The notes beneath the pieces were generated by a model. The model was not told the origin of the DNA, did no database searches, and saw nothing but the letters and a program-made list of their open reading frames with translations. Made by a program: the position numbers and the translations under genes. Shown piece by piece: positions 1-64,000 of a DNA stretch of 64,000 bases. Source of the DNA: Chryseobacterium flavum (lineage in GTDB: Bacteria > Bacteroidota > Bacteroidia > Flavobacteriales > Weeksellaceae). Location: contig NZ_QNUE01000001.1 in the NCBI RefSeq assembly GCF_003385595.1, positions 186,001 through 250,000 of the forward strand, written 5' to 3'. The stretch's first letter is position 1, and every line of letters begins with the position of its first letter.

Positions 1-723
1 GTAAAAATTGCCTAAGTCAATGTTATAGTTATTTTCAAAATCTTTGGCTATAATCTGTATATCGTTGTTTCCGTTGTTAAAAGCACCCTGATAATGCAAG
101 GCATAAATCAGCTCTATCAAGGAGGCTTTACTGCCAGTCCATTTTAATTTTTGCTGGCTTGACGATTTGTCTATTTGTGATGTTTTATAAAGTTGGTCTT
201 CGATATAGACTTGTATCAAATCATTCGCCATAATTTTGGCTACCTTGAAATCATGCGATGTAGAAAATGATTGGTCGGACTGGAAATAATAGGTATCTAA
301 ACATAGCTTAATATCATGCTTGCCCCGAACAAAAAAACTCTCGTCAAGAAAGGAATTATTATTGCGGTAATACTTATAAAAATCAAGGTTATTGTCAAAG
401 AACCTTTTGAGTTTTTTCAATTCTTTATTCAAGTATTTCCGTATAGATTTTGTGCCATAGGGCTTCTTTATCTCGATTTTATAAATGGCATTGTAGTAGA
501 TAAGTTTTGCAAGAATAGTTGGCTTTTGATACTTGAAAAATCGGATTTCCTCATTCACATTCTTAAACCCTTTTTTTAAGACATATTCTTTTACATCGGA
601 AAGGCATTCTACAATCAGGTGTATAACAGCCTCTATACGTTGTATAGAGCAATCGGCTTCAATTTCTAATTCGCCGATTGCAGTTTCCAGTTTATATAAT
701 ATTTCAGTATGGTATTTTTCCAT
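1..723 (-). CDS. rteC: RteC-family regulator, 3' part outside window
   Basis: This reading frame starts at the ATG complementary to 721-723 and stays open for 241 residues to the window edge, so the C-terminus is missing. The start (MEKYHTEILYKLETAIGELE) and the motif FFDNNLDFYKYYRNN in the middle are typical of RteC proteins. In CTnDOT, RteC activates excision and transfer genes, and this family is found almost only on Bacteroidetes conjugative transposons. The gene lies on the same strand as the cargo genes to its right and about 40 bases from them. I infer that it controls ICE excision. The family call is from pattern recognition, and the visible length fits the family (roughly 220-290 residues). 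Confidence 0.8.
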   Translation of the reverse strand, partial: MEKYHTEILYKLETAIGELEIEADCSIQRIEAVIHLIVECLSDVKEYVLKKGFKNVNEEIRFFKYQKPTILAKLIYYNAIYKIEIKKPYGTKSIRKYLNKELKKLKRFFDNNLDFYKYYRNNNSFLDESFFVRGKHDIKLCLDTYYFQSDQSFSTSHDFKVAKIMANDLIQVYIEDQLYKTSQIDKSSSQQKLKWTGSKASLIELIYALHYQGAFNNGNNDIQIIAKDFENNYNIDLGNFY

Positions 724-763
724 TCCCTTTACAAGCACACGTTATTTTGAAAAGTGCAACTTT

Positions 764-2347
764 TTATTGTCCCTGCTCCACACGTTCCAAAGCCTCATTA
801 TGCTTTTTTCTGAATTGGAAATGCTGAAAATCTGTACTTGTTGGTGCTTCTAATTCGAAATTCTTTAGAACCGCAATTTCTATTTTTAGGTTCTGACCTT
901 TAAAGCCTAATACGTGTCCGCCCTGTTTTGTGTCTGAACTAAGGTAATGCAGATGAAAACCGCTTACTTGTATTCCGTTCAGATATTCAGGAAGATGATA
1001 GCCAACCAATGTCCCTGCGGTGTTTTGGATGTCGAAGAACTGCTGCCTGTCTAAAATAGTTGAAAGCACCGGAAAGGGTTCTTCTTTTACTGGCGGAAAT
1101 GCCCGTGTTTTCACATTGTTGAAATCCCCTGTAATCCTGATGGCGTACATCGCATTTTTATTAATCAACTTACTTTCTATGGTTTCCAACAATGCTTTTT
1201 GTTCCATAGTCCCGTTGACGGTGAATGTTGTGTCCGCCTTGAAAAAAGTTACCGTTGAAAAAGATGTTTTATGGTCATTATCCAACACAGTAGTTTCTCC
1301 GGTAGATTTGGTTTGGTAAGCTTTGCCGTTCAGCATAGTCAATTCTCCATCCAACATATCAGGCGCACCAATCCCGAAATCACCTTTCAATTTTAAATCC
1401 TTAATAGGTAACGAGCCTTTGTAAAGCCCGCCTATAAACGCATCTATAATACCGTAGTTATACAATATGTTGGTTTTAGGATGTGCATCTGTAATTAGTT
1501 TATCCTTTTCGGTAATGATGACCTGATTGTGGAACATTTGGGGCATATAAATTTTTTGCGTGGCAGGGTCGTAGTAAATATCTGCGATACTTTCAGCTGT
1601 CAGGTAAGACTGGCTTTTCTGCTTCGACAAATCGTAAATCCACATTTTCCCAAAACCCTTGATAGGGAATGTTACCCAATCCGAGATTAGCAAATGGGTA
1701 TCATCTATCCATTCTATACCGTCAAAAAAACCATTGGCAATATTGGGAAGCTCCTGAAAACTCCCATTGCCTGATTTTATATAAACACTTCCATCTCCGT
1801 AACTTTTTCCATTGGTACAGACCACTAACTGTTTTGTCCTCTCGTTGTAATTAATCCCGTTTGCAGTAGGTACATTACCGATGATTTCAAAGGATTTGTT
1901 TTTGGTGTTTATTTTATAGATGTTGCCCGAAACCGTTTCTGTAACCGCTATAAAACCATTTTCCAAACGGCATATATCGTTCAATACTTTTGTTGCGGGA
2001 ATGGTTAATTCAAAAACTGTTTTTCGTGTATTGATGTCAAAACCAACAACACGCTCCATATCGGCAACGTACAAAATATTGCCCGAAACCGTCATTCCTT
2101 TGGGTGCATTCAATATTCCGGTTTCCGGAAGAAATTTTGGGTTGACTAATTTTCCTTCTGTGGAAATTTCACTGATAAAGCCATCACCATCTTTACTGAA
2201 AACGTCTTGCCCCTGATTGGAAACAAAAAAACGTTTGCCTTTAGATGTAATACTTTCCGGCATTGCAAAGCCATTAGTAACCTGTTGTGAAAAGCCACCT
2301 AATCCGATACACATAAAAGCGGCTGTTAATATATTTTTTAATTTCAT
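764..2347 (-). CDS. Secreted SMP-30-like beta-propeller fused to acetolactate decarboxylase
   Basis: The 527-residue product begins with a signal peptide (MKLKNILTAAFMCIGLGGFSQ). Residues about 25-290 form a repeated strand pattern like SMP-30/gluconolactonase or NHL propellers, with phrases such as GKGMTVSGNILYVAD-type blades. From about residue 295 the sequence matches alpha-acetolactate decarboxylase (BudA): GxGAPDMLDGEL, a YQ..G segment, and the zinc motif with His465, His467 and His478 in a GFHLHYL...GGHVLGF context. BudA normally is a cytoplasmic enzyme of about 240 residues that makes acetoin, so export and fusion to a propeller are unusual. It is followed on the same strand by genes for oxidoreductases, and all may act on small carbonyl compounds. 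Both domain calls are from motif recognition; the physiological substrate is unknown. Confidence 0.75.
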   Translation of the reverse strand: MKLKNILTAAFMCIGLGGFSQQVTNGFAMPESITSKGKRFFVSNQGQDVFSKDGDGFISEISTEGKLVNPKFLPETGILNAPKGMTVSGNILYVADMERVVGFDINTRKTVFELTIPATKVLNDICRLENGFIAVTETVSGNIYKINTKNKSFEIIGNVPTANGINYNERTKQLVVCTNGKSYGDGSVYIKSGNGSFQELPNIANGFFDGIEWIDDTHLLISDWVTFPIKGFGKMWIYDLSKQKSQSYLTAESIADIYYDPATQKIYMPQMFHNQVIITEKDKLITDAHPKTNILYNYGIIDAFIGGLYKGSLPIKDLKLKGDFGIGAPDMLDGELTMLNGKAYQTKSTGETTVLDNDHKTSFSTVTFFKADTTFTVNGTMEQKALLETIESKLINKNAMYAIRITGDFNNVKTRAFPPVKEEPFPVLSTILDRQQFFDIQNTAGTLVGYHLPEYLNGIQVSGFHLHYLSSDTKQGGHVLGFKGQNLKIEIAVLKNFELEAPTSTDFQHFQFRKKHNEALERVEQGQ

Positions 2348-2379
2348 TTCTCTTTGTTTAAAATTTATTGGAACGGGCT

Positions 2380-3381
2380 TTAATTGTTAATCAGTTTAAA
2401 AGCACCCTCACTGTATCTTGCTCCCACATTGGGATGTTTAGCGACAATAGTATCAATAGCCTTTAATTCTTCTGCCGAAAGTTTTAAGTCAATTGCCACC
2501 ATATTTTCTTCTAAGTATTTCCTTTTTTTAGTGCCGGGAATTGGAATAATGTCTTCGCCCTGCGCCAGTACCCATGCTAAAGCCAATTGTGCCGGAGTAC
2601 AGCCTTTTGATGATGCAACTTGTGCAAACTCTGTAACAAGACGATTATTATTTTCGGCAAATTCTTTTTGATAACGTGGCAGATTTTTTCTAAAATCACC
2701 ATCGCCAAACGCCTCTATATTTTGTGTATTGGTTACTAATCCCCTCGCCAAAGGCGAATAAGGAATGAATGTTATACCCAACTCTCTTACTGTGTTTAGT
2801 ATTTCGCCCTCAACATCTCTTGTCAATAATGAATATTCTGTTTGTAAAGCAGCAATGGGATGTACAGCATGTGCTTTTCGGATTGACGTTGCCGAAGCTT
2901 CACTTAAACCAAGATAACGGACTTTTCCCTCTTTAACCAAATCAGCCATTGCACCAACCATGTCTTCAACCGGAACGTTTGGGTCAATGCGATGAGCATA
3001 GTACAAATCAATTACGTCAATATTTAAACGTTTGAGGCTTTTCTCCACCGCTTCTTTTACATATTGAGGCGAGCCATCAAAATAAGTGGTGGGCGAACCG
3101 CTTACCCCGGCAACTCCGTCTTTGAAACGAAAGCCGAATTTGGTCGCAATAAAAATTTTATCACGGTTTGGGGCAAGGACTTTAGATAGTAGTTCTTCAT
3201 TAGCACCATTGGCATACATATCGGCGGTGTCCCAAAAATTAATACCAAGGTCTAAAGCCTTGTGCAAGGTGGCTATACTTTCAGTATCATCTGTCTGACC
3301 GTAAGCAAAGCTCATTCCCATGCAGCCTAATCCTAAAGCCGAAAGTATTTCTCCAGTATTTCCTAATTTTCTGTATTGCAT
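2380..3381 (-). CDS. Aldo/keto reductase
   Basis: The 333-residue protein has the full AKR layout: the N-terminal LGxGCMGMS strand, the catalytic Asp-Tyr pair in DTADMYANGANEELL, Lys in the FIATKFG strand, and His in YYAHRIDP. The C-terminal PIPGTKKRKYLEENM segment is the NADPH-binding part. These are soluble NADPH-dependent reductases of aldehydes and ketones. The gene is 18 bases after the stop of the next gene upstream on this strand and 32 bases before the signal-peptide fusion gene, so co-transcription with both is likely. Substrate specificity cannot be read from the sequence. The closest group by eye is the YajO/AKR13-like bacterial enzymes. Confidence 0.9.
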   Translation of the reverse strand: MQYRKLGNTGEILSALGLGCMGMSFAYGQTDDTESIATLHKALDLGINFWDTADMYANGANEELLSKVLAPNRDKIFIATKFGFRFKDGVAGVSGSPTTYFDGSPQYVKEAVEKSLKRLNIDVIDLYYAHRIDPNVPVEDMVGAMADLVKEGKVRYLGLSEASATSIRKAHAVHPIAALQTEYSLLTRDVEGEILNTVRELGITFIPYSPLARGLVTNTQNIEAFGDGDFRKNLPRYQKEFAENNNRLVTEFAQVASSKGCTPAQLALAWVLAQGEDIIPIPGTKKRKYLEENMVAIDLKLSAEELKAIDTIVAKHPNVGARYSEGAFKLINN

Positions 3382-3399
3382 ATTTTCTGTTTTAGGTTG

Positions 3400-4407
3400 T
3401 TAAAACTTGATAACGATTTTACCAAAAGCCTTACCCGATTTCAATTTTTGAAATGCTTCCTGTGTCTGTTCTAAGGTGTAGATGCTATCAATAACAGGTT
3501 TGAGATTGTTCTTCTCAATACCATTTATCAAATCACCTAATTCCTGTGCATTGCCTACGGAATAACCTTGTAAACGGATATAGTTCATAATGAGTGGGAA
3601 CACATCAAAAGACAATTTGCTGCCCGACATAAAACCCACCAAGCCCACAAAACCGTGTTCTTTAACGGAAAGAATACTTTGCTCAATGGTTTCATTTCCT
3701 GCTACATCAAGTGTAATATCTACGCCTAAGCCGTTGTTCAGCCGTTTTACTTCATTGCTCCACTGTGGAAAGTCTTTGTAATTGATAACTTCATCAGCTC
3801 CTAAGTCTTTCAGCTTTTGTTCTTTTTCTTTGCTTCCGGTTGTAGCAATTACTTTCAATCCAGACATTTTAGCAATTTGTAAGGCAGCTAAAGAAACTCC
3901 TCCGGTTCCCTGTATCAGAATGGTTTGTCCCGCTTTGATGTTGGCTTGTGTTACGAGCATTGCCCAAGCGGTAAGACCTGCAACAGAAAGTGATGTAGCT
4001 TCTTCATCGGTCAGGTTTCCAGGAGTGCGAACCAATGTGTTTTCAGGCTGTACGGTAAACTCTGCCATTGTTCCCGAAGTCTGCATACCCGTTCTCAAAG
4101 CATTGTGGTAAGGCGTAGTTTTCCCTGCTTCCCAACGAGGAATAAAAGGAATGAGAACACGGTCGCCTTTTTTCCATCGTGTTACATTCTTACCCACGCT
4201 TTCCACAACACCCACACCCTCTGACACAGGAATGAACGGAAGCGGAATATTCAACCCTACTGTATTTTCTACTGTGAGCAAATCAAGATATTGAAGCGAT
4301 ACAGCTGTGGTTTTTACCAATATTTCATTTTCTCCTATTTCGGGCGTTGGCACTTTGGCAACTTTTAAATGCTCAATGCCGTAATTTTCTAATTGTATTG
4401 CTTGCAT
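3400..4407 (-). CDS. Zinc-type alcohol dehydrogenase / quinone oxidoreductase family (MDR)
   Basis: This is a medium-chain dehydrogenase/reductase of 335 residues. It has an N-terminal GroES-like domain with the segment SEGVGVVESVGKNVTRWKKGDRV, followed by a Rossmann fold with GTGGVSLAALQIAK. The Cys and His ligands of the catalytic zinc are not evident, so it behaves like a zinc-independent NADPH-dependent quinone reductase or enoyl reductase. I chose the ATG at 4405-4407 (MQAIQLENYG), where family similarity begins; the frame is open 28 codons further upstream but that stretch is unlike the family. It is the first gene of the likely operon with the aldo/keto reductase and the fusion protein. 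Confidence 0.85.
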   Translation of the reverse strand: MQAIQLENYGIEHLKVAKVPTPEIGENEILVKTTAVSLQYLDLLTVENTVGLNIPLPFIPVSEGVGVVESVGKNVTRWKKGDRVLIPFIPRWEAGKTTPYHNALRTGMQTSGTMAEFTVQPENTLVRTPGNLTDEEATSLSVAGLTAWAMLVTQANIKAGQTILIQGTGGVSLAALQIAKMSGLKVIATTGSKEKEQKLKDLGADEVINYKDFPQWSNEVKRLNNGLGVDITLDVAGNETIEQSILSVKEHGFVGLVGFMSGSKLSFDVFPLIMNYIRLQGYSVGNAQELGDLINGIEKNNLKPVIDSIYTLEQTQEAFQKLKSGKAFGKIVIKF

Positions 4408-4570
4408 AAGTTTAAATGTATTAAGGTACAAAGTTCGCCTTGATGCCTCTTTAAAAATTATGCAATTCAAACAAATGGTTATGAAATGCAACCAATAAAA
4501 TTACTTGTAATAATAGGGCATGCTTAATCTTCTTCTTTATTGACAATCCTACCTTAATCTTGTGAACGGG

Positions 4571-5548
4571 TCAGTACGAAAGCTTTTCTCCTTTCCAGCC
4601 AGTAATATGTAGAAACTCTTCCCAGGTGAGTGTGTTGGGATTTATCTGTTTGCTCCACATCAAATCACGGTCTTTTCTAAAATACCCATATTCAACGGCA
4701 TACTCTGCCATCCCTAAAATCTCACGTACTAAAGTTTCATTTGAACCAAATTCGGGGAAATGGTTAATCAATTCCTCCTGTGAAAATGCAGAACTGTAAA
4801 CAGCTTTTTTGCCTGTTACTTCAATAAACTTATCCACTATTTCCTGCGGTGAGATAATGTCCCCGATTACTGGCAACGACTTGCCCGCATATTTGCTTGG
4901 ATTTGAAAAAATTTCCAAAACGGCAGGGCCTGTCGCAGTAAGAGGGTCAACAAATGGCGCACGGAAATCTCTTGGTAAATAAATCGGAAACACAAGTGTA
5001 TCGCCTTTCATAACAGGTGTATAAAATTCTATCAAATTGGTATAAAAGAACGACATATAAATAAATGAACTTGTAACAGGGAGCGTTCGAATGTATTCTT
5101 CAATTTTGGCTTTGTCTGTAAAATGAGGAGCAAACTTTCTTCCCATTGTAATTTTATCCACATTTTCCAAGCTGCTGAATACAATATGTTGCACTTCTGC
5201 TTCAACAGCTGCATCTGCAAGTTGTTTGCCCAATTCCATCTCGTGGGTTGCAGGTGGTGCAATATTGGGTGTCATCATAAAAACCCCATTTGAACCACGA
5301 AAAGCCTTTACAAAATCTTCTTTATATCCGAGGTCAAGTGGTAAATCTACAAGTTCAAGCCCTTGCTCTACCAAATTAATTGCTTCTGGTGAATTAATAC
5401 GACGGGTAATGCCTCGAACTCGGTAACGTCCACTCTCCAACAGGGTACGTGCGACACTAAGACCTTGTTTACCCAAAACTCCAACAATAGTGATGAGTGG
5501 TTTATCGTCCTGTTTCATCTTTTTATTCTCTTTTAAATTTGATACCAT
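4571..5548 (-). CDS. NmrA-like NAD(P)-binding protein
   Basis: The product (325 residues, or 315 if ATG at 5516-5518 is used) has an N-terminal dinucleotide-binding loop GVLGKQGLSVARTLLESG and the continuing NmrA/isoflavone-reductase-like core, including FMMTPN and HIVFSSLENVD. Members of this atypical SDR group either reduce quinone-like compounds or sense NAD(P) redox state. It is transcribed divergently from the HxlR regulator gene at 5662, with a palindrome in the shared 113-base gap, so control by that regulator is likely. The first start is preceded by AAAAGGA; the second (MKQDDKPLITIVG) fits the usual start of the fold equally well. Confidence 0.82.
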   Translation of the reverse strand: MVSNLKENKKMKQDDKPLITIVGVLGKQGLSVARTLLESGRYRVRGITRRINSPEAINLVEQGLELVDLPLDLGYKEDFVKAFRGSNGVFMMTPNIAPPATHEMELGKQLADAAVEAEVQHIVFSSLENVDKITMGRKFAPHFTDKAKIEEYIRTLPVTSSFIYMSFFYTNLIEFYTPVMKGDTLVFPIYLPRDFRAPFVDPLTATGPAVLEIFSNPSKYAGKSLPVIGDIISPQEIVDKFIEVTGKKAVYSSAFSQEELINHFPEFGSNETLVREILGMAEYAVEYGYFRKDRDLMWSKQINPNTLTWEEFLHITGWKGEKLSY

Positions 5549-5573
5549 TCCTTTTCTATTTAGTAAAATAATA

Positions 5574-5592
5574 AACTATAATAATTATAGTT
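5574..5592. promoter_or_regulatory. Perfect 19-bp palindrome, candidate HxlR operator
   Basis: The arms AACTATAAT and ATTATAGTT are exact reverse complements around one central base. The site lies in the divergent gap between the NmrA-like gene and the HxlR gene and overlaps the -33 TTG of the HxlR promoter. Binding of a dimeric winged-helix repressor there would be expected to block transcription. That HxlR is the binder is inference from position. A second, looser pair of half-sites (ATAGTTGCAAAA at 5587-5598 and its complement with three extra bases at 5617-5631) follows. Confidence 0.6.
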
Positions 5593-5621
5593 GCAAAATT
5601 AATTTTAGTAGATTATTTTTG
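5591..5621 (+). promoter_or_regulatory. Bacteroidetes-type promoter of the HxlR gene
   Basis: A -33 TTG (5591-5593) is separated by 20 bases from TATTTTTG (5614-5621), which fits the -7 consensus TAnnTTTG. Start of transcription would be near 5628, about 34 bases before the ATG. Confidence 0.6.
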
Positions 5622-5661
5622 CAATAACTATCAAAATGGATAGGTTCAAAAAACTTGCTAT

Positions 5662-6045
5662 ATGAAAACAGAATGTCTTGGTGATTTTGTAAAACTGAAT
5701 GGAAAAACTTACCCCTGTACGGTAAGTCTAACAATGGATTTGGTAGGTGGAAAATGGAAAACGGTAATCCTTTATCATCTAAAAGATGAACCAAAAAGAT
5801 ATAATGAACTTCGCAAAGAAATGCCGTCCGTAACCGAAATGACTTTGAGTTTGCAATTAAAACAATTAGAAAAAGACGGTTTGGTGTCAAGAAAAGTATA
5901 TGGCAAAAAACCGCCTATTAAAGTTATTTACAGCCTAACCGATTTCGGTAGCAGTTTTGTTCCTGTTTTAGAAGCCATTACTAAATGGGGCAATGAAATT
6001 GTCAGTGGAAAAGGCGAATTTGTTTCTATTGAACAGAGCGTATAA
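5662..6045 (+). CDS. HxlR-family winged-helix regulator
   Basis: The 127-residue protein has the HxlR/DUF24 core: CTVSLTMDLVGGKWKTVIL for the first helices, RYNELRKEMPSVTEMTLSLQL for the recognition region and VSRKVYGKKPPIKVIYSLT for the wing. Cys5 and Cys19 near the N-terminus could sense aldehydes, quinones or oxidants, as known for YodB and HypR. Its neighbours are a divergently transcribed NmrA-like protein and a run of carbonyl-active oxidoreductases, which fits a role in reactive carbonyl or quinone response. The role of the cysteines is inference. Confidence 0.9.
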   Translation: MKTECLGDFVKLNGKTYPCTVSLTMDLVGGKWKTVILYHLKDEPKRYNELRKEMPSVTEMTLSLQLKQLEKDGLVSRKVYGKKPPIKVIYSLTDFGSSFVPVLEAITKWGNEIVSGKGEFVSIEQSV

Positions 6046-6066
6046 TAAAGTTTAAGTTCTATTATT

Positions 6067-6975
6067 TTAAACAATACTTATTCCGATTTCTTTCCTGAAT
6101 TGCAAAGGTGTACTATCCGTCTGCTTCTTGAAGAAAATAATAAAGTTTGATGAGTGTTCAAAGCCTAAACTGTATGCTATTTCGGCTATATCCCAATTGC
6201 TGAACTGTAACAACGCCTTAGCTTCCTTAATCATTCTTTCGGCAATCCATTCCGTAGTTGTTTTGCCTGTACTTTCTTTCAAAGCCCTGTTTAATGTATT
6301 GGTGTGTACGTTGAGTTGCAGAGCAAATTCATTGGCTGTATTGAGTTTTAGGGTTTGGCTCGGTGCATCAATAGGATATTGCCGTTCCAATAGTTCCAAA
6401 AACAAGGTACTGATACGTTCCGAGGCATTACCGTGCTGATAAAAGGTTTCAGGTGGTTGTATTTTCATTGCTTCGTGCATAATGATTTGCACGTAGCTTC
6501 TCAACAAATCGTATTTGTTGGTATAACCGGAGTTCAGTTCACGAAACATACTTTCAAAAATCCCTTTCAATAGCAAAATGCTTTCTTCACTCGGAAAAAA
6601 TATGTGATTACCTCCAACCTTGAATAAAGGTGATTGGGATAGGCTTTCGCTTTTGAGGTTCTGATTAATGAAGTCCTCTGTAAAAAGACAAAAATAACCC
6701 GCCTGGTCTTGCGAAGTCGGCTCCCACGAATAAGGAATGAGTGGATTTAAAAAGGTAATGGTTGGCTTGTCAATGTTAATGGCTTTATCAGCATAACTGA
6801 TAATACCTGTCCCTTTGGTAATCATGGAGATTTTGTAAAAATCCCTGCGGTTGGGAGGGAGAGCGGTACTGTCACAGGCAAATTCTTCCCTGCGGTATAT
6901 ATTGAACTGTCCGGCTTTTGGATATTCCTGCCCATGTCGGGTATAAAATTCTGCTATGCTCTCTTTCTTGCTCAT
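6067..6975 (-). CDS. AraC-family transcriptional regulator
   Basis: The 302-residue protein has an N-terminal cupin-like sensing domain (for example IISYADKAINIDKPTITFLNP) and a C-terminal pair of helix-turn-helix motifs from about residue 205. The second motif, IAEIAYSLGFEHSSNFIIFFKKQTDSTPLQFRK, is the classical AraC signature. It converges on the HxlR gene, with 21 bases between the stop codons. It may regulate the neighbouring oxidoreductase cargo genes or the hydrolase at 9253, but no operator was identified. Confidence 0.88.
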   Translation of the reverse strand: MSKKESIAEFYTRHGQEYPKAGQFNIYRREEFACDSTALPPNRRDFYKISMITKGTGIISYADKAINIDKPTITFLNPLIPYSWEPTSQDQAGYFCLFTEDFINQNLKSESLSQSPLFKVGGNHIFFPSEESILLLKGIFESMFRELNSGYTNKYDLLRSYVQIIMHEAMKIQPPETFYQHGNASERISTLFLELLERQYPIDAPSQTLKLNTANEFALQLNVHTNTLNRALKESTGKTTTEWIAERMIKEAKALLQFSNWDIAEIAYSLGFEHSSNFIIFFKKQTDSTPLQFRKEIGISIV

Positions 6976-7061
6976 TGTACAAAGTTATTAAATTCAAACA
7001 AACCTAAACAAGATTGTGCTTTATATTTTAGTGCAGTCCCGTTTTTAGTATCTATTAGTAA

Positions 7062-9062
7062 TTAACCCTGTTGCACCAAATGCTGTAAGTCCGGGTCATT
7101 CTTGATGCGCTCCATTTCACTTTCAACAATATTCATAACATCCAGTTTTATCTGTTTGTAATTGCTTTCAATTTCCTGCTTCATATTGTCCGCTCCGTTT
7201 TCATCGGTAAAAGACAGTATCTGCGGTATCTTTTTGTAGGCTTTGGTTTCGGCAGCAACCCTGTCATTATCTACTACGATTTCTGCATGAAATATTTTTT
7301 GCTCGATGCGTTCATCGAAGTTGTCCGATACCGCTCCAACAAACATACCCTGTGTAAGCGTGGAGATTTTGGACGCTGGTATCAAGCTATCCATTTGGGT
7401 AGATATAGAGGTGGATTTATCGTTACGGTTGATGGTCATGCTTTGGCGTTTCTGCAATACTTTCCCGAACCTTTCGGAAAGGTTCTTAGCGGTTTCGCCA
7501 ACTACCTGACCACTGAAAATATTACCAACGGTGTTCTGTATTACCTTACTCTCTTTATCGCCGTAATCCCTCGTTAATTGCGAAAAGTCCTGAAAACCCA
7601 AACAAACTGCAACCTTATTACTTCTCGCAGTTGCGATAAGGTTGTCCAATCCCCTAAAATAAATTGTGGGCAGCTCATCTATGATAACTGAACTCTTTAA
7701 TTGACCTTTCTTATTAATGAGTTTGACAATTCTTGAATTGTACAATCCCAAAGCTGCGGAGTAAATATTTTGCCTGTCGGGGTTGTTGCCAACGCATAAA
7801 ATTTTAGGCTCTTTCGGGTTGTTGATGTCTAATGAAAAGTCATCGCCTGTCATTACCCAATACAATTGTGGGCTAATCATACGGGACAAAGGAATTTTTG
7901 CCGATGCAATCTGTCCTTGTAACTGGTCTTGTGCGCCTCCTAACCAGGCATCCATGAACGGCGATAAATAATTTTCCAATTCAGGATATGAAGTCAATAT
8001 AGTAAATACGTCTGCGTATTTTTTGTTGAGCAATTCGATGGCGTGTGGAAACGTGCAATGCTTGCCATCCTCGTAGATTTTCAGATACCAAATAATAGCA
8101 GCCAAAAGAATGATTGGGCTTTCCACGAAAAAGTCTCCCTGCTTCGTTATCCAGCTTTTGTTAAGGTTCAGCATGATGGTATAAGCGGCTTCGTAGGCAT
8201 CCGATATGTCCGTCATGAAATTAGGATTAAGGGGATTGCATCGGTGGCTCCGGCGTGGGTCGTCAAAGTTGATGGCGTAAAATTTGGGTTTTACCTCGTA
8301 CTTATTGCTGTGCTTTAACAGGTGGTTGTAAGCAATGGTAGAAAGGTCATCGAATTTGAAATCGTAGATGTACATCGAAAAGCCCTTTTCGATGTGTTGT
8401 TTGATATAATTATTTACGATTGCATAGGATTTTCCTGAACCCGGAGTTCCCAGCACAATCGAGGCTCGAAAAGGGTTGACTACATTAATCCAGCCGTTGT
8501 TCCATTTGCCTTTGTAATAAAACTTCGTGGGAAGATTAACCGAATATTCATTTTGCATCAGGCTGGTTTCCTGTTGGAAACTCTCGTTTTCATTATTGAA
8601 AACGTCGTCCATCAGGTTGTTGCGGAGCAGTCGGCTCATCCATACCCCGGCCATGAGCAGGACAATATATCCCATACCCGTTGTAAGGATGTAAAGCGAT
8701 GTGGCAACCACTGCCGATAGCTTTAATAATGGTGTGTTCAGGAAGAACAGTACAAAGCCGATGGCTAAGGCAACATAAATCTTAGTCCATGTTATCTTTT
8801 CGTTCTTTACGCCCTTAGTACCGAGGCAACTCAACGCCAGTAATACCAGCGCAAAAATTTTGGTGTAAAGTGTATGTGCAAAAAGCCCTGCGGTACGATT
8901 GAAATTGGTGAGTATCTTACCGATGATTTCCAATGTCCAGCCCCGCTGGTCAAAGTACCCGTAGCAGAACCAATAAAAGTGCATCAACACAATGATGATG
9001 CTTACCGCTCTCATAAAAGCCATTATTTTGGCTAACCCTCTTAAATCGTCTTCTCCTTGCAT
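7062..9062 (-). CDS. mobC: MobC/TraG-type coupling ATPase of the ICE
   Basis: The 666-residue protein has four hydrophobic segments in its first 150 residues and then a VirD4/TraG-type ATPase domain. The Walker A motif VLGTPGSGKSYAIV lies near residue 205 and the Walker B motif SSVIIDELPTIYF near residue 457. Coupling proteins sit in the inner membrane and pass the relaxase-bound DNA strand to the type IV channel. The length and layout match MobC of Bacteroidetes conjugative transposons. Its usual partners mobB and mobA are upstream on the same strand, but separated from it by two cargo genes (9253-11135), which is not the usual arrangement. Confidence 0.88.
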   Translation of the reverse strand: MQGEDDLRGLAKIMAFMRAVSIIIVLMHFYWFCYGYFDQRGWTLEIIGKILTNFNRTAGLFAHTLYTKIFALVLLALSCLGTKGVKNEKITWTKIYVALAIGFVLFFLNTPLLKLSAVVATSLYILTTGMGYIVLLMAGVWMSRLLRNNLMDDVFNNENESFQQETSLMQNEYSVNLPTKFYYKGKWNNGWINVVNPFRASIVLGTPGSGKSYAIVNNYIKQHIEKGFSMYIYDFKFDDLSTIAYNHLLKHSNKYEVKPKFYAINFDDPRRSHRCNPLNPNFMTDISDAYEAAYTIMLNLNKSWITKQGDFFVESPIILLAAIIWYLKIYEDGKHCTFPHAIELLNKKYADVFTILTSYPELENYLSPFMDAWLGGAQDQLQGQIASAKIPLSRMISPQLYWVMTGDDFSLDINNPKEPKILCVGNNPDRQNIYSAALGLYNSRIVKLINKKGQLKSSVIIDELPTIYFRGLDNLIATARSNKVAVCLGFQDFSQLTRDYGDKESKVIQNTVGNIFSGQVVGETAKNLSERFGKVLQKRQSMTINRNDKSTSISTQMDSLIPASKISTLTQGMFVGAVSDNFDERIEQKIFHAEIVVDNDRVAAETKAYKKIPQILSFTDENGADNMKQEIESNYKQIKLDVMNIVESEMERIKNDPDLQHLVQQG

Positions 9063-9252
9063 AATTCAAAAATTTGTTTTGATGCAAGTGTAGCCGCTAT
9101 GAATATTGGCTTGCCGAAATTGGTGTCAGATGGCTTTTGGTGGCATTATTTGGCTTTATTTTAAAACCACAAAGACCAAGATGTTAATCCTGGTCTTTGT
9201 TAGTTAAAAGGTAATCTCGTCTATATTTTGAATTTTAATATAGCACAAAGAA

Positions 9253-10185
9253 TTAGCCAATATGCTTTTTAAAGAATGGTATAATTTGCTCAATTGCCTT
9301 GCCCGTAGCTTCTTTTCCGTCATACAGGTCATAGTGGCTTGCTCCCTGAACAACCTGAATGGTTTTTTGCTTTGAAGCAGCTTTATCAAACAGTTCAAAT
9401 CCGTCCCTGTATGAACCAAACGCACCTACTTTATCGCCGATTACTACGTGAAGCGGCTGCGTAAGTAATAAATCTGCCAAATGGAAGGCATCGAATGCCA
9501 TCGCTTTATCCAAGCTGTCCACACGCAAATGGTTCGGGGAGTTCGGATGCTGCGCTCTCGGTGTCTGGTAATAATCAACGGCTTCAACAACATCAATATC
9601 GTTTATTCCTGCTGCTTGCCTTTCTTCCTGTGAGTTTGGTCTGTAAACTGTAATAGCAGGTTCGGCACCTCTTGCCTGTGCGGTACGTTGCTTTGCAATC
9701 CCCTCCAGTGTTTTGATGGCTGCATCGGTAGTAAAGTCGCCCTCACGAAGTAAACGACCATAATTTGCACCCACAACCGTCACAACAGCCTTAAATCTTC
9801 TTTCGGTCATTGCAGCATTGGCAGCATAGCCACCGCCGCCACATACGCCTAAAACACCTATTTTTTCTTCATCAATATAGTTTAACGTAGTCAAAAAGTC
9901 TGCTGCACAACGAAAGTCCTCTATACGGGTTGCGGGGTCTTCTAAAAATCTTACTTCGCCGCCGCTTTCGCCCTGATTGGAAGCGTCAAAAGCCAGTGTA
10001 ATAAAACCTGCTTCCGCCAATGCCTTACCGTAGATGTTTCCGGCTGTCTGTTCTTTACAACTGCTGATTGGATGCGCACAAACAATTGCCGGATATTTTT
10101 TAGTTTCATCAAAGTCTTTCGGGAACTGCAATATGCCTGCTACTTCCCAATTCCTGTTTTTGAATTTTACTGCTTTCATTGTCAT
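9253..10185 (-). CDS. Alpha/beta hydrolase with a Cys nucleophile elbow (dienelactone-hydrolase-like)
   Basis: The 310-residue protein has the hydrolase fold, with an oxyanion region (IVCAHPISSCKEQ) and a lid/insertion in the middle. The nucleophile elbow reads GVCGGGGY with Cys115 where most relatives have Ser, as in dienelactone hydrolases. The acid and base are probably the Asp in VVIGDKVGAF and the His in GASHYDLYDG. It lies with an AraC regulator gene between mobC and mobB on the same strand and looks like a two-gene cargo insert. Substrate is unknown. Starts at 10185 and 10179 (MKAVKF) are both possible. Confidence 0.8.
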   Translation of the reverse strand: MTMKAVKFKNRNWEVAGILQFPKDFDETKKYPAIVCAHPISSCKEQTAGNIYGKALAEAGFITLAFDASNQGESGGEVRFLEDPATRIEDFRCAADFLTTLNYIDEEKIGVLGVCGGGGYAANAAMTERRFKAVVTVVGANYGRLLREGDFTTDAAIKTLEGIAKQRTAQARGAEPAITVYRPNSQEERQAAGINDIDVVEAVDYYQTPRAQHPNSPNHLRVDSLDKAMAFDAFHLADLLLTQPLHVVIGDKVGAFGSYRDGFELFDKAASKQKTIQVVQGASHYDLYDGKEATGKAIEQIIPFFKKHIG

Positions 10186-10271
10186 TTATCTTTAAAAGTT
10201 ATTGAACAGTACAAAGATATTTCAAGCTGAAAGCTATCTGCTTAAAGTAATTACGGGAAGACTTTAACTAA

Positions 10272-11135
10272 TTACTGATTTCTGAAAACACTGGGAGAAA
10301 TACCTGTTTCCTTTTTAAAGAACGTTGCAAAGTAAGATGGGTATTCAAACCCTAAGCTGAAAGCAATTTCACTCACGCTTAATGACGTTGTCCTTAATTT
10401 GTTCTTGGCAATCTGTATCAACAGTTGATGTATATGTTCCTGTGGCGAACGACCTGTGTAGTGCTTGATTAAGTCGCCAAAATAGTTGGAAGACAGGTTA
10501 GCCATGTCCGAAAAATAAGAAACTGATGGGACTTTCAGCGCATTCTGCTCATCGTGGTAATAGGCTTCAAGATTTTTATAAAAATCAGCTACGGTAGTGT
10601 TATACAATTCCTCCCTCGTATCAAATTGCCTGCTGTAAAACTTTTGAATGTAGGACAGGATAAGCGAAGCATAGTGAATGACAATGTCTTTTGAGAAATG
10701 CTCATTCCCCTCAAATTCATTCAGTGCTTTTTTGAAAAGGTCAGTAATAATCTGCTCTTCTTCTTTAGTGATGAATAATGCTTCATGGTTACCGTAATAG
10801 GTAAAACTGTACTCTTTGGCAATCTTTCGGAACAGTCCTGCATCTATCAGAATATGATAGCCAGATATTTGATGCTCAATATCCCATTGAAGCAAATCGC
10901 CCGGTTGGTCAAGATAGACAAAGGCATCAGCCTGGTCAAATGTTGTCTGTCCAAAATTTTTGTCCTTGTCGTAGTCCAGTTTAATTGCCAGTAGATAAAA
11001 ATCAAGCTCGATAGGTGCTGATTTTCGCCTCATATCCTTTTGCTTTTGGTATTCCACCAAATGGATATGATTGTTCTTATACCCACTGATGTTGGTATAA
11101 TCCAAAAATTCTTTTATATCGTACTTTTTCTTCAA
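10272..11135 (-). CDS. AraC-family transcriptional regulator
   Basis: The 287-residue protein ends with the AraC double helix-turn-helix (SVSEIAFSLGFEYPSYFATFFKKETGISPSVFRNQ). Its N-terminal 170 residues form a ligand-binding domain of the kind often found next to hydrolase and oxidoreductase genes in Flavobacteriia. It is transcribed ahead of the hydrolase gene (86-base gap) and probably controls it. It is related in architecture but not close in sequence to the AraC gene at 6067. Confidence 0.88.
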   Translation of the reverse strand: MKKKYDIKEFLDYTNISGYKNNHIHLVEYQKQKDMRRKSAPIELDFYLLAIKLDYDKDKNFGQTTFDQADAFVYLDQPGDLLQWDIEHQISGYHILIDAGLFRKIAKEYSFTYYGNHEALFITKEEEQIITDLFKKALNEFEGNEHFSKDIVIHYASLILSYIQKFYSRQFDTREELYNTTVADFYKNLEAYYHDEQNALKVPSVSYFSDMANLSSNYFGDLIKHYTGRSPQEHIHQLLIQIAKNKLRTTSLSVSEIAFSLGFEYPSYFATFFKKETGISPSVFRNQ

Positions 11136-11282
11136 TGCTTTTTCTCTTAATATAATACAAATTTAGAAATTAGTAGGACTATGAGCTTTAAGTTTTCACT
11201 GAAAGACTTTCAATTTTTACAGTATAACTAAGAATGCTGATTAACTGCCATACGAATAAGGGAATTAGAATGAAATGGAAAA

Positions 11283-12575
11283 TCAAAGTTTTTTTCTCCG
11301 CTTCTTTTTCTTCATTCGTTTGGCAAAAGCCTGTTCTTCGTAATCCTCGGCCTGTGCTTCGGGCAGTAACCCACCAAAGCCATCAATCATTCCTGTATCA
11401 TCATTCGGTTGTTCTTTATTCAGGAAATCAAAAAGCTGGTGGGTTTCTTCCTTTTCATCTGCAACGTTTTTACCTGTGGTTGGTGCATCTGCGATGCTGG
11501 TCTGTTCCGCATTTTGGCGTTGCTCAACTGCCTGCTCTTTCCACCAATCATTAAAGACATTGGCAGAAATATTTTTGCCCAAAGCAGAACCGTTCCAAAC
11601 GGTACGGCTTTCATGGTCTATAAATGTCATACCATATATGCGCCCCTCATCATTGCGCCGAACAACAGTATTGATGCCTTGTTCCAAAAGTTGCCTTTTA
11701 AAATCCGTTTCATTAGTAGTTGTGTGCATAGCTGCCTCGATGGTGTTTTTCAACACGGCTCTTACCGGGCTATTTTTCATCTGCTCTTTAGATTGCATAA
11801 AATGTTCCTGCAAGGCTTCCAATCCTGCGTGTTTGCCAAAACGTGAAGCCTTAAAGGGATTGCTGGCTTTTTCTCCCTGTTCGTTCAGGGCAAAATACAC
11901 CAGCCCATTTTTGGGCTGTCCGTTCAGCTCGCCTTTCACTTCTTCCGCCGTAATATTAAAGAGGGAAAGCAACGCATTATACGTTCCGAGGCTTGGGTAT
12001 TTGTAATACTTCGGCAGGTGTCGTACCACCGAAGCAATTTGGCTCTTAACGTCTCCGGCTCTGTAATCCACCGGACGGAATACCTGCTCGTTGCCTGTGC
12101 TTTGTTTTTCCGTTGCGGATACAAGATTGTATCGCTGTTCTAAATCCCTGCAAATAGCCATTGACCGTGGATGGTCGTAACTATCCGGTATTTTCTTCCC
12201 GTCCAAACCCGTACAGACCGTTACGATATGGATGTGGGTGCGTTCAATATCGGTATGCTTAAAAACAATATAAGGTTGGTTGCCATATCCCATTTCCTGC
12301 ATATACAACTGTGCCATTTCCATAAACTGCGCATCGCTGACCCTATCCGCAGGATCAGGGTTCAGCGATATATGGCGCACTGGCTTTTCGGTTCTGATAT
12401 TTGCGGACAAATAAGGTTCAAAACGCTGGTGCAGGTAGCTGGTCGAATAGTTATTATCCAACCTTTCAGGTATCTTGTTCAATAGTAAAAACTGCCCTTT
12501 TTCCGTATCAATCTTCTGTTGGTTGTAAGAAATCGCACCGTACAAATTCTCACCCTTGCCAATCTTCGCTATCAT
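11283..12575 (-). CDS. mobB: MobB relaxase of the ICE
   Basis: The 430-residue protein starts at MIAKIGKGENLYGAISYNQ, one base after the mobA stop codon (TAA-A-ATG), which indicates translational coupling. The relaxase core has the three-His metal motif HTDIERTHIHIVT near residue 125 and an N-terminal Tyr region expected for the nicking residue. It cuts oriT and stays covalently bound to the transferred strand. The C-terminus is charged and ends with a Lys/Arg-rich tail (KRMKKKKRRKKL). The frame is open 17 codons further upstream, but that part overlaps mobA and does not look like the family. Confidence 0.9.
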   Translation of the reverse strand: MIAKIGKGENLYGAISYNQQKIDTEKGQFLLLNKIPERLDNNYSTSYLHQRFEPYLSANIRTEKPVRHISLNPDPADRVSDAQFMEMAQLYMQEMGYGNQPYIVFKHTDIERTHIHIVTVCTGLDGKKIPDSYDHPRSMAICRDLEQRYNLVSATEKQSTGNEQVFRPVDYRAGDVKSQIASVVRHLPKYYKYPSLGTYNALLSLFNITAEEVKGELNGQPKNGLVYFALNEQGEKASNPFKASRFGKHAGLEALQEHFMQSKEQMKNSPVRAVLKNTIEAAMHTTTNETDFKRQLLEQGINTVVRRNDEGRIYGMTFIDHESRTVWNGSALGKNISANVFNDWWKEQAVEQRQNAEQTSIADAPTTGKNVADEKEETHQLFDFLNKEQPNDDTGMIDGFGGLLPEAQAEDYEEQAFAKRMKKKKRRKKL

Positions 12576-12576
12576 T

Positions 12577-13014
12577 TTATTGGTCTTTGTGCAGGTGCTT
12601 TTTCTCAAATTCCTGTGCCAGTTCAATCACTTTCCGGCACAAGTCCGCCATTTCCGCTGTTTGCTTTTCCAGTTTAAAGAGATAAGCTGCTGCTTTTTTC
12701 TCCGAAAAATTACGGTACAATATCTTCACGATTTGATTGTAGTTCACACCAACCGCCCTGAACTGGCTGTAAAAATTAGTGAGCCGTGTATGAAACTCTA
12801 TGGCATCCATATCAATTTTTACGGTCTTTACTGTTTTCTGAAAGATGCAGGCGATAATAAAATGTGCCATTACTTTCATTCCCGATTGCTCGAACAAGCT
12901 CAGGAACTGTGCATTTTCCGTGTCGTTCAGGCTAATCGAATAGCGGTGGATAGCAGGGTCTTTCTTAGGCTTGCGACCACCTTTGCTAATTTGATTTCTT
13001 TTGTTGTCTTCCAT
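12577..13014 (-). CDS. mobA: MobA mobilisation accessory protein
   Basis: The 145-residue basic protein begins with a Lys/Arg-rich stretch (SKGGRKPKKDPAIHRYSI) and continues as a helical protein with the phrase AVGVNYNQIVKILYRNF. This is the usual ribbon-helix-helix-like accessory factor that helps the relaxase bind oriT in Bacteroidetes elements. It is the first gene of the mob operon, immediately downstream (on the minus strand) of the hairpin-rich region at 13081-13207 where oriT is expected. Confidence 0.85.
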   Translation of the reverse strand: MEDNKRNQISKGGRKPKKDPAIHRYSISLNDTENAQFLSLFEQSGMKVMAHFIIACIFQKTVKTVKIDMDAIEFHTRLTNFYSQFRAVGVNYNQIVKILYRNFSEKKAAAYLFKLEKQTAEMADLCRKVIELAQEFEKKHLHKDQ

Positions 13015-13080
13015 ATCTCTAATCCATTATAATTAAAATAAACCCCGACTTCGGAGGGCGTTTTCCGGCTCCATGCAATG

Positions 13081-13207
13081 GCAAGTTGTTTTTAGCTGCG
13101 GAAAGCATTTCGAGCAGCTAAAAACATAACTTGCTCTGTTCGGGTGAACAGAAAATCCGCCCTGCGGGACGGATTAAGTAAAGTAGAAAAAACGGCTTTG
13201 AGCCGTT
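13081..13207. other. Cluster of inverted repeats, candidate oriT
   Basis: Four hairpins lie in 127 bases. (1) 13081-13099 and 13114-13134 are 19- and 21-base arms that match except for two extra bases, around a 14-base loop. (2) TCTGTTC/GAACAGA with loop GGGT at 13135-13152. (3) AATCCGCCC/GGG-A-CGGATT around TGC at 13154-13175. (4) AACGGCT/AGCCGTT around TTG at 13191-13207. A conjugative origin is usually an inverted-repeat cluster beside the mobilisation genes, between mobA and traA in this family of ICEs. The exact nick site cannot be assigned from sequence alone. Confidence 0.6.
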
Positions 13208-13229
13208 CCACCTGTTCCCTGTTATCTGA

Positions 13230-13700
13230 AATGATTTCTCCATTCTTCTGTTGCATTTATGCAATTACAAAATAAGCGCAGCTTTCCCAAAGCATTGCAG
13301 TACGACATACTGCCAAACCCTGCCACTGAACGCCAAAACAGGACAGGTTTAATAAAGCGGGTATATATCTGCATTCCTTTGTATCAGCATCCGCTTTTAA
13401 CTGAATATGTATGTAGGAACGTGGCTACATAGCTATGTGAATACGGAAGCAGGCAAGTAACGATGTATGCGATTGGGTAAGCCTGTACAATATGATGTAA
13501 GCTGTTATGCAGATAAGCAGGTAAAAATGTACAGTTACATTTCCCTGCATACGGATATAAAACAGGATGTATGTTTTTACGAAAATACCAGCGTACAAAA
13601 GCCTGCAAATGAAAATATGCGGATGTGCCTATGTAATTACTTGGGTAATCAGCTATAAGAATATAGCAATACATAAACAAATGAATAATTAAAAACAGTT
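13230..13700. other. Non-coding gap before traA, rich in TGTA/TACA words
   Basis: No credible gene is seen here. From about 13400 to 13690 the words TGTA and TACA (including two TGTACA palindromes near 13490 and 13530) recur about a dozen times in roughly 290 bases. They lie directly upstream of a ParA-type gene. This could be a protein-binding or partition-like region or a long regulatory leader; nothing decides between these. Confidence 0.35.
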
Positions 13701-13706
13701 ACGCAC

Positions 13707-14474
13707 ATGGACACAAAGAAACAACCATTGTTTATCGCCTTTTCCTCCCAAAAGGGTGGTGTAGGCAAAAGCACTTTTACCACACTTGTTGCCAGTCTTC
13801 TTCATTATCGGCTTGGCTATAATGTAGTCGTCTTTGACTGCGATTTTCCCCAACACAGTCTGATGCAGATGAGGGCAAGAGATATGGGCAGCATTATGGG
13901 TAATGAGGTGTACAAAAAACTGGCTCATAAACAGTTTACGAGCATCAATAAAAAAGCCTATCCGGTTATGCAGCATCGGGCAGACGGTGTGCTGGATGAG
14001 GTAGCGCAATTCCTGCAATCTTCTTCCGTTCCGGTGGATGTGGTTTTCTTCGACCTGCCGGGTACGGTCAATTCCGCAGGGATATTGAAAACACTGGCGG
14101 GTATGCACCACATCTTTACACCCATTATCGCAGACCGTGTAGTCATGGAAAGCACCTTGATTTTTACACAGGTATTAAACGATGTTGTCCGCAAACAGGG
14201 CGCAACGGCTATCCAAAGCATCAACCTGTTTTGGAACCAGGTGGACGGCAGGGAAAAATCTGCTTTATACAACGTGTATGAAGACTTAATCAACAGCTTG
14301 GGCATCCACTTGATGGGTAGCCGTATCACAGATAGCAAGCGTTTCCGAAAAGAGGGGGAAGCCGAGGCAAAAACGGTCTTCCGCTCGACCTTGCTTCCTG
14401 CCGATGAACGGTTAATGAAAGCCTGCCGTTTGGATTTGTTTATGGAGGAATTTTTAAGAACCGTGAAATTGTAA
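13707..14474 (+). CDS. traA: TraA, ParA-type ATPase
   Basis: The 255-residue protein carries the deviant Walker A motif QKGGVGKSTF near residue 16, the Walker A' Asp in VVVFDCDFPQ and the Walker B-like FFDLPGT. These are the marks of ParA/MinD ATPases. In CTnDOT-type elements this gene is called traA and opens the transfer operon. Its role is thought to be regulation or positioning rather than channel formation. It is followed after 5 bases by traB. The upstream region is rich in TGTA/TACA repeats. Confidence 0.85.
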   Translation: MDTKKQPLFIAFSSQKGGVGKSTFTTLVASLLHYRLGYNVVVFDCDFPQHSLMQMRARDMGSIMGNEVYKKLAHKQFTSINKKAYPVMQHRADGVLDEVAQFLQSSSVPVDVVFFDLPGTVNSAGILKTLAGMHHIFTPIIADRVVMESTLIFTQVLNDVVRKQGATAIQSINLFWNQVDGREKSALYNVYEDLINSLGIHLMGSRITDSKRFRKEGEAEAKTVFRSTLLPADERLMKACRLDLFMEEFLRTVKL

Positions 14475-14479
14475 GCCCT

Positions 14480-14899
14480 ATGGAAAATGATAATAAAAGG
14501 AAAAACAAGCCGGAGATAGACGAGGAATTTTTGATGAACATTATCGCCGATGGCGTAAAAAAGGACGGTTTGAATATACCGCCCGAACCTCCTAAAAAAC
14601 AGGAAGCGGAAAAAGAGCCGGAAAAGCCAGTAAGCAGGGAAAGGAACCGTTCAAAAAAAGCCAGCGAAGCGGATTACGAAAAGCTATTTTTCAAAAGAGC
14701 GGAAACCAACGCCCGCAATGGAAAGTCGGTGTATATACGCCCCGATTTCCACGAAAGGCTTTCCCGTATCGTGCAGGTCATCGGTGAAGACAAGATAACG
14801 ATATATGCCTATCTCGATAACCTGCTGGAATATCATTTTCAGGAATTTGGCGAAGATATTACCAAAAGTTTCAATGATAAGTATAAACCCATTTTATAA
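14480..14899 (+). CDS. traB: TraB-like protein (DUF3408)
   Basis: The 139-residue protein has a charged, Pro/Glu/Lys-rich first half and a folded second half with the phrase SVYIRPDFHERLSRIVQVIGEDKITIYAYLDNLL, recognisable as the DUF3408 ribbon-helix-helix-like domain. In Bacteroidetes ICEs it follows traA. It probably binds DNA as a partner of the ParA-like protein. The gene is 5 bases from traA and 8 bases from the next gene. Confidence 0.75.
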   Translation: MENDNKRKNKPEIDEEFLMNIIADGVKKDGLNIPPEPPKKQEAEKEPEKPVSRERNRSKKASEADYEKLFFKRAETNARNGKSVYIRPDFHERLSRIVQVIGEDKITIYAYLDNLLEYHFQEFGEDITKSFNDKYKPIL

Positions 14900-14907
14900 G
14901 TACAGCT

Positions 14908-15546
14908 ATGGAAATTATAATAGTTATCTGCTTGCTCATTGTTATTGTGCTGTTGGCAAAGGACAAAATCATCATTAAAAAAGTGGTAAAGAGCAAGCCC
15001 CAGCAACCTATGGTAAATCCCGATTTACCGGAAATAATGGGGCAACCAAAACCAATAGAGCGACACATAGTGCCAACAACTGCCACAAAACGTCAATTGG
15101 TTGAACAGGACGATATACCTGATAATTTTGGAACAGAAACCTACGAAACAGGTTTTTCAAGGGAAATTCCGCAGGAAGAATTGGATGAAGTTTTCGGGAG
15201 TGAACCTGATTTTGATTTCGAGGATGAGGACGAAGAATGGGAAGAACAGGGATTACCGGACAGCGACAATGGGTTTGCCACAGGGGTTACCTTTGATGAG
15301 CTAAGTACCGTGGGGGCATTGTTACAGCAGGATGTGCTGGAACCTGCCTTGCAACAAAAAGCGGTCGATATAGTTCAGCGAATACAAGGAACCGAATTGT
15401 TTAGCTTGCTCGAAAACTCAATGGAGGGGGCTTCGCAAAAGATTGCAGCGTTGTTGGATAAGAGCCTCTCCACCGGAACGGATTTCAGTTCTTCCAATTT
15501 GCGGAATAAGGATTTAGAGGGTTTCGACATCGGGGAGTTTGTGTAA
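14908..15546 (+). CDS. TraD-like conjugal transfer protein
   Basis: The 212-residue protein has one N-terminal membrane helix (IIIVICLLIVIVLLA), then a short basic stretch and a long acidic region around residue 105 (FDFEDEDEEWEEQ). The C-terminal part is helical. It matches in position and architecture the protein called TraD in flavobacterial ICEs; its function is not known. The stop codon lies inside a perfect terminator hairpin (15533-15556). A second, degraded copy of its last codons is present at 17391-17443, which is direct evidence of recombination at this point. Confidence 0.65.
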   Translation: MEIIIVICLLIVIVLLAKDKIIIKKVVKSKPQQPMVNPDLPEIMGQPKPIERHIVPTTATKRQLVEQDDIPDNFGTETYETGFSREIPQEELDEVFGSEPDFDFEDEDEEWEEQGLPDSDNGFATGVTFDELSTVGALLQQDVLEPALQQKAVDIVQRIQGTELFSLLENSMEGASQKIAALLDKSLSTGTDFSSSNLRNKDLEGFDIGEFV

Positions 15547-15560
15547 GCAAACTCCCTTTT
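15533..15560 (+). terminator. Intrinsic terminator overlapping the traD-like stop codon
   Basis: Stem GGGAGTTTG/CAAACTCCC (9 perfect pairs) with loop TGTAAG containing the TAA stop, followed by TTTT. The same hairpin with one G-T pair recurs at 17416-17443, in the duplicated traD remnant. Confidence 0.75.
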
Positions 15561-15562
15561 GT

Positions 15563-16363
15563 TTATATCGCTTTATCAAGCCTTTTATGAATGTAGAATA
15601 TAGTGTTCAAAATATCCAAAGCCTCATCTTCGGTGATTTCAAATTTTATTTTAGGTTCATGTGCCGTAGAGTTTCTGATTAAGCCAAACATACCTTTAAT
15701 TAAATTACATAATCCTAAATGCTCGCTTCTATCTGTATCTGTTTTTAGGTGATTAATTTTAACCAAAGGATTACTGGTAGAAAATGCTGTTTCTGCCAAC
15801 GCATTACCATCTGCATAAAGTCCGGTCATTGTCCTTAAACGGTCTGCAATACTTTTGGTAGCCTCAAAGACTGAATGAAAGTAGTTTTCAACCAATAATT
15901 CAGCTTTGCAATATTCAAATACCGCAGCATGAACATTTCTGTTTTCCAACTTATGTTTTAAACGGCTGGCACGTTGTTCAGCTTCTGCGATTGTTGTAGC
16001 CTTTTCAACCAATCTGAATTTACCTTGTTCTGTAAATTCTGTACCTATAAATGCTAAACGTTTATTAACCTCTAATCTACGATTATGAAAAATTTCTTCT
16101 TTTCCAATGTATCGCACAGGTTGCAAAGCATCTTGCACAAATCTTAGTATATGATTTGAGCATTGGTTTTTATTCTGCCAATCAGCAAATGCCGAAAACA
16201 GCCTTCTCCATTTTGTGTTTTGAGGGTCAATATCTGGAATGTTTGAGTTTAAAAGAATTTGCCCTATTTCCGTGCCTGTTAAACCATCCGAAGTATCTCC
16301 AATAGTTCTACATAATCCCTCCAATACGTGTGCTTCAAACATTGGACGTTTAATACTTGCCAT
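15563..16363 (-). CDS. HEPN-type TIGR02391 (Ymh) family protein, candidate defence RNase
   Basis: The 266-residue protein resembles the TIGR02391/Ymh family. Near the C-terminus it has GLIRNSTAHEPKI; Arg230 and His235 form the Rx4H motif typical of HEPN ribonucleases, within a two-helix context. The middle (residues about 105-200) is helical. Relatives occur in phage-defence islands and Abi systems. It is 29 bases downstream of the phospholipase-D-like gene on the same strand, so the two probably form one operon. Both are embedded between tra genes on the opposite strand and are richer in A+T than them, which suggests acquired cargo. Confidence 0.6.
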   Translation of the reverse strand: MASIKRPMFEAHVLEGLCRTIGDTSDGLTGTEIGQILLNSNIPDIDPQNTKWRRLFSAFADWQNKNQCSNHILRFVQDALQPVRYIGKEEIFHNRRLEVNKRLAFIGTEFTEQGKFRLVEKATTIAEAEQRASRLKHKLENRNVHAAVFEYCKAELLVENYFHSVFEATKSIADRLRTMTGLYADGNALAETAFSTSNPLVKINHLKTDTDRSEHLGLCNLIKGMFGLIRNSTAHEPKIKFEITEDEALDILNTIFYIHKRLDKAI

Positions 16364-16392
16364 TATTATTTTTTCATTTATTTAGAAAATCG

Positions 16393-17196
16393 TTATTTAA
16401 TAAGACTGATAAATTCGGCAGCATATTTCTCTGCCAACTCACGGCTATTTTCAACACTTGCTGTTTCTCTGTTCCAGTTCGCTTTTGTTGTCCAATTATA
16501 TGACCCATGAATAATTGTCTTTAAATCAATAATGCAAAACTTATGGTGCATTATATTTTCATATTTCCCGTTTTTGGGAACTCTTTTTGTTTCAAAATAC
16601 TTTTCATAATCGAAGCCATATTTCGTATTAATCTCATCGTCTAAAACAACAACACGAACGTTAATACCTTCTTGCTTTCGATTGTATAGCTCCCTCATTA
16701 GTGTTTTGTTTGTAAACCACGCTACCGCTACCCAAATAGAAAATTTCGCAGCTCGAATTTGCTCAACAATCTGCGCCTCTATATCCTCAAAATGAACTTC
16801 CACTTCAATATTTTCCGGCAAGTCCGCACCTATAATTTTATACTTTCCCTCGAAATCTTCAAGTCGATAACCATCCTGTTGTAAGAGTGGGTTAATTTGT
16901 TCTACTGCTGCCTTTATATCTTTTGAAGTGTCTTGGGCAAAATGTCTTGGGTCGAAGACTACCTGCAATAGCTGAACCATCTCTTTTCGACCATTTATTT
17001 CATATAATTTTTCTAAAACATACGCATTTCGGCTAAGACTATTTGGCATCCCACCGTCACCATATTTATAAACGTCTTTGAACCCAACGTGATTAAACAG
17101 TTTCAAAATTTTTTCACCTGTTAATCGTGGTGTTAAATGATTATCACCTGATATAAATTCCTTTATGCTTTCTATTGTTAAGTCCGAAAGTTTCAT
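16393..17196 (-). CDS. AbiJ-NTD-like plus phospholipase D-like nuclease
   Basis: The 267-residue protein has an N-terminal domain (about 20-90: GEKILKLFNHVGFKDVY and SRNAYVLEKLYEINGR) resembling the N-terminal domains of AbiJ-type abortive infection proteins. A PLD-type domain follows from about residue 130. One HKD motif is visible: His217, Lys219, Asp224 (HHKFCIID), followed by GSYNWT. Single-HKD proteins usually act as homodimers, often as nucleases. Its partner gene downstream encodes a HEPN-like protein. The AbiJ-NTD assignment is by eye and tentative; the PLD assignment is firm. A role in phage or plasmid defence is inference from both domains and context. Confidence 0.6.
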   Translation of the reverse strand: MKLSDLTIESIKEFISGDNHLTPRLTGEKILKLFNHVGFKDVYKYGDGGMPNSLSRNAYVLEKLYEINGRKEMVQLLQVVFDPRHFAQDTSKDIKAAVEQINPLLQQDGYRLEDFEGKYKIIGADLPENIEVEVHFEDIEAQIVEQIRAAKFSIWVAVAWFTNKTLMRELYNRKQEGINVRVVVLDDEINTKYGFDYEKYFETKRVPKNGKYENIMHHKFCIIDLKTIIHGSYNWTTKANWNRETASVENSRELAEKYAAEFISLIK

Positions 17197-17305
17197 GTTC
17201 TATTAAAGTAAATATTATTAGTGCTAAAATAACATAAACTAATTTTATAGAGAAGATAAGCCACTTTGTAACATGATTTAGACACTCCTAATGGTTTCCT
17301 AAAAC

Positions 17306-17390
17306 GCCACTCACTGCCAAGTAATTCCACTGAAAGACACATCATTATTACGCCTTGTTTTTCCTGACACTTTTGTCCCTAAAGCCCGCA
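17306..17390. repeat. Left copy of 85-bp direct repeat flanking the Gabija-like module
   Basis: This 85-base segment matches 21899-21983 with six substitutions. The right copy is the leader just upstream of traE. So this copy is a displaced traE leader. It is joined directly to a degraded traD-like 3' end at 17391. Confidence 0.9.
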
Positions 17391-17443
17391 CGAAGTTGAA
17401 GGATTTCGACATGGAGGAGTTTGTGTAAGCAAACTTCCTTTTT
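17391..17443 (+). pseudogene. Remnant of a traD-like 3' end with its terminator
   Basis: In frame from 17397 this codes for LKDFDMEEFV and TAA, parallel to LEGFDIGEFV at the end of the intact gene at 15546. The terminator hairpin around the stop codon is also conserved (GGAGTTTG ... CAAACTTCC and T5). No upstream part of the gene remains. It reads as the left border of a second cargo insertion. Confidence 0.8.
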
Positions 17444-17456
17444 ATCTATGGTAAAT

Positions 17457-19388
17457 TTAAGCGACTGCAATCACGTTATCATTCCCAAACCATACTTTAG
17501 CTTTAGCTATTACTTGCGGGTCAGGATTATGAAAAAAAACTGCTAAACTTTCTTTAGCCCTTGTACAACAAACATAAAATATCTTTTGAGTTCTATCCAA
17601 TACACTTGCCGAGCCTGTTTCTAAAAAAAGATTTCCGAAATTGTAATTGTTCCAACCTCCATTATCAAGTATCACCAAGACGTTATTAAATTCAGCACCT
17701 TTAGTTTTATGCTGTGTTGAAAAGGGTGTTTGTCCTTCTAAATATTCGTATAGTTTCTGAAATTCACTAAACTTGACATCCTTTACACGGTTGTACAAAT
17801 ACTCTTTTTTATCCTTAAAATCAATGAGCTTGTCATCAATCAAACAAATACCTTTTTCATTAGCATCGTTAATTACGTCTTCAATCGTTTTTTCTCCAAC
17901 ATTTACAAGGCTTTCAATATTTTCTTTTAATGCCCTTTTGCTTGCTATACTTACTATTCTAAAACGATAGTCGGTGGCTCTTAGAAACTCGTTATACTTT
18001 TTACTCTGATACAGAAAAATGTTAGTTTGAATTTTGAATAAGTGTTTTATCAGATTATCTCTTTTTGAACCTTTCTTATTTTCATCGTTTTCATCTTGCT
18101 TTTTATCATCAATGAGAGCATCTTTATTCAAATAGATTTTTCTTACTTCCGAAAACGGCTTATCCTTTAATTGATTATAAAGCTCTGCTTTTAAAGGGTC
18201 AGCCATTATAATATCCTTTTTTAATTGCTTCTGTCTGTTTTTTAATTGAAACTTATCTACAACAACATCAAAAGTATCATCGTCATTGATTTCGACTTCT
18301 GGCTTGTTGTTTTTCTTGTTGTATTTAATCTTTTCAAGTATTTCAGATTTCAAGCCAATAATGGGGTCGTCATCATAAATATCCATTAGGGTTCTAAAGC
18401 CAGCTTTACCTGCTATTAAATTGTGAGTAAGGTTCAGTTCCTTTGTTTCTTTTGAATTATTGAAATCCCATTGATAGTTTTCTTCCAGGAACTTTTCAAC
18501 CTTACTAATATCTCCATCCGTAGAATGTAAAAATAAAACAGTGCCTTGCTTTACAACACCATCGACCATATTAGGTGCTTTAGGGTCAATGGATGGCTCT
18601 TGCGTTATCCCGTCTGTCCTTAGTTTATTAGCTAAGTCAATTACAAGTTGAGGATTTCTTCTATTTTGTTTTTTCGGAATTTCATTCACAGTATCCGCAT
18701 CGTTTCCTTTGTATTCATCTAAATTCCCAATGCCATCTTCATAAATTGATTGCATCGCATCACCAAAAAAACCAATAATATTTTTCCTTTCGCTTTTCTT
18801 GAAATGAGTTAGAAATGTATCTACAACATCTTTACTTGTATCTTGATACTCATCAATAAAAATGAATTTGTATTTATCTTTTACTATACTACTTAGTTTA
18901 GGATATTTCTCGAATAGGTAATTGGCAACTACAAGTAATTCATCATGAGAAATTATCCCTTCACGTAACCTTACAAATTCTTTATACTGTATTCCATCTG
19001 GCAAAAGGTCAAAGTATGTGTCGGGAATGGGATGTACATCCTCAATTGAAATCTTGCTAACCTCTTCATTATTCGCCAAAGAAATGATAGCCTCTTTAAG
19101 CTCCTTTTGAAAATGTTTTATATTATCCCACAAAAAGTCGTGTATCGTAGATACATTCAGGTTCTTGTGGTTTACTCTTTCTTCGATTTCCTTTACTGCC
19201 GCATTGGTGTATGTCATGCAGGCTACTTTTGCCGTTGGATATTCTGCAATTACCTGACGAATGACACTTACCAGTGAATAAGTTTTGCCACTTCCTGCTC
19301 CGCCGCTTAAAAGAAAATTTCTCCCATTGTCAATTGATTGAAGAATTTCTTGTACTTCGGGTTCTAAACTTAATCTTCCTTCAACCAT
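17457..19388 (-). CDS. UvrD/PcrA-type superfamily 1 helicase, Gabija GajB-like
   Basis: The 643-residue protein has the UvrD helicase motifs in order: Walker A LLSGGAGSGKTYSLV (residues 27-41), motif II FIFIDEYQDTSKD near residue 175, and the C-terminal motifs HKTKGAEFNNVLVILDN near 556 and VCCTRAKESLAVFF near 610. I chose ATG at 19386-19388 (MVEGRLS); it overlaps the end of the upstream ATPase gene by 19 bases. An OLD-TOPRIM ATPase plus a UvrD helicase is the composition of the Gabija defence system. This protein is longer than typical GajB (about 500), with extra charged segments in the middle. Confidence 0.78.
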   Translation of the reverse strand: MVEGRLSLEPEVQEILQSIDNGRNFLLSGGAGSGKTYSLVSVIRQVIAEYPTAKVACMTYTNAAVKEIEERVNHKNLNVSTIHDFLWDNIKHFQKELKEAIISLANNEEVSKISIEDVHPIPDTYFDLLPDGIQYKEFVRLREGIISHDELLVVANYLFEKYPKLSSIVKDKYKFIFIDEYQDTSKDVVDTFLTHFKKSERKNIIGFFGDAMQSIYEDGIGNLDEYKGNDADTVNEIPKKQNRRNPQLVIDLANKLRTDGITQEPSIDPKAPNMVDGVVKQGTVLFLHSTDGDISKVEKFLEENYQWDFNNSKETKELNLTHNLIAGKAGFRTLMDIYDDDPIIGLKSEILEKIKYNKKNNKPEVEINDDDTFDVVVDKFQLKNRQKQLKKDIIMADPLKAELYNQLKDKPFSEVRKIYLNKDALIDDKKQDENDENKKGSKRDNLIKHLFKIQTNIFLYQSKKYNEFLRATDYRFRIVSIASKRALKENIESLVNVGEKTIEDVINDANEKGICLIDDKLIDFKDKKEYLYNRVKDVKFSEFQKLYEYLEGQTPFSTQHKTKGAEFNNVLVILDNGGWNNYNFGNLFLETGSASVLDRTQKIFYVCCTRAKESLAVFFHNPDPQVIAKAKVWFGNDNVIAVA

Positions 19389-21451
19389 AATAAACCATTT
19401 TTTATATATGCTGGAATATCCCAATTGCTAAAGTCCTTATCACTGTGATATAAAATATCCAATGCAAAGTGAGTTTTCTTTTTAATACAGGAGCCTGCTA
19501 ATGAATAGGCATCATTGGCAGCCTCGTCAAATAACTTTCTATTTTGTAATCCCTGAAATTCATCTTTTTTGCCATTTACAAAAGCACGGTTAATATGAAT
19601 AAATGCATCCTCGAAACTCCTTGCATGATATGCATTTTCTTCCTGCTGATAGCATATACAAACCGTAGAACTTCCAACAAGAATTGTTCTATTTGCGACA
19701 GGCAATGTCTTTAAATCATCCCAAACAACTTCTTTCAAAAAATGATTGATTGCAGAATTGCTTGTTTTTGTTCCCTCATTGACGGGGCAAGCACCCCAAA
19801 CATCTTGCCCTTTGTGGTCTTTCTTTACAACTTTAATGGCATCAATATCCGTTAATATCAAAGATTTAATACCTAAAAAGTCAATAAATTTTTCAAAGAT
19901 TTGGGAATATGCGCCCACTTCAATTATTGATATATTTTGGGATAATAGCGGAAGAAAAGTGTCCTCTTTACCCTCTGCCTTTAGGCGAGCAGCTTCTTCC
20001 AAATCAACTTTTCGCATAAAGGTTGGTATCAATATCCTTTCTGTGTCGCCTTCAATCAAAACGGCTTTATCTGCAAAGAAAATTTCAGCCCTGCTTATTG
20101 TTAAATATTGTTTTAGAAATTGATATTGGCTTGGGTCGGCATCGTATTGCTTTCTTAAATCCGAAAGATTTTTTGCAACAACATTATTTTTATTCTCCGA
20201 TTTCAAGTATTTAATATCATCAAAATCACTATCTGCAACAATATGGGACGAATGGGTAGTAATGATATATTGTAAGGGTCTTTTTATTCCGTCATCCCGC
20301 TTAATACCTTCAGCAAGCAATTTCTTTATATTCTTTATAAAGACATACTGCATTTGTGGATGAGTATGGGCTTCCGGCTCTTCGATAATTAGTAAATTAA
20401 TGTCCGCTGGCCTTTTGTCTTTATCTCTTTTGAAATCCTGGACAAGAATTTCAATTTCAAAAATCATACTTATAAGGTTCATGTAACCTAAGCCATTGTA
20501 ATGTTCAGGTAGCTTATGGTCATCATGAGTATATACTACGGTTGTATTTCCTTCAAGTAGTTCCCTGTGTTGCAGTGTTGAAATTATTGCTATATCAGTG
20601 TCATTCAGTTTTATTCCTCCGAAGTCTTGTACTTTTTTAATTACATCACTGAACAGGTCTTTGTATATTTCGCTTAATGTACTATCAGTTTCAGAAAGCT
20701 GGTCTTTAAAATTTTCAGTAGCTTGATTTTTTTCGCTGTTATCCTCCTGCTTTTTATAAAGACTGGATGTTTGTTTTGATAAGGTATTTTCCTTCTCCTT
20801 ATTGGTTACATCTCGTCTTGCACTAATGTATTTGAAGCCAATTATATCTTTAATGGCAATACCTTCACTTTCAAGGTCTATAAAATTAGCATCATTAACT
20901 TTATTAGTAGCCATATCATACTCAAAAGACATTTTATGGGTATGGAAATAGTTATCTAATCCTTGCTTTAAAAATTCTTTAATCTCGCCGGGTTTATTTT
21001 TCTTTTTTGCATCAACTTTTCCCTTTTCATTTGCTTCAAAAGCGGCATAGTCGGTTTTGACTTTAAAAAAATCAGTGTAGGTTACCGTATATTCAAATCC
21101 CAATACAATTTTGTTATTGTCCGGGTCTAAATCCATCAAAACTCTACTAACATTTGATAAATCATCTTTCTCGTTGTATTCAATAAATATTTTTAGTTTG
21201 ATGCCTTTGGGTGTAAATTCTTCGGGAATAGCCCCTGATTTTATAAGAGCTTCTAATTCGTTTTTGAAATCAATATTAAAATCATCATAAGAAAATTTAC
21301 TTTTCTCGTTCAGGAACTTGTCAAGAACGGAAAGGATAGAGGTTTTTCCCGTATTGTTTTTCCCGATAACTAAGGAGAGGTCTTCCTCCAAATCCATTGA
21401 AAAATTCTTTAGTAGGCGAAAATTTTCAACTTCAATTTTTATAATCTTCAT
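19370..21451 (-). CDS. OLD-family ATPase with TOPRIM nuclease domain, Gabija GajA-like
   Basis: The 693-residue protein has Walker A at residues 30-37 (GKNNTGKT), the signature/Walker B region LLIIEEPEAHTHPQMQ near 353, and then a TOPRIM domain with the catalytic Glu in VLIEGDTERILIP near 466 and the DxD in LILTDIDAIKV near 534. OLD proteins of class 2 pair with a UvrD helicase; GajA is the DNA-nicking member of Gabija. The gene overlaps the helicase gene and is 22 bases after an XRE regulator gene, so the three form one operon. Length is above typical GajA (about 580). Gabija is the best fit, but other OLD-based systems are possible. Confidence 0.78.
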   Translation of the reverse strand: MKIIKIEVENFRLLKNFSMDLEEDLSLVIGKNNTGKTSILSVLDKFLNEKSKFSYDDFNIDFKNELEALIKSGAIPEEFTPKGIKLKIFIEYNEKDDLSNVSRVLMDLDPDNNKIVLGFEYTVTYTDFFKVKTDYAAFEANEKGKVDAKKKNKPGEIKEFLKQGLDNYFHTHKMSFEYDMATNKVNDANFIDLESEGIAIKDIIGFKYISARRDVTNKEKENTLSKQTSSLYKKQEDNSEKNQATENFKDQLSETDSTLSEIYKDLFSDVIKKVQDFGGIKLNDTDIAIISTLQHRELLEGNTTVVYTHDDHKLPEHYNGLGYMNLISMIFEIEILVQDFKRDKDKRPADINLLIIEEPEAHTHPQMQYVFIKNIKKLLAEGIKRDDGIKRPLQYIITTHSSHIVADSDFDDIKYLKSENKNNVVAKNLSDLRKQYDADPSQYQFLKQYLTISRAEIFFADKAVLIEGDTERILIPTFMRKVDLEEAARLKAEGKEDTFLPLLSQNISIIEVGAYSQIFEKFIDFLGIKSLILTDIDAIKVVKKDHKGQDVWGACPVNEGTKTSNSAINHFLKEVVWDDLKTLPVANRTILVGSSTVCICYQQEENAYHARSFEDAFIHINRAFVNGKKDEFQGLQNRKLFDEAANDAYSLAGSCIKKKTHFALDILYHSDKDFSNWDIPAYIKNGLLWLKED

Positions 21452-21473
21452 AATGGCTGTTTATCGTATTTAA

Positions 21474-21770
21474 TTAGTTTTTACTGTTCCCCTCTCTCAT
21501 TCTTTTTTGTGTCATTTTTAACGCTTGTTCAGCTAATGGCTCGTCTCGCAATAATTCGGTCATTTTATCCGACAGCCACAAAATCAATAGTTCGTCCAAT
21601 TGTACATTCAGAAATTCAGCGAGCCTTTCCAAATGCTTTCTCGGTAAAAGTCTTTCTTCATTTTCCACCTTGCTGATAAAAGCGTTATCCAACTGTAAAG
21701 CGGCTCCAACCTCTCGTAGAAACAGCCCTTTACTTTCTCTCAATTCTTTTATGCGTTTACCAAGTGCCAT
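21474..21770 (-). CDS. XRE-family HTH regulator of the Gabija-like operon
   Basis: The 98-residue protein has a Cro/C1-type helix-turn-helix: GKRIKELRESKGLFLREVGAALQLDNAFISKVENEER, followed by a short tail. It is the first gene of the operon with the OLD ATPase and the helicase. Such small regulators often restrain defence genes. Canonical Gabija loci do not carry one, so this is a regulated variant or a cargo-specific addition. A TAAATTTG element (minus strand, complement of 21801-21808) upstream could be its -7 box. Confidence 0.85.
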   Translation of the reverse strand: MALGKRIKELRESKGLFLREVGAALQLDNAFISKVENEERLLPRKHLERLAEFLNVQLDELLILWLSDKMTELLRDEPLAEQALKMTQKRMREGNSKN

Positions 21771-21898
21771 TTTGATTTTTTAAGACTTGTCTAAATAAAT
21801 CAAATTTAAGCAAAACAATGCAATAATCTATAAGCCAAGTAACAGTATATGAGATTACAGTAAGGCAATTAAAAATGTACTAAAAATTCTTAGACACT

Positions 21899-21983
21899 GC
21901 CACTCACTGCCAAGTAATTCCACTGAAAGACATATCGTTATTGCGCCATGTTTTTCCTGACACTTTTGTTCCGAAAGCCCGCA
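21899..21983. repeat. Right copy of 85-bp direct repeat (traE leader)
   Basis: Same sequence as 17306-17390 with six substitutions, located 39 bases upstream of traE. This is the native copy, since it stands in front of the intact transfer operon. Confidence 0.9.
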
Positions 21984-22022
21984 AAGAGCGGGAAAACAGA
22001 AACAAATTAATGTGTTTAAATC

Positions 22023-22328
22023 ATGGAAAAACAAAGAAAAAAAGTATTGCTGACAGGCTTAGGGTTACTGTCAGCATTTGGTGTGTTCGCACAGGGCAAC
22101 GGCTCGGCTGGTATCAATGAAGCCACGCAGATGGTAACAAGCTACTTTGACCCTGCAACCCAACTCATCTATGCGATTGGTGCAGTCGTGGGGCTTATCG
22201 GAGGCGTGAAAGTGTACAATAAATTCAGCAGTGGTGACCCTGACACATCTAAGACGGCGGCAAGCTGGTTCGGAGCCTGTATTTTCTTAATCGTTGCAGC
22301 TACTATCCTGCGTTCATTCTTCCTTTAA
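22023..22328 (+). CDS. traE: TraE (DUF4134)
   Basis: A 101-residue membrane protein with an N-terminal signal or membrane helix (LLTGLGLLSAFGVFAQG) and two further hydrophobic helices (LIYAIGAVVGLIGGVKVY and ASWFGACIFLIVAATILRSF). This is the VirB2-like, DUF4134 protein that opens the main transfer operon in CTnDOT-type elements and probably forms pilus or channel subunits. It is 11 bases from traF. Confidence 0.9.
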   Translation: MEKQRKKVLLTGLGLLSAFGVFAQGNGSAGINEATQMVTSYFDPATQLIYAIGAVVGLIGGVKVYNKFSSGDPDTSKTAASWFGACIFLIVAATILRSFFL

Positions 22329-22339
22329 TCCATAGCCCT

Positions 22340-22672
22340 ATGAGTAGTTACAATATCAATAGAGGCATTGGAAGAACGGTTGAGTTCAACGGACTGAAAG
22401 CACAATATCTGTTCATTTTCGCAGGCGGTTTGCTCGGTATGCTAATCCTCGTGATGGTTATGTACATGGCAGGCGTAAACTCTTACGTGTGCCTGTTCAT
22501 CGGAGCTGGTGGCGCATCGCTCATCGTATGGCAAACATTCGCACTCAACGGTAAGTATGGCGAACACGGGTTAATGAAAGTCGGCGCAAAAAAAAGGCAT
22601 CCGAAATATATCATTTGCCGCAAAGCTATACACCGCTATTTGAAGTTAACCGCTAAACACAATGCCGTATGA
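22340..22672 (+). CDS. traF: TraF (DUF4133), VirB3-like
   Basis: A 110-residue protein with two adjacent membrane helices (YLFIFAGGLLGMLILVMVMY and VCLFIGAGGASLIVWQTFAL) and a basic C-terminus. It is the VirB3-like inner membrane component (DUF4133). Its stop overlaps the traG start (ATGA), as expected for a VirB3/VirB4 pair. Confidence 0.9.
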   Translation: MSSYNINRGIGRTVEFNGLKAQYLFIFAGGLLGMLILVMVMYMAGVNSYVCLFIGAGGASLIVWQTFALNGKYGEHGLMKVGAKKRHPKYIICRKAIHRYLKLTAKHNAV

Positions 22673-25176
22673 GAAACACAGCAAAAGCCACAACGCTTGA
22701 AAGCAAGTTTCCATTACTGGCGGTGGAACACAATTGCATCATTTCAAAGGATGCGGACATTACGGCTTGCTTTCGGGTACACTTGCCCGAACTATTTACA
22801 GTAGCATCACCAGAGTACGATGCCATTCATTCGGCATGGCACAAGGCAATTAAAACCTTACCCGATTTCTCCATCATCCACAAACAGGACTGGTTTATCA
22901 AAGAAAATTATGCACCTGATATTGCACAGGATGGATTGAGTTTTTTAGCGAAATCTTACCAGCAACATTTCAACGAACGTCCCTTTCTCAACCATTACTG
23001 TTACCTCTTCCTGACCAAAACCACAAAAGAACGGATGCGGATGCAGAGCAACTTTAGTTCGCTTTGCAAAGGTGTTCTTATCCCGAAAGAAATAAGGGAT
23101 AAAGAAGCCGTTCGCAGATTTATGGAAGCGGTGGCACAGTTTGAGCGCATCATGAACGATTGCGGGTTTGTGAAACTGGAACGACTGACCGAAGATGACA
23201 TTATCGGTACAGATGACAAACAGGGATTGCTGGAACAATACTTTACCCTGTCAAGGGAAACGGGAACAGCCATGCAGGACATCGCTCTCGGTTCAGAAGA
23301 TGTGCGTATTGGCAACAAAAGGTTGTGCCTGCACACCCTTTCAGATACGGACGATTTGCCCGGAACGGTATCGGCAAACACCCGCTACGAAAAACTGTCA
23401 ACTGACAGAAGTGATTGCCTGTTGTCCTTTGCTGCTCCGGTGGGCTTGCTTCTTAGCTGTAACCATATCTACAACCAGTATTTGTTTTTGGATAACAGTG
23501 ATGAGAACCTGCGCAAGTTTGAAAAATCCGCACGTAATATGCACTCGCTGGCAAGGTACAGCAGGGCTAATCAGATTAACAAAGAATGGATTGAAAAGTA
23601 CCTGAACGAAGCGCACAGCTTCGGGCTTTCCTCCATTCGTGCGCACTTCAATATAATGGCGTGGTCGGACGACCCGAACGAACTCAAACAGCTAAAGAAC
23701 GATACAGGTAGTGCGCTGGCTTTAATGGAATGCAAACCACGCCACAATACCGTTGATGTTGCCACGCTGTATTGGGCAGCTATGCCGGGCAATGCGGGCG
23801 ACTTTCCCGCAGAGGAAAGTTTTTATACGTTCATTGAGCCAGCCTTGTGCTTCTTCACCGAAGAAACCAATTACCAAAGTTCGCCCTCACCGTTCGGTAT
23901 CAAGATGGCAGATAGACTAACGGGTAAACCTATCCATTTGGATATTTCCGACCTGCCCATGAAACGGGGTATCATCACGAACCGCAACAAATTTATTTTG
24001 GGGCCATCAGGTTCGGGTAAATCTTTTTTCACTAATCACATGGTGCGGCAATACTACGAACAGGGCGCACACGTCCTGCTCGTGGACACGGGTAATTCCT
24101 ATCAGGGATTATGTGAGTTGATTAAAGGAAAGACCAAAGGCGAAGACGGTGTTTACTTTACCTATACCGAAGACAATCCTATTGCATTCAATCCATTTTA
24201 TACGGACGATGGTGTATTTGACATTGAGAAAAGGGAAAGTATCAAAACGCTCATCCTTACCCTATGGAAGCGTGATGACGAACCGCCGAAGCGTTCGGAA
24301 GAAGTGGCATTGTCCAATGCCGTGAGCGGCTACATAGACCGTATCAAACAAACCGATGAATACCCATCATTCAACGGCTTTTATGAGTACGTGAAAGGTG
24401 ATTACAAAAATGTGCTGGAAGAAAAACAGGTACGGGAAAAAGATTTTGACCTCGCAAATTTCCTGAACGTACTCGAACCTTATTACAAGGGCGGAGAGTA
24501 TGATTACTTGCTCAATTCAGATAAGCAACTCGACCTGCTTTCCAAACGCTTTATCGTGTTTGAAATTGATGCGATTAAAGACCACAAAATTTTATTCCCA
24601 ATCGTGACCATCATCATCATGGAGGTCTTCATCAACAAGATGCGCCGATTGAAAGGTGTGCGTAAGCTGATACTGATTGAAGAAGCGTGGAAAGCGATTG
24701 CGAAAGAGGGCATGGCAGAATACATCAAGTATTTGTTTAAAACTGTCCGCAAATTTTTTGGTGAAGCCATCGTGGTTACGCAGGAAGTGGACGACATCAT
24801 CCAGTCGCCCATCGTAAAAGAAAGTATCATCAATAACTCCGACTGCAAAATCCTGTTAGACCAACGCAAGTACATGAACAAGTTCGATGACATTCAGGCG
24901 ATGCTCGGACTTACGGAAAAGGAAAAATCACAAATCCTTTCTATCAATATGAACAATGATGCAAGCCGACTTTACAAAGAGGTATGGATTGGCTTGGGCG
25001 GTACGCATTCCGCAGTGTATGCCACAGAAGTTAGTGTTGAGGAATATTTAGCCTACACCACGGAGGAAACCGAAAAAATGGAAGTGATGCAGCTTGCCCA
25101 CGAACTGGACGGCAATGTGGAGCAAGCCATTAAGCGTATCGCCCTCCAAAGACGTGAAAAAACAAATAATTATTAA
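22669..25176 (+). CDS. traG: TraG, VirB4-type conjugation ATPase
   Basis: The 835-residue protein has Walker A LGPSGSGKSFF near residue 444 and Walker B LILIEEAWKAIAKEG near residue 667. It ends with a conserved motif region (EVDDIIQSPIVKESIINN). It is the main ATPase of the type IV channel, located at the inner membrane face. The length is standard for Bacteroidetes TraG. Translation is coupled to traF through a 4-base overlap. Confidence 0.95.
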   Translation: MRNTAKATTLESKFPLLAVEHNCIISKDADITACFRVHLPELFTVASPEYDAIHSAWHKAIKTLPDFSIIHKQDWFIKENYAPDIAQDGLSFLAKSYQQHFNERPFLNHYCYLFLTKTTKERMRMQSNFSSLCKGVLIPKEIRDKEAVRRFMEAVAQFERIMNDCGFVKLERLTEDDIIGTDDKQGLLEQYFTLSRETGTAMQDIALGSEDVRIGNKRLCLHTLSDTDDLPGTVSANTRYEKLSTDRSDCLLSFAAPVGLLLSCNHIYNQYLFLDNSDENLRKFEKSARNMHSLARYSRANQINKEWIEKYLNEAHSFGLSSIRAHFNIMAWSDDPNELKQLKNDTGSALALMECKPRHNTVDVATLYWAAMPGNAGDFPAEESFYTFIEPALCFFTEETNYQSSPSPFGIKMADRLTGKPIHLDISDLPMKRGIITNRNKFILGPSGSGKSFFTNHMVRQYYEQGAHVLLVDTGNSYQGLCELIKGKTKGEDGVYFTYTEDNPIAFNPFYTDDGVFDIEKRESIKTLILTLWKRDDEPPKRSEEVALSNAVSGYIDRIKQTDEYPSFNGFYEYVKGDYKNVLEEKQVREKDFDLANFLNVLEPYYKGGEYDYLLNSDKQLDLLSKRFIVFEIDAIKDHKILFPIVTIIIMEVFINKMRRLKGVRKLILIEEAWKAIAKEGMAEYIKYLFKTVRKFFGEAIVVTQEVDDIIQSPIVKESIINNSDCKILLDQRKYMNKFDDIQAMLGLTEKEKSQILSINMNNDASRLYKEVWIGLGGTHSAVYATEVSVEEYLAYTTEETEKMEVMQLAHELDGNVEQAIKRIALQRREKTNNY

Positions 25177-25196
25177 TCATTAAAAAATCAGAAGCA

Positions 25197-25829
25197 ATGA
25201 AAAAAGCAATGTTACTGGTGTGTACGGTATTAATGTTAGCCGTTGCACCATCCGCTAAGGCACAATGGATAGTTACTGACCCTGCAAACCTTGCATCGGG
25301 TATCATCAACAGTGCCAACGAAATCATACAGACCTCATCCACCGTATCGAATGTCGTTAAGAATTTCAACGAGGTAAAAAAAGTGTATGAACAGGGTAAG
25401 GAATATTACGACAAACTGAAAGCCGTAAGCAACTTGGTGAAAGATGCCCGTAAGGTACAGCAGACTGTTTTGCTGGTGGGCGATGTATCCGAAATGTATG
25501 TGAAGAATTTCGGCAAGATGATGAACGACCCAAATTTCACCCCACAGGAATTGGCGGCAATCGCCAACGGTTATTCCACGCTCCTGAACGAAAGTACAGA
25601 GTTGCTGAAAGAACTGAAACAAATTGTCAACAATACCGGACTTTCCCTGAACGACAAAGAGCGCATGGACATCATAGACAAGGTGTACAATGAGGTAAAG
25701 GACTATCACAACCTTGTGCGCTATTACACCAATAAGAACATCTCCGTAAGCATTTTGAGAGCCAAGAAACAGAACAATACCAAAAGGGTGCTGGAACTGT
25801 ACGGCACTGCTGAACAAAAATACTGGTAA
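25197..25829 (+). CDS. traI: TraI-like protein (DUF4141)
   Basis: A 210-residue protein with a signal peptide (MLLVCTVLMLAVAPSAKAQW) and a helical, VirB5-like body (phrases TSSTVSNVVKNFNEVKKVYEQG and ALNERMDI-like segments). It belongs to DUF4141, called TraI in CTnDOT. It is exported to the periplasm and probably is a minor channel or pilus component. traH is not present between traG and this gene. Confidence 0.85.
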   Translation: MKKAMLLVCTVLMLAVAPSAKAQWIVTDPANLASGIINSANEIIQTSSTVSNVVKNFNEVKKVYEQGKEYYDKLKAVSNLVKDARKVQQTVLLVGDVSEMYVKNFGKMMNDPNFTPQELAAIANGYSTLLNESTELLKELKQIVNNTGLSLNDKERMDIIDKVYNEVKDYHNLVRYYTNKNISVSILRAKKQNNTKRVLELYGTAEQKYW

Positions 25830-25832
25830 GCT

Positions 25833-26828
25833 ATGGAATGGAATAATCTTCACGAAATGCTGCGGAGCCTGTACGATGAAATGATGCCTTTAACGGCAGA
25901 CATGGCGGCAGTGGCAAAAGGCATCGCCGGACTGGGCGCACTGTTTTACGTTGCCCTGAAAGTATGGCAGGCATTGAGCCGGGCAGAACCAATAGACGTG
26001 TTTCCGCTCTTACGACCTTTTGCCATCGGGCTATGTATCATGTTTTTTCCAACAATGGTATTGGGAACAATCAATGCGGTAATGTCCCCCTTGGTAAAAG
26101 GCACACACGCCATGCTCGAAGACCAGGTGCTTGACCTGAATAAGCTGCAACAGCAGAAAGACCAGTTGGAAAGGGAGGCAATGCTACGCAATCCCGAAAC
26201 CGCTTACCTCGTAAGCGATGAGGAATTTGATAAGAAGCTGGACGAATTGGGATGGTCGCCGTCCGATTTGGCAACCATGTCGGGAATGTACCTTGACAGG
26301 CAAGCCTACAAGATAGAAAAAGCGATAAAGGAATGGTTTCGCAACCTGCTGGAAATACTGTTTCAGGCGGCGGCACTCGTCATAGACACGATACGAACAT
26401 TCTTTCTTATTGTGCTTTCGATATTGGGGCCAATAGCCTTTGCCATAAGCGTATGGGACGGTCTTCAGTCTACGCTTACGCAATGGCTGACCCGATATAT
26501 CAGTGTCTATCTGTGGTTGCCCATATCTGATATGTTCAGCTCCATACTGGCAAAAATACAATCGCTCATACTGGAAAGGGATATTGAAATGCTTGCCGAC
26601 CCAACGTTTATACCCGACACATCCAACACCGTGTACATCATTTTCATGCTGATTGGCATTGTGGGTTATTTCACCATTCCAACGGTGGCGGGCTGGGTGA
26701 TACAGGCGGGAGGTGCAGGAAATTTCATGCGCAACGTAAACTCTACGGCATCGAAAACCGGAAACCTCGCCGGAGCCGGAACGGGAGCCACAGTTGGCAA
26801 TATAGGCGGCAGGTTAATGAACAAATAA
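25833..26828 (+). CDS. traJ: TraJ, VirB6-like membrane protein
   Basis: A 331-residue polytopic membrane protein with about five hydrophobic segments (for example GIAGLGALFYVALKVWQAL and FFLIVLSILGPIAFAISVWD), and a Gly/Ala/Thr-rich tail. It is the TraJ/VirB6-like inner membrane component of CTn type IV systems. It starts 3 bases after traI and precedes traK, the standard order. Confidence 0.9.
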   Translation: MEWNNLHEMLRSLYDEMMPLTADMAAVAKGIAGLGALFYVALKVWQALSRAEPIDVFPLLRPFAIGLCIMFFPTMVLGTINAVMSPLVKGTHAMLEDQVLDLNKLQQQKDQLEREAMLRNPETAYLVSDEEFDKKLDELGWSPSDLATMSGMYLDRQAYKIEKAIKEWFRNLLEILFQAAALVIDTIRTFFLIVLSILGPIAFAISVWDGLQSTLTQWLTRYISVYLWLPISDMFSSILAKIQSLILERDIEMLADPTFIPDTSNTVYIIFMLIGIVGYFTIPTVAGWVIQAGGAGNFMRNVNSTASKTGNLAGAGTGATVGNIGGRLMNK

Positions 26829-26842
26829 TAATCATCGTAAAA

Positions 26843-27466
26843 ATGGAATTTAAGACTTTAAGAAATATCGAAAACAGTTTTAGACAGATAAGACTGTATG
26901 CTATTGTATTTGCCATTCTCTGCATTGCAGTGGTAGGATATGCCGTATGGCAGTCCTACCGCTTTGCGGAATTACAACGGCAAAAAGTATATGTACTGGA
27001 CAATGGCAAATCATTGATGCTGGCATTGTCACAGGATGCAAGCATTAACAGACCTGTGGAAGCCCGTGAACACGTAAGGCGTTTCCACGAGTTGTTTTTC
27101 ACCCTTGCACCGGACAAGAATGCCATCGAAAGCAATATGAAGCGGGCGTTTAACCTTGCTGATAAATCGGCTTTTGATTACTACAAAGACCTGTCGGAAA
27201 AGGGCTACTATAACCGTATCATTTCGGGCAATGTACAGCAACGCATCGAAGTAGATAGTGTGGTCTGCAACTTCGACAACTATCCTTATGCTGTAAGAAC
27301 CTACGCCAAACAATTCATTATCCGTTCCAGCAATGTTACAAGACGAAACCTTGTAACCTCCTGCTATCTCGTAAACTCCGTCCGTTCGGACAACAACCCA
27401 CAGGGCTTCAATATCGAAAAGTTCGCCGTGCTGGAAAACAAGGACATAGAGGTCATAGAACGTTAA
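26843..27466 (+). CDS. traK: TraK, VirB8-like
   Basis: A 207-residue protein with one membrane helix near the N-terminus (YAIVFAILCIAVVGYAVW) and a periplasmic domain of the TraK type, including AFDYYKDLSEKGYYNRIISGNVQQR. It corresponds to the VirB8-like assembly factor of CTnDOT elements. It follows traJ by 14 bases. Confidence 0.9.
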   Translation: MEFKTLRNIENSFRQIRLYAIVFAILCIAVVGYAVWQSYRFAELQRQKVYVLDNGKSLMLALSQDASINRPVEAREHVRRFHELFFTLAPDKNAIESNMKRAFNLADKSAFDYYKDLSEKGYYNRIISGNVQQRIEVDSVVCNFDNYPYAVRTYAKQFIIRSSNVTRRNLVTSCYLVNSVRSDNNPQGFNIEKFAVLENKDIEVIER

Positions 27467-27476
27467 AATCAATCTT

Positions 27477-27905
27477 ATGGAAGCATTATCAGATTTAAAC
27501 ACATTTGCCAAAATCCTTACAGCCAAAGGATATAATGGCTATTTCCATACGCAGGGTGCGTATGCCGGAAAATTGAAAGAAAGCATAGGTACATATCTCG
27601 AAAATTGCCGGAAAGGTACAGAGGGAACACCTAAATCTGAACTGCTGCTGACAGGCTTCCTCCAATGGACTGGTGAAGATGAGCCACGGATAGAATGCAG
27701 TATGTGGGTAAAGTACCTGAACGGAAAATTCTTCCTCCATAAAATGGAAGTTGCAAAGAAAGACCAGTTCGGCGGGTTACTGAAACAGTCGAAACTGACC
27801 AATCTATCCGTAATTACTGCTCCCAAAGCTAAGGAGGTAATCGCTATGGTAAGCGATACGCCTGTGCAAAAGGTTGTTCCCAAAGGCAAAGGTTTCAGGC
27901 ACTAA
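27477..27905 (+). CDS. Unrecognised small protein inserted between traK and traL
   Basis: The 142-residue protein has no signal peptide and no membrane helix; it is basic and ends with KVVPKGKGFRH. The region between residues 40 and 100 (ENCRKGTEGTPKSELLLTGF, WVKYLNGKFFLHKMEV) looks like a compact alpha/beta domain. I do not recognise the family. It is read in the same operon, 10 bases after traK and 15 before traL, so it is likely expressed during transfer. CTnDOT has no gene at this position. A cytoplasmic accessory function is the most that can be said. Confidence 0.6.
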   Translation: MEALSDLNTFAKILTAKGYNGYFHTQGAYAGKLKESIGTYLENCRKGTEGTPKSELLLTGFLQWTGEDEPRIECSMWVKYLNGKFFLHKMEVAKKDQFGGLLKQSKLTNLSVITAPKAKEVIAMVSDTPVQKVVPKGKGFRH

Positions 27906-27920
27906 ACTAAATAATCAGGC

Positions 27921-28205
27921 ATGAAAAAATGGAGAACAACAATCAGTAAATGGTTTGATAGGCTCGATGAGCAGTGGCGGGATTTACCTGTTAAAAGGCA
28001 ACACCACTATACGCTGCTACTCTTTGCAGGCTATGCAGCATTGTCCCTTATCGTCATAGCGAAAGTATGTTATGATGTTGGCGAGAGCGATGGCAAGCTG
28101 ACAATAGAGCATATCGAAAACCCGCTTATTAAGCAAAAAAAGTCCTCGGCAAGTCCGCAGGACAGTATAACAACAATTTTAAAACGTAAAATGTATGAAA
28201 GATAG
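27921..28205 (+). CDS. traL: TraL-like small membrane protein (DUF3989)
   Basis: A 94-residue protein with a basic, amphipathic start (KKWRTTISKWFDRLDEQWRDL) and one membrane helix (YTLLLFAGYAALSLIVIAKV). This fits the DUF3989/TraL protein that always precedes traM. Its last codons overlap the traM start by 11 bases. Confidence 0.8.
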   Translation: MKKWRTTISKWFDRLDEQWRDLPVKRQHHYTLLLFAGYAALSLIVIAKVCYDVGESDGKLTIEHIENPLIKQKKSSASPQDSITTILKRKMYER

Positions 28206-29523
28206 CGAAAACAAAAGAGTGAGTTTTCTGGTCGAAGATGACGGGCAGAAAACCGGAACAGACGTGCCGAAAGACGGTGCGCAGAGCAAAGCCGAAAAGT
28301 TAAAGAAACCCATCATTTTCGCCCTCATGGGCGTGGTGTTTCTCGGCTGTATGTACCTAATCTTCAAACCGTCTTCGGATAAAAATAAAATAGAAGATAT
28401 TGGTTTGAACGATGCCGTACCACAGGCGACCGATGCAGGTATGCAGTCGGATAAGCAAAAGGCTTATGAGCAGGAAATGCTCGAACAAAAAACACAGGAA
28501 AAGCGTAGTTCCCTTATGTCCCTGTCGGATTATTGGAATGAAGACAGTACCGCCAATAAGGAAGCAGTTCTACCGGATGAGGGTTACGAAGACGGATCTG
28601 CTGACGGAGGCGGTACACGCAGGAATGCAAATCCGGCATTGAACAGTTACCGCAATGCACAGAATACACTGACCTCGTTCTATGATAACAACGATAATCA
28701 AACGCAGGAACTCCGTAAACAGATTGACGAACTGAAAGAGCAGTTGGCAGAAAAGGACGTACCACCAAACAATACCGTCCAAGACCAGTTGACGTTGATG
28801 GAAAAGTCCTATGAAATGGCGGCTAAATATTTACCGTCCAGTACGACTACACCATCCAACAAACCCGATACGATTATTGCGACAAAGGGCGGTACACAAA
28901 AAGAGCATTTTGTGGCTTTCAAGCCTATCAGGAAAAATGCTGTATCAGCCCTGTACCGTGAACCGACCGATAGTGCTTTCCTTGCAAATTGGAACGAAAC
29001 CCGCAACAGGGGATTTTATACAACCGGAACAAGCGAACAGGTACAACAGCCTAAAAACAGCATTAGGGCAATTGTACAGGAAACACAGACCGTAACCGAT
29101 GAAAGCGGTATTAGGTTGCGTTTGCTGGAAACAGCAAAAACGCCCAGCCGTACCATTCCCGTAGGGACGGTACTAACGGCAAATGCAAAATTTCAGAATG
29201 GCAGGTTACAGTTAAAAGTAACATCCGTTGAGTTTGAGGGCAATATTATTCCTGTGGATATAACCGTGTACGATTTGGACGGACAGCAGGGTCTGTATGT
29301 GCCTTATTCGCCCGAAATGAATGCTTTAACGGAAATCGCTTCCAACATGAGCCAGACCTCCGGTACTTCCATTATGATGACCCGTTCCGCCGGGCAACAG
29401 GCGGCGGGCGACCTATCCCGTGGCGTGGTGCAAGGTATATCGGGGTATTTCTCCAAGAAAATGAGAACGCCAAAAGTTACCGTTAAAGCCGGTCATCAGT
29501 TATTCCTTGTTTCAAAAAACTAA
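28195..29523 (+). CDS. traM: TraM, VirB10-like protein
   Basis: A 442-residue protein with a single membrane helix at about residue 40 (PIIFALMGVVFLGCMYLIF), a Gln/Asn/Glu-rich coiled region (residues 90-210) and a C-terminal TraM domain (RTIPVGTVLTANAKFQNGRL). It spans the periplasm like VirB10. The stop codon overlaps an ATG of the following frame (TAATG). Confidence 0.9.
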   Translation: MKDSENKRVSFLVEDDGQKTGTDVPKDGAQSKAEKLKKPIIFALMGVVFLGCMYLIFKPSSDKNKIEDIGLNDAVPQATDAGMQSDKQKAYEQEMLEQKTQEKRSSLMSLSDYWNEDSTANKEAVLPDEGYEDGSADGGGTRRNANPALNSYRNAQNTLTSFYDNNDNQTQELRKQIDELKEQLAEKDVPPNNTVQDQLTLMEKSYEMAAKYLPSSTTTPSNKPDTIIATKGGTQKEHFVAFKPIRKNAVSALYREPTDSAFLANWNETRNRGFYTTGTSEQVQQPKNSIRAIVQETQTVTDESGIRLRLLETAKTPSRTIPVGTVLTANAKFQNGRLQLKVTSVEFEGNIIPVDITVYDLDGQQGLYVPYSPEMNALTEIASNMSQTSGTSIMMTRSAGQQAAGDLSRGVVQGISGYFSKKMRTPKVTVKAGHQLFLVSKN

Positions 29524-29549
29524 TGTTCAACAAAAAAATCAGAAAGAAA

Positions 29550-30452
29550 ATGAAAGCAATATTTAAAAGCCTTTTGGCAATAGTTTGTTTAATAGCCTTT
29601 AGTACAGGTACGAACGCACAACAAGTGGCATCCACCACGAGTAAATTAAGCATGGGTAAGGTAGAGCCTTACGAAATGCAAGTAACGTATAACAAGACCT
29701 CTCATTTGATATTCCCGGCGGCAATCCGCTATGTGGATTTGGGCAGTGAATACCTGATTGCAGGAAAAGCCGAAGATGCGGAAAACGTATTGCGTGTAAA
29801 AGCTACCGTTAGGGATTTTGAAGAAGAAACCAATTTTTCAGTCATTACCGATGACGGACGTTTCTACAATTTCAACGTGTTTTATAGTAGCTATCCTGCA
29901 ACGCTCAACTATGACTTGCTAACGATGCAAAAAGCATCCGACAGGGAAAACGGTAACGATGTGTTGTTTGAAGAATTGGGTAGCAACTCGCCATCACTGG
30001 CAGGCTTGCTCATGGAAACCATTTACAAAAAGAACAAAAGAATTGTAAAGCATATCGGGGCAAAAAGCTACGGCATCCAGTTCTTGCTGAAAGGCATATA
30101 CGTTCACAACGGTAAGTTCTATTTCCATACGGAGCTGCGCAACCAAAGCAATGTGCCATTTCAGATTGACTTTGTGAACTTCAAGGTCGTGGATAAGAAA
30201 GTAGCGAAGCGCACCGTGGTACAGGAAAAGCCGATGAACCCGTTGCGTATGTACAAACCGCTCGATGAAATTATGGGCAATACTACCGAGCAAAACGTGT
30301 TCCTGCTCGACCAATTTACGATAACGGATGATAAAGTATTGGTGATTGAAATCTTTGAAAAGAACGGTGGAAGACAGCAAATGCTTGAAATCGAAAATTC
30401 GGATTTGGTACATGCCAAACTGATAAACGATATGCACCTAAAAATTAATTAA
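29550..30452 (+). CDS. traN: TraN, VirB9-like protein
   Basis: The 300-residue product starts with a signal peptide (MKAIFKSLLAIVCLIAFST, cleaved after NAQ), followed by the TraN/DUF4138 domain (VDLGSEYLIAGKAEDAENVLRVKA). I chose ATG 29550, because the signal peptide begins there; an upstream ATG at 29523 overlaps the traM stop and would add nine basic residues. It is the outer-membrane-associated VirB9-like component that works with TraM and TraO. Confidence 0.9.
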   Translation: MKAIFKSLLAIVCLIAFSTGTNAQQVASTTSKLSMGKVEPYEMQVTYNKTSHLIFPAAIRYVDLGSEYLIAGKAEDAENVLRVKATVRDFEEETNFSVITDDGRFYNFNVFYSSYPATLNYDLLTMQKASDRENGNDVLFEELGSNSPSLAGLLMETIYKKNKRIVKHIGAKSYGIQFLLKGIYVHNGKFYFHTELRNQSNVPFQIDFVNFKVVDKKVAKRTVVQEKPMNPLRMYKPLDEIMGNTTEQNVFLLDQFTITDDKVLVIEIFEKNGGRQQMLEIENSDLVHAKLINDMHLKIN

Positions 30453-30469
30453 CCCAAACAGAAAGAACA

Positions 30470-31027
30470 ATGTTAAAATACATTTTTGCCGTGATGTTTG
30501 CCATGTTGAGCATTACGGCAGTACAGGCACAAAGAATGACACCCGGACAAAAGGGGCTGGAAATAAACGCAGGTTTATTGTCCAAAGAAATAAGCGACAA
30601 TTACTACCTGAATTTGACCTTGACCGTTTACGGAAAGAACGGTAGCTATTGGATATGGGGGGCTGAATATACCCACGGGCTTGCCGATTACAGGACTGTA
30701 CGGATACCGCTCGAAACCTATACAGGCGAAATGGGTTACAGTCTTCAGCTATTGGGCGATGCAAGAAAAACGTTCACCTTAAACGCCGGGCTTATGGCCG
30801 TGGCAGGCTACGAAACCATTAACCGCAGTGAGGCAAGACTGTTTGACGGTTCAAAAATCCTCGATAAAGACAATTTTATCTACGGAGCCGGAGGGCGTTT
30901 GTCTTTTGAAACCTATTTATCTGACAGGTTGGTGCTGCTCCTGCAAGGTCGTACCAAAGTATTATGGGGTACGGATTTAAAACAGTTCCGTCCATCAGCA
31001 GGCGTTGGGCTAAGATTTAACTTTTAA
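30470..31027 (+). CDS. traO: TraO
   Basis: A 185-residue protein with signal peptide (MLKYIFAVMFAMLSITAVQAQ) and a beta-rich body ending in Phe (FRPSAGVGLRFNF), as in outer membrane beta-barrels. It belongs to the conjugative transposon TraO family. It is thought to be an outer membrane part of the channel. It is 17 bases from traN. Confidence 0.9.
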   Translation: MLKYIFAVMFAMLSITAVQAQRMTPGQKGLEINAGLLSKEISDNYYLNLTLTVYGKNGSYWIWGAEYTHGLADYRTVRIPLETYTGEMGYSLQLLGDARKTFTLNAGLMAVAGYETINRSEARLFDGSKILDKDNFIYGAGGRLSFETYLSDRLVLLLQGRTKVLWGTDLKQFRPSAGVGLRFNF

Positions 31028-31038
31028 AAAGAACAACA

Positions 31039-31473
31039 ATGAAACGATTATTAAGTAAAAGCAAAATTTTATGGATGCTTGTCCTGGTCTTTACAAGTGC
31101 CATCATGTTATCGTCCTGTGATAAGGATGAATTGGAGATACAACAGAATTATCCGTTTGAGGTTAAGGTAATGCCAGTTCCGGGAGATGTAGCGAACGGA
31201 CAGACCGTTGAAATAAGGATTACGATAGAGCGAAGCGGAAACTTCAACGATGCGGAATACTATATACGCTACTTCCAGTTTGACGGACAAGGTACATTAC
31301 GGTATCATAACGAACCAGTGTATCAGCCCAACGACCTTTATCCGTTGCCAGCAAGACAGTTCAGGTTGTATTATACTTCACAGTCCGCCGTTTCGCAGTC
31401 CTTTGATATTTGGATAAGCGACAATTTCGGAAATGAAAAACAGGTCAGTTTTCAGTTTAACAGTAGTGATTAA
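31039..31473 (+). CDS. traQ: TraQ (DUF3872) lipoprotein
   Basis: A 144-residue protein with a lipoprotein signal (LVFTSAIMLSSC) and a beta-sandwich-like body (PFEVKVMPVPGDVANGQTVEIRI). It matches DUF3872, called TraQ. The gene for TraP (primase-like) that often lies between traO and traQ is absent. It closes the operon and is followed by a strong terminator at 31482. Confidence 0.85.
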   Translation: MKRLLSKSKILWMLVLVFTSAIMLSSCDKDELEIQQNYPFEVKVMPVPGDVANGQTVEIRITIERSGNFNDAEYYIRYFQFDGQGTLRYHNEPVYQPNDLYPLPARQFRLYYTSQSAVSQSFDIWISDNFGNEKQVSFQFNSSD

Positions 31474-31481
31474 CAACATAA

Positions 31482-31510
31482 AATCCTGCCGAATTGTGGC
31501 AGGATTTTTT
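31482..31510 (+). terminator. Terminator of the tra operon
   Basis: Stem AATCCTGCC/GGCAGGATT with loop GAATTGT, followed by TTTT. Confidence 0.9.
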
Positions 31511-31578
31511 CATTTAGAAGCCTCTTACTTTATGGTTTTTTAGTAAATTTAAACAGTAGAAATAAATAGGTCATCGTT

Positions 31579-31851
31579 ATGGTTGCATCATTGGTTATAG
31601 GCATAATATTTTTAGTTACGGGCTTGGGATTGCGTTATTGGATTAATCGCAGAAAGTTTTACAGGCGAAGCCCTATGGGAGCGGAGGGGTTTTCAAGCTA
31701 TGAAAAGTCAGTTGCCATTAAGTTTATCGAACGGGTCGGCAAATGGGCAGCTTATGCCTTGATTATATTCGGGCTATTGTCGCTATGGGTCTATTCCCGT
31801 GAGAAAAAAGAAATTACTACCAAAAATACGGAAGTGCAAAAACCACGATAA
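31579..31851 (+). CDS. Small two-helix membrane protein
   Basis: A 90-residue protein with one hydrophobic helix at the start (LVIGIIFLVTGLGLRYWI) and one near residue 55 (WAAYALIIFGLLSLWVY), separated by a basic loop (RRKFYRRSPMGAEGF). I do not recognise a functional family. It is after the tra terminator and has its own downstream terminator (31875), so it is probably a separate unit. It may be an ICE maintenance or entry-exclusion-type protein, but this is a guess from size and location only. Confidence 0.55.
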   Translation: MVASLVIGIIFLVTGLGLRYWINRRKFYRRSPMGAEGFSSYEKSVAIKFIERVGKWAAYALIIFGLLSLWVYSREKKEITTKNTEVQKPR

Positions 31852-31874
31852 TCAGCAATACAAATATTATATAG

Positions 31875-31912
31875 AACGGTACAGGTCTTTAGGGGACTGT
31901 ACCGTTTTCTTT
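31875..31912 (+). terminator. Terminator after the small membrane-protein gene
   Basis: Stem AACGGTACAG/CTGTACCGTT (10 perfect pairs) with a 12-base loop, followed by TTCTTTT. Confidence 0.85.
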
Positions 31913-31979
31913 TGAGCCAACCCTTAGAACGCTGAATTAAACTATTAACCATAAATAAGCAGAAAGATAAAATACACGG

Positions 31980-32010
31980 TTGTGTAAGAGAACCAACATT
32001 GTTATCTTTG
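31980..32010 (+). promoter_or_regulatory. Bacteroidetes-type promoter before the hairpin leader
   Basis: TTG (31980-31982), 20 bases, then TATCTTTG (32003-32010), consistent with the -33/-7 consensus. Start expected near 32017, so the transcript would begin with the long hairpin at 32055-32170. Confidence 0.6.
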
Positions 32011-32054
32011 CTATGTAAAATATAGAAAATACTTGAAGTGTTTTTGCTTTAAGT

Positions 32055-32170
32055 CCCACATTGAAAACTGGTAATTTTTAGACAACGGGACAAATAAGTA
32101 GGAACGCTCACGTCAAAAGCGTGGGCGCTCGCTTATTCGTTGTCGGGCATACCAGTGCCTCAATGTGCGG
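32055..32170 (+). ncRNA. Long interrupted hairpin, structured 5' leader
   Basis: Matching arms are nested over 116 bases: CACATTGA (32057) with TCAATGTG (32160), ACTGGTA with TACCAGT, GACAACG with CGTTGTC, AATAAG with CTTATT, and CGCTCACG with CGTGGGCG, with a short TCAAAAG apex. Because separate arms are interrupted by bulges, this looks like a folded RNA rather than a simple terminator; there is no T-run after it. It follows a promoter and precedes two small genes, so it could be a leader that controls translation or a stand-alone RNA. An open frame also crosses it, but coding through a folded element is unlikely. Confidence 0.55.
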
Positions 32171-32231
32171 TAAGTGTAGTTGCCTGCGCTTCTTTTTTGT
32201 TGCAGGCTCCGACACTGAAAAAACGTACATT

Positions 32232-32495
32232 ATGGACACTGCAAACAATACCTATCCTGACTTAAAATTTCCTTCTTCCGAATTATCGGCTTTTGCGGTT
32301 ACTATCGACTTTTTTATCATATCCTTCAAAAATGGCAACCTGATACACTTCGTACCTGATAATGTACAGACGTTTTACGACTGGCTGATTGCTCATGGCG
32401 TAAGGGATATACAAAAGGAAAATCCTACCGCTATAACACCAAACAGAGAAAGTAAAGGATGGTTCAAGCGCAAAAAACAACATGAAAAATTATGA
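32232..32495 (+). CDS. Small unrecognised protein
   Basis: An 87-residue protein starting at MDTANNTYPDLKF. It has a hydrophobic core (SAFAVTIDFFIISFKNGNLIHF), the phrase NVQTFYDWLIAHGVRDI, and a very basic end (KGWFKRKKQHEKL). The frame is open further upstream to 32121, but that stretch passes through the hairpin leader, so the internal ATG is preferred. Its end overlaps the start of the receiver-domain gene by four bases. Function unknown. Confidence 0.55.
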   Translation: MDTANNTYPDLKFPSSELSAFAVTIDFFIISFKNGNLIHFVPDNVQTFYDWLIAHGVRDIQKENPTAITPNRESKGWFKRKKQHEKL

Positions 32496-32914
32496 ATAAC
32501 GGGAATATAATTCGTGTAGCGGTTATAAATTACCATGCACAACTTCGGGATATATCTGTAAAACAACTTGAAAATGCAGGTTTCAATATATTTTTCCAAG
32601 CGGATAATGGGCAACAAGCCCTTGAAAAAATAACGAGCGATGGTTTACCGGATGTTTGTATCGTAGAAGAGGATTTTGCAACGACTAAATTGCTGCTCGA
32701 AAAATATCCCGATTTAAACGTATTGATTTCGAGCATGGATGATGACGAAAGAAGCGTGAAAGATATGCTGAAAACGGGTGTATCAGGCTATATACTGAAA
32801 TATGCCGACCCTAACGAGATAGTAACCGCCGTTAACGCATTGAACGGAGGCAAAAAATATTTCAGCGTGGGAATTAGCGGGATAGCTAAGGAATATTTAA
32901 AAGGGCAATCATAA
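32492..32914 (+). CDS. Stand-alone degenerate response-regulator receiver domain
   Basis: The 140-residue protein is a receiver domain without a DNA-binding part. Fold landmarks are present: the ADNGQQALEKI helix, LPDVCIV strand, LISSMDDDERSVKDML, and the conserved Lys in GVSGYILKYAD. The usual acidic pair in the first loop is replaced by Asn-Tyr (VINYHAQLR) and the phosphoacceptor Asp of DVxLLD is replaced by Glu (CIVEED). It thus probably is not phosphorylated in the usual way and may work as a pseudo-receiver fixed in one state. It is translationally coupled to the preceding small gene. The partner is unknown. Confidence 0.75.
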   Translation: MNNGNIIRVAVINYHAQLRDISVKQLENAGFNIFFQADNGQQALEKITSDGLPDVCIVEEDFATTKLLLEKYPDLNVLISSMDDDERSVKDMLKTGVSGYILKYADPNEIVTAVNALNGGKKYFSVGISGIAKEYLKGQS

Positions 32915-33206
32915 TCTTTGGTTTCTTTGCTACTTTCTTTTTCGCCAACTCACGAAAGAAAGTAGTCCGTTCCAAAAATAATAAATGGGATAATGAATAT
33001 CCCACTAAAATTTCCGCAACATGTTTGGCAAAATGTATCGGATGGAATGGTGCGCAGGCATTGCATTTTGACAAAGGGGTTGTACCGTTTTAAGGCAAAA
33101 AGACTGTTCCGACCATCGGTAGGATCTGTCTTTTTGCCCCCCCCCCGATTTTTCGGGTCAGGCTATGGGAACGCTTACCGCTCCCGTAAATTCAATTTGA
33201 CATAAC
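32915..33206. other. Gap with terminator-like hairpin and a C10 run
   Basis: No gene is supported. A hairpin with 11 perfect pairs (GGCAAAAAGAC 33094-33104 with GTCTTTTTGCC 33128-33138) and inner pairing (TTCCGACC/GGTAGGA) is followed by ten C residues (33137-33146). The tract could be a replication-slippage hotspot. Confidence 0.6.
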
Positions 33207-33617
33207 TTATTCCTCCTTCAAAGAGGTTGCTATCATTTTAGCATAACCGAAAAGCAAGTGTATAGCCTCTTTCAGCTTACGGTCGCATTCTTTCGTGTCC
33301 GCATACTCTAACAGGCAGTTTGTTAGAAATATGGCATTGTATCCGTCGAATAGTTGGTCGGAAAATACCCGTGTGCTACGGTGTAACATCACGTTGTATT
33401 GCTTTAATATATGTTCGGTATTGCCTACCAAGCCAAACCAAAAATCAGCGGTTATGAGGGTTTTGTCTGCCCAAATGCTACGCATATATTCCTCCTGCGT
33501 TCTGAAACGCTCCGTTTCCTGTTGTACAAAAACGGTCAATTCCTTTAGGGTTTCAGGGAATAGCTTTGCAAGCAAATACGCCCTTTCAACGTTGTTCATT
33601 TCTTTTAATGCTTTCAT
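33207..33617 (-). CDS. Unrecognised ICE protein
   Basis: A 136-residue, mainly helical protein starting at MKALKEMNNVERAYLLAKLFPETL. Other landmarks are YMRSIWADKTLITADFWFGL and LLEYADTKECDRKLKEAIHLLFGYAK. I do not recognise a named family. It shares strand and a 63-base gap with ardA, and is probably co-transcribed with it. Location beside an anti-restriction gene at the end of the ICE suggests a role in establishment after transfer; this is inference. Confidence 0.6.
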   Translation of the reverse strand: MKALKEMNNVERAYLLAKLFPETLKELTVFVQQETERFRTQEEYMRSIWADKTLITADFWFGLVGNTEHILKQYNVMLHRSTRVFSDQLFDGYNAIFLTNCLLEYADTKECDRKLKEAIHLLFGYAKMIATSLKEE

Positions 33618-33680
33618 CTTTATTGATTTTTTAAAGGCGACCACCTTTGCAGGCGGTCGCCTGTGATTGAAAAATTGTAT

Positions 33681-34214
33681 TTATGAATTGTAGAATACAT
33701 AGCCGCTATCGCTCCAATAGTCGCCCAAAAACAAGTCCCTTGCATACGCCTCATAATCAAAGTATCTTTTTGCGAAGTCGGGTAAATTCATTTCTTCTAC
33801 TTGTTCATAGGCAAAATCTTCTTCGGTGTTATATTCCCCGATATAGTCGCTTTCAAAGGCACTGATTAAGTCGTCTATATCTTCGTCTGATAGGCTATGA
33901 TGCCCGTTATTGCACCATATTAAGAATGGCTCTTTTTGGTTTTCGTCCATATTCCCGAAAGCCTCTATAACCTGAAATATGTTGTTGCTCATCCCGTATT
34001 CACTGATTAAACCCTCCGGGATATTTTCATAATCCTGAAACATAAATTCGGGGTCTTCCTCATCGTTGTGAAGTTCTTTACAGGCTGTGTAAAATTCTTC
34101 TTTGTCTGTATAGTCGGATAGGTTTAACCATTTTCCGAATATTGAACCCTCATTGTATTTATGGTATGTTCCTACATATACGCTTGCTTCTGATATATTG
34201 ATTTGATGTGTCAT
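33681..34214 (-). CDS. ardA: ArdA-family anti-restriction protein
   Basis: The 177-residue protein is very acidic, which fits a DNA mimic. It has the ArdA features ASVYVGTYHKYNEGSIFGKWLNL, the central PEFMFQDYENIP, and the C-terminal FAKRYFDYEAYARDLFLGDYW. ArdA blocks type I restriction enzymes when a conjugative element enters a new host. I chose the ATG at 34212-34214 (MTHQINIS); the open frame extends 31 codons upstream, but those are basic and unlike the family. Confidence 0.9.
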   Translation of the reverse strand: MTHQINISEASVYVGTYHKYNEGSIFGKWLNLSDYTDKEEFYTACKELHNDEEDPEFMFQDYENIPEGLISEYGMSNNIFQVIEAFGNMDENQKEPFLIWCNNGHHSLSDEDIDDLISAFESDYIGEYNTEEDFAYEQVEEMNLPDFAKRYFDYEAYARDLFLGDYWSDSGYVFYNS

Positions 34215-34401
34215 TTCTTTAGTGTTTAATCGTGATTTGAATTGATTTTTTTTCTGATTTATTCGGTAATGAGAGGAGGTGCTGTTTCGTTTCATTACCA
34301 TTTCCAATGCTGTTAATCTTCATGCTTGACATTTTTTTTATTCGTCTAAAGAGCCGGAGTATGCTATGTTTCGTTTCACGAGCAGTTTAGGTTAGTGTTT
34401 A

Positions 34402-34480
34402 GGAGGCACAAGGTTTTGAAAAAAAATACTTACCCAACGGGTGGAGATTTTTTTTCAAACTTGCATGACCTTTTGCCTCC
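34402..34480. repeat. Large inverted repeat between ardA and the recombinase genes
   Basis: Nested arms: GGAGGCA (34402-34408) with TGCCTCC (34474-34480), GTTTTGAAAAAAAAT (34413-34427) with ATTTTTTTTCAAAC (34447-34460), and ACCC/GGGT around AAC at 34432-34442. It is in a 560-base stretch with no supported gene. The position near the right end of the ICE and beside the integrase gene would fit a regulatory or structured-RNA element. A 14-base word of the hairpin leader at 32081-32094 recurs at 34509-34522. Confidence 0.6.
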
Positions 34481-34774
34481 GTTAAGAACACGTCCAACCT
34501 TTGCTCTTGACAACGGGACAAAACCGCATACTGGCTCTTTGAATAAAAAAACAGGAGTGGAAACAATGAAGATTACATTGGCAAATGGTTCCCAATGGAT
34601 TGAAACAACAGTTCTAATTCACTGAATTTTTGAACACCAAATCATAACACATTCGATGACAATCAAAGCCAAATAGTGCTACCGGAAGCCAGTTTCAAAT
34701 ATCCTTTCTGTCAGCTCTCTATGTTTGTTTGTGCGGGCTATTCCGCATGGTTAACAGGTGAAAATGAGTTGAAG

Positions 34775-34936
34775 ATGGAGAAAGAAAAAGGGAACGAATT
34801 AACTCCGGAAAGAGTTATGCAAATCTTGAAAAAGAAAGGAACGGAAGTAGATATAGAGGAAGCTAAAATCATCTTGGCATTTGTCCAAAAAATTGCTCAC
34901 ATAGCAGTTAACCAGTATCTAAGGGGAAACCTCTAA
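34775..34936 (+). CDS. Small conserved protein before the recombinase
   Basis: A 53-residue helical protein starting at MEKEKGNELTPERVMQILKKKG and ending KIAHIAVNQYLRGNL. It is 27 bases upstream of the recombinase gene on the same strand. Similar small proteins are often seen right before large serine recombinases in Bacteroidetes elements, and it may help control recombination direction. The pairing is from general knowledge, the function is inference. Confidence 0.6.
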   Translation: MEKEKGNELTPERVMQILKKKGTEVDIEEAKIILAFVQKIAHIAVNQYLRGNL

Positions 34937-34963
34937 TCCAGTAGAACAAGAAAAGTTGTTGTG

Positions 34964-36556
34964 ATGAGAAAGGCAGATTTGTACATACGTGTATCGACCG
35001 ATGAGCAGGCGGACAAGGGATATTCGCAACGTGACCAGGAAGAACGTCTACGAAAATATTGTGAAATAAAAGGTATTTCAATAAGGGATGTCTATATAGA
35101 AGACCATTCGGCCAAGTCTTTCAAACGCCCCGAATGGCAGAGATATTTATCCAACCTACGCAAAACCAAAAATAGTAAGTCAGGAGCATTTTTACTATTT
35201 ACCAAATGGGATAGGTTCAGCAGAAATGCTGGAGATGCCTATCAAATGATTAATCAATTGCGGACATTCGGTGTTGAACCGGGAGCAATAGAACAACCCT
35301 TAGACCTGACCATTCCCGAAAATAAAATCATGCTGGCATTCTATCTCGCTGCACCGGAAGTTGAAAATGACCGGAGGGCGCTTAATGTTTTCCACGGAAT
35401 GCGCAGGGCAAAAAAAGAGGGACGGTATATGGGTACGGCTCCATTAGGATATATCAATAAAATAACGGAGGATAAAAAGAAATTTATTGCTCCACATGAA
35501 GTTGAAGCTCCCGTTTTGAAATGGGCATTTGAGCAGATTGTAGCAAACAATTTCAATACCGAACAGATATGGAAAATGGTGCGGGAAAAAACCGATGGTA
35601 AAGGTAGGTTTAGTAAGAATAATTTTTGGGTAGCCTTGCGAAACCCATTGTATTGCGGCAAGATTTTCATTCCTCCATACAAAGATGAGCAAGGGTACTT
35701 CGTGGCTGGACAGCATGAACCGCTAATCAGCGAAAAGATGTTTACGGATGTTCAAGATGTTCTTGATGGAAGAATGAGGGAAATAAAGCCCAAAATAGTG
35801 GCAATGGACAATCTGCCACTTAGAGGCTTTCTAAAATGTCCTAAATGCGAAAGGATGTTGACGGGGAGTGCCTCAAAGGGAAAAATGGGTAATTACTACA
35901 ACTATTATCATTGTAGTTCTTCTTGCGGAACACGGTTCAGGGCGGAAGCCGCAAATGAGGCATTTATAAAACAATTGAAGTATCTATCTCCAAAGGAGGG
36001 TATGGTGGATATTTTCATTGAAGCCTTTATAAGAGACTTCAATAATAAAACTAAAGCCCAAAACAGTGAAAGAACCAATATCATAAGTGAGATTGATACA
36101 TTGAACAAACGTTATCAAAATGCACTATTAAAGAACGCAGATGGTGAGATGGCAGATGATGATTTCCAAGAAGTGAAGAAATTGACCAAAGGCAGGATTG
36201 AAAAATTGGAGGGACAGTTGAATGCTTTAGCATCGGTAGGAACTGAAATTAGGGACTTGGTAGCATCTACCTTAAAAAAGGTCGCAAACATTGATAGACG
36301 CTATGAAAACGGGGATATAGAAGAAAAAAGGACAATAATAAGTTCGATGTTCCCTGAATTTTTGGAATTTGACGGGACACGACATCGAACTCGAAAGATA
36401 AATTCTGCGATAATGCTTATTTATCAGAATACCAGCAAATTACAGGGTAAAAAAAATGGGACAAGTCTATCATTTTTAGACTTGTCCCAAGACGTGACCC
36501 GGCTGGGATTCGAACCCAGGACCCATACATTAAAAGTGTATTGCTCTACCAGCTGA
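34964..36556 (+). CDS. Large serine recombinase (ICE integrase)
   Basis: The roughly 530-residue protein has the resolvase catalytic domain at the N-terminus (ADLYIRVSTDEQADKGY, catalytic Ser in RVS), then the recombinase domain, a zinc-ribbon (CPKCERML and CSSSCGTRF), and a coiled-coil region (residues about 370-430). This is the integrase class that acts on unlike attB and attP. The last 40 or so codons run across a tRNA terminator and into the tRNA-Lys gene on the other strand (VTRLGFEPRTHTLKVYCSTS), so the C-terminal end is partly host-derived. Start at ATG 34964, directly after a GTG that could also be used. Confidence 0.88.
   Translation: MRKADLYIRVSTDEQADKGYSQRDQEERLRKYCEIKGISIRDVYIEDHSAKSFKRPEWQRYLSNLRKTKNSKSGAFLLFTKWDRFSRNAGDAYQMINQLRTFGVEPGAIEQPLDLTIPENKIMLAFYLAAPEVENDRRALNVFHGMRRAKKEGRYMGTAPLGYINKITEDKKKFIAPHEVEAPVLKWAFEQIVANNFNTEQIWKMVREKTDGKGRFSKNNFWVALRNPLYCGKIFIPPYKDEQGYFVAGQHEPLISEKMFTDVQDVLDGRMREIKPKIVAMDNLPLRGFLKCPKCERMLTGSASKGKMGNYYNYYHCSSSCGTRFRAEAANEAFIKQLKYLSPKEGMVDIFIEAFIRDFNNKTKAQNSERTNIISEIDTLNKRYQNALLKNADGEMADDDFQEVKKLTKGRIEKLEGQLNALASVGTEIRDLVASTLKKVANIDRRYENGDIEEKRTIISSMFPEFLEFDGTRHRTRKINSAIMLIYQNTSKLQGKKNGTSLSFLDLSQDVTRLGFEPRTHTLKVYCSTS
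36449..36489 (-). terminator. Terminator of the first tRNA-Lys gene
   Basis: On the minus strand: stem TGGGACAAGTCT/AGACTTGTCCCA (12 perfect pairs) with a 9-base loop, then eight T. It also lies within the 3' part of the recombinase frame, close to the ICE/chromosome junction. Confidence 0.85.
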
Positions 36557-36567
36557 GCTACCGAGTC
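36495..36567 (-). tRNA. tRNA-Lys (anticodon TTT), copy 1
   Basis: A 73-base cloverleaf with acceptor stem GACTCGG/CCGGGTC (one G-T pair) and discriminator A. The anticodon loop CTTTTAA has TTT at its centre, and the T arm is CTGGGTTCGAATCCCAG. CCA is not encoded. The 3' side abuts the ICE. Confidence 0.95.
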
Positions 36568-36621
36568 AGTTTTTACTTCTTATGTTTCCATATTCAAGCA
36601 AATCCTTTATTTAAGGGACCG

Positions 36622-36651
36622 CAAAGATAATAATTATCTGTTTGAATCCAA
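36622..36651 (-). promoter_or_regulatory. Promoter of tRNA-Lys copy 1
   Basis: On the minus strand TTG (36649-36651), 19 bases, TATCTTTG (36622-36629): a full match to the Bacteroidetes -33/-7 consensus. Confidence 0.75.
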
Positions 36652-36763
36652 TCTTTTCTGAACATTTTCTGGTTCCCAGCCTTGTATTTAAATGTAAACA
36701 ACAGGCAGACAGGCAGATTAATTTATATAAAATCAAAAAGATAATCTGTAGTAAATCCCGCTA

Positions 36764-36795
36764 CAAAAAATGGATGATCAAGTCTGATCATCCAA
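36764..36795 (-). terminator. Terminator of the second tRNA-Lys gene
   Basis: On the minus strand: stem TGGATGATCA/TGATCATCCA with loop GACT, followed by six T. Confidence 0.8.
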
Positions 36796-36798
36796 TTG

Positions 36799-36871
36799 TG
36801 ACCCGGCTGGGATTCGAACCCAGGACCCATACATTAAAAGTGTATTGCTCTACCAGCTGAGCTACCGAGTC
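36799..36871 (-). tRNA. tRNA-Lys (anticodon TTT), copy 2
   Basis: Identical 73-base tRNA sequence to copy 1. The two genes form a tandem duplication; each keeps its own promoter and terminator. Confidence 0.95.
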
Positions 36872-36925
36872 GGCCTTACTTTTTATGTTTCCATTTTTAA
36901 GTAAATCCCTTTGTTTAAGGGACTG

Positions 36926-36955
36926 CAAAGATAGTAATTATACATTTAATTCCAA
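36926..36955 (-). promoter_or_regulatory. Promoter of tRNA-Lys copy 2
   Basis: On the minus strand TTG (36953-36955), 19 bases, TATCTTTG (36926-36933), with the same spacing as copy 1. Confidence 0.75.
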
Positions 36956-37154
36956 TTTTTTTTGAATGTTTTTACCCTAAAAAATCTTAATCAGAATGCA
37001 ATATTCTGTTATTAAACCAATTACCGTATCAATACTTAATGTATATTTTGTGATCTGGTATGAAAGACTATATGTAAATTGGATCATTTAGACATTTGGT
37101 CAAATCAAAAATAAAACATATCTTAGCAACTAAGATAATCATATACTAAAATAA

Positions 37155-37610
37155 ATGAATAAAAAGGTAATCCGGCAATTTAGGGAAGCCAGCAGACAAT
37201 ACTCTGATGCATCTGTATTTATGCATGAAGCTATTGCCAGAAAAGCAGGTCTCTCAAGTGCAGACCATAAATATCTGGGGCTTATCCTTCAGTATGAATC
37301 CATAACAGCCGGGGAAATCTCAAAAATAACAGGGCTTACTACCGGTGCTGTAACAGGTTTGATAGACCGGTTGGAAAAAAAGGAACTGCTTAAAAGGCAG
37401 TTTGCCAAAGAAGACAGAAGAAAAGTTTTTATCATTCCTGACCTTGAAAACAGCATGAAATTACTGGGGCCGATTTTTGATGAACTGCAACAAAAAACAA
37501 CCGCTCTTATTTCAACTTTTTCAGAGACCGAAATAAAAATCATTGAACGCTATTTTAAAGAAGCGACCTTAATTATGAAGGAAACTGCAGATCACTTAAA
37601 CAATACATAA
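37155..37610 (+). CDS. MarR-family regulator
   Basis: The 151-residue protein has the MarR winged helix: LGLILQYESITAGEISKITGLTTGAVTGLIDRLEKKELLKR, followed by the wing residues (FAKEDRRKVFI). It sits 4 bases upstream of a small membrane-protein gene on the same strand and probably controls this pair. The ligand is not predictable. It is the first protein gene of the chromosome side after the tRNA genes. Confidence 0.9.
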   Translation: MNKKVIRQFREASRQYSDASVFMHEAIARKAGLSSADHKYLGLILQYESITAGEISKITGLTTGAVTGLIDRLEKKELLKRQFAKEDRRKVFIIPDLENSMKLLGPIFDELQQKTTALISTFSETEIKIIERYFKEATLIMKETADHLNNT

Positions 37611-37614
37611 AACC

Positions 37615-38115
37615 ATGGACAGCTTAACAACAACCTATGTAACACGGGCCGAAATATGGCTGGGAATTACAATTTTACTTTATTTCCTGATGAACGGAGC
37701 CCAGATTTTTGAAACGTTTGTATTTGTACCCAAATGGGCTTCATCACCTCCTGACAGTCTGAAGCTGCTTTCAGATGGAAAAGGAATAAGCCTTAAAGTT
37801 TTCTGGATTATATTTCATTCACTGCATGAAGCAGCATTTATTCTTGCGATCATATTTTGCTGGAAAATTGATCCGGTAAGAAACTGGCTCCTGATTTTAT
37901 TTGTCGTTCATGCATCCTTAAGGATCTGGACCTTATCATTTTTTGCTCCCAATATCATTCATTTTCAAAAGATTGCAGAATTGCCGGGTTTCTCAGAGGA
38001 TCTGACTCAGAAGATTTCACTTTGGCAAACTCTCAACTATGTGAGGGTTGCTATCTTCGTTGCTGTTTCACTGGGATTTATTCCCCTGCTTATTAAAATC
38101 TTTAATTTACGTTGA
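37615..38115 (+). CDS. Four-helix membrane protein paired with MarR gene
   Basis: The 166-residue protein has four hydrophobic helices, the first being IWLGITILLYFLMNGAQIF and the last VAIFVAVSLGFIPLLIKIF, with a conserved-looking loop PKWASSPPDSLKLL. I do not know the family name. It is in an operon with the MarR regulator. Function is unknown; an association with membrane stress or detoxification is plausible only through its regulator. Confidence 0.6.
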   Translation: MDSLTTTYVTRAEIWLGITILLYFLMNGAQIFETFVFVPKWASSPPDSLKLLSDGKGISLKVFWIIFHSLHEAAFILAIIFCWKIDPVRNWLLILFVVHASLRIWTLSFFAPNIIHFQKIAELPGFSEDLTQKISLWQTLNYVRVAIFVAVSLGFIPLLIKIFNLR

Positions 38116-38203
38116 ATAAGAGTATGATCATTCCTCATTCCTGGATCCTGATAACTACTTGATATCCGGGCCATTTCATTTATCCGGAACTACTTCAAAC
38201 AGG

Positions 38204-38947
38204 TTAAGGAATATAATTAAGCATTTCAGGCCCAAGGATTTCCCTTATTTTAACAGCTTTGCTTATATTTTGATCAGAGGTTTCCATATTATCATCCAAA
38301 TCTATTATTATTCCGTTTTCAGAATCGTGAATACGGATGGTATCAGGTAAAGCCCTTGCTTCATTTCTATTTTCAAAATAAGTTAAAAAACCAACCCATA
38401 AGTTTTGTCCGGCAGTTTTCACTTTACGTCTGAATTCATTCGAAATAATAACAGCATATATTAAGTCTCCTGATAACTCTATAGATTTAATGATTTTTAT
38501 AAGAGATTCTTTGGTAATATCATTAAGAAACTCATCAGAAAATTCAATATTAATTAAAGCGGTTTTGTTTTTTTCAGCTGCTCCCTGGGTGATATTTACA
38601 GAAATATCACTTACCTCACTTTTTTCCCTGCTTATATACACTAAGGTGTTAAATCCTACCCAGCTTTTTGAATTTTCATGAAGATCTTTATCTTGTCCGT
38701 CCTGATTTGAAAAGACATCTTCTTCTTTGTTATATATAAGTATTTTGTCAAGGTTCTGACCGTTAAAATCCATTAAGTCATTCTGAAAATAAAATTTGGA
38801 ATCTGTACTATCATCCCATGTTGACACCATATGGAGGTCATTGAACTTATTTTTTATATTTATAATAATATTTTTGCAATAATCAATAAATTCATGGGCA
38901 GACATTTCCCTGTTTTTCAAACGGCTAATCAATTTTATTTTTTCCAT
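38204..38947 (-). CDS. Probable immunity protein for the adjacent T6SS nuclease effector
   Basis: The 247-residue soluble protein has no signal peptide and no membrane helix. It has an acidic composition, common in immunity proteins that cover basic nuclease surfaces (for example IIDLDDNMETSDQNISK). It starts 7 bases after the end of the effector gene. I do not recognise the family. Immunity function is inferred from gene order only. Confidence 0.55.
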   Translation of the reverse strand: MEKIKLISRLKNREMSAHEFIDYCKNIIINIKNKFNDLHMVSTWDDSTDSKFYFQNDLMDFNGQNLDKILIYNKEEDVFSNQDGQDKDLHENSKSWVGFNTLVYISREKSEVSDISVNITQGAAEKNKTALINIEFSDEFLNDITKESLIKIIKSIELSGDLIYAVIISNEFRRKVKTAGQNLWVGFLTYFENRNEARALPDTIRIHDSENGIIIDLDDNMETSDQNISKAVKIREILGPEMLNYIP

Positions 38948-38954
38948 ATTTTAT

Positions 38955-40472
38955 TTATTTTGGTACCACGATCACATCAATATCTATATTTGCATCATCA
39001 AATAAGTCAGCTAATTCATCTGCTTTTTCCTGGGTGGGAACATGCCATTCAAGCTTTGAGCCTGCTTCCTGAGCGATCTCAGCATCTTTTCTGGCGGAAT
39101 CAAGCATTTGCTGCCTTCTTCTTCTTGCCCAGTCACTATCTCCTTTAGGCGGCCATTTGTCCCAATCTTTAGAGTCTTGCAGCGTATTTGTATCAGGGTC
39201 ATATCCATCGAATTTTTTTTCTCCGCTCTTCATTTTATCTGTCTTTACAACGTACTCTGTATCGTCCGGTGCTCCCGTTGTTTTCTTCTGATACTCTGCC
39301 CCTGCTTTGGGTGAATGCCGGTTTTCCCATGTTCCGGGCCCGCCATCACTTTCTCCGATTTTATAAGATGGCTTTTTGATCGTTCCATCTGTAACTTTGG
39401 CAATATCCGCCCCTTCTTTTTTAGCAAGCTGCTCCAGTGTTTCAGCAATGCCTTTTTTGGTTCCGGCTTCCACAACATCATCTGCTCCTTTTTTTACTCC
39501 CTGTTCTACAGCTTCTTCTACGCCTTCTTTAACTGTTTTCTCTACAACCGCTTCAGCTCCTTCCTTTAAAACTGTTTTTCCGGCAGTAGCTGCCAGGGAT
39601 GTTCCTCCTGAATACACTGCTGCTGCTGCATCAGGAATAAACTCTCCTACAGTAGTTCCTATTTTTCTGGGGTTTTCAGCTACCCACCCTGCAGCATCTT
39701 GTGTACCTTCCCAGGCTGCATTTCCTGCATCTACCCAGTTCTGGCCATCACTGGCCCAGTTCCATGCTCCTTCGGCCGCATTGCTCCAGTTTTCCCCTTT
39801 GCTTGCCCAATCCCATGCATTTCCCACACCTTCAGTAGTTGCATTCCAGGCATCGCTTACCATTCCGCCCAATCCTTCTGCAGTGCCTACAGGATCTTGC
39901 CCGACCTGATAGATGGTTTCTCCCAGCCCTACTACACCATTCACAGCACCTTCAACCAAGCCTGTTCCCAGATCACTGAACCAATCTGATACCCCCGTTA
40001 CCGGTTTCATCCAGTCCGGAAGCATCTGATCCCGGATATCACGGGATTTTTTGTTCTGCTCAGCCAGCCAGTCAAAACCTTCTTTTATATAATCAGTAGG
40101 CATTTTTCCTTCACCTATACCATACGATACTGCAGCTGCCCTGTCAAAAAAGATACTGATCTTCCCTCCAAATATACAATTACAAAAAGAATCTTCCAAC
40201 AGCATTCTGCTTCCGTTTATTTTAACACCATCTTTTGGCTGCTGCCATCCTGTGGGAACAGTTGGAAGACATGAAACTCCTGTTGCCCATTTTAAAGGAT
40301 TGGTACAGAGTCCCATTGGCTTGATATTGAAAAAAGGAAGAAAATCCAGCTCAGAAGCCATAGGAACGCTATATATTGTAGTGTTCTTATTATTGCTTAC
40401 TCTTAGAGTAGAAGGGCTTGTTCCTTTGTCGCAAGCTAAAAAAGCACCTTCAGGTACATATTTTTTTGCCAT
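38955..40472 (-). CDS. DUF4280 spike-tip effector with Tox-REase-5-like nuclease domain
   Basis: The 505-residue protein starts with a DUF4280 (PAAR-like) domain: YVPEGAFLACDKGTSPSTL and LLEDSFCNCIFGGKI. This domain sharpens the VgrG tip of T6SS in Bacteroidetes. A central part (160-340) is rich in Trp, Gly and Ala with repeated WNxxSxGQNW-like units. The last about 120 residues fit the restriction-endonuclease-fold toxin Tox-REase-5: the FDGYDPDTNTL segment and KLEWHVPTQEKADEL near the end. In the usual LLEAK motif, the acidic residue is Asp here (LQDSK). Together it would be a secreted DNase delivered into rivals. Confidence 0.75.
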   Translation of the reverse strand: MAKKYVPEGAFLACDKGTSPSTLRVSNNKNTTIYSVPMASELDFLPFFNIKPMGLCTNPLKWATGVSCLPTVPTGWQQPKDGVKINGSRMLLEDSFCNCIFGGKISIFFDRAAAVSYGIGEGKMPTDYIKEGFDWLAEQNKKSRDIRDQMLPDWMKPVTGVSDWFSDLGTGLVEGAVNGVVGLGETIYQVGQDPVGTAEGLGGMVSDAWNATTEGVGNAWDWASKGENWSNAAEGAWNWASDGQNWVDAGNAAWEGTQDAAGWVAENPRKIGTTVGEFIPDAAAAVYSGGTSLAATAGKTVLKEGAEAVVEKTVKEGVEEAVEQGVKKGADDVVEAGTKKGIAETLEQLAKKEGADIAKVTDGTIKKPSYKIGESDGGPGTWENRHSPKAGAEYQKKTTGAPDDTEYVVKTDKMKSGEKKFDGYDPDTNTLQDSKDWDKWPPKGDSDWARRRRQQMLDSARKDAEIAQEAGSKLEWHVPTQEKADELADLFDDANIDIDVIVVPK

Positions 40473-40483
40473 AATGCGATGTT

Positions 40484-40756
40484 TTAGAGGTTAATTTTAT
40501 CTGAACTCAGAATTACATGGGTCAGTCTTCTGAAAATATTTTCCAGTTTATTTAAATTTTCCTGAGTCTCAAGGACTATCTTACCAGGAACATTTAGCAG
40601 CTCCGACACTTTACAGCTTCCAACCGTACACCAATACTCCCCGTCTGCATATATATGCCATTCAGCAGGAACTGTAACCTTCAGTATTCTTTCATCCTCA
40701 AAAAGAAGATAATAACGGTCATTCTGGAAAACAATATCAAGCAGTTGGACGGTCAT
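40484..40756 (-). CDS. Small unrecognised protein of the T6SS effector locus
   Basis: A 90-residue protein with beta-strand pattern (YYLLFEDERILKVTVPAEWHI) and a helical end (LNKLENIFRRLTHVIL). Its start overlaps the end of the gene upstream on this strand by 20 bases, and it ends 11 bases before the effector gene. It probably is an adaptor or co-chaperone that loads the effector, by analogy to other VgrG loci; the family was not recognised. Confidence 0.5.
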   Translation of the reverse strand: MTVQLLDIVFQNDRYYLLFEDERILKVTVPAEWHIYADGEYWCTVGSCKVSELLNVPGKIVLETQENLNKLENIFRRLTHVILSSDKINL

Positions 40757-41576
40757 GAATAGCTTTTAAAATATTTTTTTCTTCACGGTATAAACTTCCC
40801 GGGATCTGTGCCAGGCTCATACACATGCTTTGTTCAGACCAGGGCCATTCTTCAAGAAGATAACGTTCCATATAGTTCAATTGCAGGAGTGTAGGCACAC
40901 GGGGACGGTTTTTTAAAATGCGGATCATAGCTGTAACTTTATCCTGTTCAAACCGGTTTTCATCTATACTTCCCTTTACATCAATCTGGTATCTGCCATC
41001 TTCCAGCTCTGAGATTTTTTCTTCGGTGGTAATGGGAACACTCTTTGCAGCAATAAAATTCGGAAGTTCACGATAACCGCTGATGATTTGATTTTTTTTA
41101 AATTCTTTCAGATGAATACCCGGAAAAAGTAACTGATAGGGCATTGCAAAACGAAAAGCTTCTGCCAGACGCTTACCATCTTCAAGAAGTTCTTCAACTC
41201 CTTTAATAAAAATTTCACGATATCGCTCATTTCTGTGTTTCAGAATAATTTTCGGTTTTATTTCCCTCCACTTATTCTGAACCTCATCAATATTGATAAT
41301 TTTTCCGAGCTGCCCATTTTCATTGAGTGTACAAACAATTTTTTCCCTCAGCTGATGAAGGTCCCCCACCCATTTATACATACCCTCTGTATTCGTCTGT
41401 CTGTAAAGCGGCATTTCTACTGTAAATACAGGTTTTTCCTGTTCAAAAGAAGATAATGTCACCTTTAGTTCCGCTTCAATGTAGTTCTCATTCCGAAGAC
41501 CCTGAAACTGATATCTTTCTTCCCTCAGGAATGTATACTTCCGAAATTCTCCTTTGTTATCTGTATTGACCTGCAT
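40737..41576 (-). CDS. T6SS-associated protein of unknown family
   Basis: A 279-residue soluble protein found between vgrG and the effector gene, 2 bases from vgrG. Features include a charged N-terminal half and the phrase RFAMPYQLLFPGIHLKEFKKN. No signal peptide or membrane helix. Its location suggests a chaperone or adaptor that links the effector to VgrG. The family was not recognised. Confidence 0.5.
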   Translation of the reverse strand: MQVNTDNKGEFRKYTFLREERYQFQGLRNENYIEAELKVTLSSFEQEKPVFTVEMPLYRQTNTEGMYKWVGDLHQLREKIVCTLNENGQLGKIINIDEVQNKWREIKPKIILKHRNERYREIFIKGVEELLEDGKRLAEAFRFAMPYQLLFPGIHLKEFKKNQIISGYRELPNFIAAKSVPITTEEKISELEDGRYQIDVKGSIDENRFEQDKVTAMIRILKNRPRVPTLLQLNYMERYLLEEWPWSEQSMCMSLAQIPGSLYREEKNILKAIHDRPTA

Positions 41577-41578
41577 GA

Positions 41579-43741
41579 TTATCCTTTGTTAATTTCCACA
41601 TCAACTCCTTTAATATTGGTGGGTCCTGATGAAGATGAATTTATTTTAGCGGCATTGGCATTGATATCATTATCAATTTTAATTCCCGGATTTGCTGCTG
41701 CTTTCCCCAATTCAGTCGTGCTCTTTCCTATAACTTTTACATTAAGCCCCTCTATAGTAATATCGCCATTGGTATTAAGAATAATTGAGCTGCTGCCGGT
41801 TTTAATCGTAATATTTGTATCACATTCCAGGGTAATATTTCCACTGTTATCCATTTTTAATATAGAATTTGCACCCCCGCCTTCTTTTCCTCCTACATTA
41901 ATAGCGCTGATACTTCCTACATTTACAGTGTTATTATTCCCTACAGTTACCGTTTTATTATTATTGGCGTGAGTGCTTGCATTTCCTGCTCCATCAAAAA
42001 ACATACTGGCTCCTCCCTGATCTTTCAGGTTCATGGAACCTGTACCGTTATCATATTTAAGCTCTGCTCCGCTTCTACCGCTGAAACTCATAATGTTATT
42101 ACCAGCTCCTCCACCTGCACCAATACTGCCATGAAACATTCCTCCCATTACAAAGGGGCGGTCCGGATGCTGATGAGCAAAATTCACTACAACCTGGTCT
42201 CCTACCTCAGGTACAGACATAAATCCCCGGTTTTTATTCACTTTATCACTACTTCCTGCATCGGGAGTCATTACTCTGATAAATTCTGTAGTTTGTTGTC
42301 CCTTCTGCCAGTCAAACTGCACCTGCACCCTTCCCTGGTTCAAAGGATCTGTATTGGAAATAACTTTAGCAAACTGAGCTTCAGCTTTTGGAAATTCAAA
42401 TTCCGGTCTGGGTATGTATCCGGTATCTGCAGCTATACCTTCAAAAGCCCCGTTGTAATACCCCCTGGTATCTACCTCATGAGTAACTTCTGTAATCATC
42501 AGCTTCGTAAAATAAGAAGTCTCATTACTGTCTGTTTTTCTCATTTCAATATCTGCTGTACATCCCGGATATAAAAAAGGGACACTGGTGGTTCCAGAAG
42601 TAATAAATACCTGTGAGGCCTTACTTCCCGCAGTTCCTTTCTGAGAAGCATCTACATCCATAAATGAAGAAGCTTTGATAGGGGCTACTCTTAGTGAAGG
42701 GGTTTTAAAGATCTTTTCTGAAATTTCATAAGCCCGTTTTGCAATATCTGAAGTATGATTTATCCTGGAACTTCCGGTAATCAGCTTTTCATTTTTGCTG
42801 CTGTTATACCCATAAAATGTAGGATTTACATGCTGGGCTTTCATCTTTATCTTTATATCATGAACACTGCTTCCGTAAGTAAGTGTTACAGGCTTTTCCT
42901 GAGGGGGAAGCTTGCCGAAATGGAGAACTTCGCCGTCATAAAAAAATTGTTCCCCATATGCTTCAGCCATTCTCGCCAGGTAATTATAATGGGTTTCTTC
43001 ATACTGGGAGCTATAGGAAACATTTCCATGCTGGGCATCTACCCTGAAATCAAATTTGCTTGATCCCAGCCCCTCCTTTATTACTTCACTCGCTATACTG
43101 TTCAGGCTTATAGGCTGATCTCCTCCAAAACTCTGAATATGAGGTGCTGCATCCAGCAGAATTGTCGGGCTATACCCTGTAAGCACTACATCTCCCAGGC
43201 TTCCTTTTTCCTGATTAAAACCTACTTCAGTAATTACTCCTATAAAAATTCTTTCAGGGCCTTCTTCAACATCTTTATACCTGAAAACAACTGTTATTCT
43301 TTTTCCTAAAAAATTTTGAGTCTCTTCCAGATTATGATTTTCAGGATTACCTAACGTATCATGGGCAAGTGTTAATTCAAATTCATGATGTTTTGTAGCA
43401 CTCTGCTTTAATTTAAAATGTTTGAAATGGGTGATAATCTTACCTTCCACAATAATATCGAGCTTTATAACCCGGTTAATTCCCAGAATCTGGTTTACGA
43501 GAATAGATTCTGCATTATGTATTCTGGAAGTAGGCTGATTCGCCCAGATCTTATCATTTACTATGGAGGTCTGGTTAGGAGTGAAAGCATTATTCATAAA
43601 CATGGCGCCTTCTTTTACCGAATTGATTTTTGACAGAGTGTTCAAGGGATCACCGTCAATAGACTTTTTATCTGATTTAATATTTCCCGGAGACTTTTTC
43701 CCATTTTTGGGTGACTTTCCATTGGATGATTCTTTAAACAT
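41579..43741 (-). CDS. vgrG: VgrG, type VI secretion spike protein
   Basis: The 720-residue protein has the gp27-like N-terminal region, and the gp5/phage baseplate V OB-fold in the middle (VISNTDPLNQGRVQVQFDW, GFMSVPEVGDQVVVNFAHQ). A Gly/Asn-rich beta-helix follows with repeated NITI/NGDITIE-type strands. Start at ATG 43739-43741 (MFKESSNGKSP). It forms the membrane-puncturing tip of the T6SS and would carry the DUF4280 protein on its end. No other T6SS structural genes are in the window, so this is an orphan vgrG island. Confidence 0.9.
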   Translation of the reverse strand: MFKESSNGKSPKNGKKSPGNIKSDKKSIDGDPLNTLSKINSVKEGAMFMNNAFTPNQTSIVNDKIWANQPTSRIHNAESILVNQILGINRVIKLDIIVEGKIITHFKHFKLKQSATKHHEFELTLAHDTLGNPENHNLEETQNFLGKRITVVFRYKDVEEGPERIFIGVITEVGFNQEKGSLGDVVLTGYSPTILLDAAPHIQSFGGDQPISLNSIASEVIKEGLGSSKFDFRVDAQHGNVSYSSQYEETHYNYLARMAEAYGEQFFYDGEVLHFGKLPPQEKPVTLTYGSSVHDIKIKMKAQHVNPTFYGYNSSKNEKLITGSSRINHTSDIAKRAYEISEKIFKTPSLRVAPIKASSFMDVDASQKGTAGSKASQVFITSGTTSVPFLYPGCTADIEMRKTDSNETSYFTKLMITEVTHEVDTRGYYNGAFEGIAADTGYIPRPEFEFPKAEAQFAKVISNTDPLNQGRVQVQFDWQKGQQTTEFIRVMTPDAGSSDKVNKNRGFMSVPEVGDQVVVNFAHQHPDRPFVMGGMFHGSIGAGGGAGNNIMSFSGRSGAELKYDNGTGSMNLKDQGGASMFFDGAGNASTHANNNKTVTVGNNNTVNVGSISAINVGGKEGGGANSILKMDNSGNITLECDTNITIKTGSSSIILNTNGDITIEGLNVKVIGKSTTELGKAAANPGIKIDNDINANAAKINSSSSGPTNIKGVDVEINKG

Positions 43742-44219
43742 GATATATTTTTTTACAGGTATGTAAAAGTATTCCGCATATAAAACGGAATGAAGTATGA
43801 CCAAAATTCAGCAAGCAGCAGGATAATGATGTAATGGCCCAAAAACAGATTTCCTTATAAGCTGCGGTCTGTAGATCGAATGTAAGAAATGATAATTAAG
43901 AACCCCTGACGGAATATATCCGCTCAGTTGTCCACCCTTTTTTTTATTTATTTAACTGATACTCTTTGACTTGGTACTGCCAATTTATCAATATTAAAAT
44001 TCACGGCAAAATGAATTTTAATTTATTTAAAAAATTGTAGTAATTCTACGATTTTATCTTTTTAAAATCACAACCCAACTGATACAATACACTGATCAGT
44101 ATTCTTGAAAAGATACTTTATATACCCGCTCAGTCCGGCTGTTCTTACATAAAAGGTTTCAGAAATACAGGCCTGGAAAATTAATACAAAACTCAGCTGC
44201 TTTAAATTCAATGGTTTTT
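43742..44219. other. Non-coding gap with an 11-bp inverted repeat
   Basis: No gene is seen. ATTAAAATTCA (43993-44003) and TGAATTTTAAT (44012-44022) pair perfectly around an 8-base loop. It could be a terminator or operator of either flanking unit; the upstream part likely contains the vgrG promoter. Confidence 0.5.
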
Positions 44220-45809
44220 TTATGCCGGGGATAATCTTCGGGATTTCAAATAAAGAACAGTACGGTTGAGATATGGAAAAAAAATGATTAATACCAAAGT
44301 GGCAGCAAGAAGCCAGACCATCATTTCATAGTAATCCATGGCAAAACGTACATGGTTCTGAATATTCAGCTTTCCAATCAGCAGTTTATGAGCTGCTTTC
44401 CCGGCATGGTCTTCAGGCATTCCTTTTGCAGCAAGTCTGGCCGTCTGCCTGTAGAGAAAATTCTTTACTTCAGGGTCTGTTTCAGTCAGGTGATCCTGAA
44501 AGGCATTATAATGCCTGCTTTTCTCAAAGAGTTCATAAAAGTTAATCAGGGCAATACTGACACAAAAACCCAGATACCGTATAGCTAATGCTACCGCTGC
44601 AGCCGAAGGACCAATGGAAGCAGGAACTGAAGAAATAATATAAATAACCGTAGGAACCATGATCAGCCCTACGCCCAATCCCTGGATAAATAGTGGTATA
44701 AAATAATTAAATTCATCAGCCTGAATGTCAAAGGAATAGTACATCAGAACATGAAACAGCAACAGCATCAAAAATCCGGGAAACCAGATGTATTGTATTC
44801 TTTTTTTCTGCAATACCATACAACAGGCAATGATAACCCCGGTAACGAGCCCTGAAATATTAAAAACATTAATGTACGAAACATAAAAGGGATCAAAATG
44901 CAGTTCTGTTACAAAATAAGTATTGGTAATTCCTGATGTAAAACGACAGATGTACATGATGAAAAGAATCAGTAATCCTACTTTAAAGTTCCTGTACCTG
45001 AAAATACGCATATCTATATATGGTCTTTTAATGGCTTTTTGCCGGTATACAGATATGATGGTCAGAATCAGTATTCCCACTACACTTCCAAGAATCCTCC
45101 TGTCTTCCAGCCAGTAATATTCCTGTCCGAAAATCATAATATATCCAATAAGTACCAGCATTGTACTGTAAAGAGCAAAACTCTGCCAGTCCAGCTTATA
45201 CAGCGGAAACCTGGCAGCGCTCTTATAATTGGTCATGGTAAAGCTGATAAACAGAAGTCCCGGTAAATATGAAAAAATTGCAACTTTATAGATAATATTA
45301 AAATTATAAGAATCAATAAGTTCAGCCGTAATCAGGTTGTTAAAAGGCAATGCACACAGCAAGGTTCCGAAAAAGACCGAAAAACTAATCTCCCTGCCCC
45401 TTTCAGTACTCAGTCTTGTAAAGATCAGGGTAAGAGATAAATTGACATTACAGGCAAACAGCATTCCCTGAATAAAACGTACCGGAAACAGGATATATAT
45501 TTCATGGGTAAAATAGCAGATGAGGCTGGCCAGGATCTGCATTGTTGTAAAAATCAGGAAGTATTCCTTTGCCGCAAGAAAACTGAAAAACCTCCTTTCC
45601 AGGCTATAAAATCCTACATACCCGGCATAAAAAAGTGCTACAGAAAACTGTATATCTGCAGGCTCACATCCATAATACCCTGCAGCTGCATTAATGTTGG
45701 TAAGGGGAAGGAAAAATATAATGATTCCCGGAAGTGTCATTGCAAAAAGAATAATCTTGATCAGCCATTCCGGGGCCCACCTTTTGAAAACAGGGATTTT
45801 TCTAGCCAT
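44220..45809 (-). CDS. EmrB/QacA-type MFS efflux transporter
   Basis: The 529-residue protein has about 14 hydrophobic segments, typical of DHA2 family MFS drug exporters that work with a HlyD-type adaptor. It contains RFIQGMLFACNVNLSLTLIF (an RxxQG loop of the type seen in this family) and the region GIGLIMVP. Start at ATG 45807-45809; it overlaps the adaptor gene by 8 bases. It would export hydrophobic compounds across the inner membrane together with the adjacent EmrA-like and TolC-like proteins. Confidence 0.85.
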   Translation of the reverse strand: MARKIPVFKRWAPEWLIKIILFAMTLPGIIIFFLPLTNINAAAGYYGCEPADIQFSVALFYAGYVGFYSLERRFFSFLAAKEYFLIFTTMQILASLICYFTHEIYILFPVRFIQGMLFACNVNLSLTLIFTRLSTERGREISFSVFFGTLLCALPFNNLITAELIDSYNFNIIYKVAIFSYLPGLLFISFTMTNYKSAARFPLYKLDWQSFALYSTMLVLIGYIMIFGQEYYWLEDRRILGSVVGILILTIISVYRQKAIKRPYIDMRIFRYRNFKVGLLILFIMYICRFTSGITNTYFVTELHFDPFYVSYINVFNISGLVTGVIIACCMVLQKKRIQYIWFPGFLMLLLFHVLMYYSFDIQADEFNYFIPLFIQGLGVGLIMVPTVIYIISSVPASIGPSAAAVALAIRYLGFCVSIALINFYELFEKSRHYNAFQDHLTETDPEVKNFLYRQTARLAAKGMPEDHAGKAAHKLLIGKLNIQNHVRFAMDYYEMMVWLLAATLVLIIFFPYLNRTVLYLKSRRLSPA

Positions 45810-46866
45810 TGAAATGCTTTTTATCCGCATATACATTCACATTCATTCCCATCTTCAGGACGTTAATTTCATTTCTTTTCCCGTCAACTCTTATTCTTAC
45901 CGGGATGCGCTGTACAATTTTAACATAATTTCCGGTAGAATTATCAGGAGGTAAAAGCGAAAAGCTTGAGCCCGTTGCCGGTGACAGGGAGATGATGGTT
46001 CCATGAAATTCCCGGTCAGGATAAGAATCAGCAACAATTTTTACCCGGTCTCCGATTTTCATATCCTTTATCTGTGTTTCTTTATAATTGGCAACCACCC
46101 ATTTGTCAGTTTCATTGTTAACTATAAAAGCGAGTGTTTCCCCGGCATCAATCATTTGTCCCACTTCTACGGTTCTCCTTCCCATTCTTCCGTCATAAGC
46201 CGCTGTAATGGCTGTATAGCTGACATCCAGTTTATGCCGGTCCAGCAATGCTTCCAACCTGGCAATCTCAGCCTGTACCACTTTTTTTTCAGCCTGAATA
46301 TCATTAATTTTAGATACAGAGGCAGCATAGGTATCGCGGGAGGACTGATAGTTGCTTTCATTGACTTCCAGAGTAGCTTTTACCTCTTCAAGGCGCTGTT
46401 TAGTGGCAGATTCTTCATCATAAAGCTTTTTATACCGGTTATAATCCAGCTCCTGTTTCCAAACTTTTGCTTTATTTGCTTCCACCTGAGCCTGGGCTGA
46501 AGCGGCTTCCTTTGTGATAGTGCCTGTATTGCTTTCAAGTACTTTCAGCTCCGCACGTGCTTTCTGAAGAGCTGCCTGGGTTTGCTTTTGCTGCAAAATG
46601 TACTCACGATTATCAATCAGTAATAAGGTATCCCCTTTTTTCACTTCCTGATTTTCCTCAAACCTTACAGCAACTATAAATCCGCCTGCCCTGGAAATGA
46701 CGGGGTTTATATATTCCTGAACCTGGGCATCATTGGTCTGTTCATATTCATAATAATTCTTAAGAGTAAAGCCGCCCCAGATAGTCAGTGCCGCAACAAT
46801 TAAAACTGAAATCCATCCTGTAATTTTTGTAATTATCCTGTCGGTAGGGGTATATTTTTTTTTCAT
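45802..46866 (-). CDS. EmrA/HlyD-type membrane fusion protein
   Basis: The 354-residue protein starts MKKKYTPTDRIITK and has one membrane helix (GWISVLIVAALTIWGGFTL). Then follow a lipoyl-like half-motif (VSRAGGFIVAVRFEENQEVKKGDTLLLID), a long coiled-coil hairpin (residues about 90-190) and beta-barrel parts (GRMGRRTVEVGQMIDAG). It links the inner membrane pump with the outer membrane channel. The start is 4 bases after the TolC-like gene. Confidence 0.9.
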   Translation of the reverse strand: MKKKYTPTDRIITKITGWISVLIVAALTIWGGFTLKNYYEYEQTNDAQVQEYINPVISRAGGFIVAVRFEENQEVKKGDTLLLIDNREYILQQKQTQAALQKARAELKVLESNTGTITKEAASAQAQVEANKAKVWKQELDYNRYKKLYDEESATKQRLEEVKATLEVNESNYQSSRDTYAASVSKINDIQAEKKVVQAEIARLEALLDRHKLDVSYTAITAAYDGRMGRRTVEVGQMIDAGETLAFIVNNETDKWVVANYKETQIKDMKIGDRVKIVADSYPDREFHGTIISLSPATGSSFSLLPPDNSTGNYVKIVQRIPVRIRVDGKRNEINVLKMGMNVNVYADKKHFNG

Positions 46867-46870
46867 TGTA

Positions 46871-48193
46871 TTATAAAACGCCTGTGATATTTTGTAGTAA
46901 ATAATAATTGTTCTGTGCCGTAATCTTAGCCGATTCCAGTTCAAACCGGGTCTGAAGAAGCTGTATATCAGCATCCAGTAACTCTGTAATAAGTGAGGTC
47001 TGGCTGAAATAGGTATTTCTGGTAATGCGTGCATTTTCTTTCGCCTGAGCAACATCAGCTTCAGCAACTTTAATCTGCTCAAGAGCTTCCTGGTATCTCA
47101 GGTAAGCCTCTTTCACCTGTTGCCTTACCTTGTCTTCCGTATCCTTATGCATCTCTTCTTCTTTTTCAAACTCCAGTTTTGCAGCCTTTACTTTATGAGT
47201 ATTATGATACAGGGAGGAAATGGAAAAAGATGCTTTTACCCCAACCACTCCCAACGAATACCAGTAGGGATTATAAGGAAAAAGAAAAATCTGCGGGTTG
47301 GCATAGTAAAACTCTCCATACAGTCCGATTTTAGGGCTTACATTGGCTTTAACCTGTTTCAGTTTAATTTTGCTCAGTTCCGTTTGCTGCCCGGAAACAT
47401 GATAGTCAAAAGAATGTTCCAGCGCCTGCTTCAGATAATCCTCATAAGAGGTATTTTCATTCCATTGGGTAACCGGAGCATCGGGGATGACAATCTGATC
47501 ATCAGGAAGTCCTAAGATAATATTCAGCTTCTGCGTAGCAATAAGGATATCATTTTCTATGGTCACCAGGGCCATCTTCCGCTTCGATAGTTCAAGTTCA
47601 ATCCTTAAGACATCACTTTTCAATACAACCCCATTCTTATATAGAGCCTGTATTTCTTTAAGCTGTTCTTTCTGGTCCTCAATATCCTGTTTTATAAGAT
47701 TTCTGAAAATTAAAGTTTTCTGAAGCTCAAGATACAGAGCTGCTGTTTTGTAATGAATATCGGAAACAGACTGCTCCTTCCTGATTTCCTTAACTTTCTG
47801 AAGAACCTGATTCTCTTTAATCTTCAGATTCAGTTTATTGCCATTATAAATATTCAGATAAAAATCGGCTCCGGCTCTGTAAAGCGTATGAATTACCTCA
47901 TGCTGGGACGGTCTTGAAAAAAGCCCGTTTTCATAAACAGGGATATTGGAAGCTTTTTCTACAGAACCTTTTACTCCTATTTCCGGAAGACGTTCTCTTT
48001 TCGAATCTTTAACTTCGGCTTCCGCAATATCTGCACTGATGGTATTGATTTTAATATGACGGCTGTTTTCTTCAGCTCTTTGCCATGCATCCCGTAAAGA
48101 GAGCCGTATGGTATCATTTCGGGGACTGCCTGTCTGGGCCGATACAGCATAAGAGGTGCCCAGTATCAGCAGTCCGGTGACATACATTTTCAT
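46871..48193 (-). CDS. TolC-family outer membrane efflux protein
   Basis: The 440-residue protein starts with a signal peptide (MKMYVTGLLILGTSYAVSAQ), then two TolC-like repeat halves with long helices (KVKEIRKEQSVSDIHYKTA, and ALEQIKVAEADVAQAKENAR). It forms the outer membrane channel of the tripartite pump. It is the first gene of the three-gene operon. It is divergent from an AraC-type regulator at 48324, which probably controls it. Confidence 0.9.
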   Translation of the reverse strand: MKMYVTGLLILGTSYAVSAQTGSPRNDTIRLSLRDAWQRAEENSRHIKINTISADIAEAEVKDSKRERLPEIGVKGSVEKASNIPVYENGLFSRPSQHEVIHTLYRAGADFYLNIYNGNKLNLKIKENQVLQKVKEIRKEQSVSDIHYKTAALYLELQKTLIFRNLIKQDIEDQKEQLKEIQALYKNGVVLKSDVLRIELELSKRKMALVTIENDILIATQKLNIILGLPDDQIVIPDAPVTQWNENTSYEDYLKQALEHSFDYHVSGQQTELSKIKLKQVKANVSPKIGLYGEFYYANPQIFLFPYNPYWYSLGVVGVKASFSISSLYHNTHKVKAAKLEFEKEEEMHKDTEDKVRQQVKEAYLRYQEALEQIKVAEADVAQAKENARITRNTYFSQTSLITELLDADIQLLQTRFELESAKITAQNNYYLLQNITGVL

Positions 48194-48289
48194 CTGAATT
48201 TTTGAATTATTGCAGTGCAAATTTATCTGCAATCCCGATATTATTTTTATCTAAAATAGTCAAGTTTTACATGATTCCAGCCAAATTAT

Positions 48290-48297
48290 TATATTTG
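48290..48297 (+). promoter_or_regulatory. Possible -7 element of the AraC-type gene at 48324
   Basis: TATATTTG fits TAnnTTTG. Start near 48304 would leave a 20-base leader. A clear -33 TTG at the proper distance was not found. Confidence 0.45.
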
Positions 48298-48323
48298 TAT
48301 TTTATACTATTTCAAATTATTCA

Positions 48324-49136
48324 ATGGGGCTTATTGCAACTCTTCCGCATATAGATCAGTATGATAAAAGTGTATTTGTCATGCATGAAAAATCGGAAAA
48401 ACTCATTCCTTTCCATAAACATACCAAGGGACAACTGAGCTATGTAGAAGGAGGTATTGCCTATATTACCATAGATAACCGTACCTATGTAGTTCCCGCC
48501 AGGCATTTCTTCTGGATTCCTCAGGGAATGGAACATATTTTAGAGATCGGACACACAGCCACCGTATTGCGCTCCCTTTATTTTTATTCCCATGATGATA
48601 CTTCAGATGCGTTTTACAGCCGGTTGGGCATTTATCCGGCCTCTGAGCTTTTGATCCAGATGATCAAATACACTGAAATATGGGATGAAAAACATATTAC
48701 AGCTAAAGATGAGAATTTTGAATTTCTGGTCGCCTTAAAAAAGATCCTGCCGAAGACTCATAAACAGCCCTTGCCTATTATTCTTCCTGCCACCCACAAC
48801 CAGCAGATGATGAAAATCGTCTCTTACCTGGAGTGGAATATCGGAGAAAAGCATACTCTTACGAATATAAGTTCAAGATTTGGATTAAGCGAACGCTCCT
48901 TATCCCGTCTGTTCAAAGCCGATATGAATATTTCTTTTCTTCAGTATCTGAAAACTTTAAGAATTATTAAAGCCATTGAACTGCTTTTAAACACCAACAA
49001 GTCAATCAATGAAATCGCCGATGATGTGGGTTACAGCTCAATAAGTGCCTTCAGCGACACTTTTCATGAATTTACCCGGTCGCGGCCTTCTGATCTGAGA
49101 AAAAGCAGTAAAGTACTCCGAAGTTCTTCAATATAG
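48324..49136 (+). CDS. AraC-family regulator (cupin-HTH)
   Basis: The 270-residue protein has an N-terminal cupin domain (HKHTKGQLSYVEGGIAYITID, VVPARHFFWIPQGMEH) and a C-terminal AraC HTH (TNISSRFGLSERSLSRLF and INEIADDVGYSSISAFSDTF). It is divergent from the TolC/EmrA/EmrB efflux operon with 130 bases between, so it is the likely regulator of this pump. The inducer is unknown. Confidence 0.9.
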   Translation: MGLIATLPHIDQYDKSVFVMHEKSEKLIPFHKHTKGQLSYVEGGIAYITIDNRTYVVPARHFFWIPQGMEHILEIGHTATVLRSLYFYSHDDTSDAFYSRLGIYPASELLIQMIKYTEIWDEKHITAKDENFEFLVALKKILPKTHKQPLPIILPATHNQQMMKIVSYLEWNIGEKHTLTNISSRFGLSERSLSRLFKADMNISFLQYLKTLRIIKAIELLLNTNKSINEIADDVGYSSISAFSDTFHEFTRSRPSDLRKSSKVLRSSSI

Positions 49137-49170
49137 AAATATGCAGTACAACTTTAGCACATGGGTTAAA

Positions 49171-49196
49171 AATAAAAGAGTTTTTTATCTTTTATT
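49171..49196. promoter_or_regulatory. Perfect 9-8-9 inverted repeat before the Rrf2 gene (site 1)
   Basis: AATAAAAGA and TCTTTTATT are exact reverse complements around GTTTTTTA. The site ends 14 bases before the -7 element at 49210-49217 (TATCTTTG), so it would cover the -33 region. Same arrangement as site 2. It suggests autoregulation. Confidence 0.7.
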
Positions 49197-49209
49197 AAAA
49201 ATAACTTTA

Positions 49210-49217
49210 TATCTTTG
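49210..49217 (+). promoter_or_regulatory. -7 element of the Rrf2 gene
   Basis: TATCTTTG matches TAnnTTTG; transcription would start near 49224, about 13 bases before the ATG at 49237. Confidence 0.6.
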
Positions 49218-49236
49218 CTTTATAAAAATTCAGAAA

Positions 49237-49668
49237 ATGTTTTCAAAAACCTGTGAATATGCTTTAAGAGCTTTAATCTATATAGCCCAGCAGTCTAAAA
49301 ATGACAGCAGGATTGGCATCAAGGATATTGCAAAAAACATTAACTCACCAGAACATTTCATTGCTAAGATACTACAGGATTTAAGCAGAAAAGGATTTGT
49401 ACAGTCTGCCAAAGGCCCCAATGGCGGGTTTTATATGGATACTAAAAATCTGGATCTTACCATTGCTGATATTGTAAGGGAAATTGATGGTGACAAGCTG
49501 TTTACCGGTTGTGGCCTTGGCCTTGAAGAATGCTCTGAAAGTCATCCCTGCCCCCTGCACAATCAGTTCAAAAGCATCAGACAGGATCTGCGCATTATGC
49601 TCGAATGTTCTAAAATTCAAATGTTTGTTGATAACCTGGATTTAAAACTGACCCATCTTAAAGTATAA
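49237..49668 (+). CDS. Rrf2-family regulator, NsrR-like NO sensor candidate
   Basis: The 143-residue protein starts at MFSKTCEYALRALIYIAQQS and has the Rrf2 winged helix (GIKDIAKNINSPEHFIAKILQDL). Cys92, Cys99 and Cys105 are clustered (GCGLGLEECSESHPC), as in Rrf2 proteins that hold an iron-sulfur cluster such as NsrR and IscR. I started at ATG 49237; an open stretch 32 codons upstream includes the operator and promoter and so is not coding. It sits just before NirK, Ric and NO reductase genes that share its binding site, so it is probably the NO-responsive repressor of this cluster. Confidence 0.85.
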   Translation: MFSKTCEYALRALIYIAQQSKNDSRIGIKDIAKNINSPEHFIAKILQDLSRKGFVQSAKGPNGGFYMDTKNLDLTIADIVREIDGDKLFTGCGLGLEECSESHPCPLHNQFKSIRQDLRIMLECSKIQMFVDNLDLKLTHLKV

Positions 49669-49693
49669 ATTTATCCTGATAAAAGTCAGACAA

Positions 49694-49719
49694 AATAAAA
49701 GACAAAAAAGTCTCTTATT
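49694..49719. promoter_or_regulatory. 9-8-9 inverted repeat before the nir operon (site 2)
   Basis: AATAAAAGA, CAAAAAAG, TCTCTTATT: one mismatch between the arms relative to site 1. It ends 15 bases before the -7 element at 49734, the same geometry as site 1. Confidence 0.7.
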
Positions 49720-49733
49720 TTAAAAATAGATTT

Positions 49734-49741
49734 TATCTTTG
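49734..49741 (+). promoter_or_regulatory. -7 element of the nir operon
   Basis: TATCTTTG matches TAnnTTTG. Start near 49748 gives a 160-base leader before the first gene. The leader contains the 16-base palindrome at 49790-49805. Confidence 0.6.
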
Positions 49742-49789
49742 TATTAGTAAAAATAACATACTACAAAACCCGGTAAAAAATATACAGCT

Positions 49790-49805
49790 GAGAATTATAA
49801 TTCTC
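49790..49805. repeat. 16-bp perfect palindrome in the nir leader
   Basis: GAGAATTATAATTCTC is a perfect palindrome. It may bind a second dimeric regulator (for example a CRP/FNR-type protein) or be incidental; the FNR consensus is not matched. Confidence 0.35.
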
Positions 49806-49907
49806 TTCCTGATACAAGACTCAATTATAAAATTTAACTGCCTGCTTATAAGTTTTTATTAAGTTTGAATTGTTAATAAAGGATAAAAAGGTATTAATAT
49901 CTTAAAA

Positions 49908-50360
49908 ATGAAACTGAATATTAAAAATCCTCTGGTACTCATGCTGCTTTGTCTTATGACAGGCGTCTTTGTCACCGTCAGTTTTCTGGAAACACCCATG
50001 AAATTTCAGGTTCCGGGAATGACTCTCCCGGCAGCACTCGGACTGGGCATGCTGATGTTTGGGATATCTACTAAAATACAGTGCCTTTTTCTGGTCCTTA
50101 TTATAATAACAATGCTCATAACCAGAAAAAAATATACAAAAACAGATTTTATTATCATAGCCGTCTTATTTGCTGTTTTAATTATAGAAAAGTTTTGGAT
50201 GCTCCCGGTTCTGGATAGCCGCGCCCATCTGCTATCAGTTGGAAAACCGGTTTCTCCGTCAGAAATGCATACCTATTTCATCTATGCGGAATCCTTCAAG
50301 ACTTTCTTCCTGCTTACAGCCATTATTTTTCAGTTTACAAAGCATAAAAATAATTACTGA
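49908..50360 (+). CDS. Four-helix membrane protein heading the nir operon
   Basis: A 150-residue protein with four hydrophobic helices (PLVLMLLCLMTGVFVTVSF to FFLLTAIIFQF). No conserved metal ligands are obvious other than a few His residues. The family was not recognised. It stands 48 bases before nirK and after the operator and promoter, so it is expressed with the nitrite-reduction genes. Confidence 0.6.
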   Translation: MKLNIKNPLVLMLLCLMTGVFVTVSFLETPMKFQVPGMTLPAALGLGMLMFGISTKIQCLFLVLIIITMLITRKKYTKTDFIIIAVLFAVLIIEKFWMLPVLDSRAHLLSVGKPVSPSEMHTYFIYAESFKTFFLLTAIIFQFTKHKNNY

Positions 50361-50407
50361 AGCAAATTATTACCCATGCAGAAGATTTAAATCATTAATT
50401 ATACGTT

Positions 50408-51442
50408 ATGAAAAAAACACTATTATTCACTGCAGCTTTATGGGCAGTGCTGGCTCTTGATGCCTGCAAACAAAACCCTGCAACAGATTCCGGTAATCCT
50501 GCAAATACAGAAAATATCAAAACAGACGGTACAAGTGAAGAGCTGAAAATGCCACTCCCACCTAATGTTCCGTTACCTGTAGGCCAGCGTGCAGCAAAAA
50601 AAATTATCGTGAAGCTGGAAACCATAGAAAAAACAGGAGAACTGGCGGATGGTACACAATACAATTTCTGGACGTTCAACGGAACAGTTCCGGGAAGCTT
50701 CATCCGGGCAAGAGTCGGAGATGATATTGAACTGCATTTAAAGAATCATGAAAATAATACATTTCCTCATAATATTGACCTGCATGCAGTAAATGGCCCT
50801 GCAGGTGGTGCTGAAGCTACTTTTGTAGCTCCCGGTAAAGAAGCTGTTTTTAGTTTTAAAGCGCTGAATCCCGGATTATATGTATATCACTGTGCAACTG
50901 CCCCGGTAGGAATGCATATTGCAAACGGAATGTACGGACTTATCCTTATTGAACCTGAAGGCGGGCTTCCTAGAGTTGACAAGGAATTTTACATCATGCA
51001 GGGAGATTTCTACACAAAAGGAAAATTTGGCGAAAAAGGGCTTCAGGAATTTGACATGGATAAAGCTATTGATGAACATCCTGAGTACGTAGTCTTTAAT
51101 GGGAATACAGCTTCTCTTTTAGGCGATAAAGAACTTCAGGTAAAAACCGGTGAAACCGTACGGTTCTTTGTTGGAAACGGAGGGCCTAACCTCACCTCCT
51201 CTTTCCACATTATCGGGGAGATATTTGATAAAGTATATATAGAAGGGGGAAGCAAAGTCAACGATAATGTACAAACCACTGTAATTCCTCCGGGTGGTGC
51301 TTCTATAGTAGAATTCAAAGCTACGGTACCGGGAGAATATGTCATTGTGGACCATGCTATTTTCCGGGCATTCAATAAGGGAACTTTAGGTAAGATCAAA
51401 GTAACCGGACCTGAAAATCCGGCAGTTTATAAAAAGAACTGA
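50408..51442 (+). CDS. nirK: Copper-containing nitrite reductase
   Basis: The 344-residue protein has a lipoprotein-like signal ([11 protein letters not shown]) and two cupredoxin domains. Type 1 copper ligands are in [10 protein letters not shown] (His), [12 protein letters not shown] (Cys and His) and the following NGM (Met). Type 2 ligands are His in NIDLHAV and YHC and the His in [11 protein letters not shown]. It reduces nitrite to nitric oxide in the periplasm. No cytochrome c domain is fused; a separate cytochrome c is encoded at 52893. Confidence 0.95.
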
Positions 51443-51477
51443 CTATCAATATTCATCAGGATATAAATAAAGAAGTA

Positions 51478-52302
51478 ATGAGGGCTTTTACATTCATAAC
51501 GCTTTTAGCGGTCTGCTCGGGATTGGTCTTCTGTTCTGAACAGACAAACAGTCCGGATGCTGAAGTTCCGGTCCGTACTCAGCTGCAACCCATTATAAGC
51601 CAGAAAAAAATGATTGAAATACAAGGCGGAACCTATAAGGCATTTATAGGAAAAGATTCAGGAAGGATTGTAAAGGTACAGACTTTTTATCTGGATGACA
51701 GTCCTGTTACCAACCGGGAATATCTTGAGTTTCTTATCGCTAATCCTCAATGGACAAAAAGTAAAGTCCTCCAATTATATGCAGATTCCAATTATCTGAA
51801 ACATTGGAAAAGCGATTATGAAATTCCGGAAGGAATAAGCCCTGATGCTCCGGTGACCAATGTTTCATGGTTTGCTGCTGAGTCCTATGCAAAAAGTGCC
51901 GGGAAAAGGCTTCCGGAAATAGATGAATGGGAATATGCAGCACTGGCGGATCAGCATTCTAAAAATGCTTCTGAAAAACCTGCCTTTACAGACTATATCC
52001 TGAAGTCTTATCAGAAAAAAAATAAAAACAAACAACCTGTAAAACAGAATCTTCCCAATTATTACGGCATACATGACCTGTACGGAATGGTTTGGGAATG
52101 GACTCATGATTTCAATTCTGTTATGATGAGCGGAGAATCCAGAAAAGATAATACCGTTAATGACAACCTGTTCTGTGCGGGAGCAGCAGTAACTTCGTCT
52201 GACCTAAGAAACTATGCTGCCTTCATCAGGTATGCCTTACGGGGAAGTATAAAAGCCGATTACTGTCTTAATAATCTCGGATTCAGATGTGCTAAAAATT
52301 AA
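51478..52302 (+). CDS. nirV: NirV-like SUMF1/FGE-fold lipoprotein
   Basis: The 274-residue protein has a lipoprotein-type signal (LAVCSGLVFC) and a formylglycine-generating-enzyme-sulfatase (SUMF1) fold: IQGGTYKAFIGKDSGRIVKVQ, VTNVSWFAAESYAKSAGKRLPEIDEWEYAA, and the final LNNLGFRCAKN. The gene follows nirK, as nirV does in many denitrifiers. The exact role of NirV is unclear; it probably helps copper or cofactor assembly of NirK. The catalytic Cys pair of true FGE is not evident. Confidence 0.85.
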   Translation: MRAFTFITLLAVCSGLVFCSEQTNSPDAEVPVRTQLQPIISQKKMIEIQGGTYKAFIGKDSGRIVKVQTFYLDDSPVTNREYLEFLIANPQWTKSKVLQLYADSNYLKHWKSDYEIPEGISPDAPVTNVSWFAAESYAKSAGKRLPEIDEWEYAALADQHSKNASEKPAFTDYILKSYQKKNKNKQPVKQNLPNYYGIHDLYGMVWEWTHDFNSVMMSGESRKDNTVNDNLFCAGAAVTSSDLRNYAAFIRYALRGSIKADYCLNNLGFRCAKN

Positions 52303-52313
52303 AAATAATCCTT

Positions 52314-52880
52314 ATGAAAAATATAACAACCTGTATCCTGGTGGCATTAATAATGCTATCCTGCAGTAAAAAAGATGAAGAAGCGCCCTCTGATTCCATT
52401 TACAATATTCCCACAAGCTGGGAAAAGCAGGATGGTAGGAATATTACATTTTCGGACCTGAAAGGGAAAGTACTGGTAACAGCCATGATTTTCACTTCCT
52501 GTAAAACCGCCTGCCCGAGACTGACCGCAGAAATGAGAACCATATCCCAAAAAGTCGGCAAAACAGATCCGGACCAGATCCAATACGTACTCATCTCCAT
52601 TGATCCGGAAAATGATACCCCAAATGCAATGAAAAGATATCTTGATATGAACCGTTTCAATGAAAAAGAATGGACTTTTATCCGCGGCAGTGAAGAGGAA
52701 ATCCGGGAGCTGGCCAATATAATGGCTGTAAAGTATAAACAGATCTCCCCTATAGAATTTTCACATTCCAATATTATAACGGTATATTCAAAAAAAGGAG
52801 TTCTTTCTTTTCAGAAAGAGGGACTTGATAGTGATTACGAAGCTATCGTACATGAAATAAAAAAACAAATACAACTTTAA
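52314..52880 (+). CDS. SCO1/SenC family copper chaperone lipoprotein
   Basis: The 188-residue protein has a lipoprotein signal (ILVALIMLSC), a thioredoxin fold with the copper motif TSCKTACP (CxxxC) and the distal His in EFSHSNII. SCO1/SenC proteins pass copper to CuA centres or to NirK. The gene is between nirV and cytochrome c, which fits copper delivery to NirK. Confidence 0.92.
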   Translation: MKNITTCILVALIMLSCSKKDEEAPSDSIYNIPTSWEKQDGRNITFSDLKGKVLVTAMIFTSCKTACPRLTAEMRTISQKVGKTDPDQIQYVLISIDPENDTPNAMKRYLDMNRFNEKEWTFIRGSEEEIRELANIMAVKYKQISPIEFSHSNIITVYSKKGVLSFQKEGLDSDYEAIVHEIKKQIQL

Positions 52881-52892
52881 ATGGATTAGATT

Positions 52893-53318
52893 ATGAAAAA
52901 ATTAATTTTAACAGCTTTGCTGTTTTCACTCACTGTAACTTCATGTTCAGATAAAAAGGAAGAATCAATTCCTCCTCTGCAGGAATCAAATGTAATGCTG
53001 GATGAACCTAAACCCCAGAATACAGCTCCAGCTGCAACTCCCCTATCAGGAGCTGATGCAGAAATTGCCGAAGGAAAATCCCTGGTAGAGGGAACCGACT
53101 GTTTATCCTGTCATAAAATAGATTCTAAACTCGTAGGCCCGGCATATCAGGATATTGCTTCAAAATATACTGATGCGGATATTGATCTTCTTGCCCAAAA
53201 AGTTATTGACGGAGGAAAAGGTAACTGGGGAGATATTCCAATGACACCCCATACAGGCTTAAGTAAAGACAATGCAAAACTTATGATCAGGTACATCCTT
53301 TCCCTTAAAAAACAGTAA
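52893..53318 (+). CDS. Class I cytochrome c, lipoprotein
   Basis: The 141-residue protein has a lipoprotein signal (ALLFSLTVTSC), a Pro/Ala/Thr-rich linker, and one heme-binding motif DCLSCHK (CxxCH). The axial Met is in GDIPMTPHTG. It probably gives electrons to NirK from the membrane chain. It ends with RYILSLKK. It is 12 bases from the SCO1 gene. Confidence 0.92.
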   Translation: MKKLILTALLFSLTVTSCSDKKEESIPPLQESNVMLDEPKPQNTAPAATPLSGADAEIAEGKSLVEGTDCLSCHKIDSKLVGPAYQDIASKYTDADIDLLAQKVIDGGKGNWGDIPMTPHTGLSKDNAKLMIRYILSLKKQ

Positions 53319-53332
53319 AAAAAATTTAAAAT

Positions 53333-53358
53333 AATAAAAGACAAAAAAGTATTATATT
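53333..53358. promoter_or_regulatory. 9-8-9 operator-like site before ric (site 3)
   Basis: AATAAAAGA, CAAAAAAG and TATTATATT: the left half and the spacer are identical to site 2 (17 bases in a row), and seven of nine bases in the right arm match site 1. It directly abuts the ATG of ric. No -7 element of the usual type was seen nearby. Confidence 0.6.
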
Positions 53359-54084
53359 ATGAATACAAAAACAGATTTTATAGGAAATATTGTTGCCGAA
53401 GATTTCAGAACGGCCGCTATTTTTAAACGACACGGAATTGATTTCTGCTGTAAGGGAGGAAGAACTATAGAAGAGGCCTGTCATAACAAAAAACTGGATC
53501 CCGAAAGAATCTATGAGGAGCTGGATGCTCTTCCGGGAAATGAGGAAGCTTCAATAGACTTCAGCAGCTGGCCTCCTGATCTTCTGGCAGACTATATTGA
53601 AAAAACCCATCATCGTTATGTAGAAGAAAAAATTCCTGTTTTACAGACGTTCCTCGATAAATTATGTAAAGTCCACGGAGAGAGGCATCCTGAGTTATTT
53701 GAAATCAACACTTTATTTAATGAGTCTGCACAGGATCTGGCAGCGCATATGAAGAAGGAAGAATTTATTCTGTTCCCCTTTATCAGAAATATGATGAATG
53801 CTAAATTATCAGGAACAGCTTTGCCACATCCACCTTTCGGAACAGTTGAAAACCCGGTAAACATGATGCAGCATGAGCATACGGTGGAAGGAGAACGTTT
53901 CAGAAAAATCGCTGAAATTACAGATGAATACCTGCCTCCTGCTGATGCCTGCAATACCTACAAAGTAGCTTTTGCCATGCTTCAGGATTTTGAGAATGAT
54001 TTACACAAACACATTCATCTTGAAAATAATATTCTTTTTCCACAGGCTATCCAACTGGAAAAAGAATTTACTGTTGAATCTTAA
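53359..54084 (+). CDS. ric: Ric/ScdA iron-sulfur cluster repair di-iron protein
   Basis: The 241-residue protein has the ScdA N-terminal part (KRHGIDFCCKGGRTIEEAC) and a hemerythrin-like domain with the ligand His/Glu residues in KTHHRYVEEK, AHMKKEEFILFPFI, MMQHEHTVEGE and DLHKHIHLENNILFPQA. Ric (YtfE, ScdA) repairs iron-sulfur clusters damaged by nitric oxide. Here it is in the same cluster as NirK and NO reductase and has an Rrf2-type site in front. Confidence 0.93.
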   Translation: MNTKTDFIGNIVAEDFRTAAIFKRHGIDFCCKGGRTIEEACHNKKLDPERIYEELDALPGNEEASIDFSSWPPDLLADYIEKTHHRYVEEKIPVLQTFLDKLCKVHGERHPELFEINTLFNESAQDLAAHMKKEEFILFPFIRNMMNAKLSGTALPHPPFGTVENPVNMMQHEHTVEGERFRKIAEITDEYLPPADACNTYKVAFAMLQDFENDLHKHIHLENNILFPQAIQLEKEFTVES

Positions 54085-54096
54085 AAATGATACCCA

Positions 54097-56340
54097 ATGA
54101 CACCTAAAAAACTCTGGATATGGCTTGCTGTAGTCATGGTTGCTTCATTTGCCGTCCTCATATTTTACGGAACTGAAATTTACAGAAAAATTCCTCCCAT
54201 CCCGGATAAAATAGTAAGTACAGACGGAACTGTAATTGCTACCGGCCAGGATATTAAAGACGGGCAAAATGTCTGGCAATCTATCGGAGGACAAACGGTA
54301 GGAAGTATCTGGGGGCATGGTGCTTATATCGCTCCGGACTGGACGGCTGATTACCTGCATCGAGAATCACTTCTTCTGCTCGGGGAGCTGGCTGAAAAAG
54401 ATGGAAAATCTTATACAGACCTTCCTGACGACGAACAGGCTAAATATCAGGTATTGCTGAAAAAAGAACTGCGTACCAATACCTTTAATGAAAGCAGTAA
54501 TGAAATCGTATTCTCCCATGAACGGGCTGAAGTTCAGAAACAGCTGTCTCAGTATTATTCACAACTATTCATGAATGACACTTCAATGGCAAAGCTCCGG
54601 GATCAGTATGCAATCCCGGAGAATACCATCAAAGATCCTGAAAGAATGACTAAAATGAACGCATTTTTTGCATGGAGCACATGGGTCTGTATCACAGAGA
54701 GACCAGGAGACGATGTTACATACACCAATAACTGGCCGCATGATGAATCAGTAGGAAATATTCCACCACCTTCACTGCATTTATGGTCGGGATTCAGTGT
54801 ATTGCTGCTGCTGGCATGTGTGGGCCTTCTGGTATTCTACCATGCCAGAAACAAGGAAGAAGAGATCAGTGAAGCACTTCCTCATGAAGATCCGCTTCGA
54901 AATATGAAACCTACTCCTTCTATGAAAGCTACGCTGAAATACATCTGGGTGGTCGCATTACTGATCCTTATACAGATGCTTGCCGGTGTGGTTACTGCTC
55001 ATTACGGCGTAGAAGGAAGCGGTTTTTATGGTATTCCTTTAGACCAGTTTTTACCTCAGTCAGTTTCCAGAAGCTGGCATGTACAGCTGGCTATATTCTG
55101 GATCGCTACATCATGGCTGGCCACAGGACTTTATATAGCTCCCGCTGTTTCAGGTTATGAACCGAAATATCAGAAGCTGGGGGTCAATATCCTTTTCGGA
55201 GCTTTACTGATTGTTGTTCTCGGGTCTTTAACCGGACAATGGCTGGGAGTAATGCAAAAACTTGGACTGGTTGATAATTTCCTATGGGGACATCAGGGAT
55301 ATGAATATGTAGAACTGGGAAGAATCTGGCAGGTCTTACTGCTTATCGGACTTATACTCTGGCTGGTTTTAATGGTAAGAGCTCTTCTTCCTGCATTAAA
55401 AAGAAAAGATGGAGACCGTCATTTACTTACCTTATTTACTCTTTCTTCTGTAGCTATTGCAATGTTCTATGGAGCCGGCCTGATGTATGGAAGACAAACC
55501 CATATGGCCATTGCCGAATATTGGAGATGGTGGGTAGTTCACCTTTGGGTAGAAGGTTTCTTTGAGGTTTTTGCAACGGTAGTGGCAGCATTCCTGTTTA
55601 CAAGACTTGGGCTGCTAAGACTGAAATCTGCAACAAATGCCGTTTTATTTTCCACCATTATTTTTCTGGCAGGAGGAATTTTAGGAACATTCCACCACCT
55701 CTATTTCAGTGCAACTCCTACTGCCGTACTGGCATTGGGAGCCACTTTCAGCGCACTGGAAATTGTACCGCTGGTCCTGATCGGTTATGAGGCATATCAG
55801 AATTACCAGCTCAGTAAATCCACCAAATGGATACAGGCTTACAAATGGCCTATCTATTGTTTCATTGCCATGTGTTTCTGGAATTTTCTGGGAGCAGGGA
55901 TTTTCGGATTTGCCATTAATCCGCCCATAGCGCTGTATTATATTCAGGGACTGAACACCACAGCTGTTCACGGGCATGCTGCTCTGTTTGGAGTATATGG
56001 TATTCTGGGAATTGGCTTGATGATGTTTGTTTTAAGAGGCTTATATCCGGACCGGCAATGGAATGACAAACTTATAGGCTGGGCATTCTGGCTCACCAAT
56101 ATCGGACTACTGGTAATGGTAACAATCAGCCTCCTTCCTATAGGAATTATGCAGTCAATAGCTTCTATAAAAGAAGGATACTGGTATGCCCGTTCCGCTG
56201 AATTTATGCAGACCGACATGATGCATTTCTTAAGATGGATGCGTGTTCCCGGAGATATTTTGCTGGCTGCCGGAGAACTGCTGCTTGTTATTTTTATCAT
56301 GGGACTGAAGTTTGGATGGTCATTGAAAGAAAAGCGTTAG
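54097..56340 (+). CDS. norZ: Quinol-dependent nitric oxide reductase (qNOR)
   Basis: The 747-residue protein has the qNOR layout: an N-terminal helix, a periplasmic domain with IPPIPDKIVSTDGTVI and QSIGGQTVGSIWGHGAY, and then about twelve membrane helices. The heme and iron ligands are in SRSWHVQLAIFW, VVHLWVEGFFEV and FHHLYFSATP, with the end HGHAALFGVYG. It reduces the NO made by NirK to nitrous oxide, taking electrons from quinol. The 13-base gap to ric suggests joint expression. Confidence 0.95.
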   Translation: MTPKKLWIWLAVVMVASFAVLIFYGTEIYRKIPPIPDKIVSTDGTVIATGQDIKDGQNVWQSIGGQTVGSIWGHGAYIAPDWTADYLHRESLLLLGELAEKDGKSYTDLPDDEQAKYQVLLKKELRTNTFNESSNEIVFSHERAEVQKQLSQYYSQLFMNDTSMAKLRDQYAIPENTIKDPERMTKMNAFFAWSTWVCITERPGDDVTYTNNWPHDESVGNIPPPSLHLWSGFSVLLLLACVGLLVFYHARNKEEEISEALPHEDPLRNMKPTPSMKATLKYIWVVALLILIQMLAGVVTAHYGVEGSGFYGIPLDQFLPQSVSRSWHVQLAIFWIATSWLATGLYIAPAVSGYEPKYQKLGVNILFGALLIVVLGSLTGQWLGVMQKLGLVDNFLWGHQGYEYVELGRIWQVLLLIGLILWLVLMVRALLPALKRKDGDRHLLTLFTLSSVAIAMFYGAGLMYGRQTHMAIAEYWRWWVVHLWVEGFFEVFATVVAAFLFTRLGLLRLKSATNAVLFSTIIFLAGGILGTFHHLYFSATPTAVLALGATFSALEIVPLVLIGYEAYQNYQLSKSTKWIQAYKWPIYCFIAMCFWNFLGAGIFGFAINPPIALYYIQGLNTTAVHGHAALFGVYGILGIGLMMFVLRGLYPDRQWNDKLIGWAFWLTNIGLLVMVTISLLPIGIMQSIASIKEGYWYARSAEFMQTDMMHFLRWMRVPGDILLAAGELLLVIFIMGLKFGWSLKEKR

Positions 56341-56354
56341 TATAGTATTTATGT

Positions 56355-56390
56355 AACCTCACAGGATTTGAACCTGTGAGGTTTATTTTC
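56355..56390 (+). terminator. Terminator of the norZ transcript
   Basis: Stem AACCTCACAGG/CCTGTGAGGTT with a short loop, followed by TTATTTTC. Confidence 0.8.
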
Positions 56391-56392
56391 AT

Positions 56393-56417
56393 AAAAAAAA
56401 CATCTCGTGTGAGATGT
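56393..56417 (-). terminator. Terminator of the DUF2723 gene
   Basis: On the minus strand: stem ACATCTC/GAGATGT around four bases, followed by seven T. Confidence 0.8.
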
Positions 56418-56435
56418 TTCAATATAATTGCCGTT

Positions 56436-59400
56436 TTACCGGGTAGCTTTAATAACTGCTGCAGTAATTTCATTTTCTTTCTTCCTGGAATATGTAGAAT
56501 CATAAGGCTCCATGATCTCAAACAAATACTGGTAAAAAGGTGTAATCTTCTGGACATTCCCAGATTCTTTTACAGCTTTTTCTTTTCCCATTTTCTGCAG
56601 TCCTGCTATAAAAGCATTCAACTTCTGATCTACCGGTTCTATAGATTTCAGCAGATATCCATAGGCTTTTTCTTTTTGTCCCAGTGTTTTATAAGCTTCT
56701 GTAACCGCAGAGACCACAAGGGCATATTCCATAGGTTTGGTTTTCAGCTGTTTCCGCGCAGCTTTCCGGAATGAAGGAGAAAGACTGAGATAATACTCAT
56801 ACTCTTTAAAAATATTTTTCTTTAGATCTTCTGCCAGCTGAATCCCTTTCTTTTCCTGACCGGCCATAATGTATCCGGACACCATTAAACTTAATGAACG
56901 CGGATCGTTGTATTTTTCAGCAGGAATTTCCCTGGCTGCAAGATCCAAAAGCTCTGTGGCCCTTGCTTGTTGTCCGGCCAATACCAATGCTGAAACGGCT
57001 CTGCCCACAGCCATTCTGTAACCGATTATATTGGAAGTGGCTGTTTCATCATAATGAATACCCAGGTCTTTAAAATTCCCCCATCTGAAATTTTTTACCA
57101 CCTGGTAAAGAGCATTGGCATCTACCCGTCCTTTATCACCATCCGTGTTTTGAGGGGTACGGATCGGGACCAGCCTGTAACTAAAACCGTCAAACTGAAG
57201 GTAATCATCCAGGTAGAAAATATTTTCACTGTCATAAATACCTCCTGAAGAGAAACTAATCGGGCGTTTCCAGTCGAAGTTTGCCAGCAGGTCCAGCATC
57301 ACCAGGTTGTTTTTGAAAAGTGTATTCCCTTTATAGGTAATCATAATCCGGTCTGCTGCGTCCGGCAAATCTTCCCGGGAAATAATTCCTGCCTTTACCG
57401 CGTTTTCTTTATTTACCGGAAGAATAAACTTGTTTACCGGGAGAATATTGAATCTCTCATACTTTTCCTCACCAAAATACATCTTCAATAATTCATCTTT
57501 TTCAGGTGATTTGAATTTAATGAAATCAATAGCTTCTTTCAATGTTAAAGAATCCTGGGTAAGATATTTTCTGAATGACTGGAATTCTGTTTCCGGTGCT
57601 CCCTGTTCTTTTAACATTGCAAAAAGTCCTTCCCAGTCTTCTTTTTTCATCATATAAATCTGATCGTTTACCCCGTCTCTGTAATCTTCATGGGTCAGCT
57701 GTCCGGGAATTCCTTCTGCATTATAGGTTTTTCTCTTTACCTGATCAATATTCCAGGGCGTAGCCAACAGTGTAAAATTTACCGTTTTTACATCATCTCT
57801 GAACCTTTCCGTTTCCTGGATTCCCCAAACCGGATAGGTATCATTATCCGCATAAATAAAAATGATATCATCTTTAGGCAGCGATCTAAGAAATGAATAG
57901 GCATAGTCATAAGCGGCAGATTTCCTGCTCCGGTCATGTGATGTATAGTTCTGGAATCCCATCATAAAAGGAATGCCCAGCAAAACTACACCTAAAGCAA
58001 CATTTGCACCATTGGATTTAATTCTGGATTGCAGGAACCATAAGATAGCACCGGCTCCCAGTCCGATCCAGATGGCAAAAGCATAGAATGAGCCTACCAT
58101 GGCATAATCTCTTTCTCTCGGCTCAAAAGGTTTCACCCCTGTATAGAAGATAATCCCTACGCTGGTTAAAATAAATAAAGAAAGTAATGCATAGAATCTT
58201 CCGAAATCCCTGTTCAGCTGGAAAAAGAATCCGATCAATCCTAAAATTAAAGGAAGGAAGAAAAATGTTACCGTACTTTCATTTTTAAATTGGGCAGGCA
58301 TTTTATCCTGATTGCCTACCAGAGCATTATCGATAAAAGAAAATCCAGAGATCCAGTTTCCACGGGTATTTTCCATATATCCCTGAAGATCGTTTTGTCT
58401 TCCTACAAAGTTCCACATCAGATATCTTACAAAATAATAACCATTCTGAAAGGATATAAAATAATCCATATTTTGTAGAAAAGAAGGACGCTGAACCTTA
58501 ATCAGATCATAGGGCTTTACTTTCAGATAATCTGAAGCTGTAATTGATTTATCTTCATATTTGGTTCTGAGCTCATCAAAAATCTGATGTGCCTGCGGGT
58601 TATCTGCCACCTCTTCATTAGCATAGTTAAATGTAAAATCCGGAGCGCCATACATAGCAATATAGTTAGCCATCACCTCTTTGTCCTCATTGAACATTCT
58701 CGGCATTAAGCTCACCTGAGACTTATTGAATACATAATTAAAACGGTCTCCGGTTTTTCTGTACGTTCCGGTCTTTTCATCTTTCTCATAGATTTCACCG
58801 GTTTTCTCTGTTTTATAGCTTCCGTCTTCATTTTTTTCAATTCCGTTTGCATCAAGGAAAGCAGTATAATTTTGTCCGTAGATCGTAGGCCAGTCCCCAT
58901 ATTGTACCCTGGTATAATAATCTCTCATTCCGATTGCCGTATCAGGATCATTAAGGTTCATCGGAGGATTGGCATTTGCCCTGATTGGAATTACCATCCA
59001 GCAGGAAAATCCTATAATCATATACACTGCAGACAGAATAACAGTCTGATATATCTTTTTTTTACTCTTACGGGACCATCTGATCAGGAAATAGCAAACC
59101 GCAGTCATTAAGATAAATGCAGCAATTGTTCCTGAATGGAAAGGAAGCCCAAGGCCGTTTACGAAGAATATTTCCAGCCTTCCGAATAGGGTCATAACCG
59201 ACGGGAAAACAACTTTAAACACCATTGCAAGAATAATAAGTGTTATCAGATTTGCTATCATAAAACTTTTCCAGGTAAACGTATAATTTCTTGCATAATA
59301 TACGAGGCATACAGCAGGAATAGCCAGCATACACATCATATGTACTCCTACAGAAAGCCCCAGAATAAAGAAAATCAGGACAATCCATCTTTCGCTGTCT

Positions 59401-59921
59401 GCAGCTTTATATTCAATTTCCCATTTGGTGATCAGCCAGACCAACAGTGCAATAAACATGGAAGCCATGGAATACACTTCTCCTTCTACTGCTGAAAACC
59501 AGAAAGTATCTGAGAAGGTAAAGCAAAGTGCTCCCACAGCTCCAGCAAATAAAACAGAGATTTTCCGGCTTCCGGTCATCTCTTCAGCGTCTTTGTTTAT
59601 GAGCCTTCTCAAAAAATGGGTGATCGTCCAGAACAAAAACAAAATGGTAAATGCACTGAACACTGCTGACATGGCGTTGATCACAATAGAATAATTCTGC
59701 TCATTACCCAGTGCAAAAATACTGGCTACCGCGCCTGCAATCTGGAATAAAGCAGCTCCCGGAGCATGGGTCACTTCCAGTTTCACTGCTGAAGAAATAT
59801 ATTCTCCGCAATCCCAGAAGCTCAGGTAATGTTCAATAGTAGAAAGATAAGTAATTAAAGCAATTACGAAAAGGAACCATCCTACTATAGTGTTCCATTT
59901 TTTAAAAGGCAGGGTTTTCAT
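56436..59921 (-). CDS. DUF2723 family membrane protein
   Basis: The 1161-residue protein begins with about twelve hydrophobic segments and the DUF2723 signature (TYLSTIEHYLSFWDCGEYISSAVKLEVTHAPG, the acidic DCGE motif as in GT-C type glycosyltransferases). A large soluble C-terminal part follows, with tetratricopeptide-like helices in the last 250 residues (EKKGIQLAEDLKKNIFKE). Members have been linked to protein or lipid glycosylation in Bacteroidetes, mostly by fold similarity. It has no obvious operon partners. Confidence 0.85.
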   Translation of the reverse strand: MKTLPFKKWNTIVGWFLFVIALITYLSTIEHYLSFWDCGEYISSAVKLEVTHAPGAALFQIAGAVASIFALGNEQNYSIVINAMSAVFSAFTILFLFWTITHFLRRLINKDAEEMTGSRKISVLFAGAVGALCFTFSDTFWFSAVEGEVYSMASMFIALLVWLITKWEIEYKAADSERWIVLIFFILGLSVGVHMMCMLAIPAVCLVYYARNYTFTWKSFMIANLITLIILAMVFKVVFPSVMTLFGRLEIFFVNGLGLPFHSGTIAAFILMTAVCYFLIRWSRKSKKKIYQTVILSAVYMIIGFSCWMVIPIRANANPPMNLNDPDTAIGMRDYYTRVQYGDWPTIYGQNYTAFLDANGIEKNEDGSYKTEKTGEIYEKDEKTGTYRKTGDRFNYVFNKSQVSLMPRMFNEDKEVMANYIAMYGAPDFTFNYANEEVADNPQAHQIFDELRTKYEDKSITASDYLKVKPYDLIKVQRPSFLQNMDYFISFQNGYYFVRYLMWNFVGRQNDLQGYMENTRGNWISGFSFIDNALVGNQDKMPAQFKNESTVTFFFLPLILGLIGFFFQLNRDFGRFYALLSLFILTSVGIIFYTGVKPFEPRERDYAMVGSFYAFAIWIGLGAGAILWFLQSRIKSNGANVALGVVLLGIPFMMGFQNYTSHDRSRKSAAYDYAYSFLRSLPKDDIIFIYADNDTYPVWGIQETERFRDDVKTVNFTLLATPWNIDQVKRKTYNAEGIPGQLTHEDYRDGVNDQIYMMKKEDWEGLFAMLKEQGAPETEFQSFRKYLTQDSLTLKEAIDFIKFKSPEKDELLKMYFGEEKYERFNILPVNKFILPVNKENAVKAGIISREDLPDAADRIMITYKGNTLFKNNLVMLDLLANFDWKRPISFSSGGIYDSENIFYLDDYLQFDGFSYRLVPIRTPQNTDGDKGRVDANALYQVVKNFRWGNFKDLGIHYDETATSNIIGYRMAVGRAVSALVLAGQQARATELLDLAAREIPAEKYNDPRSLSLMVSGYIMAGQEKKGIQLAEDLKKNIFKEYEYYLSLSPSFRKAARKQLKTKPMEYALVVSAVTEAYKTLGQKEKAYGYLLKSIEPVDQKLNAFIAGLQKMGKEKAVKESGNVQKITPFYQYLFEIMEPYDSTYSRKKENEITAAVIKATR

Positions 59922-59991
59922 ATAATATTTCCAATAATAAACAGGACAACTGACCGGCCGGAAATATTACACGATTTTGTGAAATTAGTAT

Positions 59992-60780
59992 CTAATAGGT
60001 ATTATTCAGTCCTCCGTCCAGGGGAATACTCGTTCCTGTAAGGTAAGATGAATATTCCGATGCCAGAAAAGCAACCAGATGGCCGTATTCCTCCGGCCTT
60101 CCCAACCGTTTCATCGGAATTTTATTTTCCCTTACTTTTCTGATTTCTTCAATAGTGGCCCCGGTTTGTTCAGATTCATGTTCTATTAAATTCTGAATAC
60201 GTTCCGTATCAAAATATCCGGTAAGAATAGTATTGACTGTAATATGGTGCGCCGCCACCTCATTTGACAATGTTTTCGCCCAAGCAATTACCGCCGACCG
60301 GATCGAATTGGAAAGCACCAGATTATGAATAGGCTCTTTTACCGATAAAGAAGAAACATTAATAATACGTCCGCTTTTCTTGCTGATCATATGAGGTAAA
60401 GCCAGTAAGGTGGTTTCACAAACCGTTTTAAAAAGAAGGTCAAATGCCCTTTGATAATCATCTGTATTCTTATCAAGTGCCAGGCCCGGCTCCGGACCAT
60501 TCGTATTATTCACCAGAATATCTATAGAATTCGTAAGGAAATAGGCTTTAATAATTCTTTTGTAATTTTCAAAATCAGAAAAATCAGTAACCAGATATTG
60601 ATGTTTCTGTCCGGAGTGTACTACCGGTAATGATGACACCATATCCCTTAGTTTCATTTCATTTCGGGCCATAAGAGTAACATTAGCTCCGCATTTAGCC
60701 AGTTCGGAGGCAATACCGGCACCTATTCCCTGAGTGGAAGCTCCCACTAAAGCATTTTTTGAAAAAAGCTGAATATTCAT
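59992..60780 (-). CDS. SDR family oxidoreductase with altered catalytic motif
   Basis: The 262-residue protein starts at MNIQLFSKNALVGASTQ. The cofactor motif is GASTQGIGAGIASELAKCGA, followed by VNNTNGP in the NNAG region and the Ser of NVSSLSVKEP. The active-site YxxxK of classical SDRs is replaced by Ser-xxx-Arg in VLSNSIRSAVIAWAKTL. This variant is known among some SDRs; catalysis there is uncertain. The open frame extends 15 codons upstream, but those do not look like the family. Confidence 0.82.
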   Translation of the reverse strand: MNIQLFSKNALVGASTQGIGAGIASELAKCGANVTLMARNEMKLRDMVSSLPVVHSGQKHQYLVTDFSDFENYKRIIKAYFLTNSIDILVNNTNGPEPGLALDKNTDDYQRAFDLLFKTVCETTLLALPHMISKKSGRIINVSSLSVKEPIHNLVLSNSIRSAVIAWAKTLSNEVAAHHITVNTILTGYFDTERIQNLIEHESEQTGATIEEIRKVRENKIPMKRLGRPEEYGHLVAFLASEYSSYLTGTSIPLDGGLNNTY

Positions 60781-61131
60781 ACAATAATAATGATTGAGTC
60801 TTATAAAAATACGAAAAACCTCCAAATATTGGAGGTTCGCTTGGTGTATTCAATAGAGTAATTTAAAGATTCCGGGGTTAGTATCCTTTTAAGCTTCAAA
60901 TAATACGTTATTTCCGAAAGGATAACAACATTTCCACGGCCCGGATTACGATTGCATTGTAAGCAAATAACAGCAGAATACAAATGTCAATACATACTAT
61001 TGATTACACCTGATATGATGTATTGTGTTTATTCTTTTAAATTCTTCCTATGATCCAGTATGTTGTACCATCATCAGGCAGAACAACACCGGAATACGGC
61101 ACTGATTGATATAAAATACTGGTTATCAATA

Positions 61132-61367
61132 TTATTTAAAGCAAGCTACGGCTGTATTATAAATTAAAAGCCCTGTAGCCGCATCTTTTATTGTTGTACC
61201 GTCACTGATTTCTTTCAGATCAATTCCTGGCGGCAGAATCCTTTATCAGTTCCGGCAATCTCCAATGCTGCAGAAGCATGGGGCTGAACAGTATTTATTC
61301 CTACCTGACCAAAAACAGTTAGTGAAATACACTCAGAGACTATTCCTGTCATCACTTTTTGATTCAT
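61132..61367 (-). pseudogene. Frameshifted and truncated surface-protein gene
   Basis: Read on the minus strand from ATG at 61365-61367 the frame gives MNQKVMTGIVSECISLTVFG, then QVGINTVQPHASAALEIAGTDKGF and runs into a stop. After a change of frame there, LPPGIDLKEISDGTTIKDAA and TGLLIYNTAVACFK continue to a stop at 61132. This is the typical start of Flavobacteriia surface proteins with VGINT..P repeats, but only about 78 codons are left and one frameshift is present. Confidence 0.8.
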
Positions 61368-61847
61368 ATATTTTCTGATTAATATCTTTATATCTCCTTT
61401 CGCTCGACTGTCAACATATAATTTTTATATAAATACCCGTTTTCAGCCATTAGGTTTATAAGATAAAAATTGGAGACTGTTGTACAATTCTAACCTGAAT
61501 TGAAAAAAGAGCTTCTAAGATTATAGTAGTAATCCATACAATGGAATATCAATATAGGGCTAAAATGTTTGGAAAATCAGCATCATGTCAATTGCTACTT
61601 CATTGACGGCGCAAAAGTAAAAAGGTCTTTTTTTATATAATGTAAAAAAGGTAAAAAACAATATGACAAATTAACAATTCAGATTTACCTTTTTATAAAA
61701 AATTCATTATCAGTATTTTAAATATATTGCTAATCATCAATCAAATTTTCTGCAAAGCCGGTCTGAAATCTCTATGGATCTTTAATCTGAATGTCTGAAA
61801 AAGGAGGATTTATACTTTCAAAAGATAAAAATAATTATTCTGACCCA
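61368..61847. other. Non-coding gap
   Basis: About 480 bases of A+T-rich DNA. I see no supported gene. Homopolymer A and T runs and a loose repeat (AGGTAAA near 61657, TTTACCT near 61684) are present. It lies downstream of the epimerase gene and upstream of the pseudogene. Confidence 0.5.
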
Positions 61848-62852
61848 CTATCTATGAATAAAATTACCGACGTGAAAACTAAGGCATTCCTCAATACCGA
61901 TAAAATGATAATTGAGTTTTTTCACTATTTTTTGACCGGATACTTTTTGAAAAGAGCTCAGAAATTCAATATTAGCTTTGGTAAGCAGTCTCAATTCCGG
62001 AAACAGCCAGCCTAAAAAAGGCTTAAAAAAACAGACTGTGTGCATAATTCTTCCGGATAAAACAAATGGCTTATTTTTATGCTGCTTCATTTTGGCTATC
62101 CTGGCGATATCCCTGTACCTGAGATTCCCGGAAGCAATAAGAAACTGCTCTCCAAAAGCATTCTTATCCATCAGCTCTACAGCTATCTTTGCTGCATCTC
62201 TTACATCTACCCATCCTGCTCCTCCTGAAAATGTATAAAACCGGCTGATAAGGATCTGCAACAACTCACCGCTGCTGCTTTGCCAGTTTCCGCTCCCTAT
62301 GATCATTCCCGGATTCAGGACAATGGTATTCAGACCTTCTGCAGAAGCTTTACAAACCTCTCTGTTCGCTTTAACTTTTGATATCGCATAATCCGTATTA
62401 TTCTTACTGCTGATCAGAGGGGATTTTTCATCAATATAACCATCCTTTTCACTGTCAAAAATAATTGAAGATCCTATATATAGAAACTTTTTTATATTGC
62501 TGTATTTGCAGGCTCTCAGGATACTTTGGGTACCACTGACATTGGTATGGTATATTTCTTTCCGGTCAGCCGGATCATAACTTACCTTAGCTGCGCAATG
62601 GTATACCTCCTCCACCCCCTGCAGAGCATTGCGGAGGCTGGACTGCTGATCAAAGTCCACCGTAACCCATTCAATCCTGTTAAAATACATATCCGATTGT
62701 TCGCTGTAGCACCGTAATGATATCCTGACTTCATGAAGATCACTGGATATTCTTCTGGCAGCCCGGACCTTCCTCCCTCTTTTCAGCAGCTCAAAAACAA
62801 TAATTCTTCCAAGAATTCCTGTAGCTCCGGTCACAAAAGCAATATTACCCAT
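61848..62852 (-). CDS. NAD-dependent epimerase/dehydratase family protein
   Basis: The 334-residue protein is an extended SDR: FVTGATGILGRIIVFELLKRG (GxxGxxG cofactor loop), YHCAAKVSYDP, and catalytic Tyr and Lys in DYAISKVKANREV. It probably acts on nucleotide-sugar-like or terpenoid/steroid-like substrates (the dihydroflavonol-4-reductase group is closest by eye). No pathway neighbours are in the window. Confidence 0.82.
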   Translation of the reverse strand: MGNIAFVTGATGILGRIIVFELLKRGRKVRAARRISSDLHEVRISLRCYSEQSDMYFNRIEWVTVDFDQQSSLRNALQGVEEVYHCAAKVSYDPADRKEIYHTNVSGTQSILRACKYSNIKKFLYIGSSIIFDSEKDGYIDEKSPLISSKNNTDYAISKVKANREVCKASAEGLNTIVLNPGMIIGSGNWQSSSGELLQILISRFYTFSGGAGWVDVRDAAKIAVELMDKNAFGEQFLIASGNLRYRDIARIAKMKQHKNKPFVLSGRIMHTVCFFKPFLGWLFPELRLLTKANIEFLSSFQKVSGQKIVKKLNYHFIGIEECLSFHVGNFIHR

Positions 62853-62986
62853 GTATATTAAATTATTCCATATCCTATAAATGTAGGTATATACCGCATC
62901 AACACTTTATGAGCAGGCTCACAAAGTATCTGACTTGCGTAACTGGTATTGTTAAAAAGCAGGTCTGAACAGGGACTTGTAAACTT

Positions 62987-64000
62987 CTAATATAAAGCCG
63001 ACTTTGAAGAAGATTTCAGGATCTTCTCGCTTCTCTTGAGGCTCTGGAAACTCCTGAATCCGGAAAGATATACCAGTTCTTCATCTTCCGCGTTTTCATA
63101 CTCCGGCAGTTTTTTTAATCTCTCAAACTCTTCCAGCCTGAACCGGTTTATATACATACTGAAATTTAATCCGTATGTTGTATTAATAAAAGAAGACAAG
63201 TATGTCCGGTTGGTCCCGAAAACTGTTATCAGGTCTGTAATTTTCAGATTTGGATCCAGATAAGGCTTTTCCTGAATCATGTATCTGGAAACGGTCTCAT
63301 GATTGAGCATTTCCCTGCTTCCTTTTTCCTGCTCGGCAAGCCTGTCCGCTATAATGTCCTCCGTCAGCAGTATAAAATTTTGCCTGAATATATGATAACA
63401 CAGGATCACATTCAGGAAAAGCAGGAATAAATTAGGAATGATCAATCCTATAAAACGCGTGTAGGCTTCATTATCAATAAAATAGTATAGAAGCGGAAAC
63501 GGGATAACCAGAAACAAAGCTCCAAAAATCTGATAAAGCCATCTCAAAGAAGCCACTTCAAAATTAGAAGAGTATTGTACAATTTCTTTCCTGTACAGAA
63601 TCACTCTTCTTATTGACAAGTATGTATAGATCAGACTTAAAGTTATTCTTATATAGAATCGCGCATAATCAAAAATGACAAATCCTTCATATCCTGTTCC
63701 CCATTGAAACGTTTTATCGTTTGTATTTCTTCTGATTTCTTCAGGCATCAGCATAAACCATATTCCATATGCTGCAGCCAGAGCATAAGGAGCAGCATAG
63801 TGCCAGAGTGTAAATTCCTCGGAAGTCCTGAGCCTTGTCAACTTAAAAACCAAATGGTAGAACATAACAGGAAGCACCAGCATGGAGAGAAAATTAAAGG
63901 GTTTTGTTTGAATAAATGCTTCCTGGTCAAAATTATAAAAGAAAATTGTAGTTATATAGATCATTTCCATTACATACCCCCATATAAGCAATACAATAAC
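62987..64000 (-). CDS. Membrane-anchored AraC-type regulator, 5' end outside window
   Basis: At least 337 residues. The N-terminal part has five or six hydrophobic segments (for example LSMLVLPVMFYHLVFKL and LIIPNLFLLFLNVILCYHIF). The C-terminal about 100 residues form an AraC HTH (LKITDLITVFGTNRTYLSSFINTTYG, FSMYINRFRLEEFERL). The frame stays open past 63991 to the window edge without a clear ATG, so the start is missing. Such regulators respond to envelope or quorum-like signals. The last residues are KSSSKSALY. Confidence 0.8.
   Translation of the reverse strand, partial: VIVLLIWGYVMEMIYITTIFFYNFDQEAFIQTKPFNFLSMLVLPVMFYHLVFKLTRLRTSEEFTLWHYAAPYALAAAYGIWFMLMPEEIRRNTNDKTFQWGTGYEGFVIFDYARFYIRITLSLIYTYLSIRRVILYRKEIVQYSSNFEVASLRWLYQIFGALFLVIPFPLLYYFIDNEAYTRFIGLIIPNLFLLFLNVILCYHIFRQNFILLTEDIIADRLAEQEKGSREMLNHETVSRYMIQEKPYLDPNLKITDLITVFGTNRTYLSSFINTTYGLNFSMYINRFRLEEFERLKKLPEYENAEDEELVYLSGFRSFQSLKRSEKILKSSSKSALY

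Follow-up and report, generated by a model that had tools for sequence, protein, structure and literature searches.

How did two sets of cargo genes come to lie in tandem between the same two transfer genes of a conjugative element, and is that gap a place where such cargos regularly gather? Both questions are raised by a 64,000-nt stretch of the Chryseobacterium flavum genome (assembly GCF_003385595.1, contig NZ_QNUE01000001.1, positions 186,001–250,000, forward strand), which we call the window and in whose coordinates all positions are given. A preliminary description of this DNA proposed that two ICE copies, each with a different cargo between traD and traE, had recombined.

Two cargos share the traD–traE gap

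The left border of the gap is an intact traD-like gene (14908–15546, forward strand) whose name rests on its position: it matches no Pfam or NCBIfam family at E 0.01 and, used as a query, has a homologue at the equivalent place in 188 of 208 TraE units. Its 3′ end (15518–15560, forward strand), with the stop inside a terminator-like hairpin, is the first copy of a 43-nt repeat. Cargo 1 consists of two reverse-strand genes, encoding a Hypoth_Ymh protein (15563–16363; PADLOC PD-Lambda-3_B, 8.3e-82; PF09509, 1.5e-36) and a PLD-like domain protein (16393–17196; PF13091, 1e-21). The Ymh protein is of HEPN type only by a weaker match to Aga_HEPN (PADLOC, 2.3e-10). It resembles PD-Lambda-3 in matching PD-Lambda-3_B over residues 5–265 of 266; because its PLD partner has no PADLOC match to PD-Lambda-3_A at E 0.01, we do not file the pair as PD-Lambda-3.

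Two short forward-strand segments separate cargo 1 from cargo 2. Leader copy 1 (17306–17390) corresponds to nucleotides 1–85 of the 124-nt traE leader; it is cut within a hairpin loop and retains the GCCA repeats and a −7-like box. It abuts a foreign traD 3′ tail (17391–17443), already described as a second traD-like end with its own stop and terminator; the hairpin is indeed terminator-like, and we place the stop at 17426–17428. Cargo 2, on the reverse strand, comprises gajB (UvrD-like helicase; 17457–19424; PADLOC, 2.5e-237), gajA (ATPase and OLD-like TOPRIM; 19370–21451; PADLOC, 5e-289; PF13175, PF20469) and a gene for an XRE/Cro-type regulator (21474–21770; PF01381, 2.5e-9) that adjoins the leader. 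The near full-length profile matches and the placement of gajA beside gajB identify Gabija more firmly than the earlier label 'Gabija-like', whereas the XRE gene distinguishes the unit from Gabija alone; the cluster of its protein (cluster 3) is present in 12 intervals, beside differing and unrelated cargos. Judging from these matches, the cargos may act in phage defence.

The true traE leader (21899–22022, forward strand) contains GCCA repeats, a −7-like A..TTTG box and a hairpin, and is a predicted promoter for traE onward. The 85-nt repeat that had been taken for this leader (21899–21983) is real, but the conserved leader is longer, extending 124 nt to the traE start. No Rfam family reached its gathering score in window positions 13000–23000, the traE leader included. 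The right border is traE (DUF4134; 22023–22328, forward strand; PF13572, 1.3e-39); further along the same strand is traG (22669–25176), encoding a TraG family conjugative transposon ATPase (TIGR03783, 1663.1 bits against a cut-off of 261.55).

The junction between the cargos is a scar

The two largest direct-repeat families between window positions 12000 and 24000 are the leader repeat (85 nt; 17306–17390 and 21899–21983; 93% identical) and the traD-tail repeat (43 nt; 15518–15560 and 17400–17442; 91% identical), the latter spanning the traD stop and hairpin. The proposed order of traD end, first cargo, leader plus traD end, second cargo and leader was borne out at base level. The join at 17390/17391 is exact. 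The corresponding interval of genome G916 (L155), a single form of cargo 1, is colinear with the window over 11301–17390, departs there and resumes at 21899; the matches of Gabija-bearing relatives begin at 17396–17402, just within the second traD tail. The earlier description had suggested the same position as the scar. Relative to L155 the window carries a single insert, 4,593 bp by repeat spacing, with the leader repeat at its bounds and a foreign traD tail at its opening.

Although the genome is a draft in 40 contigs, an assembly artefact is extremely unlikely: the repeats differ by 7–9%, so an exact repeat has not been mis-joined, and a traD-tail scar is present in four other elements. 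The idea of a mobile repeat, raised as an alternative in the preliminary description, was rejected for the window's own 4.47-Mb genome, where the leader and the traD tail each occur twice, all at the traD–traE locus (E ≤ 0.001); matches of the tails in other arrays to traD coding sequence of relatives also speak against it. Within the loci fetched around TraG, leader or cargo matches, a narrower set than whole genomes, 178 of the 180 matches to the leader sit immediately upstream of TraE. Alternatively, a site-specific or transposable cassette might use the 85-nt and 43-nt repeats as attachment sites, since one direct-repeat pair surrounds each cargo. We consider this very unlikely, given that traD tails in the arrays described below are unequal in length and match the traD coding sequence of relatives, that none of the five cargo genes has a recombinase family match, and that the genome holds no further repeat copy.

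Each leader copy shares 95.3% identity with the leader of one relative (G916), and six sites differ between the leader alleles, from which no parent can be assigned. Their equal nearness to G916 would suit a tandem duplication within one element, after which one cargo was replaced. However, L166 (90%) and L224 (89%) match the second traD tail about as well as the element's own traD end does (91%), and the second unit has unstacked relatives elsewhere, which makes such a duplication quite improbable.

Each cargo occurs alone in relatives

Relatives with one cargo, one traD end and one leader, sought as a check on recombination between two elements, were found for each cargo. The Ymh and PLD genes stand alone in five dereplicated intervals (L117, L138, L148, L150 and L152), and gajB, gajA and the XRE gene in two (L119 and L267), in the order traD–Gabija–XRE–leader–traE. 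Sphingobacterium cavernae has elements with either cargo (L117 and L118). Among 134 genomes of the host's family that bear TraG, 46 by hand count have at least two TraG matches, indicating that co-residence of such elements is common.

These observations are in keeping with unequal exchange between two complete ICE copies on one chromosome, with everything left of the scar derived from one element and everything right of it from the other; recombination between co-resident SXT/R391 ICEs has been demonstrated experimentally (PMC2786100). However, the traE side of the window is closer to the cargo-1-type and other elements L155 (85.6%), L161 (87.1%) and L175 (86.2%) than to the known Gabija elements L119, L162, L118 and L125 (78–80%), an objection that would be lifted if the Gabija donor were an unseen member of the same clade. 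Searching the DNA of a phylum sample (395 genomes), three family samples (394, 399 and 397 genomes) and a plasmid collection gave no Gabija donor and nothing closer in the slot; Gabija DNA matches within the slot are 71–83% identical, and the 91% relative (G362, L120) has no tra genes in 18 kb. Recombination of whole elements is a tentative reading, to which we give less than even odds, and it differs from our preferred explanation, capture of the second unit into an insulated slot, only in the place of the right-hand switch. The unstacked relatives support the proposal that two ICE copies with different cargos recombined, but capture of a fragment or insertion of a circle would fit too.

The traD–traE gap is a variable slot across the element family

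We collected 208 TraE units and dropped 20 in which the fetched DNA contained no complete TraD, among them units at contig ends and units with longer gaps, so that long intervals are under-counted. The remaining 188 units gave 158 distinct and 127 dereplicated traD–traE intervals, with L136, a 1-kb filler, excluded. These intervals span 162–11,757 bp (median 3,619), and 119 of the 127 are occupied (>500 bp). The neighbouring gaps measured as controls were A–B (121 of the 127 units; median 5 bp, none >500 bp), E–F (median 11 bp, >500 bp in 3 of 127) and F–G (88 of the 127 units; median −1 bp, none >500 bp). The slot holds 404 ORFs in 155 clusters. A PADLOC-matched, defence-type cluster is present in 68 of the 119 occupied intervals, in a scan of about a third of the 155 cargo protein clusters; in the TraG-picked sample, known or candidate defence-type clusters occur in 37 of 70 occupied intervals. 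Of the unknown cargo proteins, the commonest gave a confident structure model with no fold match at E 0.001. The borders are regular: in 95 of the 119 the first ORF is no more than 100 bp from the traD stop, and in 110 the last ORF ends before the leader. We conclude that the traD–traE gap, as had been suggested from this single locus, is a fixed ICE slot whose cargo differs by element and in which many units are of anti-phage type.

Signals at both borders recur. Across the 127 intervals the leader has a sharp 5′ edge, with conservation from near −124, and its A..TTTG box is present in 125 (mean 16.3 in shuffles that preserve base composition only). A terminator-like hairpin accompanies the traD stop in 81 of 127, compared with a mean of 28.9 in dinucleotide-block shuffles, a high background of about 23%. 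All four of the other traD scars tested have the hairpin, a count made without a shuffle control.

Other arrays carry a scar of the same kind

A search of the 119 intervals for second traD tails kept six, each matched by 20–110 queries; L041, matched by one query, was dropped as noise. In the same 119 intervals, decoys gave no matches (5′ part of traE), one match (mid-traD; one query, 35 nt) and seven matches (a stretch placed at traF; each 1–6 queries, 23–47 nt). With L204 and L211 counted as one event, five independent arrays, the window and L006, L046, L054 and L204/L211, have a partial traD 3′ end before the second unit. The tails vary in length among the arrays. For the second units of L006, L046 and L204 there are unstacked relatives whose match runs through the traD stop, beginning 137, 59–63 and 47–48 nt upstream of it, respectively; the first unit of L046 and the second unit of L054 have no relative in the collected interval set. 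A traD scar is absent from 16 of the 21 multi-system intervals, so stacking with a scar is one route and not the sole one.

Of the five arrays, the window is the only one in which a leader copy was detected at the traD scar; BLAST at E 0.001 found none at the joints of L006, L046, L054 and L204. This bears on a Campbell-type insertion, in which a circle carrying leader positions 1–85, the traD tail, Gabija, the XRE gene and a leader would have entered the resident leader by one homologous crossover. The product would be identical, with one repeat-to-repeat unit of 4,593 bp between the leader copies. Nevertheless, neither the circle nor a free joint was seen, and the four arrays with no leader copy would not be explained; we regard this route as unlikely.

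Probable capture of a second unit into an insulated slot

The observed anatomy, the position of the scar, the unstacked relatives of both units, the generality of the slot and the four other arrays with traD-tail scars lead us to favour, with a probability of roughly 0.75, an insulated ICE cargo slot that acquired its second unit through recombination, which would have been homologous towards the leader and traE and probably illegitimate towards traD. The slot would lie between two transcription units, traD ending in a terminator-like hairpin and traE having its own 124-nt promoter-like leader; if these act as terminator and promoter, DNA could enter without cutting off the transfer genes. The resident unit would have been traD–HEPN/PLD pair–leader, and the second, contributed by another element, traD tail–Gabija–XRE–leader. 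The right joint would then have formed by homology in the leader/traE region, and the left joint, at position 85 of the resident leader and within the donor traD tail, probably without it; no homology is visible at the left joint by eye. The terminator-like hairpin of the imported tail should stop transcription from leader copy 1. A more doubtful extension is that selection maintains the terminator-bearing traD tail as a portable insulator, which every captured unit would bring along. If so, the slot would renew its left border with every capture and keep stacking defence systems, and the short flanking repeats would let RecA drop either unit later.

Relation to known elements

CTnDOT/ERL-type and other Bacteroidota ICEs have the same kind of tra genes as the window element, which shares their TraG family (TIGR03783) and tra gene order. 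CTnDOT-like elements have a tyrosine recombinase integrase; in the window, a large serine recombinase lies at 34961–36556. In passages of PMC6491836 on the Riemerella elements, ICERanRCAD0133-1 has traABD and traEFG... in separate clusters and restriction-modification cargo is reported, with no description of the traD–traE gap as a cargo slot. A literature search turned up no paper in which the words 'between traD and traE' occur.

The closest known case is that of the SXT/R391 hotspots. According to passages of Wozniak 2009 (PMC2791158), HS1–HS5 are fixed intergenic sites in the transfer backbone with near-identical borders and variable content that includes restriction-modification systems; HS2 runs from immediately behind the traA stop to 79 bp short of s054. 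The paper also describes nested inserts in HS5, traces of older inserts at borders, and new permissive sites arriving with each insert. The traD–traE slot likewise combines constant position, variable content, shared borders and invariable neighbouring gaps (A–B, E–F and F–G), but in another element family, phylum and site. A retained 3′ end of a bordering transfer gene, lodged between two cargos, is a feature of the traD–traE slot that does not appear in those passages. Recombination between co-resident SXT and R391 yields hybrid ICEs with new combinations and needs recA and ICE-encoded Bet/Exo-like genes (Garriss 2009, PMC2786100); in the window, one side of the joint has no homology visible by eye.

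Our findings name a specific, testable slot by which conjugative elements of Bacteroidota gather anti-phage systems. The slot is a place to seek new ones, with 37 of the 70 occupied TraG-picked intervals already matching known or candidate systems and about 100 of the 155 clusters unscanned. The partial traD 3′ end between two cargos is a fossil mark of the process, in which defence islands are seen to grow through stacking and not through replacement.

Two cargos in tandem between traD and traE

The preliminary description had proposed the order traD end, HEPN/PLD module, leader joined to another traD end, then Gabija module and leader, and every one of these parts is present in the sequence. 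The two largest families returned by a repeat finder were an 85-nt pair from the leader (17306–17390 and 21899–21983; 93% identity) and a 43-nt pair from the traD end (15518–15560 and 17400–17442; 91% identity). A mobile repeat had been named as the alternative; a sequence search found no further copies of either repeat in the window's own genome. TraG of the element matches TIGR03783 at 1663.1 bits. The two TraG positions in G086, a genome of the host's genus, correspond to the Chryseobacterium oranimense loci L022 and L070, which makes Chryseobacterium the probable host genus.

The second cargo is Gabija by PADLOC profile (GajA, 5e-289; GajB, 2.5e-237), has AAA_15, OLD-like TOPRIM and UvrD domains in Pfam, and has an XRE gene after it. 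In the first cargo, the Ymh gene matches PD-Lambda-3_B (8.3e-82), and the PADLOC profile scan gave no PD-Lambda-3_A match for the PLD-like gene. The Ymh gene (15563–16363; L004:4902–5702) has counterparts at 91% DNA identity in elements with different partner genes, and the match stops at its start codon (window 16363), which we read as probable partner swapping inside the module. The window also carries an ArdA antirestriction gene (33681–34307), a large serine recombinase (34961–36556) whose end overlaps a tRNA-Lys gene, and a protein that combines DUF4280 with a Tox-REase-5 domain (38955–40472).

Each cargo also occurs alone

Single-cargo relatives, predicted by the preliminary description, exist for both cargos. 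Locus L155 is colinear with window 11301–17390 and picks up again at 21899, and its single leader aligns with both window copies; relative to L155, the window carries one insert, with the foreign traD tail at its start. The L155 genome (G916) belongs to the same family as the Chitinophagaceae genome of L011. The Ymh and PLD genes are the sole content of five dereplicated intervals (L117, L138, which is the same place as L155, L148, L150 and L152), and gajB, gajA and the XRE gene of two (L119 and L267). In L118, L125 and L162, Gabija adjoins traD, and type IIG restriction genes and an XRE gene come after it; L117 and L118 both lie in one genome, that of Sphingobacterium cavernae. In L162 (10105–12185), gajA is divided between two ORFs.

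On its traE side, the window is nearer to cargo-1-type elements (85.6% for L155), with the known Gabija elements at 78–80%; this favours, without proving, a switch back inside the leader. Comparison of leader alleles did not settle parentage. At the left joint no shared sequence was seen by eye, in a comparison that lacks the stretch of donor traD preceding the tail.

L120 (G362:C65:48005–51993) lies in a genome of another family; its Gabija genes share 91% DNA identity with those of the window, and the 18 kb fetched gave no tra matches. In a Cyclobacterium MAG (G325:C89, at 27.7 kb and 103.7 kb; L132 and L123), a traD end lies ~76 kb from the PLD-leader-traE part of the same contig, which points to a rearrangement or to an insert of very large size.

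The traD-traE gap is a cargo hotspot

The window and 237 loci yielded 127 dereplicated traD-traE intervals. Their length ranged from 162 to 11,757 bp (median 3,619), with eight of ≤350 bp. The other gaps of these units were short, with medians of 5 bp for A-B (n = 121), 11 bp for E-F (n = 127; >500 bp in three) and −1 bp for F-G (n = 88). The cargo comprised 404 ORFs in 155 single-linkage clusters, and we scanned representatives of ~54 of these: 52 listed clusters (227 ORFs), together with clusters 3 and 14, for which genes of the window served. With status assigned to members from the cluster representative, at least one PADLOC-matching cluster was present in 68 of 119 occupied intervals. Because some loci had been fetched for matching the window's cargo, the TraG-picked sample gives the fairer figure: 37 of 70 occupied intervals, out of 76. 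The matched systems were Gabija, type I and IIG restriction, Septu, long and class II pAgo, Iet, Shedu, Hachiman, SIR2-HerA, Avs2, Avs3, Qat, Tmt and candidate (PDC) systems. Some of the cargo falls outside defence: counting ORFs of ≥110 aa, 25 intervals held only members of one uncharacterized family, and a few, judged by eye, carried metal-resistance-like genes.

The most frequent occupant was the cluster 0 protein family (39 members in 35 of 127 intervals; for example, L072:8339–9154). All members lie on the tra strand, 33 as the first gene past traD. Scans of one representative with PADLOC and Pfam gave no match, and an AlphaFold model (pLDDT 88.8) had no fold match at E 0.001 in a structure search. 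An XRE gene of cluster 3, related to that of the window (21474–21770), occurs in 12 intervals and adjoins the leader in 11, beside cargos that vary (Gabija, type IIG RM, SIR2-HerA and others); the gene could be a regulator that the cargos share, or an anchor for recombination on the right-hand side.

In SXT/R391 ICEs, five intergenic sites are hotspots whose borders are fixed and whose inserts can be nested (PMC2791158), and these ICEs recombine with each other (PMC2786100). The traD-traE slot is of this kind, in another phylum. The phrase 'between traD and traE' was in no paper that we found, most subscription journals being outside coverage; a paper on Riemerella ICEs lists traABD apart from the traEFG... 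cluster (PMC6491836), a split that fits the same gap.

Stacking is general and the traD scar occasional

Six of the 119 occupied intervals contain a second traD 3′ end. They represent five independent events: the window, L006, L046, L054 and the near-identical L204 and L211, counted as one. The arrays are PDC-M68 then pAgo (L006), a four-gene set with QatA, the one gene of it scanned, then pAgo (L046), the uncharacterized family then Iet and more (L204), and PDC-S02 then uncharacterized genes (L054). In three arrays, the match between the second unit and its unstacked relatives crosses the traD stop, beginning 137 nt before it for L006 (L223), 59–63 nt for L046 (L223 and L042) and 47–48 nt for L204 (L217 and L181). 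The first unit of L006 is the sole slot filler in L227, L257, L198, L022, L270 and L012, whereas L188 matches the first unit of L204; within the interval set, no relatives were found for the L046 first unit or the L054 second unit.

By our grouping, at least two systems are present in each of 21 intervals. Because only five of these carry a traD tail (the window, L006, L046, L204 and L211), a single stacking route is disfavoured. Inspection of the joint in L071 and L262 revealed no traD tail, and leader remnants without one measure 36 nt in L194/L264 and 97 nt in L045. The retained tail is a variant relative to SXT/R391 hotspots, and we found no description of it. Short tails may be the survivors, since longer traD duplications would recombine away.

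The leader and the putative traD terminator

Conservation of the leader sets in sharply at about −124 and extends to the traE start; the leader consensus comprises GCCA repeats, an A..TTTG box and a hairpin. The box is present in 125 of 127 leaders (shuffled mean 16.3); the Bacteroidota −7 pattern fits only in part, with the fuller form in 7 of 127. A terminator-like hairpin encloses the traD stop in 81 of 127 intervals (shuffled mean 28.9), and one also occurs at the window's scar and at four other scars, those four scored without a shuffle control. Since the window's scar falls in the hairpin loop of the leader, copy 1 keeps the promoter-like part, and its transcripts should be terminated ~50 nt later by the imported traD tail. 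Together, leader conservation and the traD-stop hairpin suggest that traD and traE belong to separate, insulated transcription units, and that the gap between these tolerates insertion.
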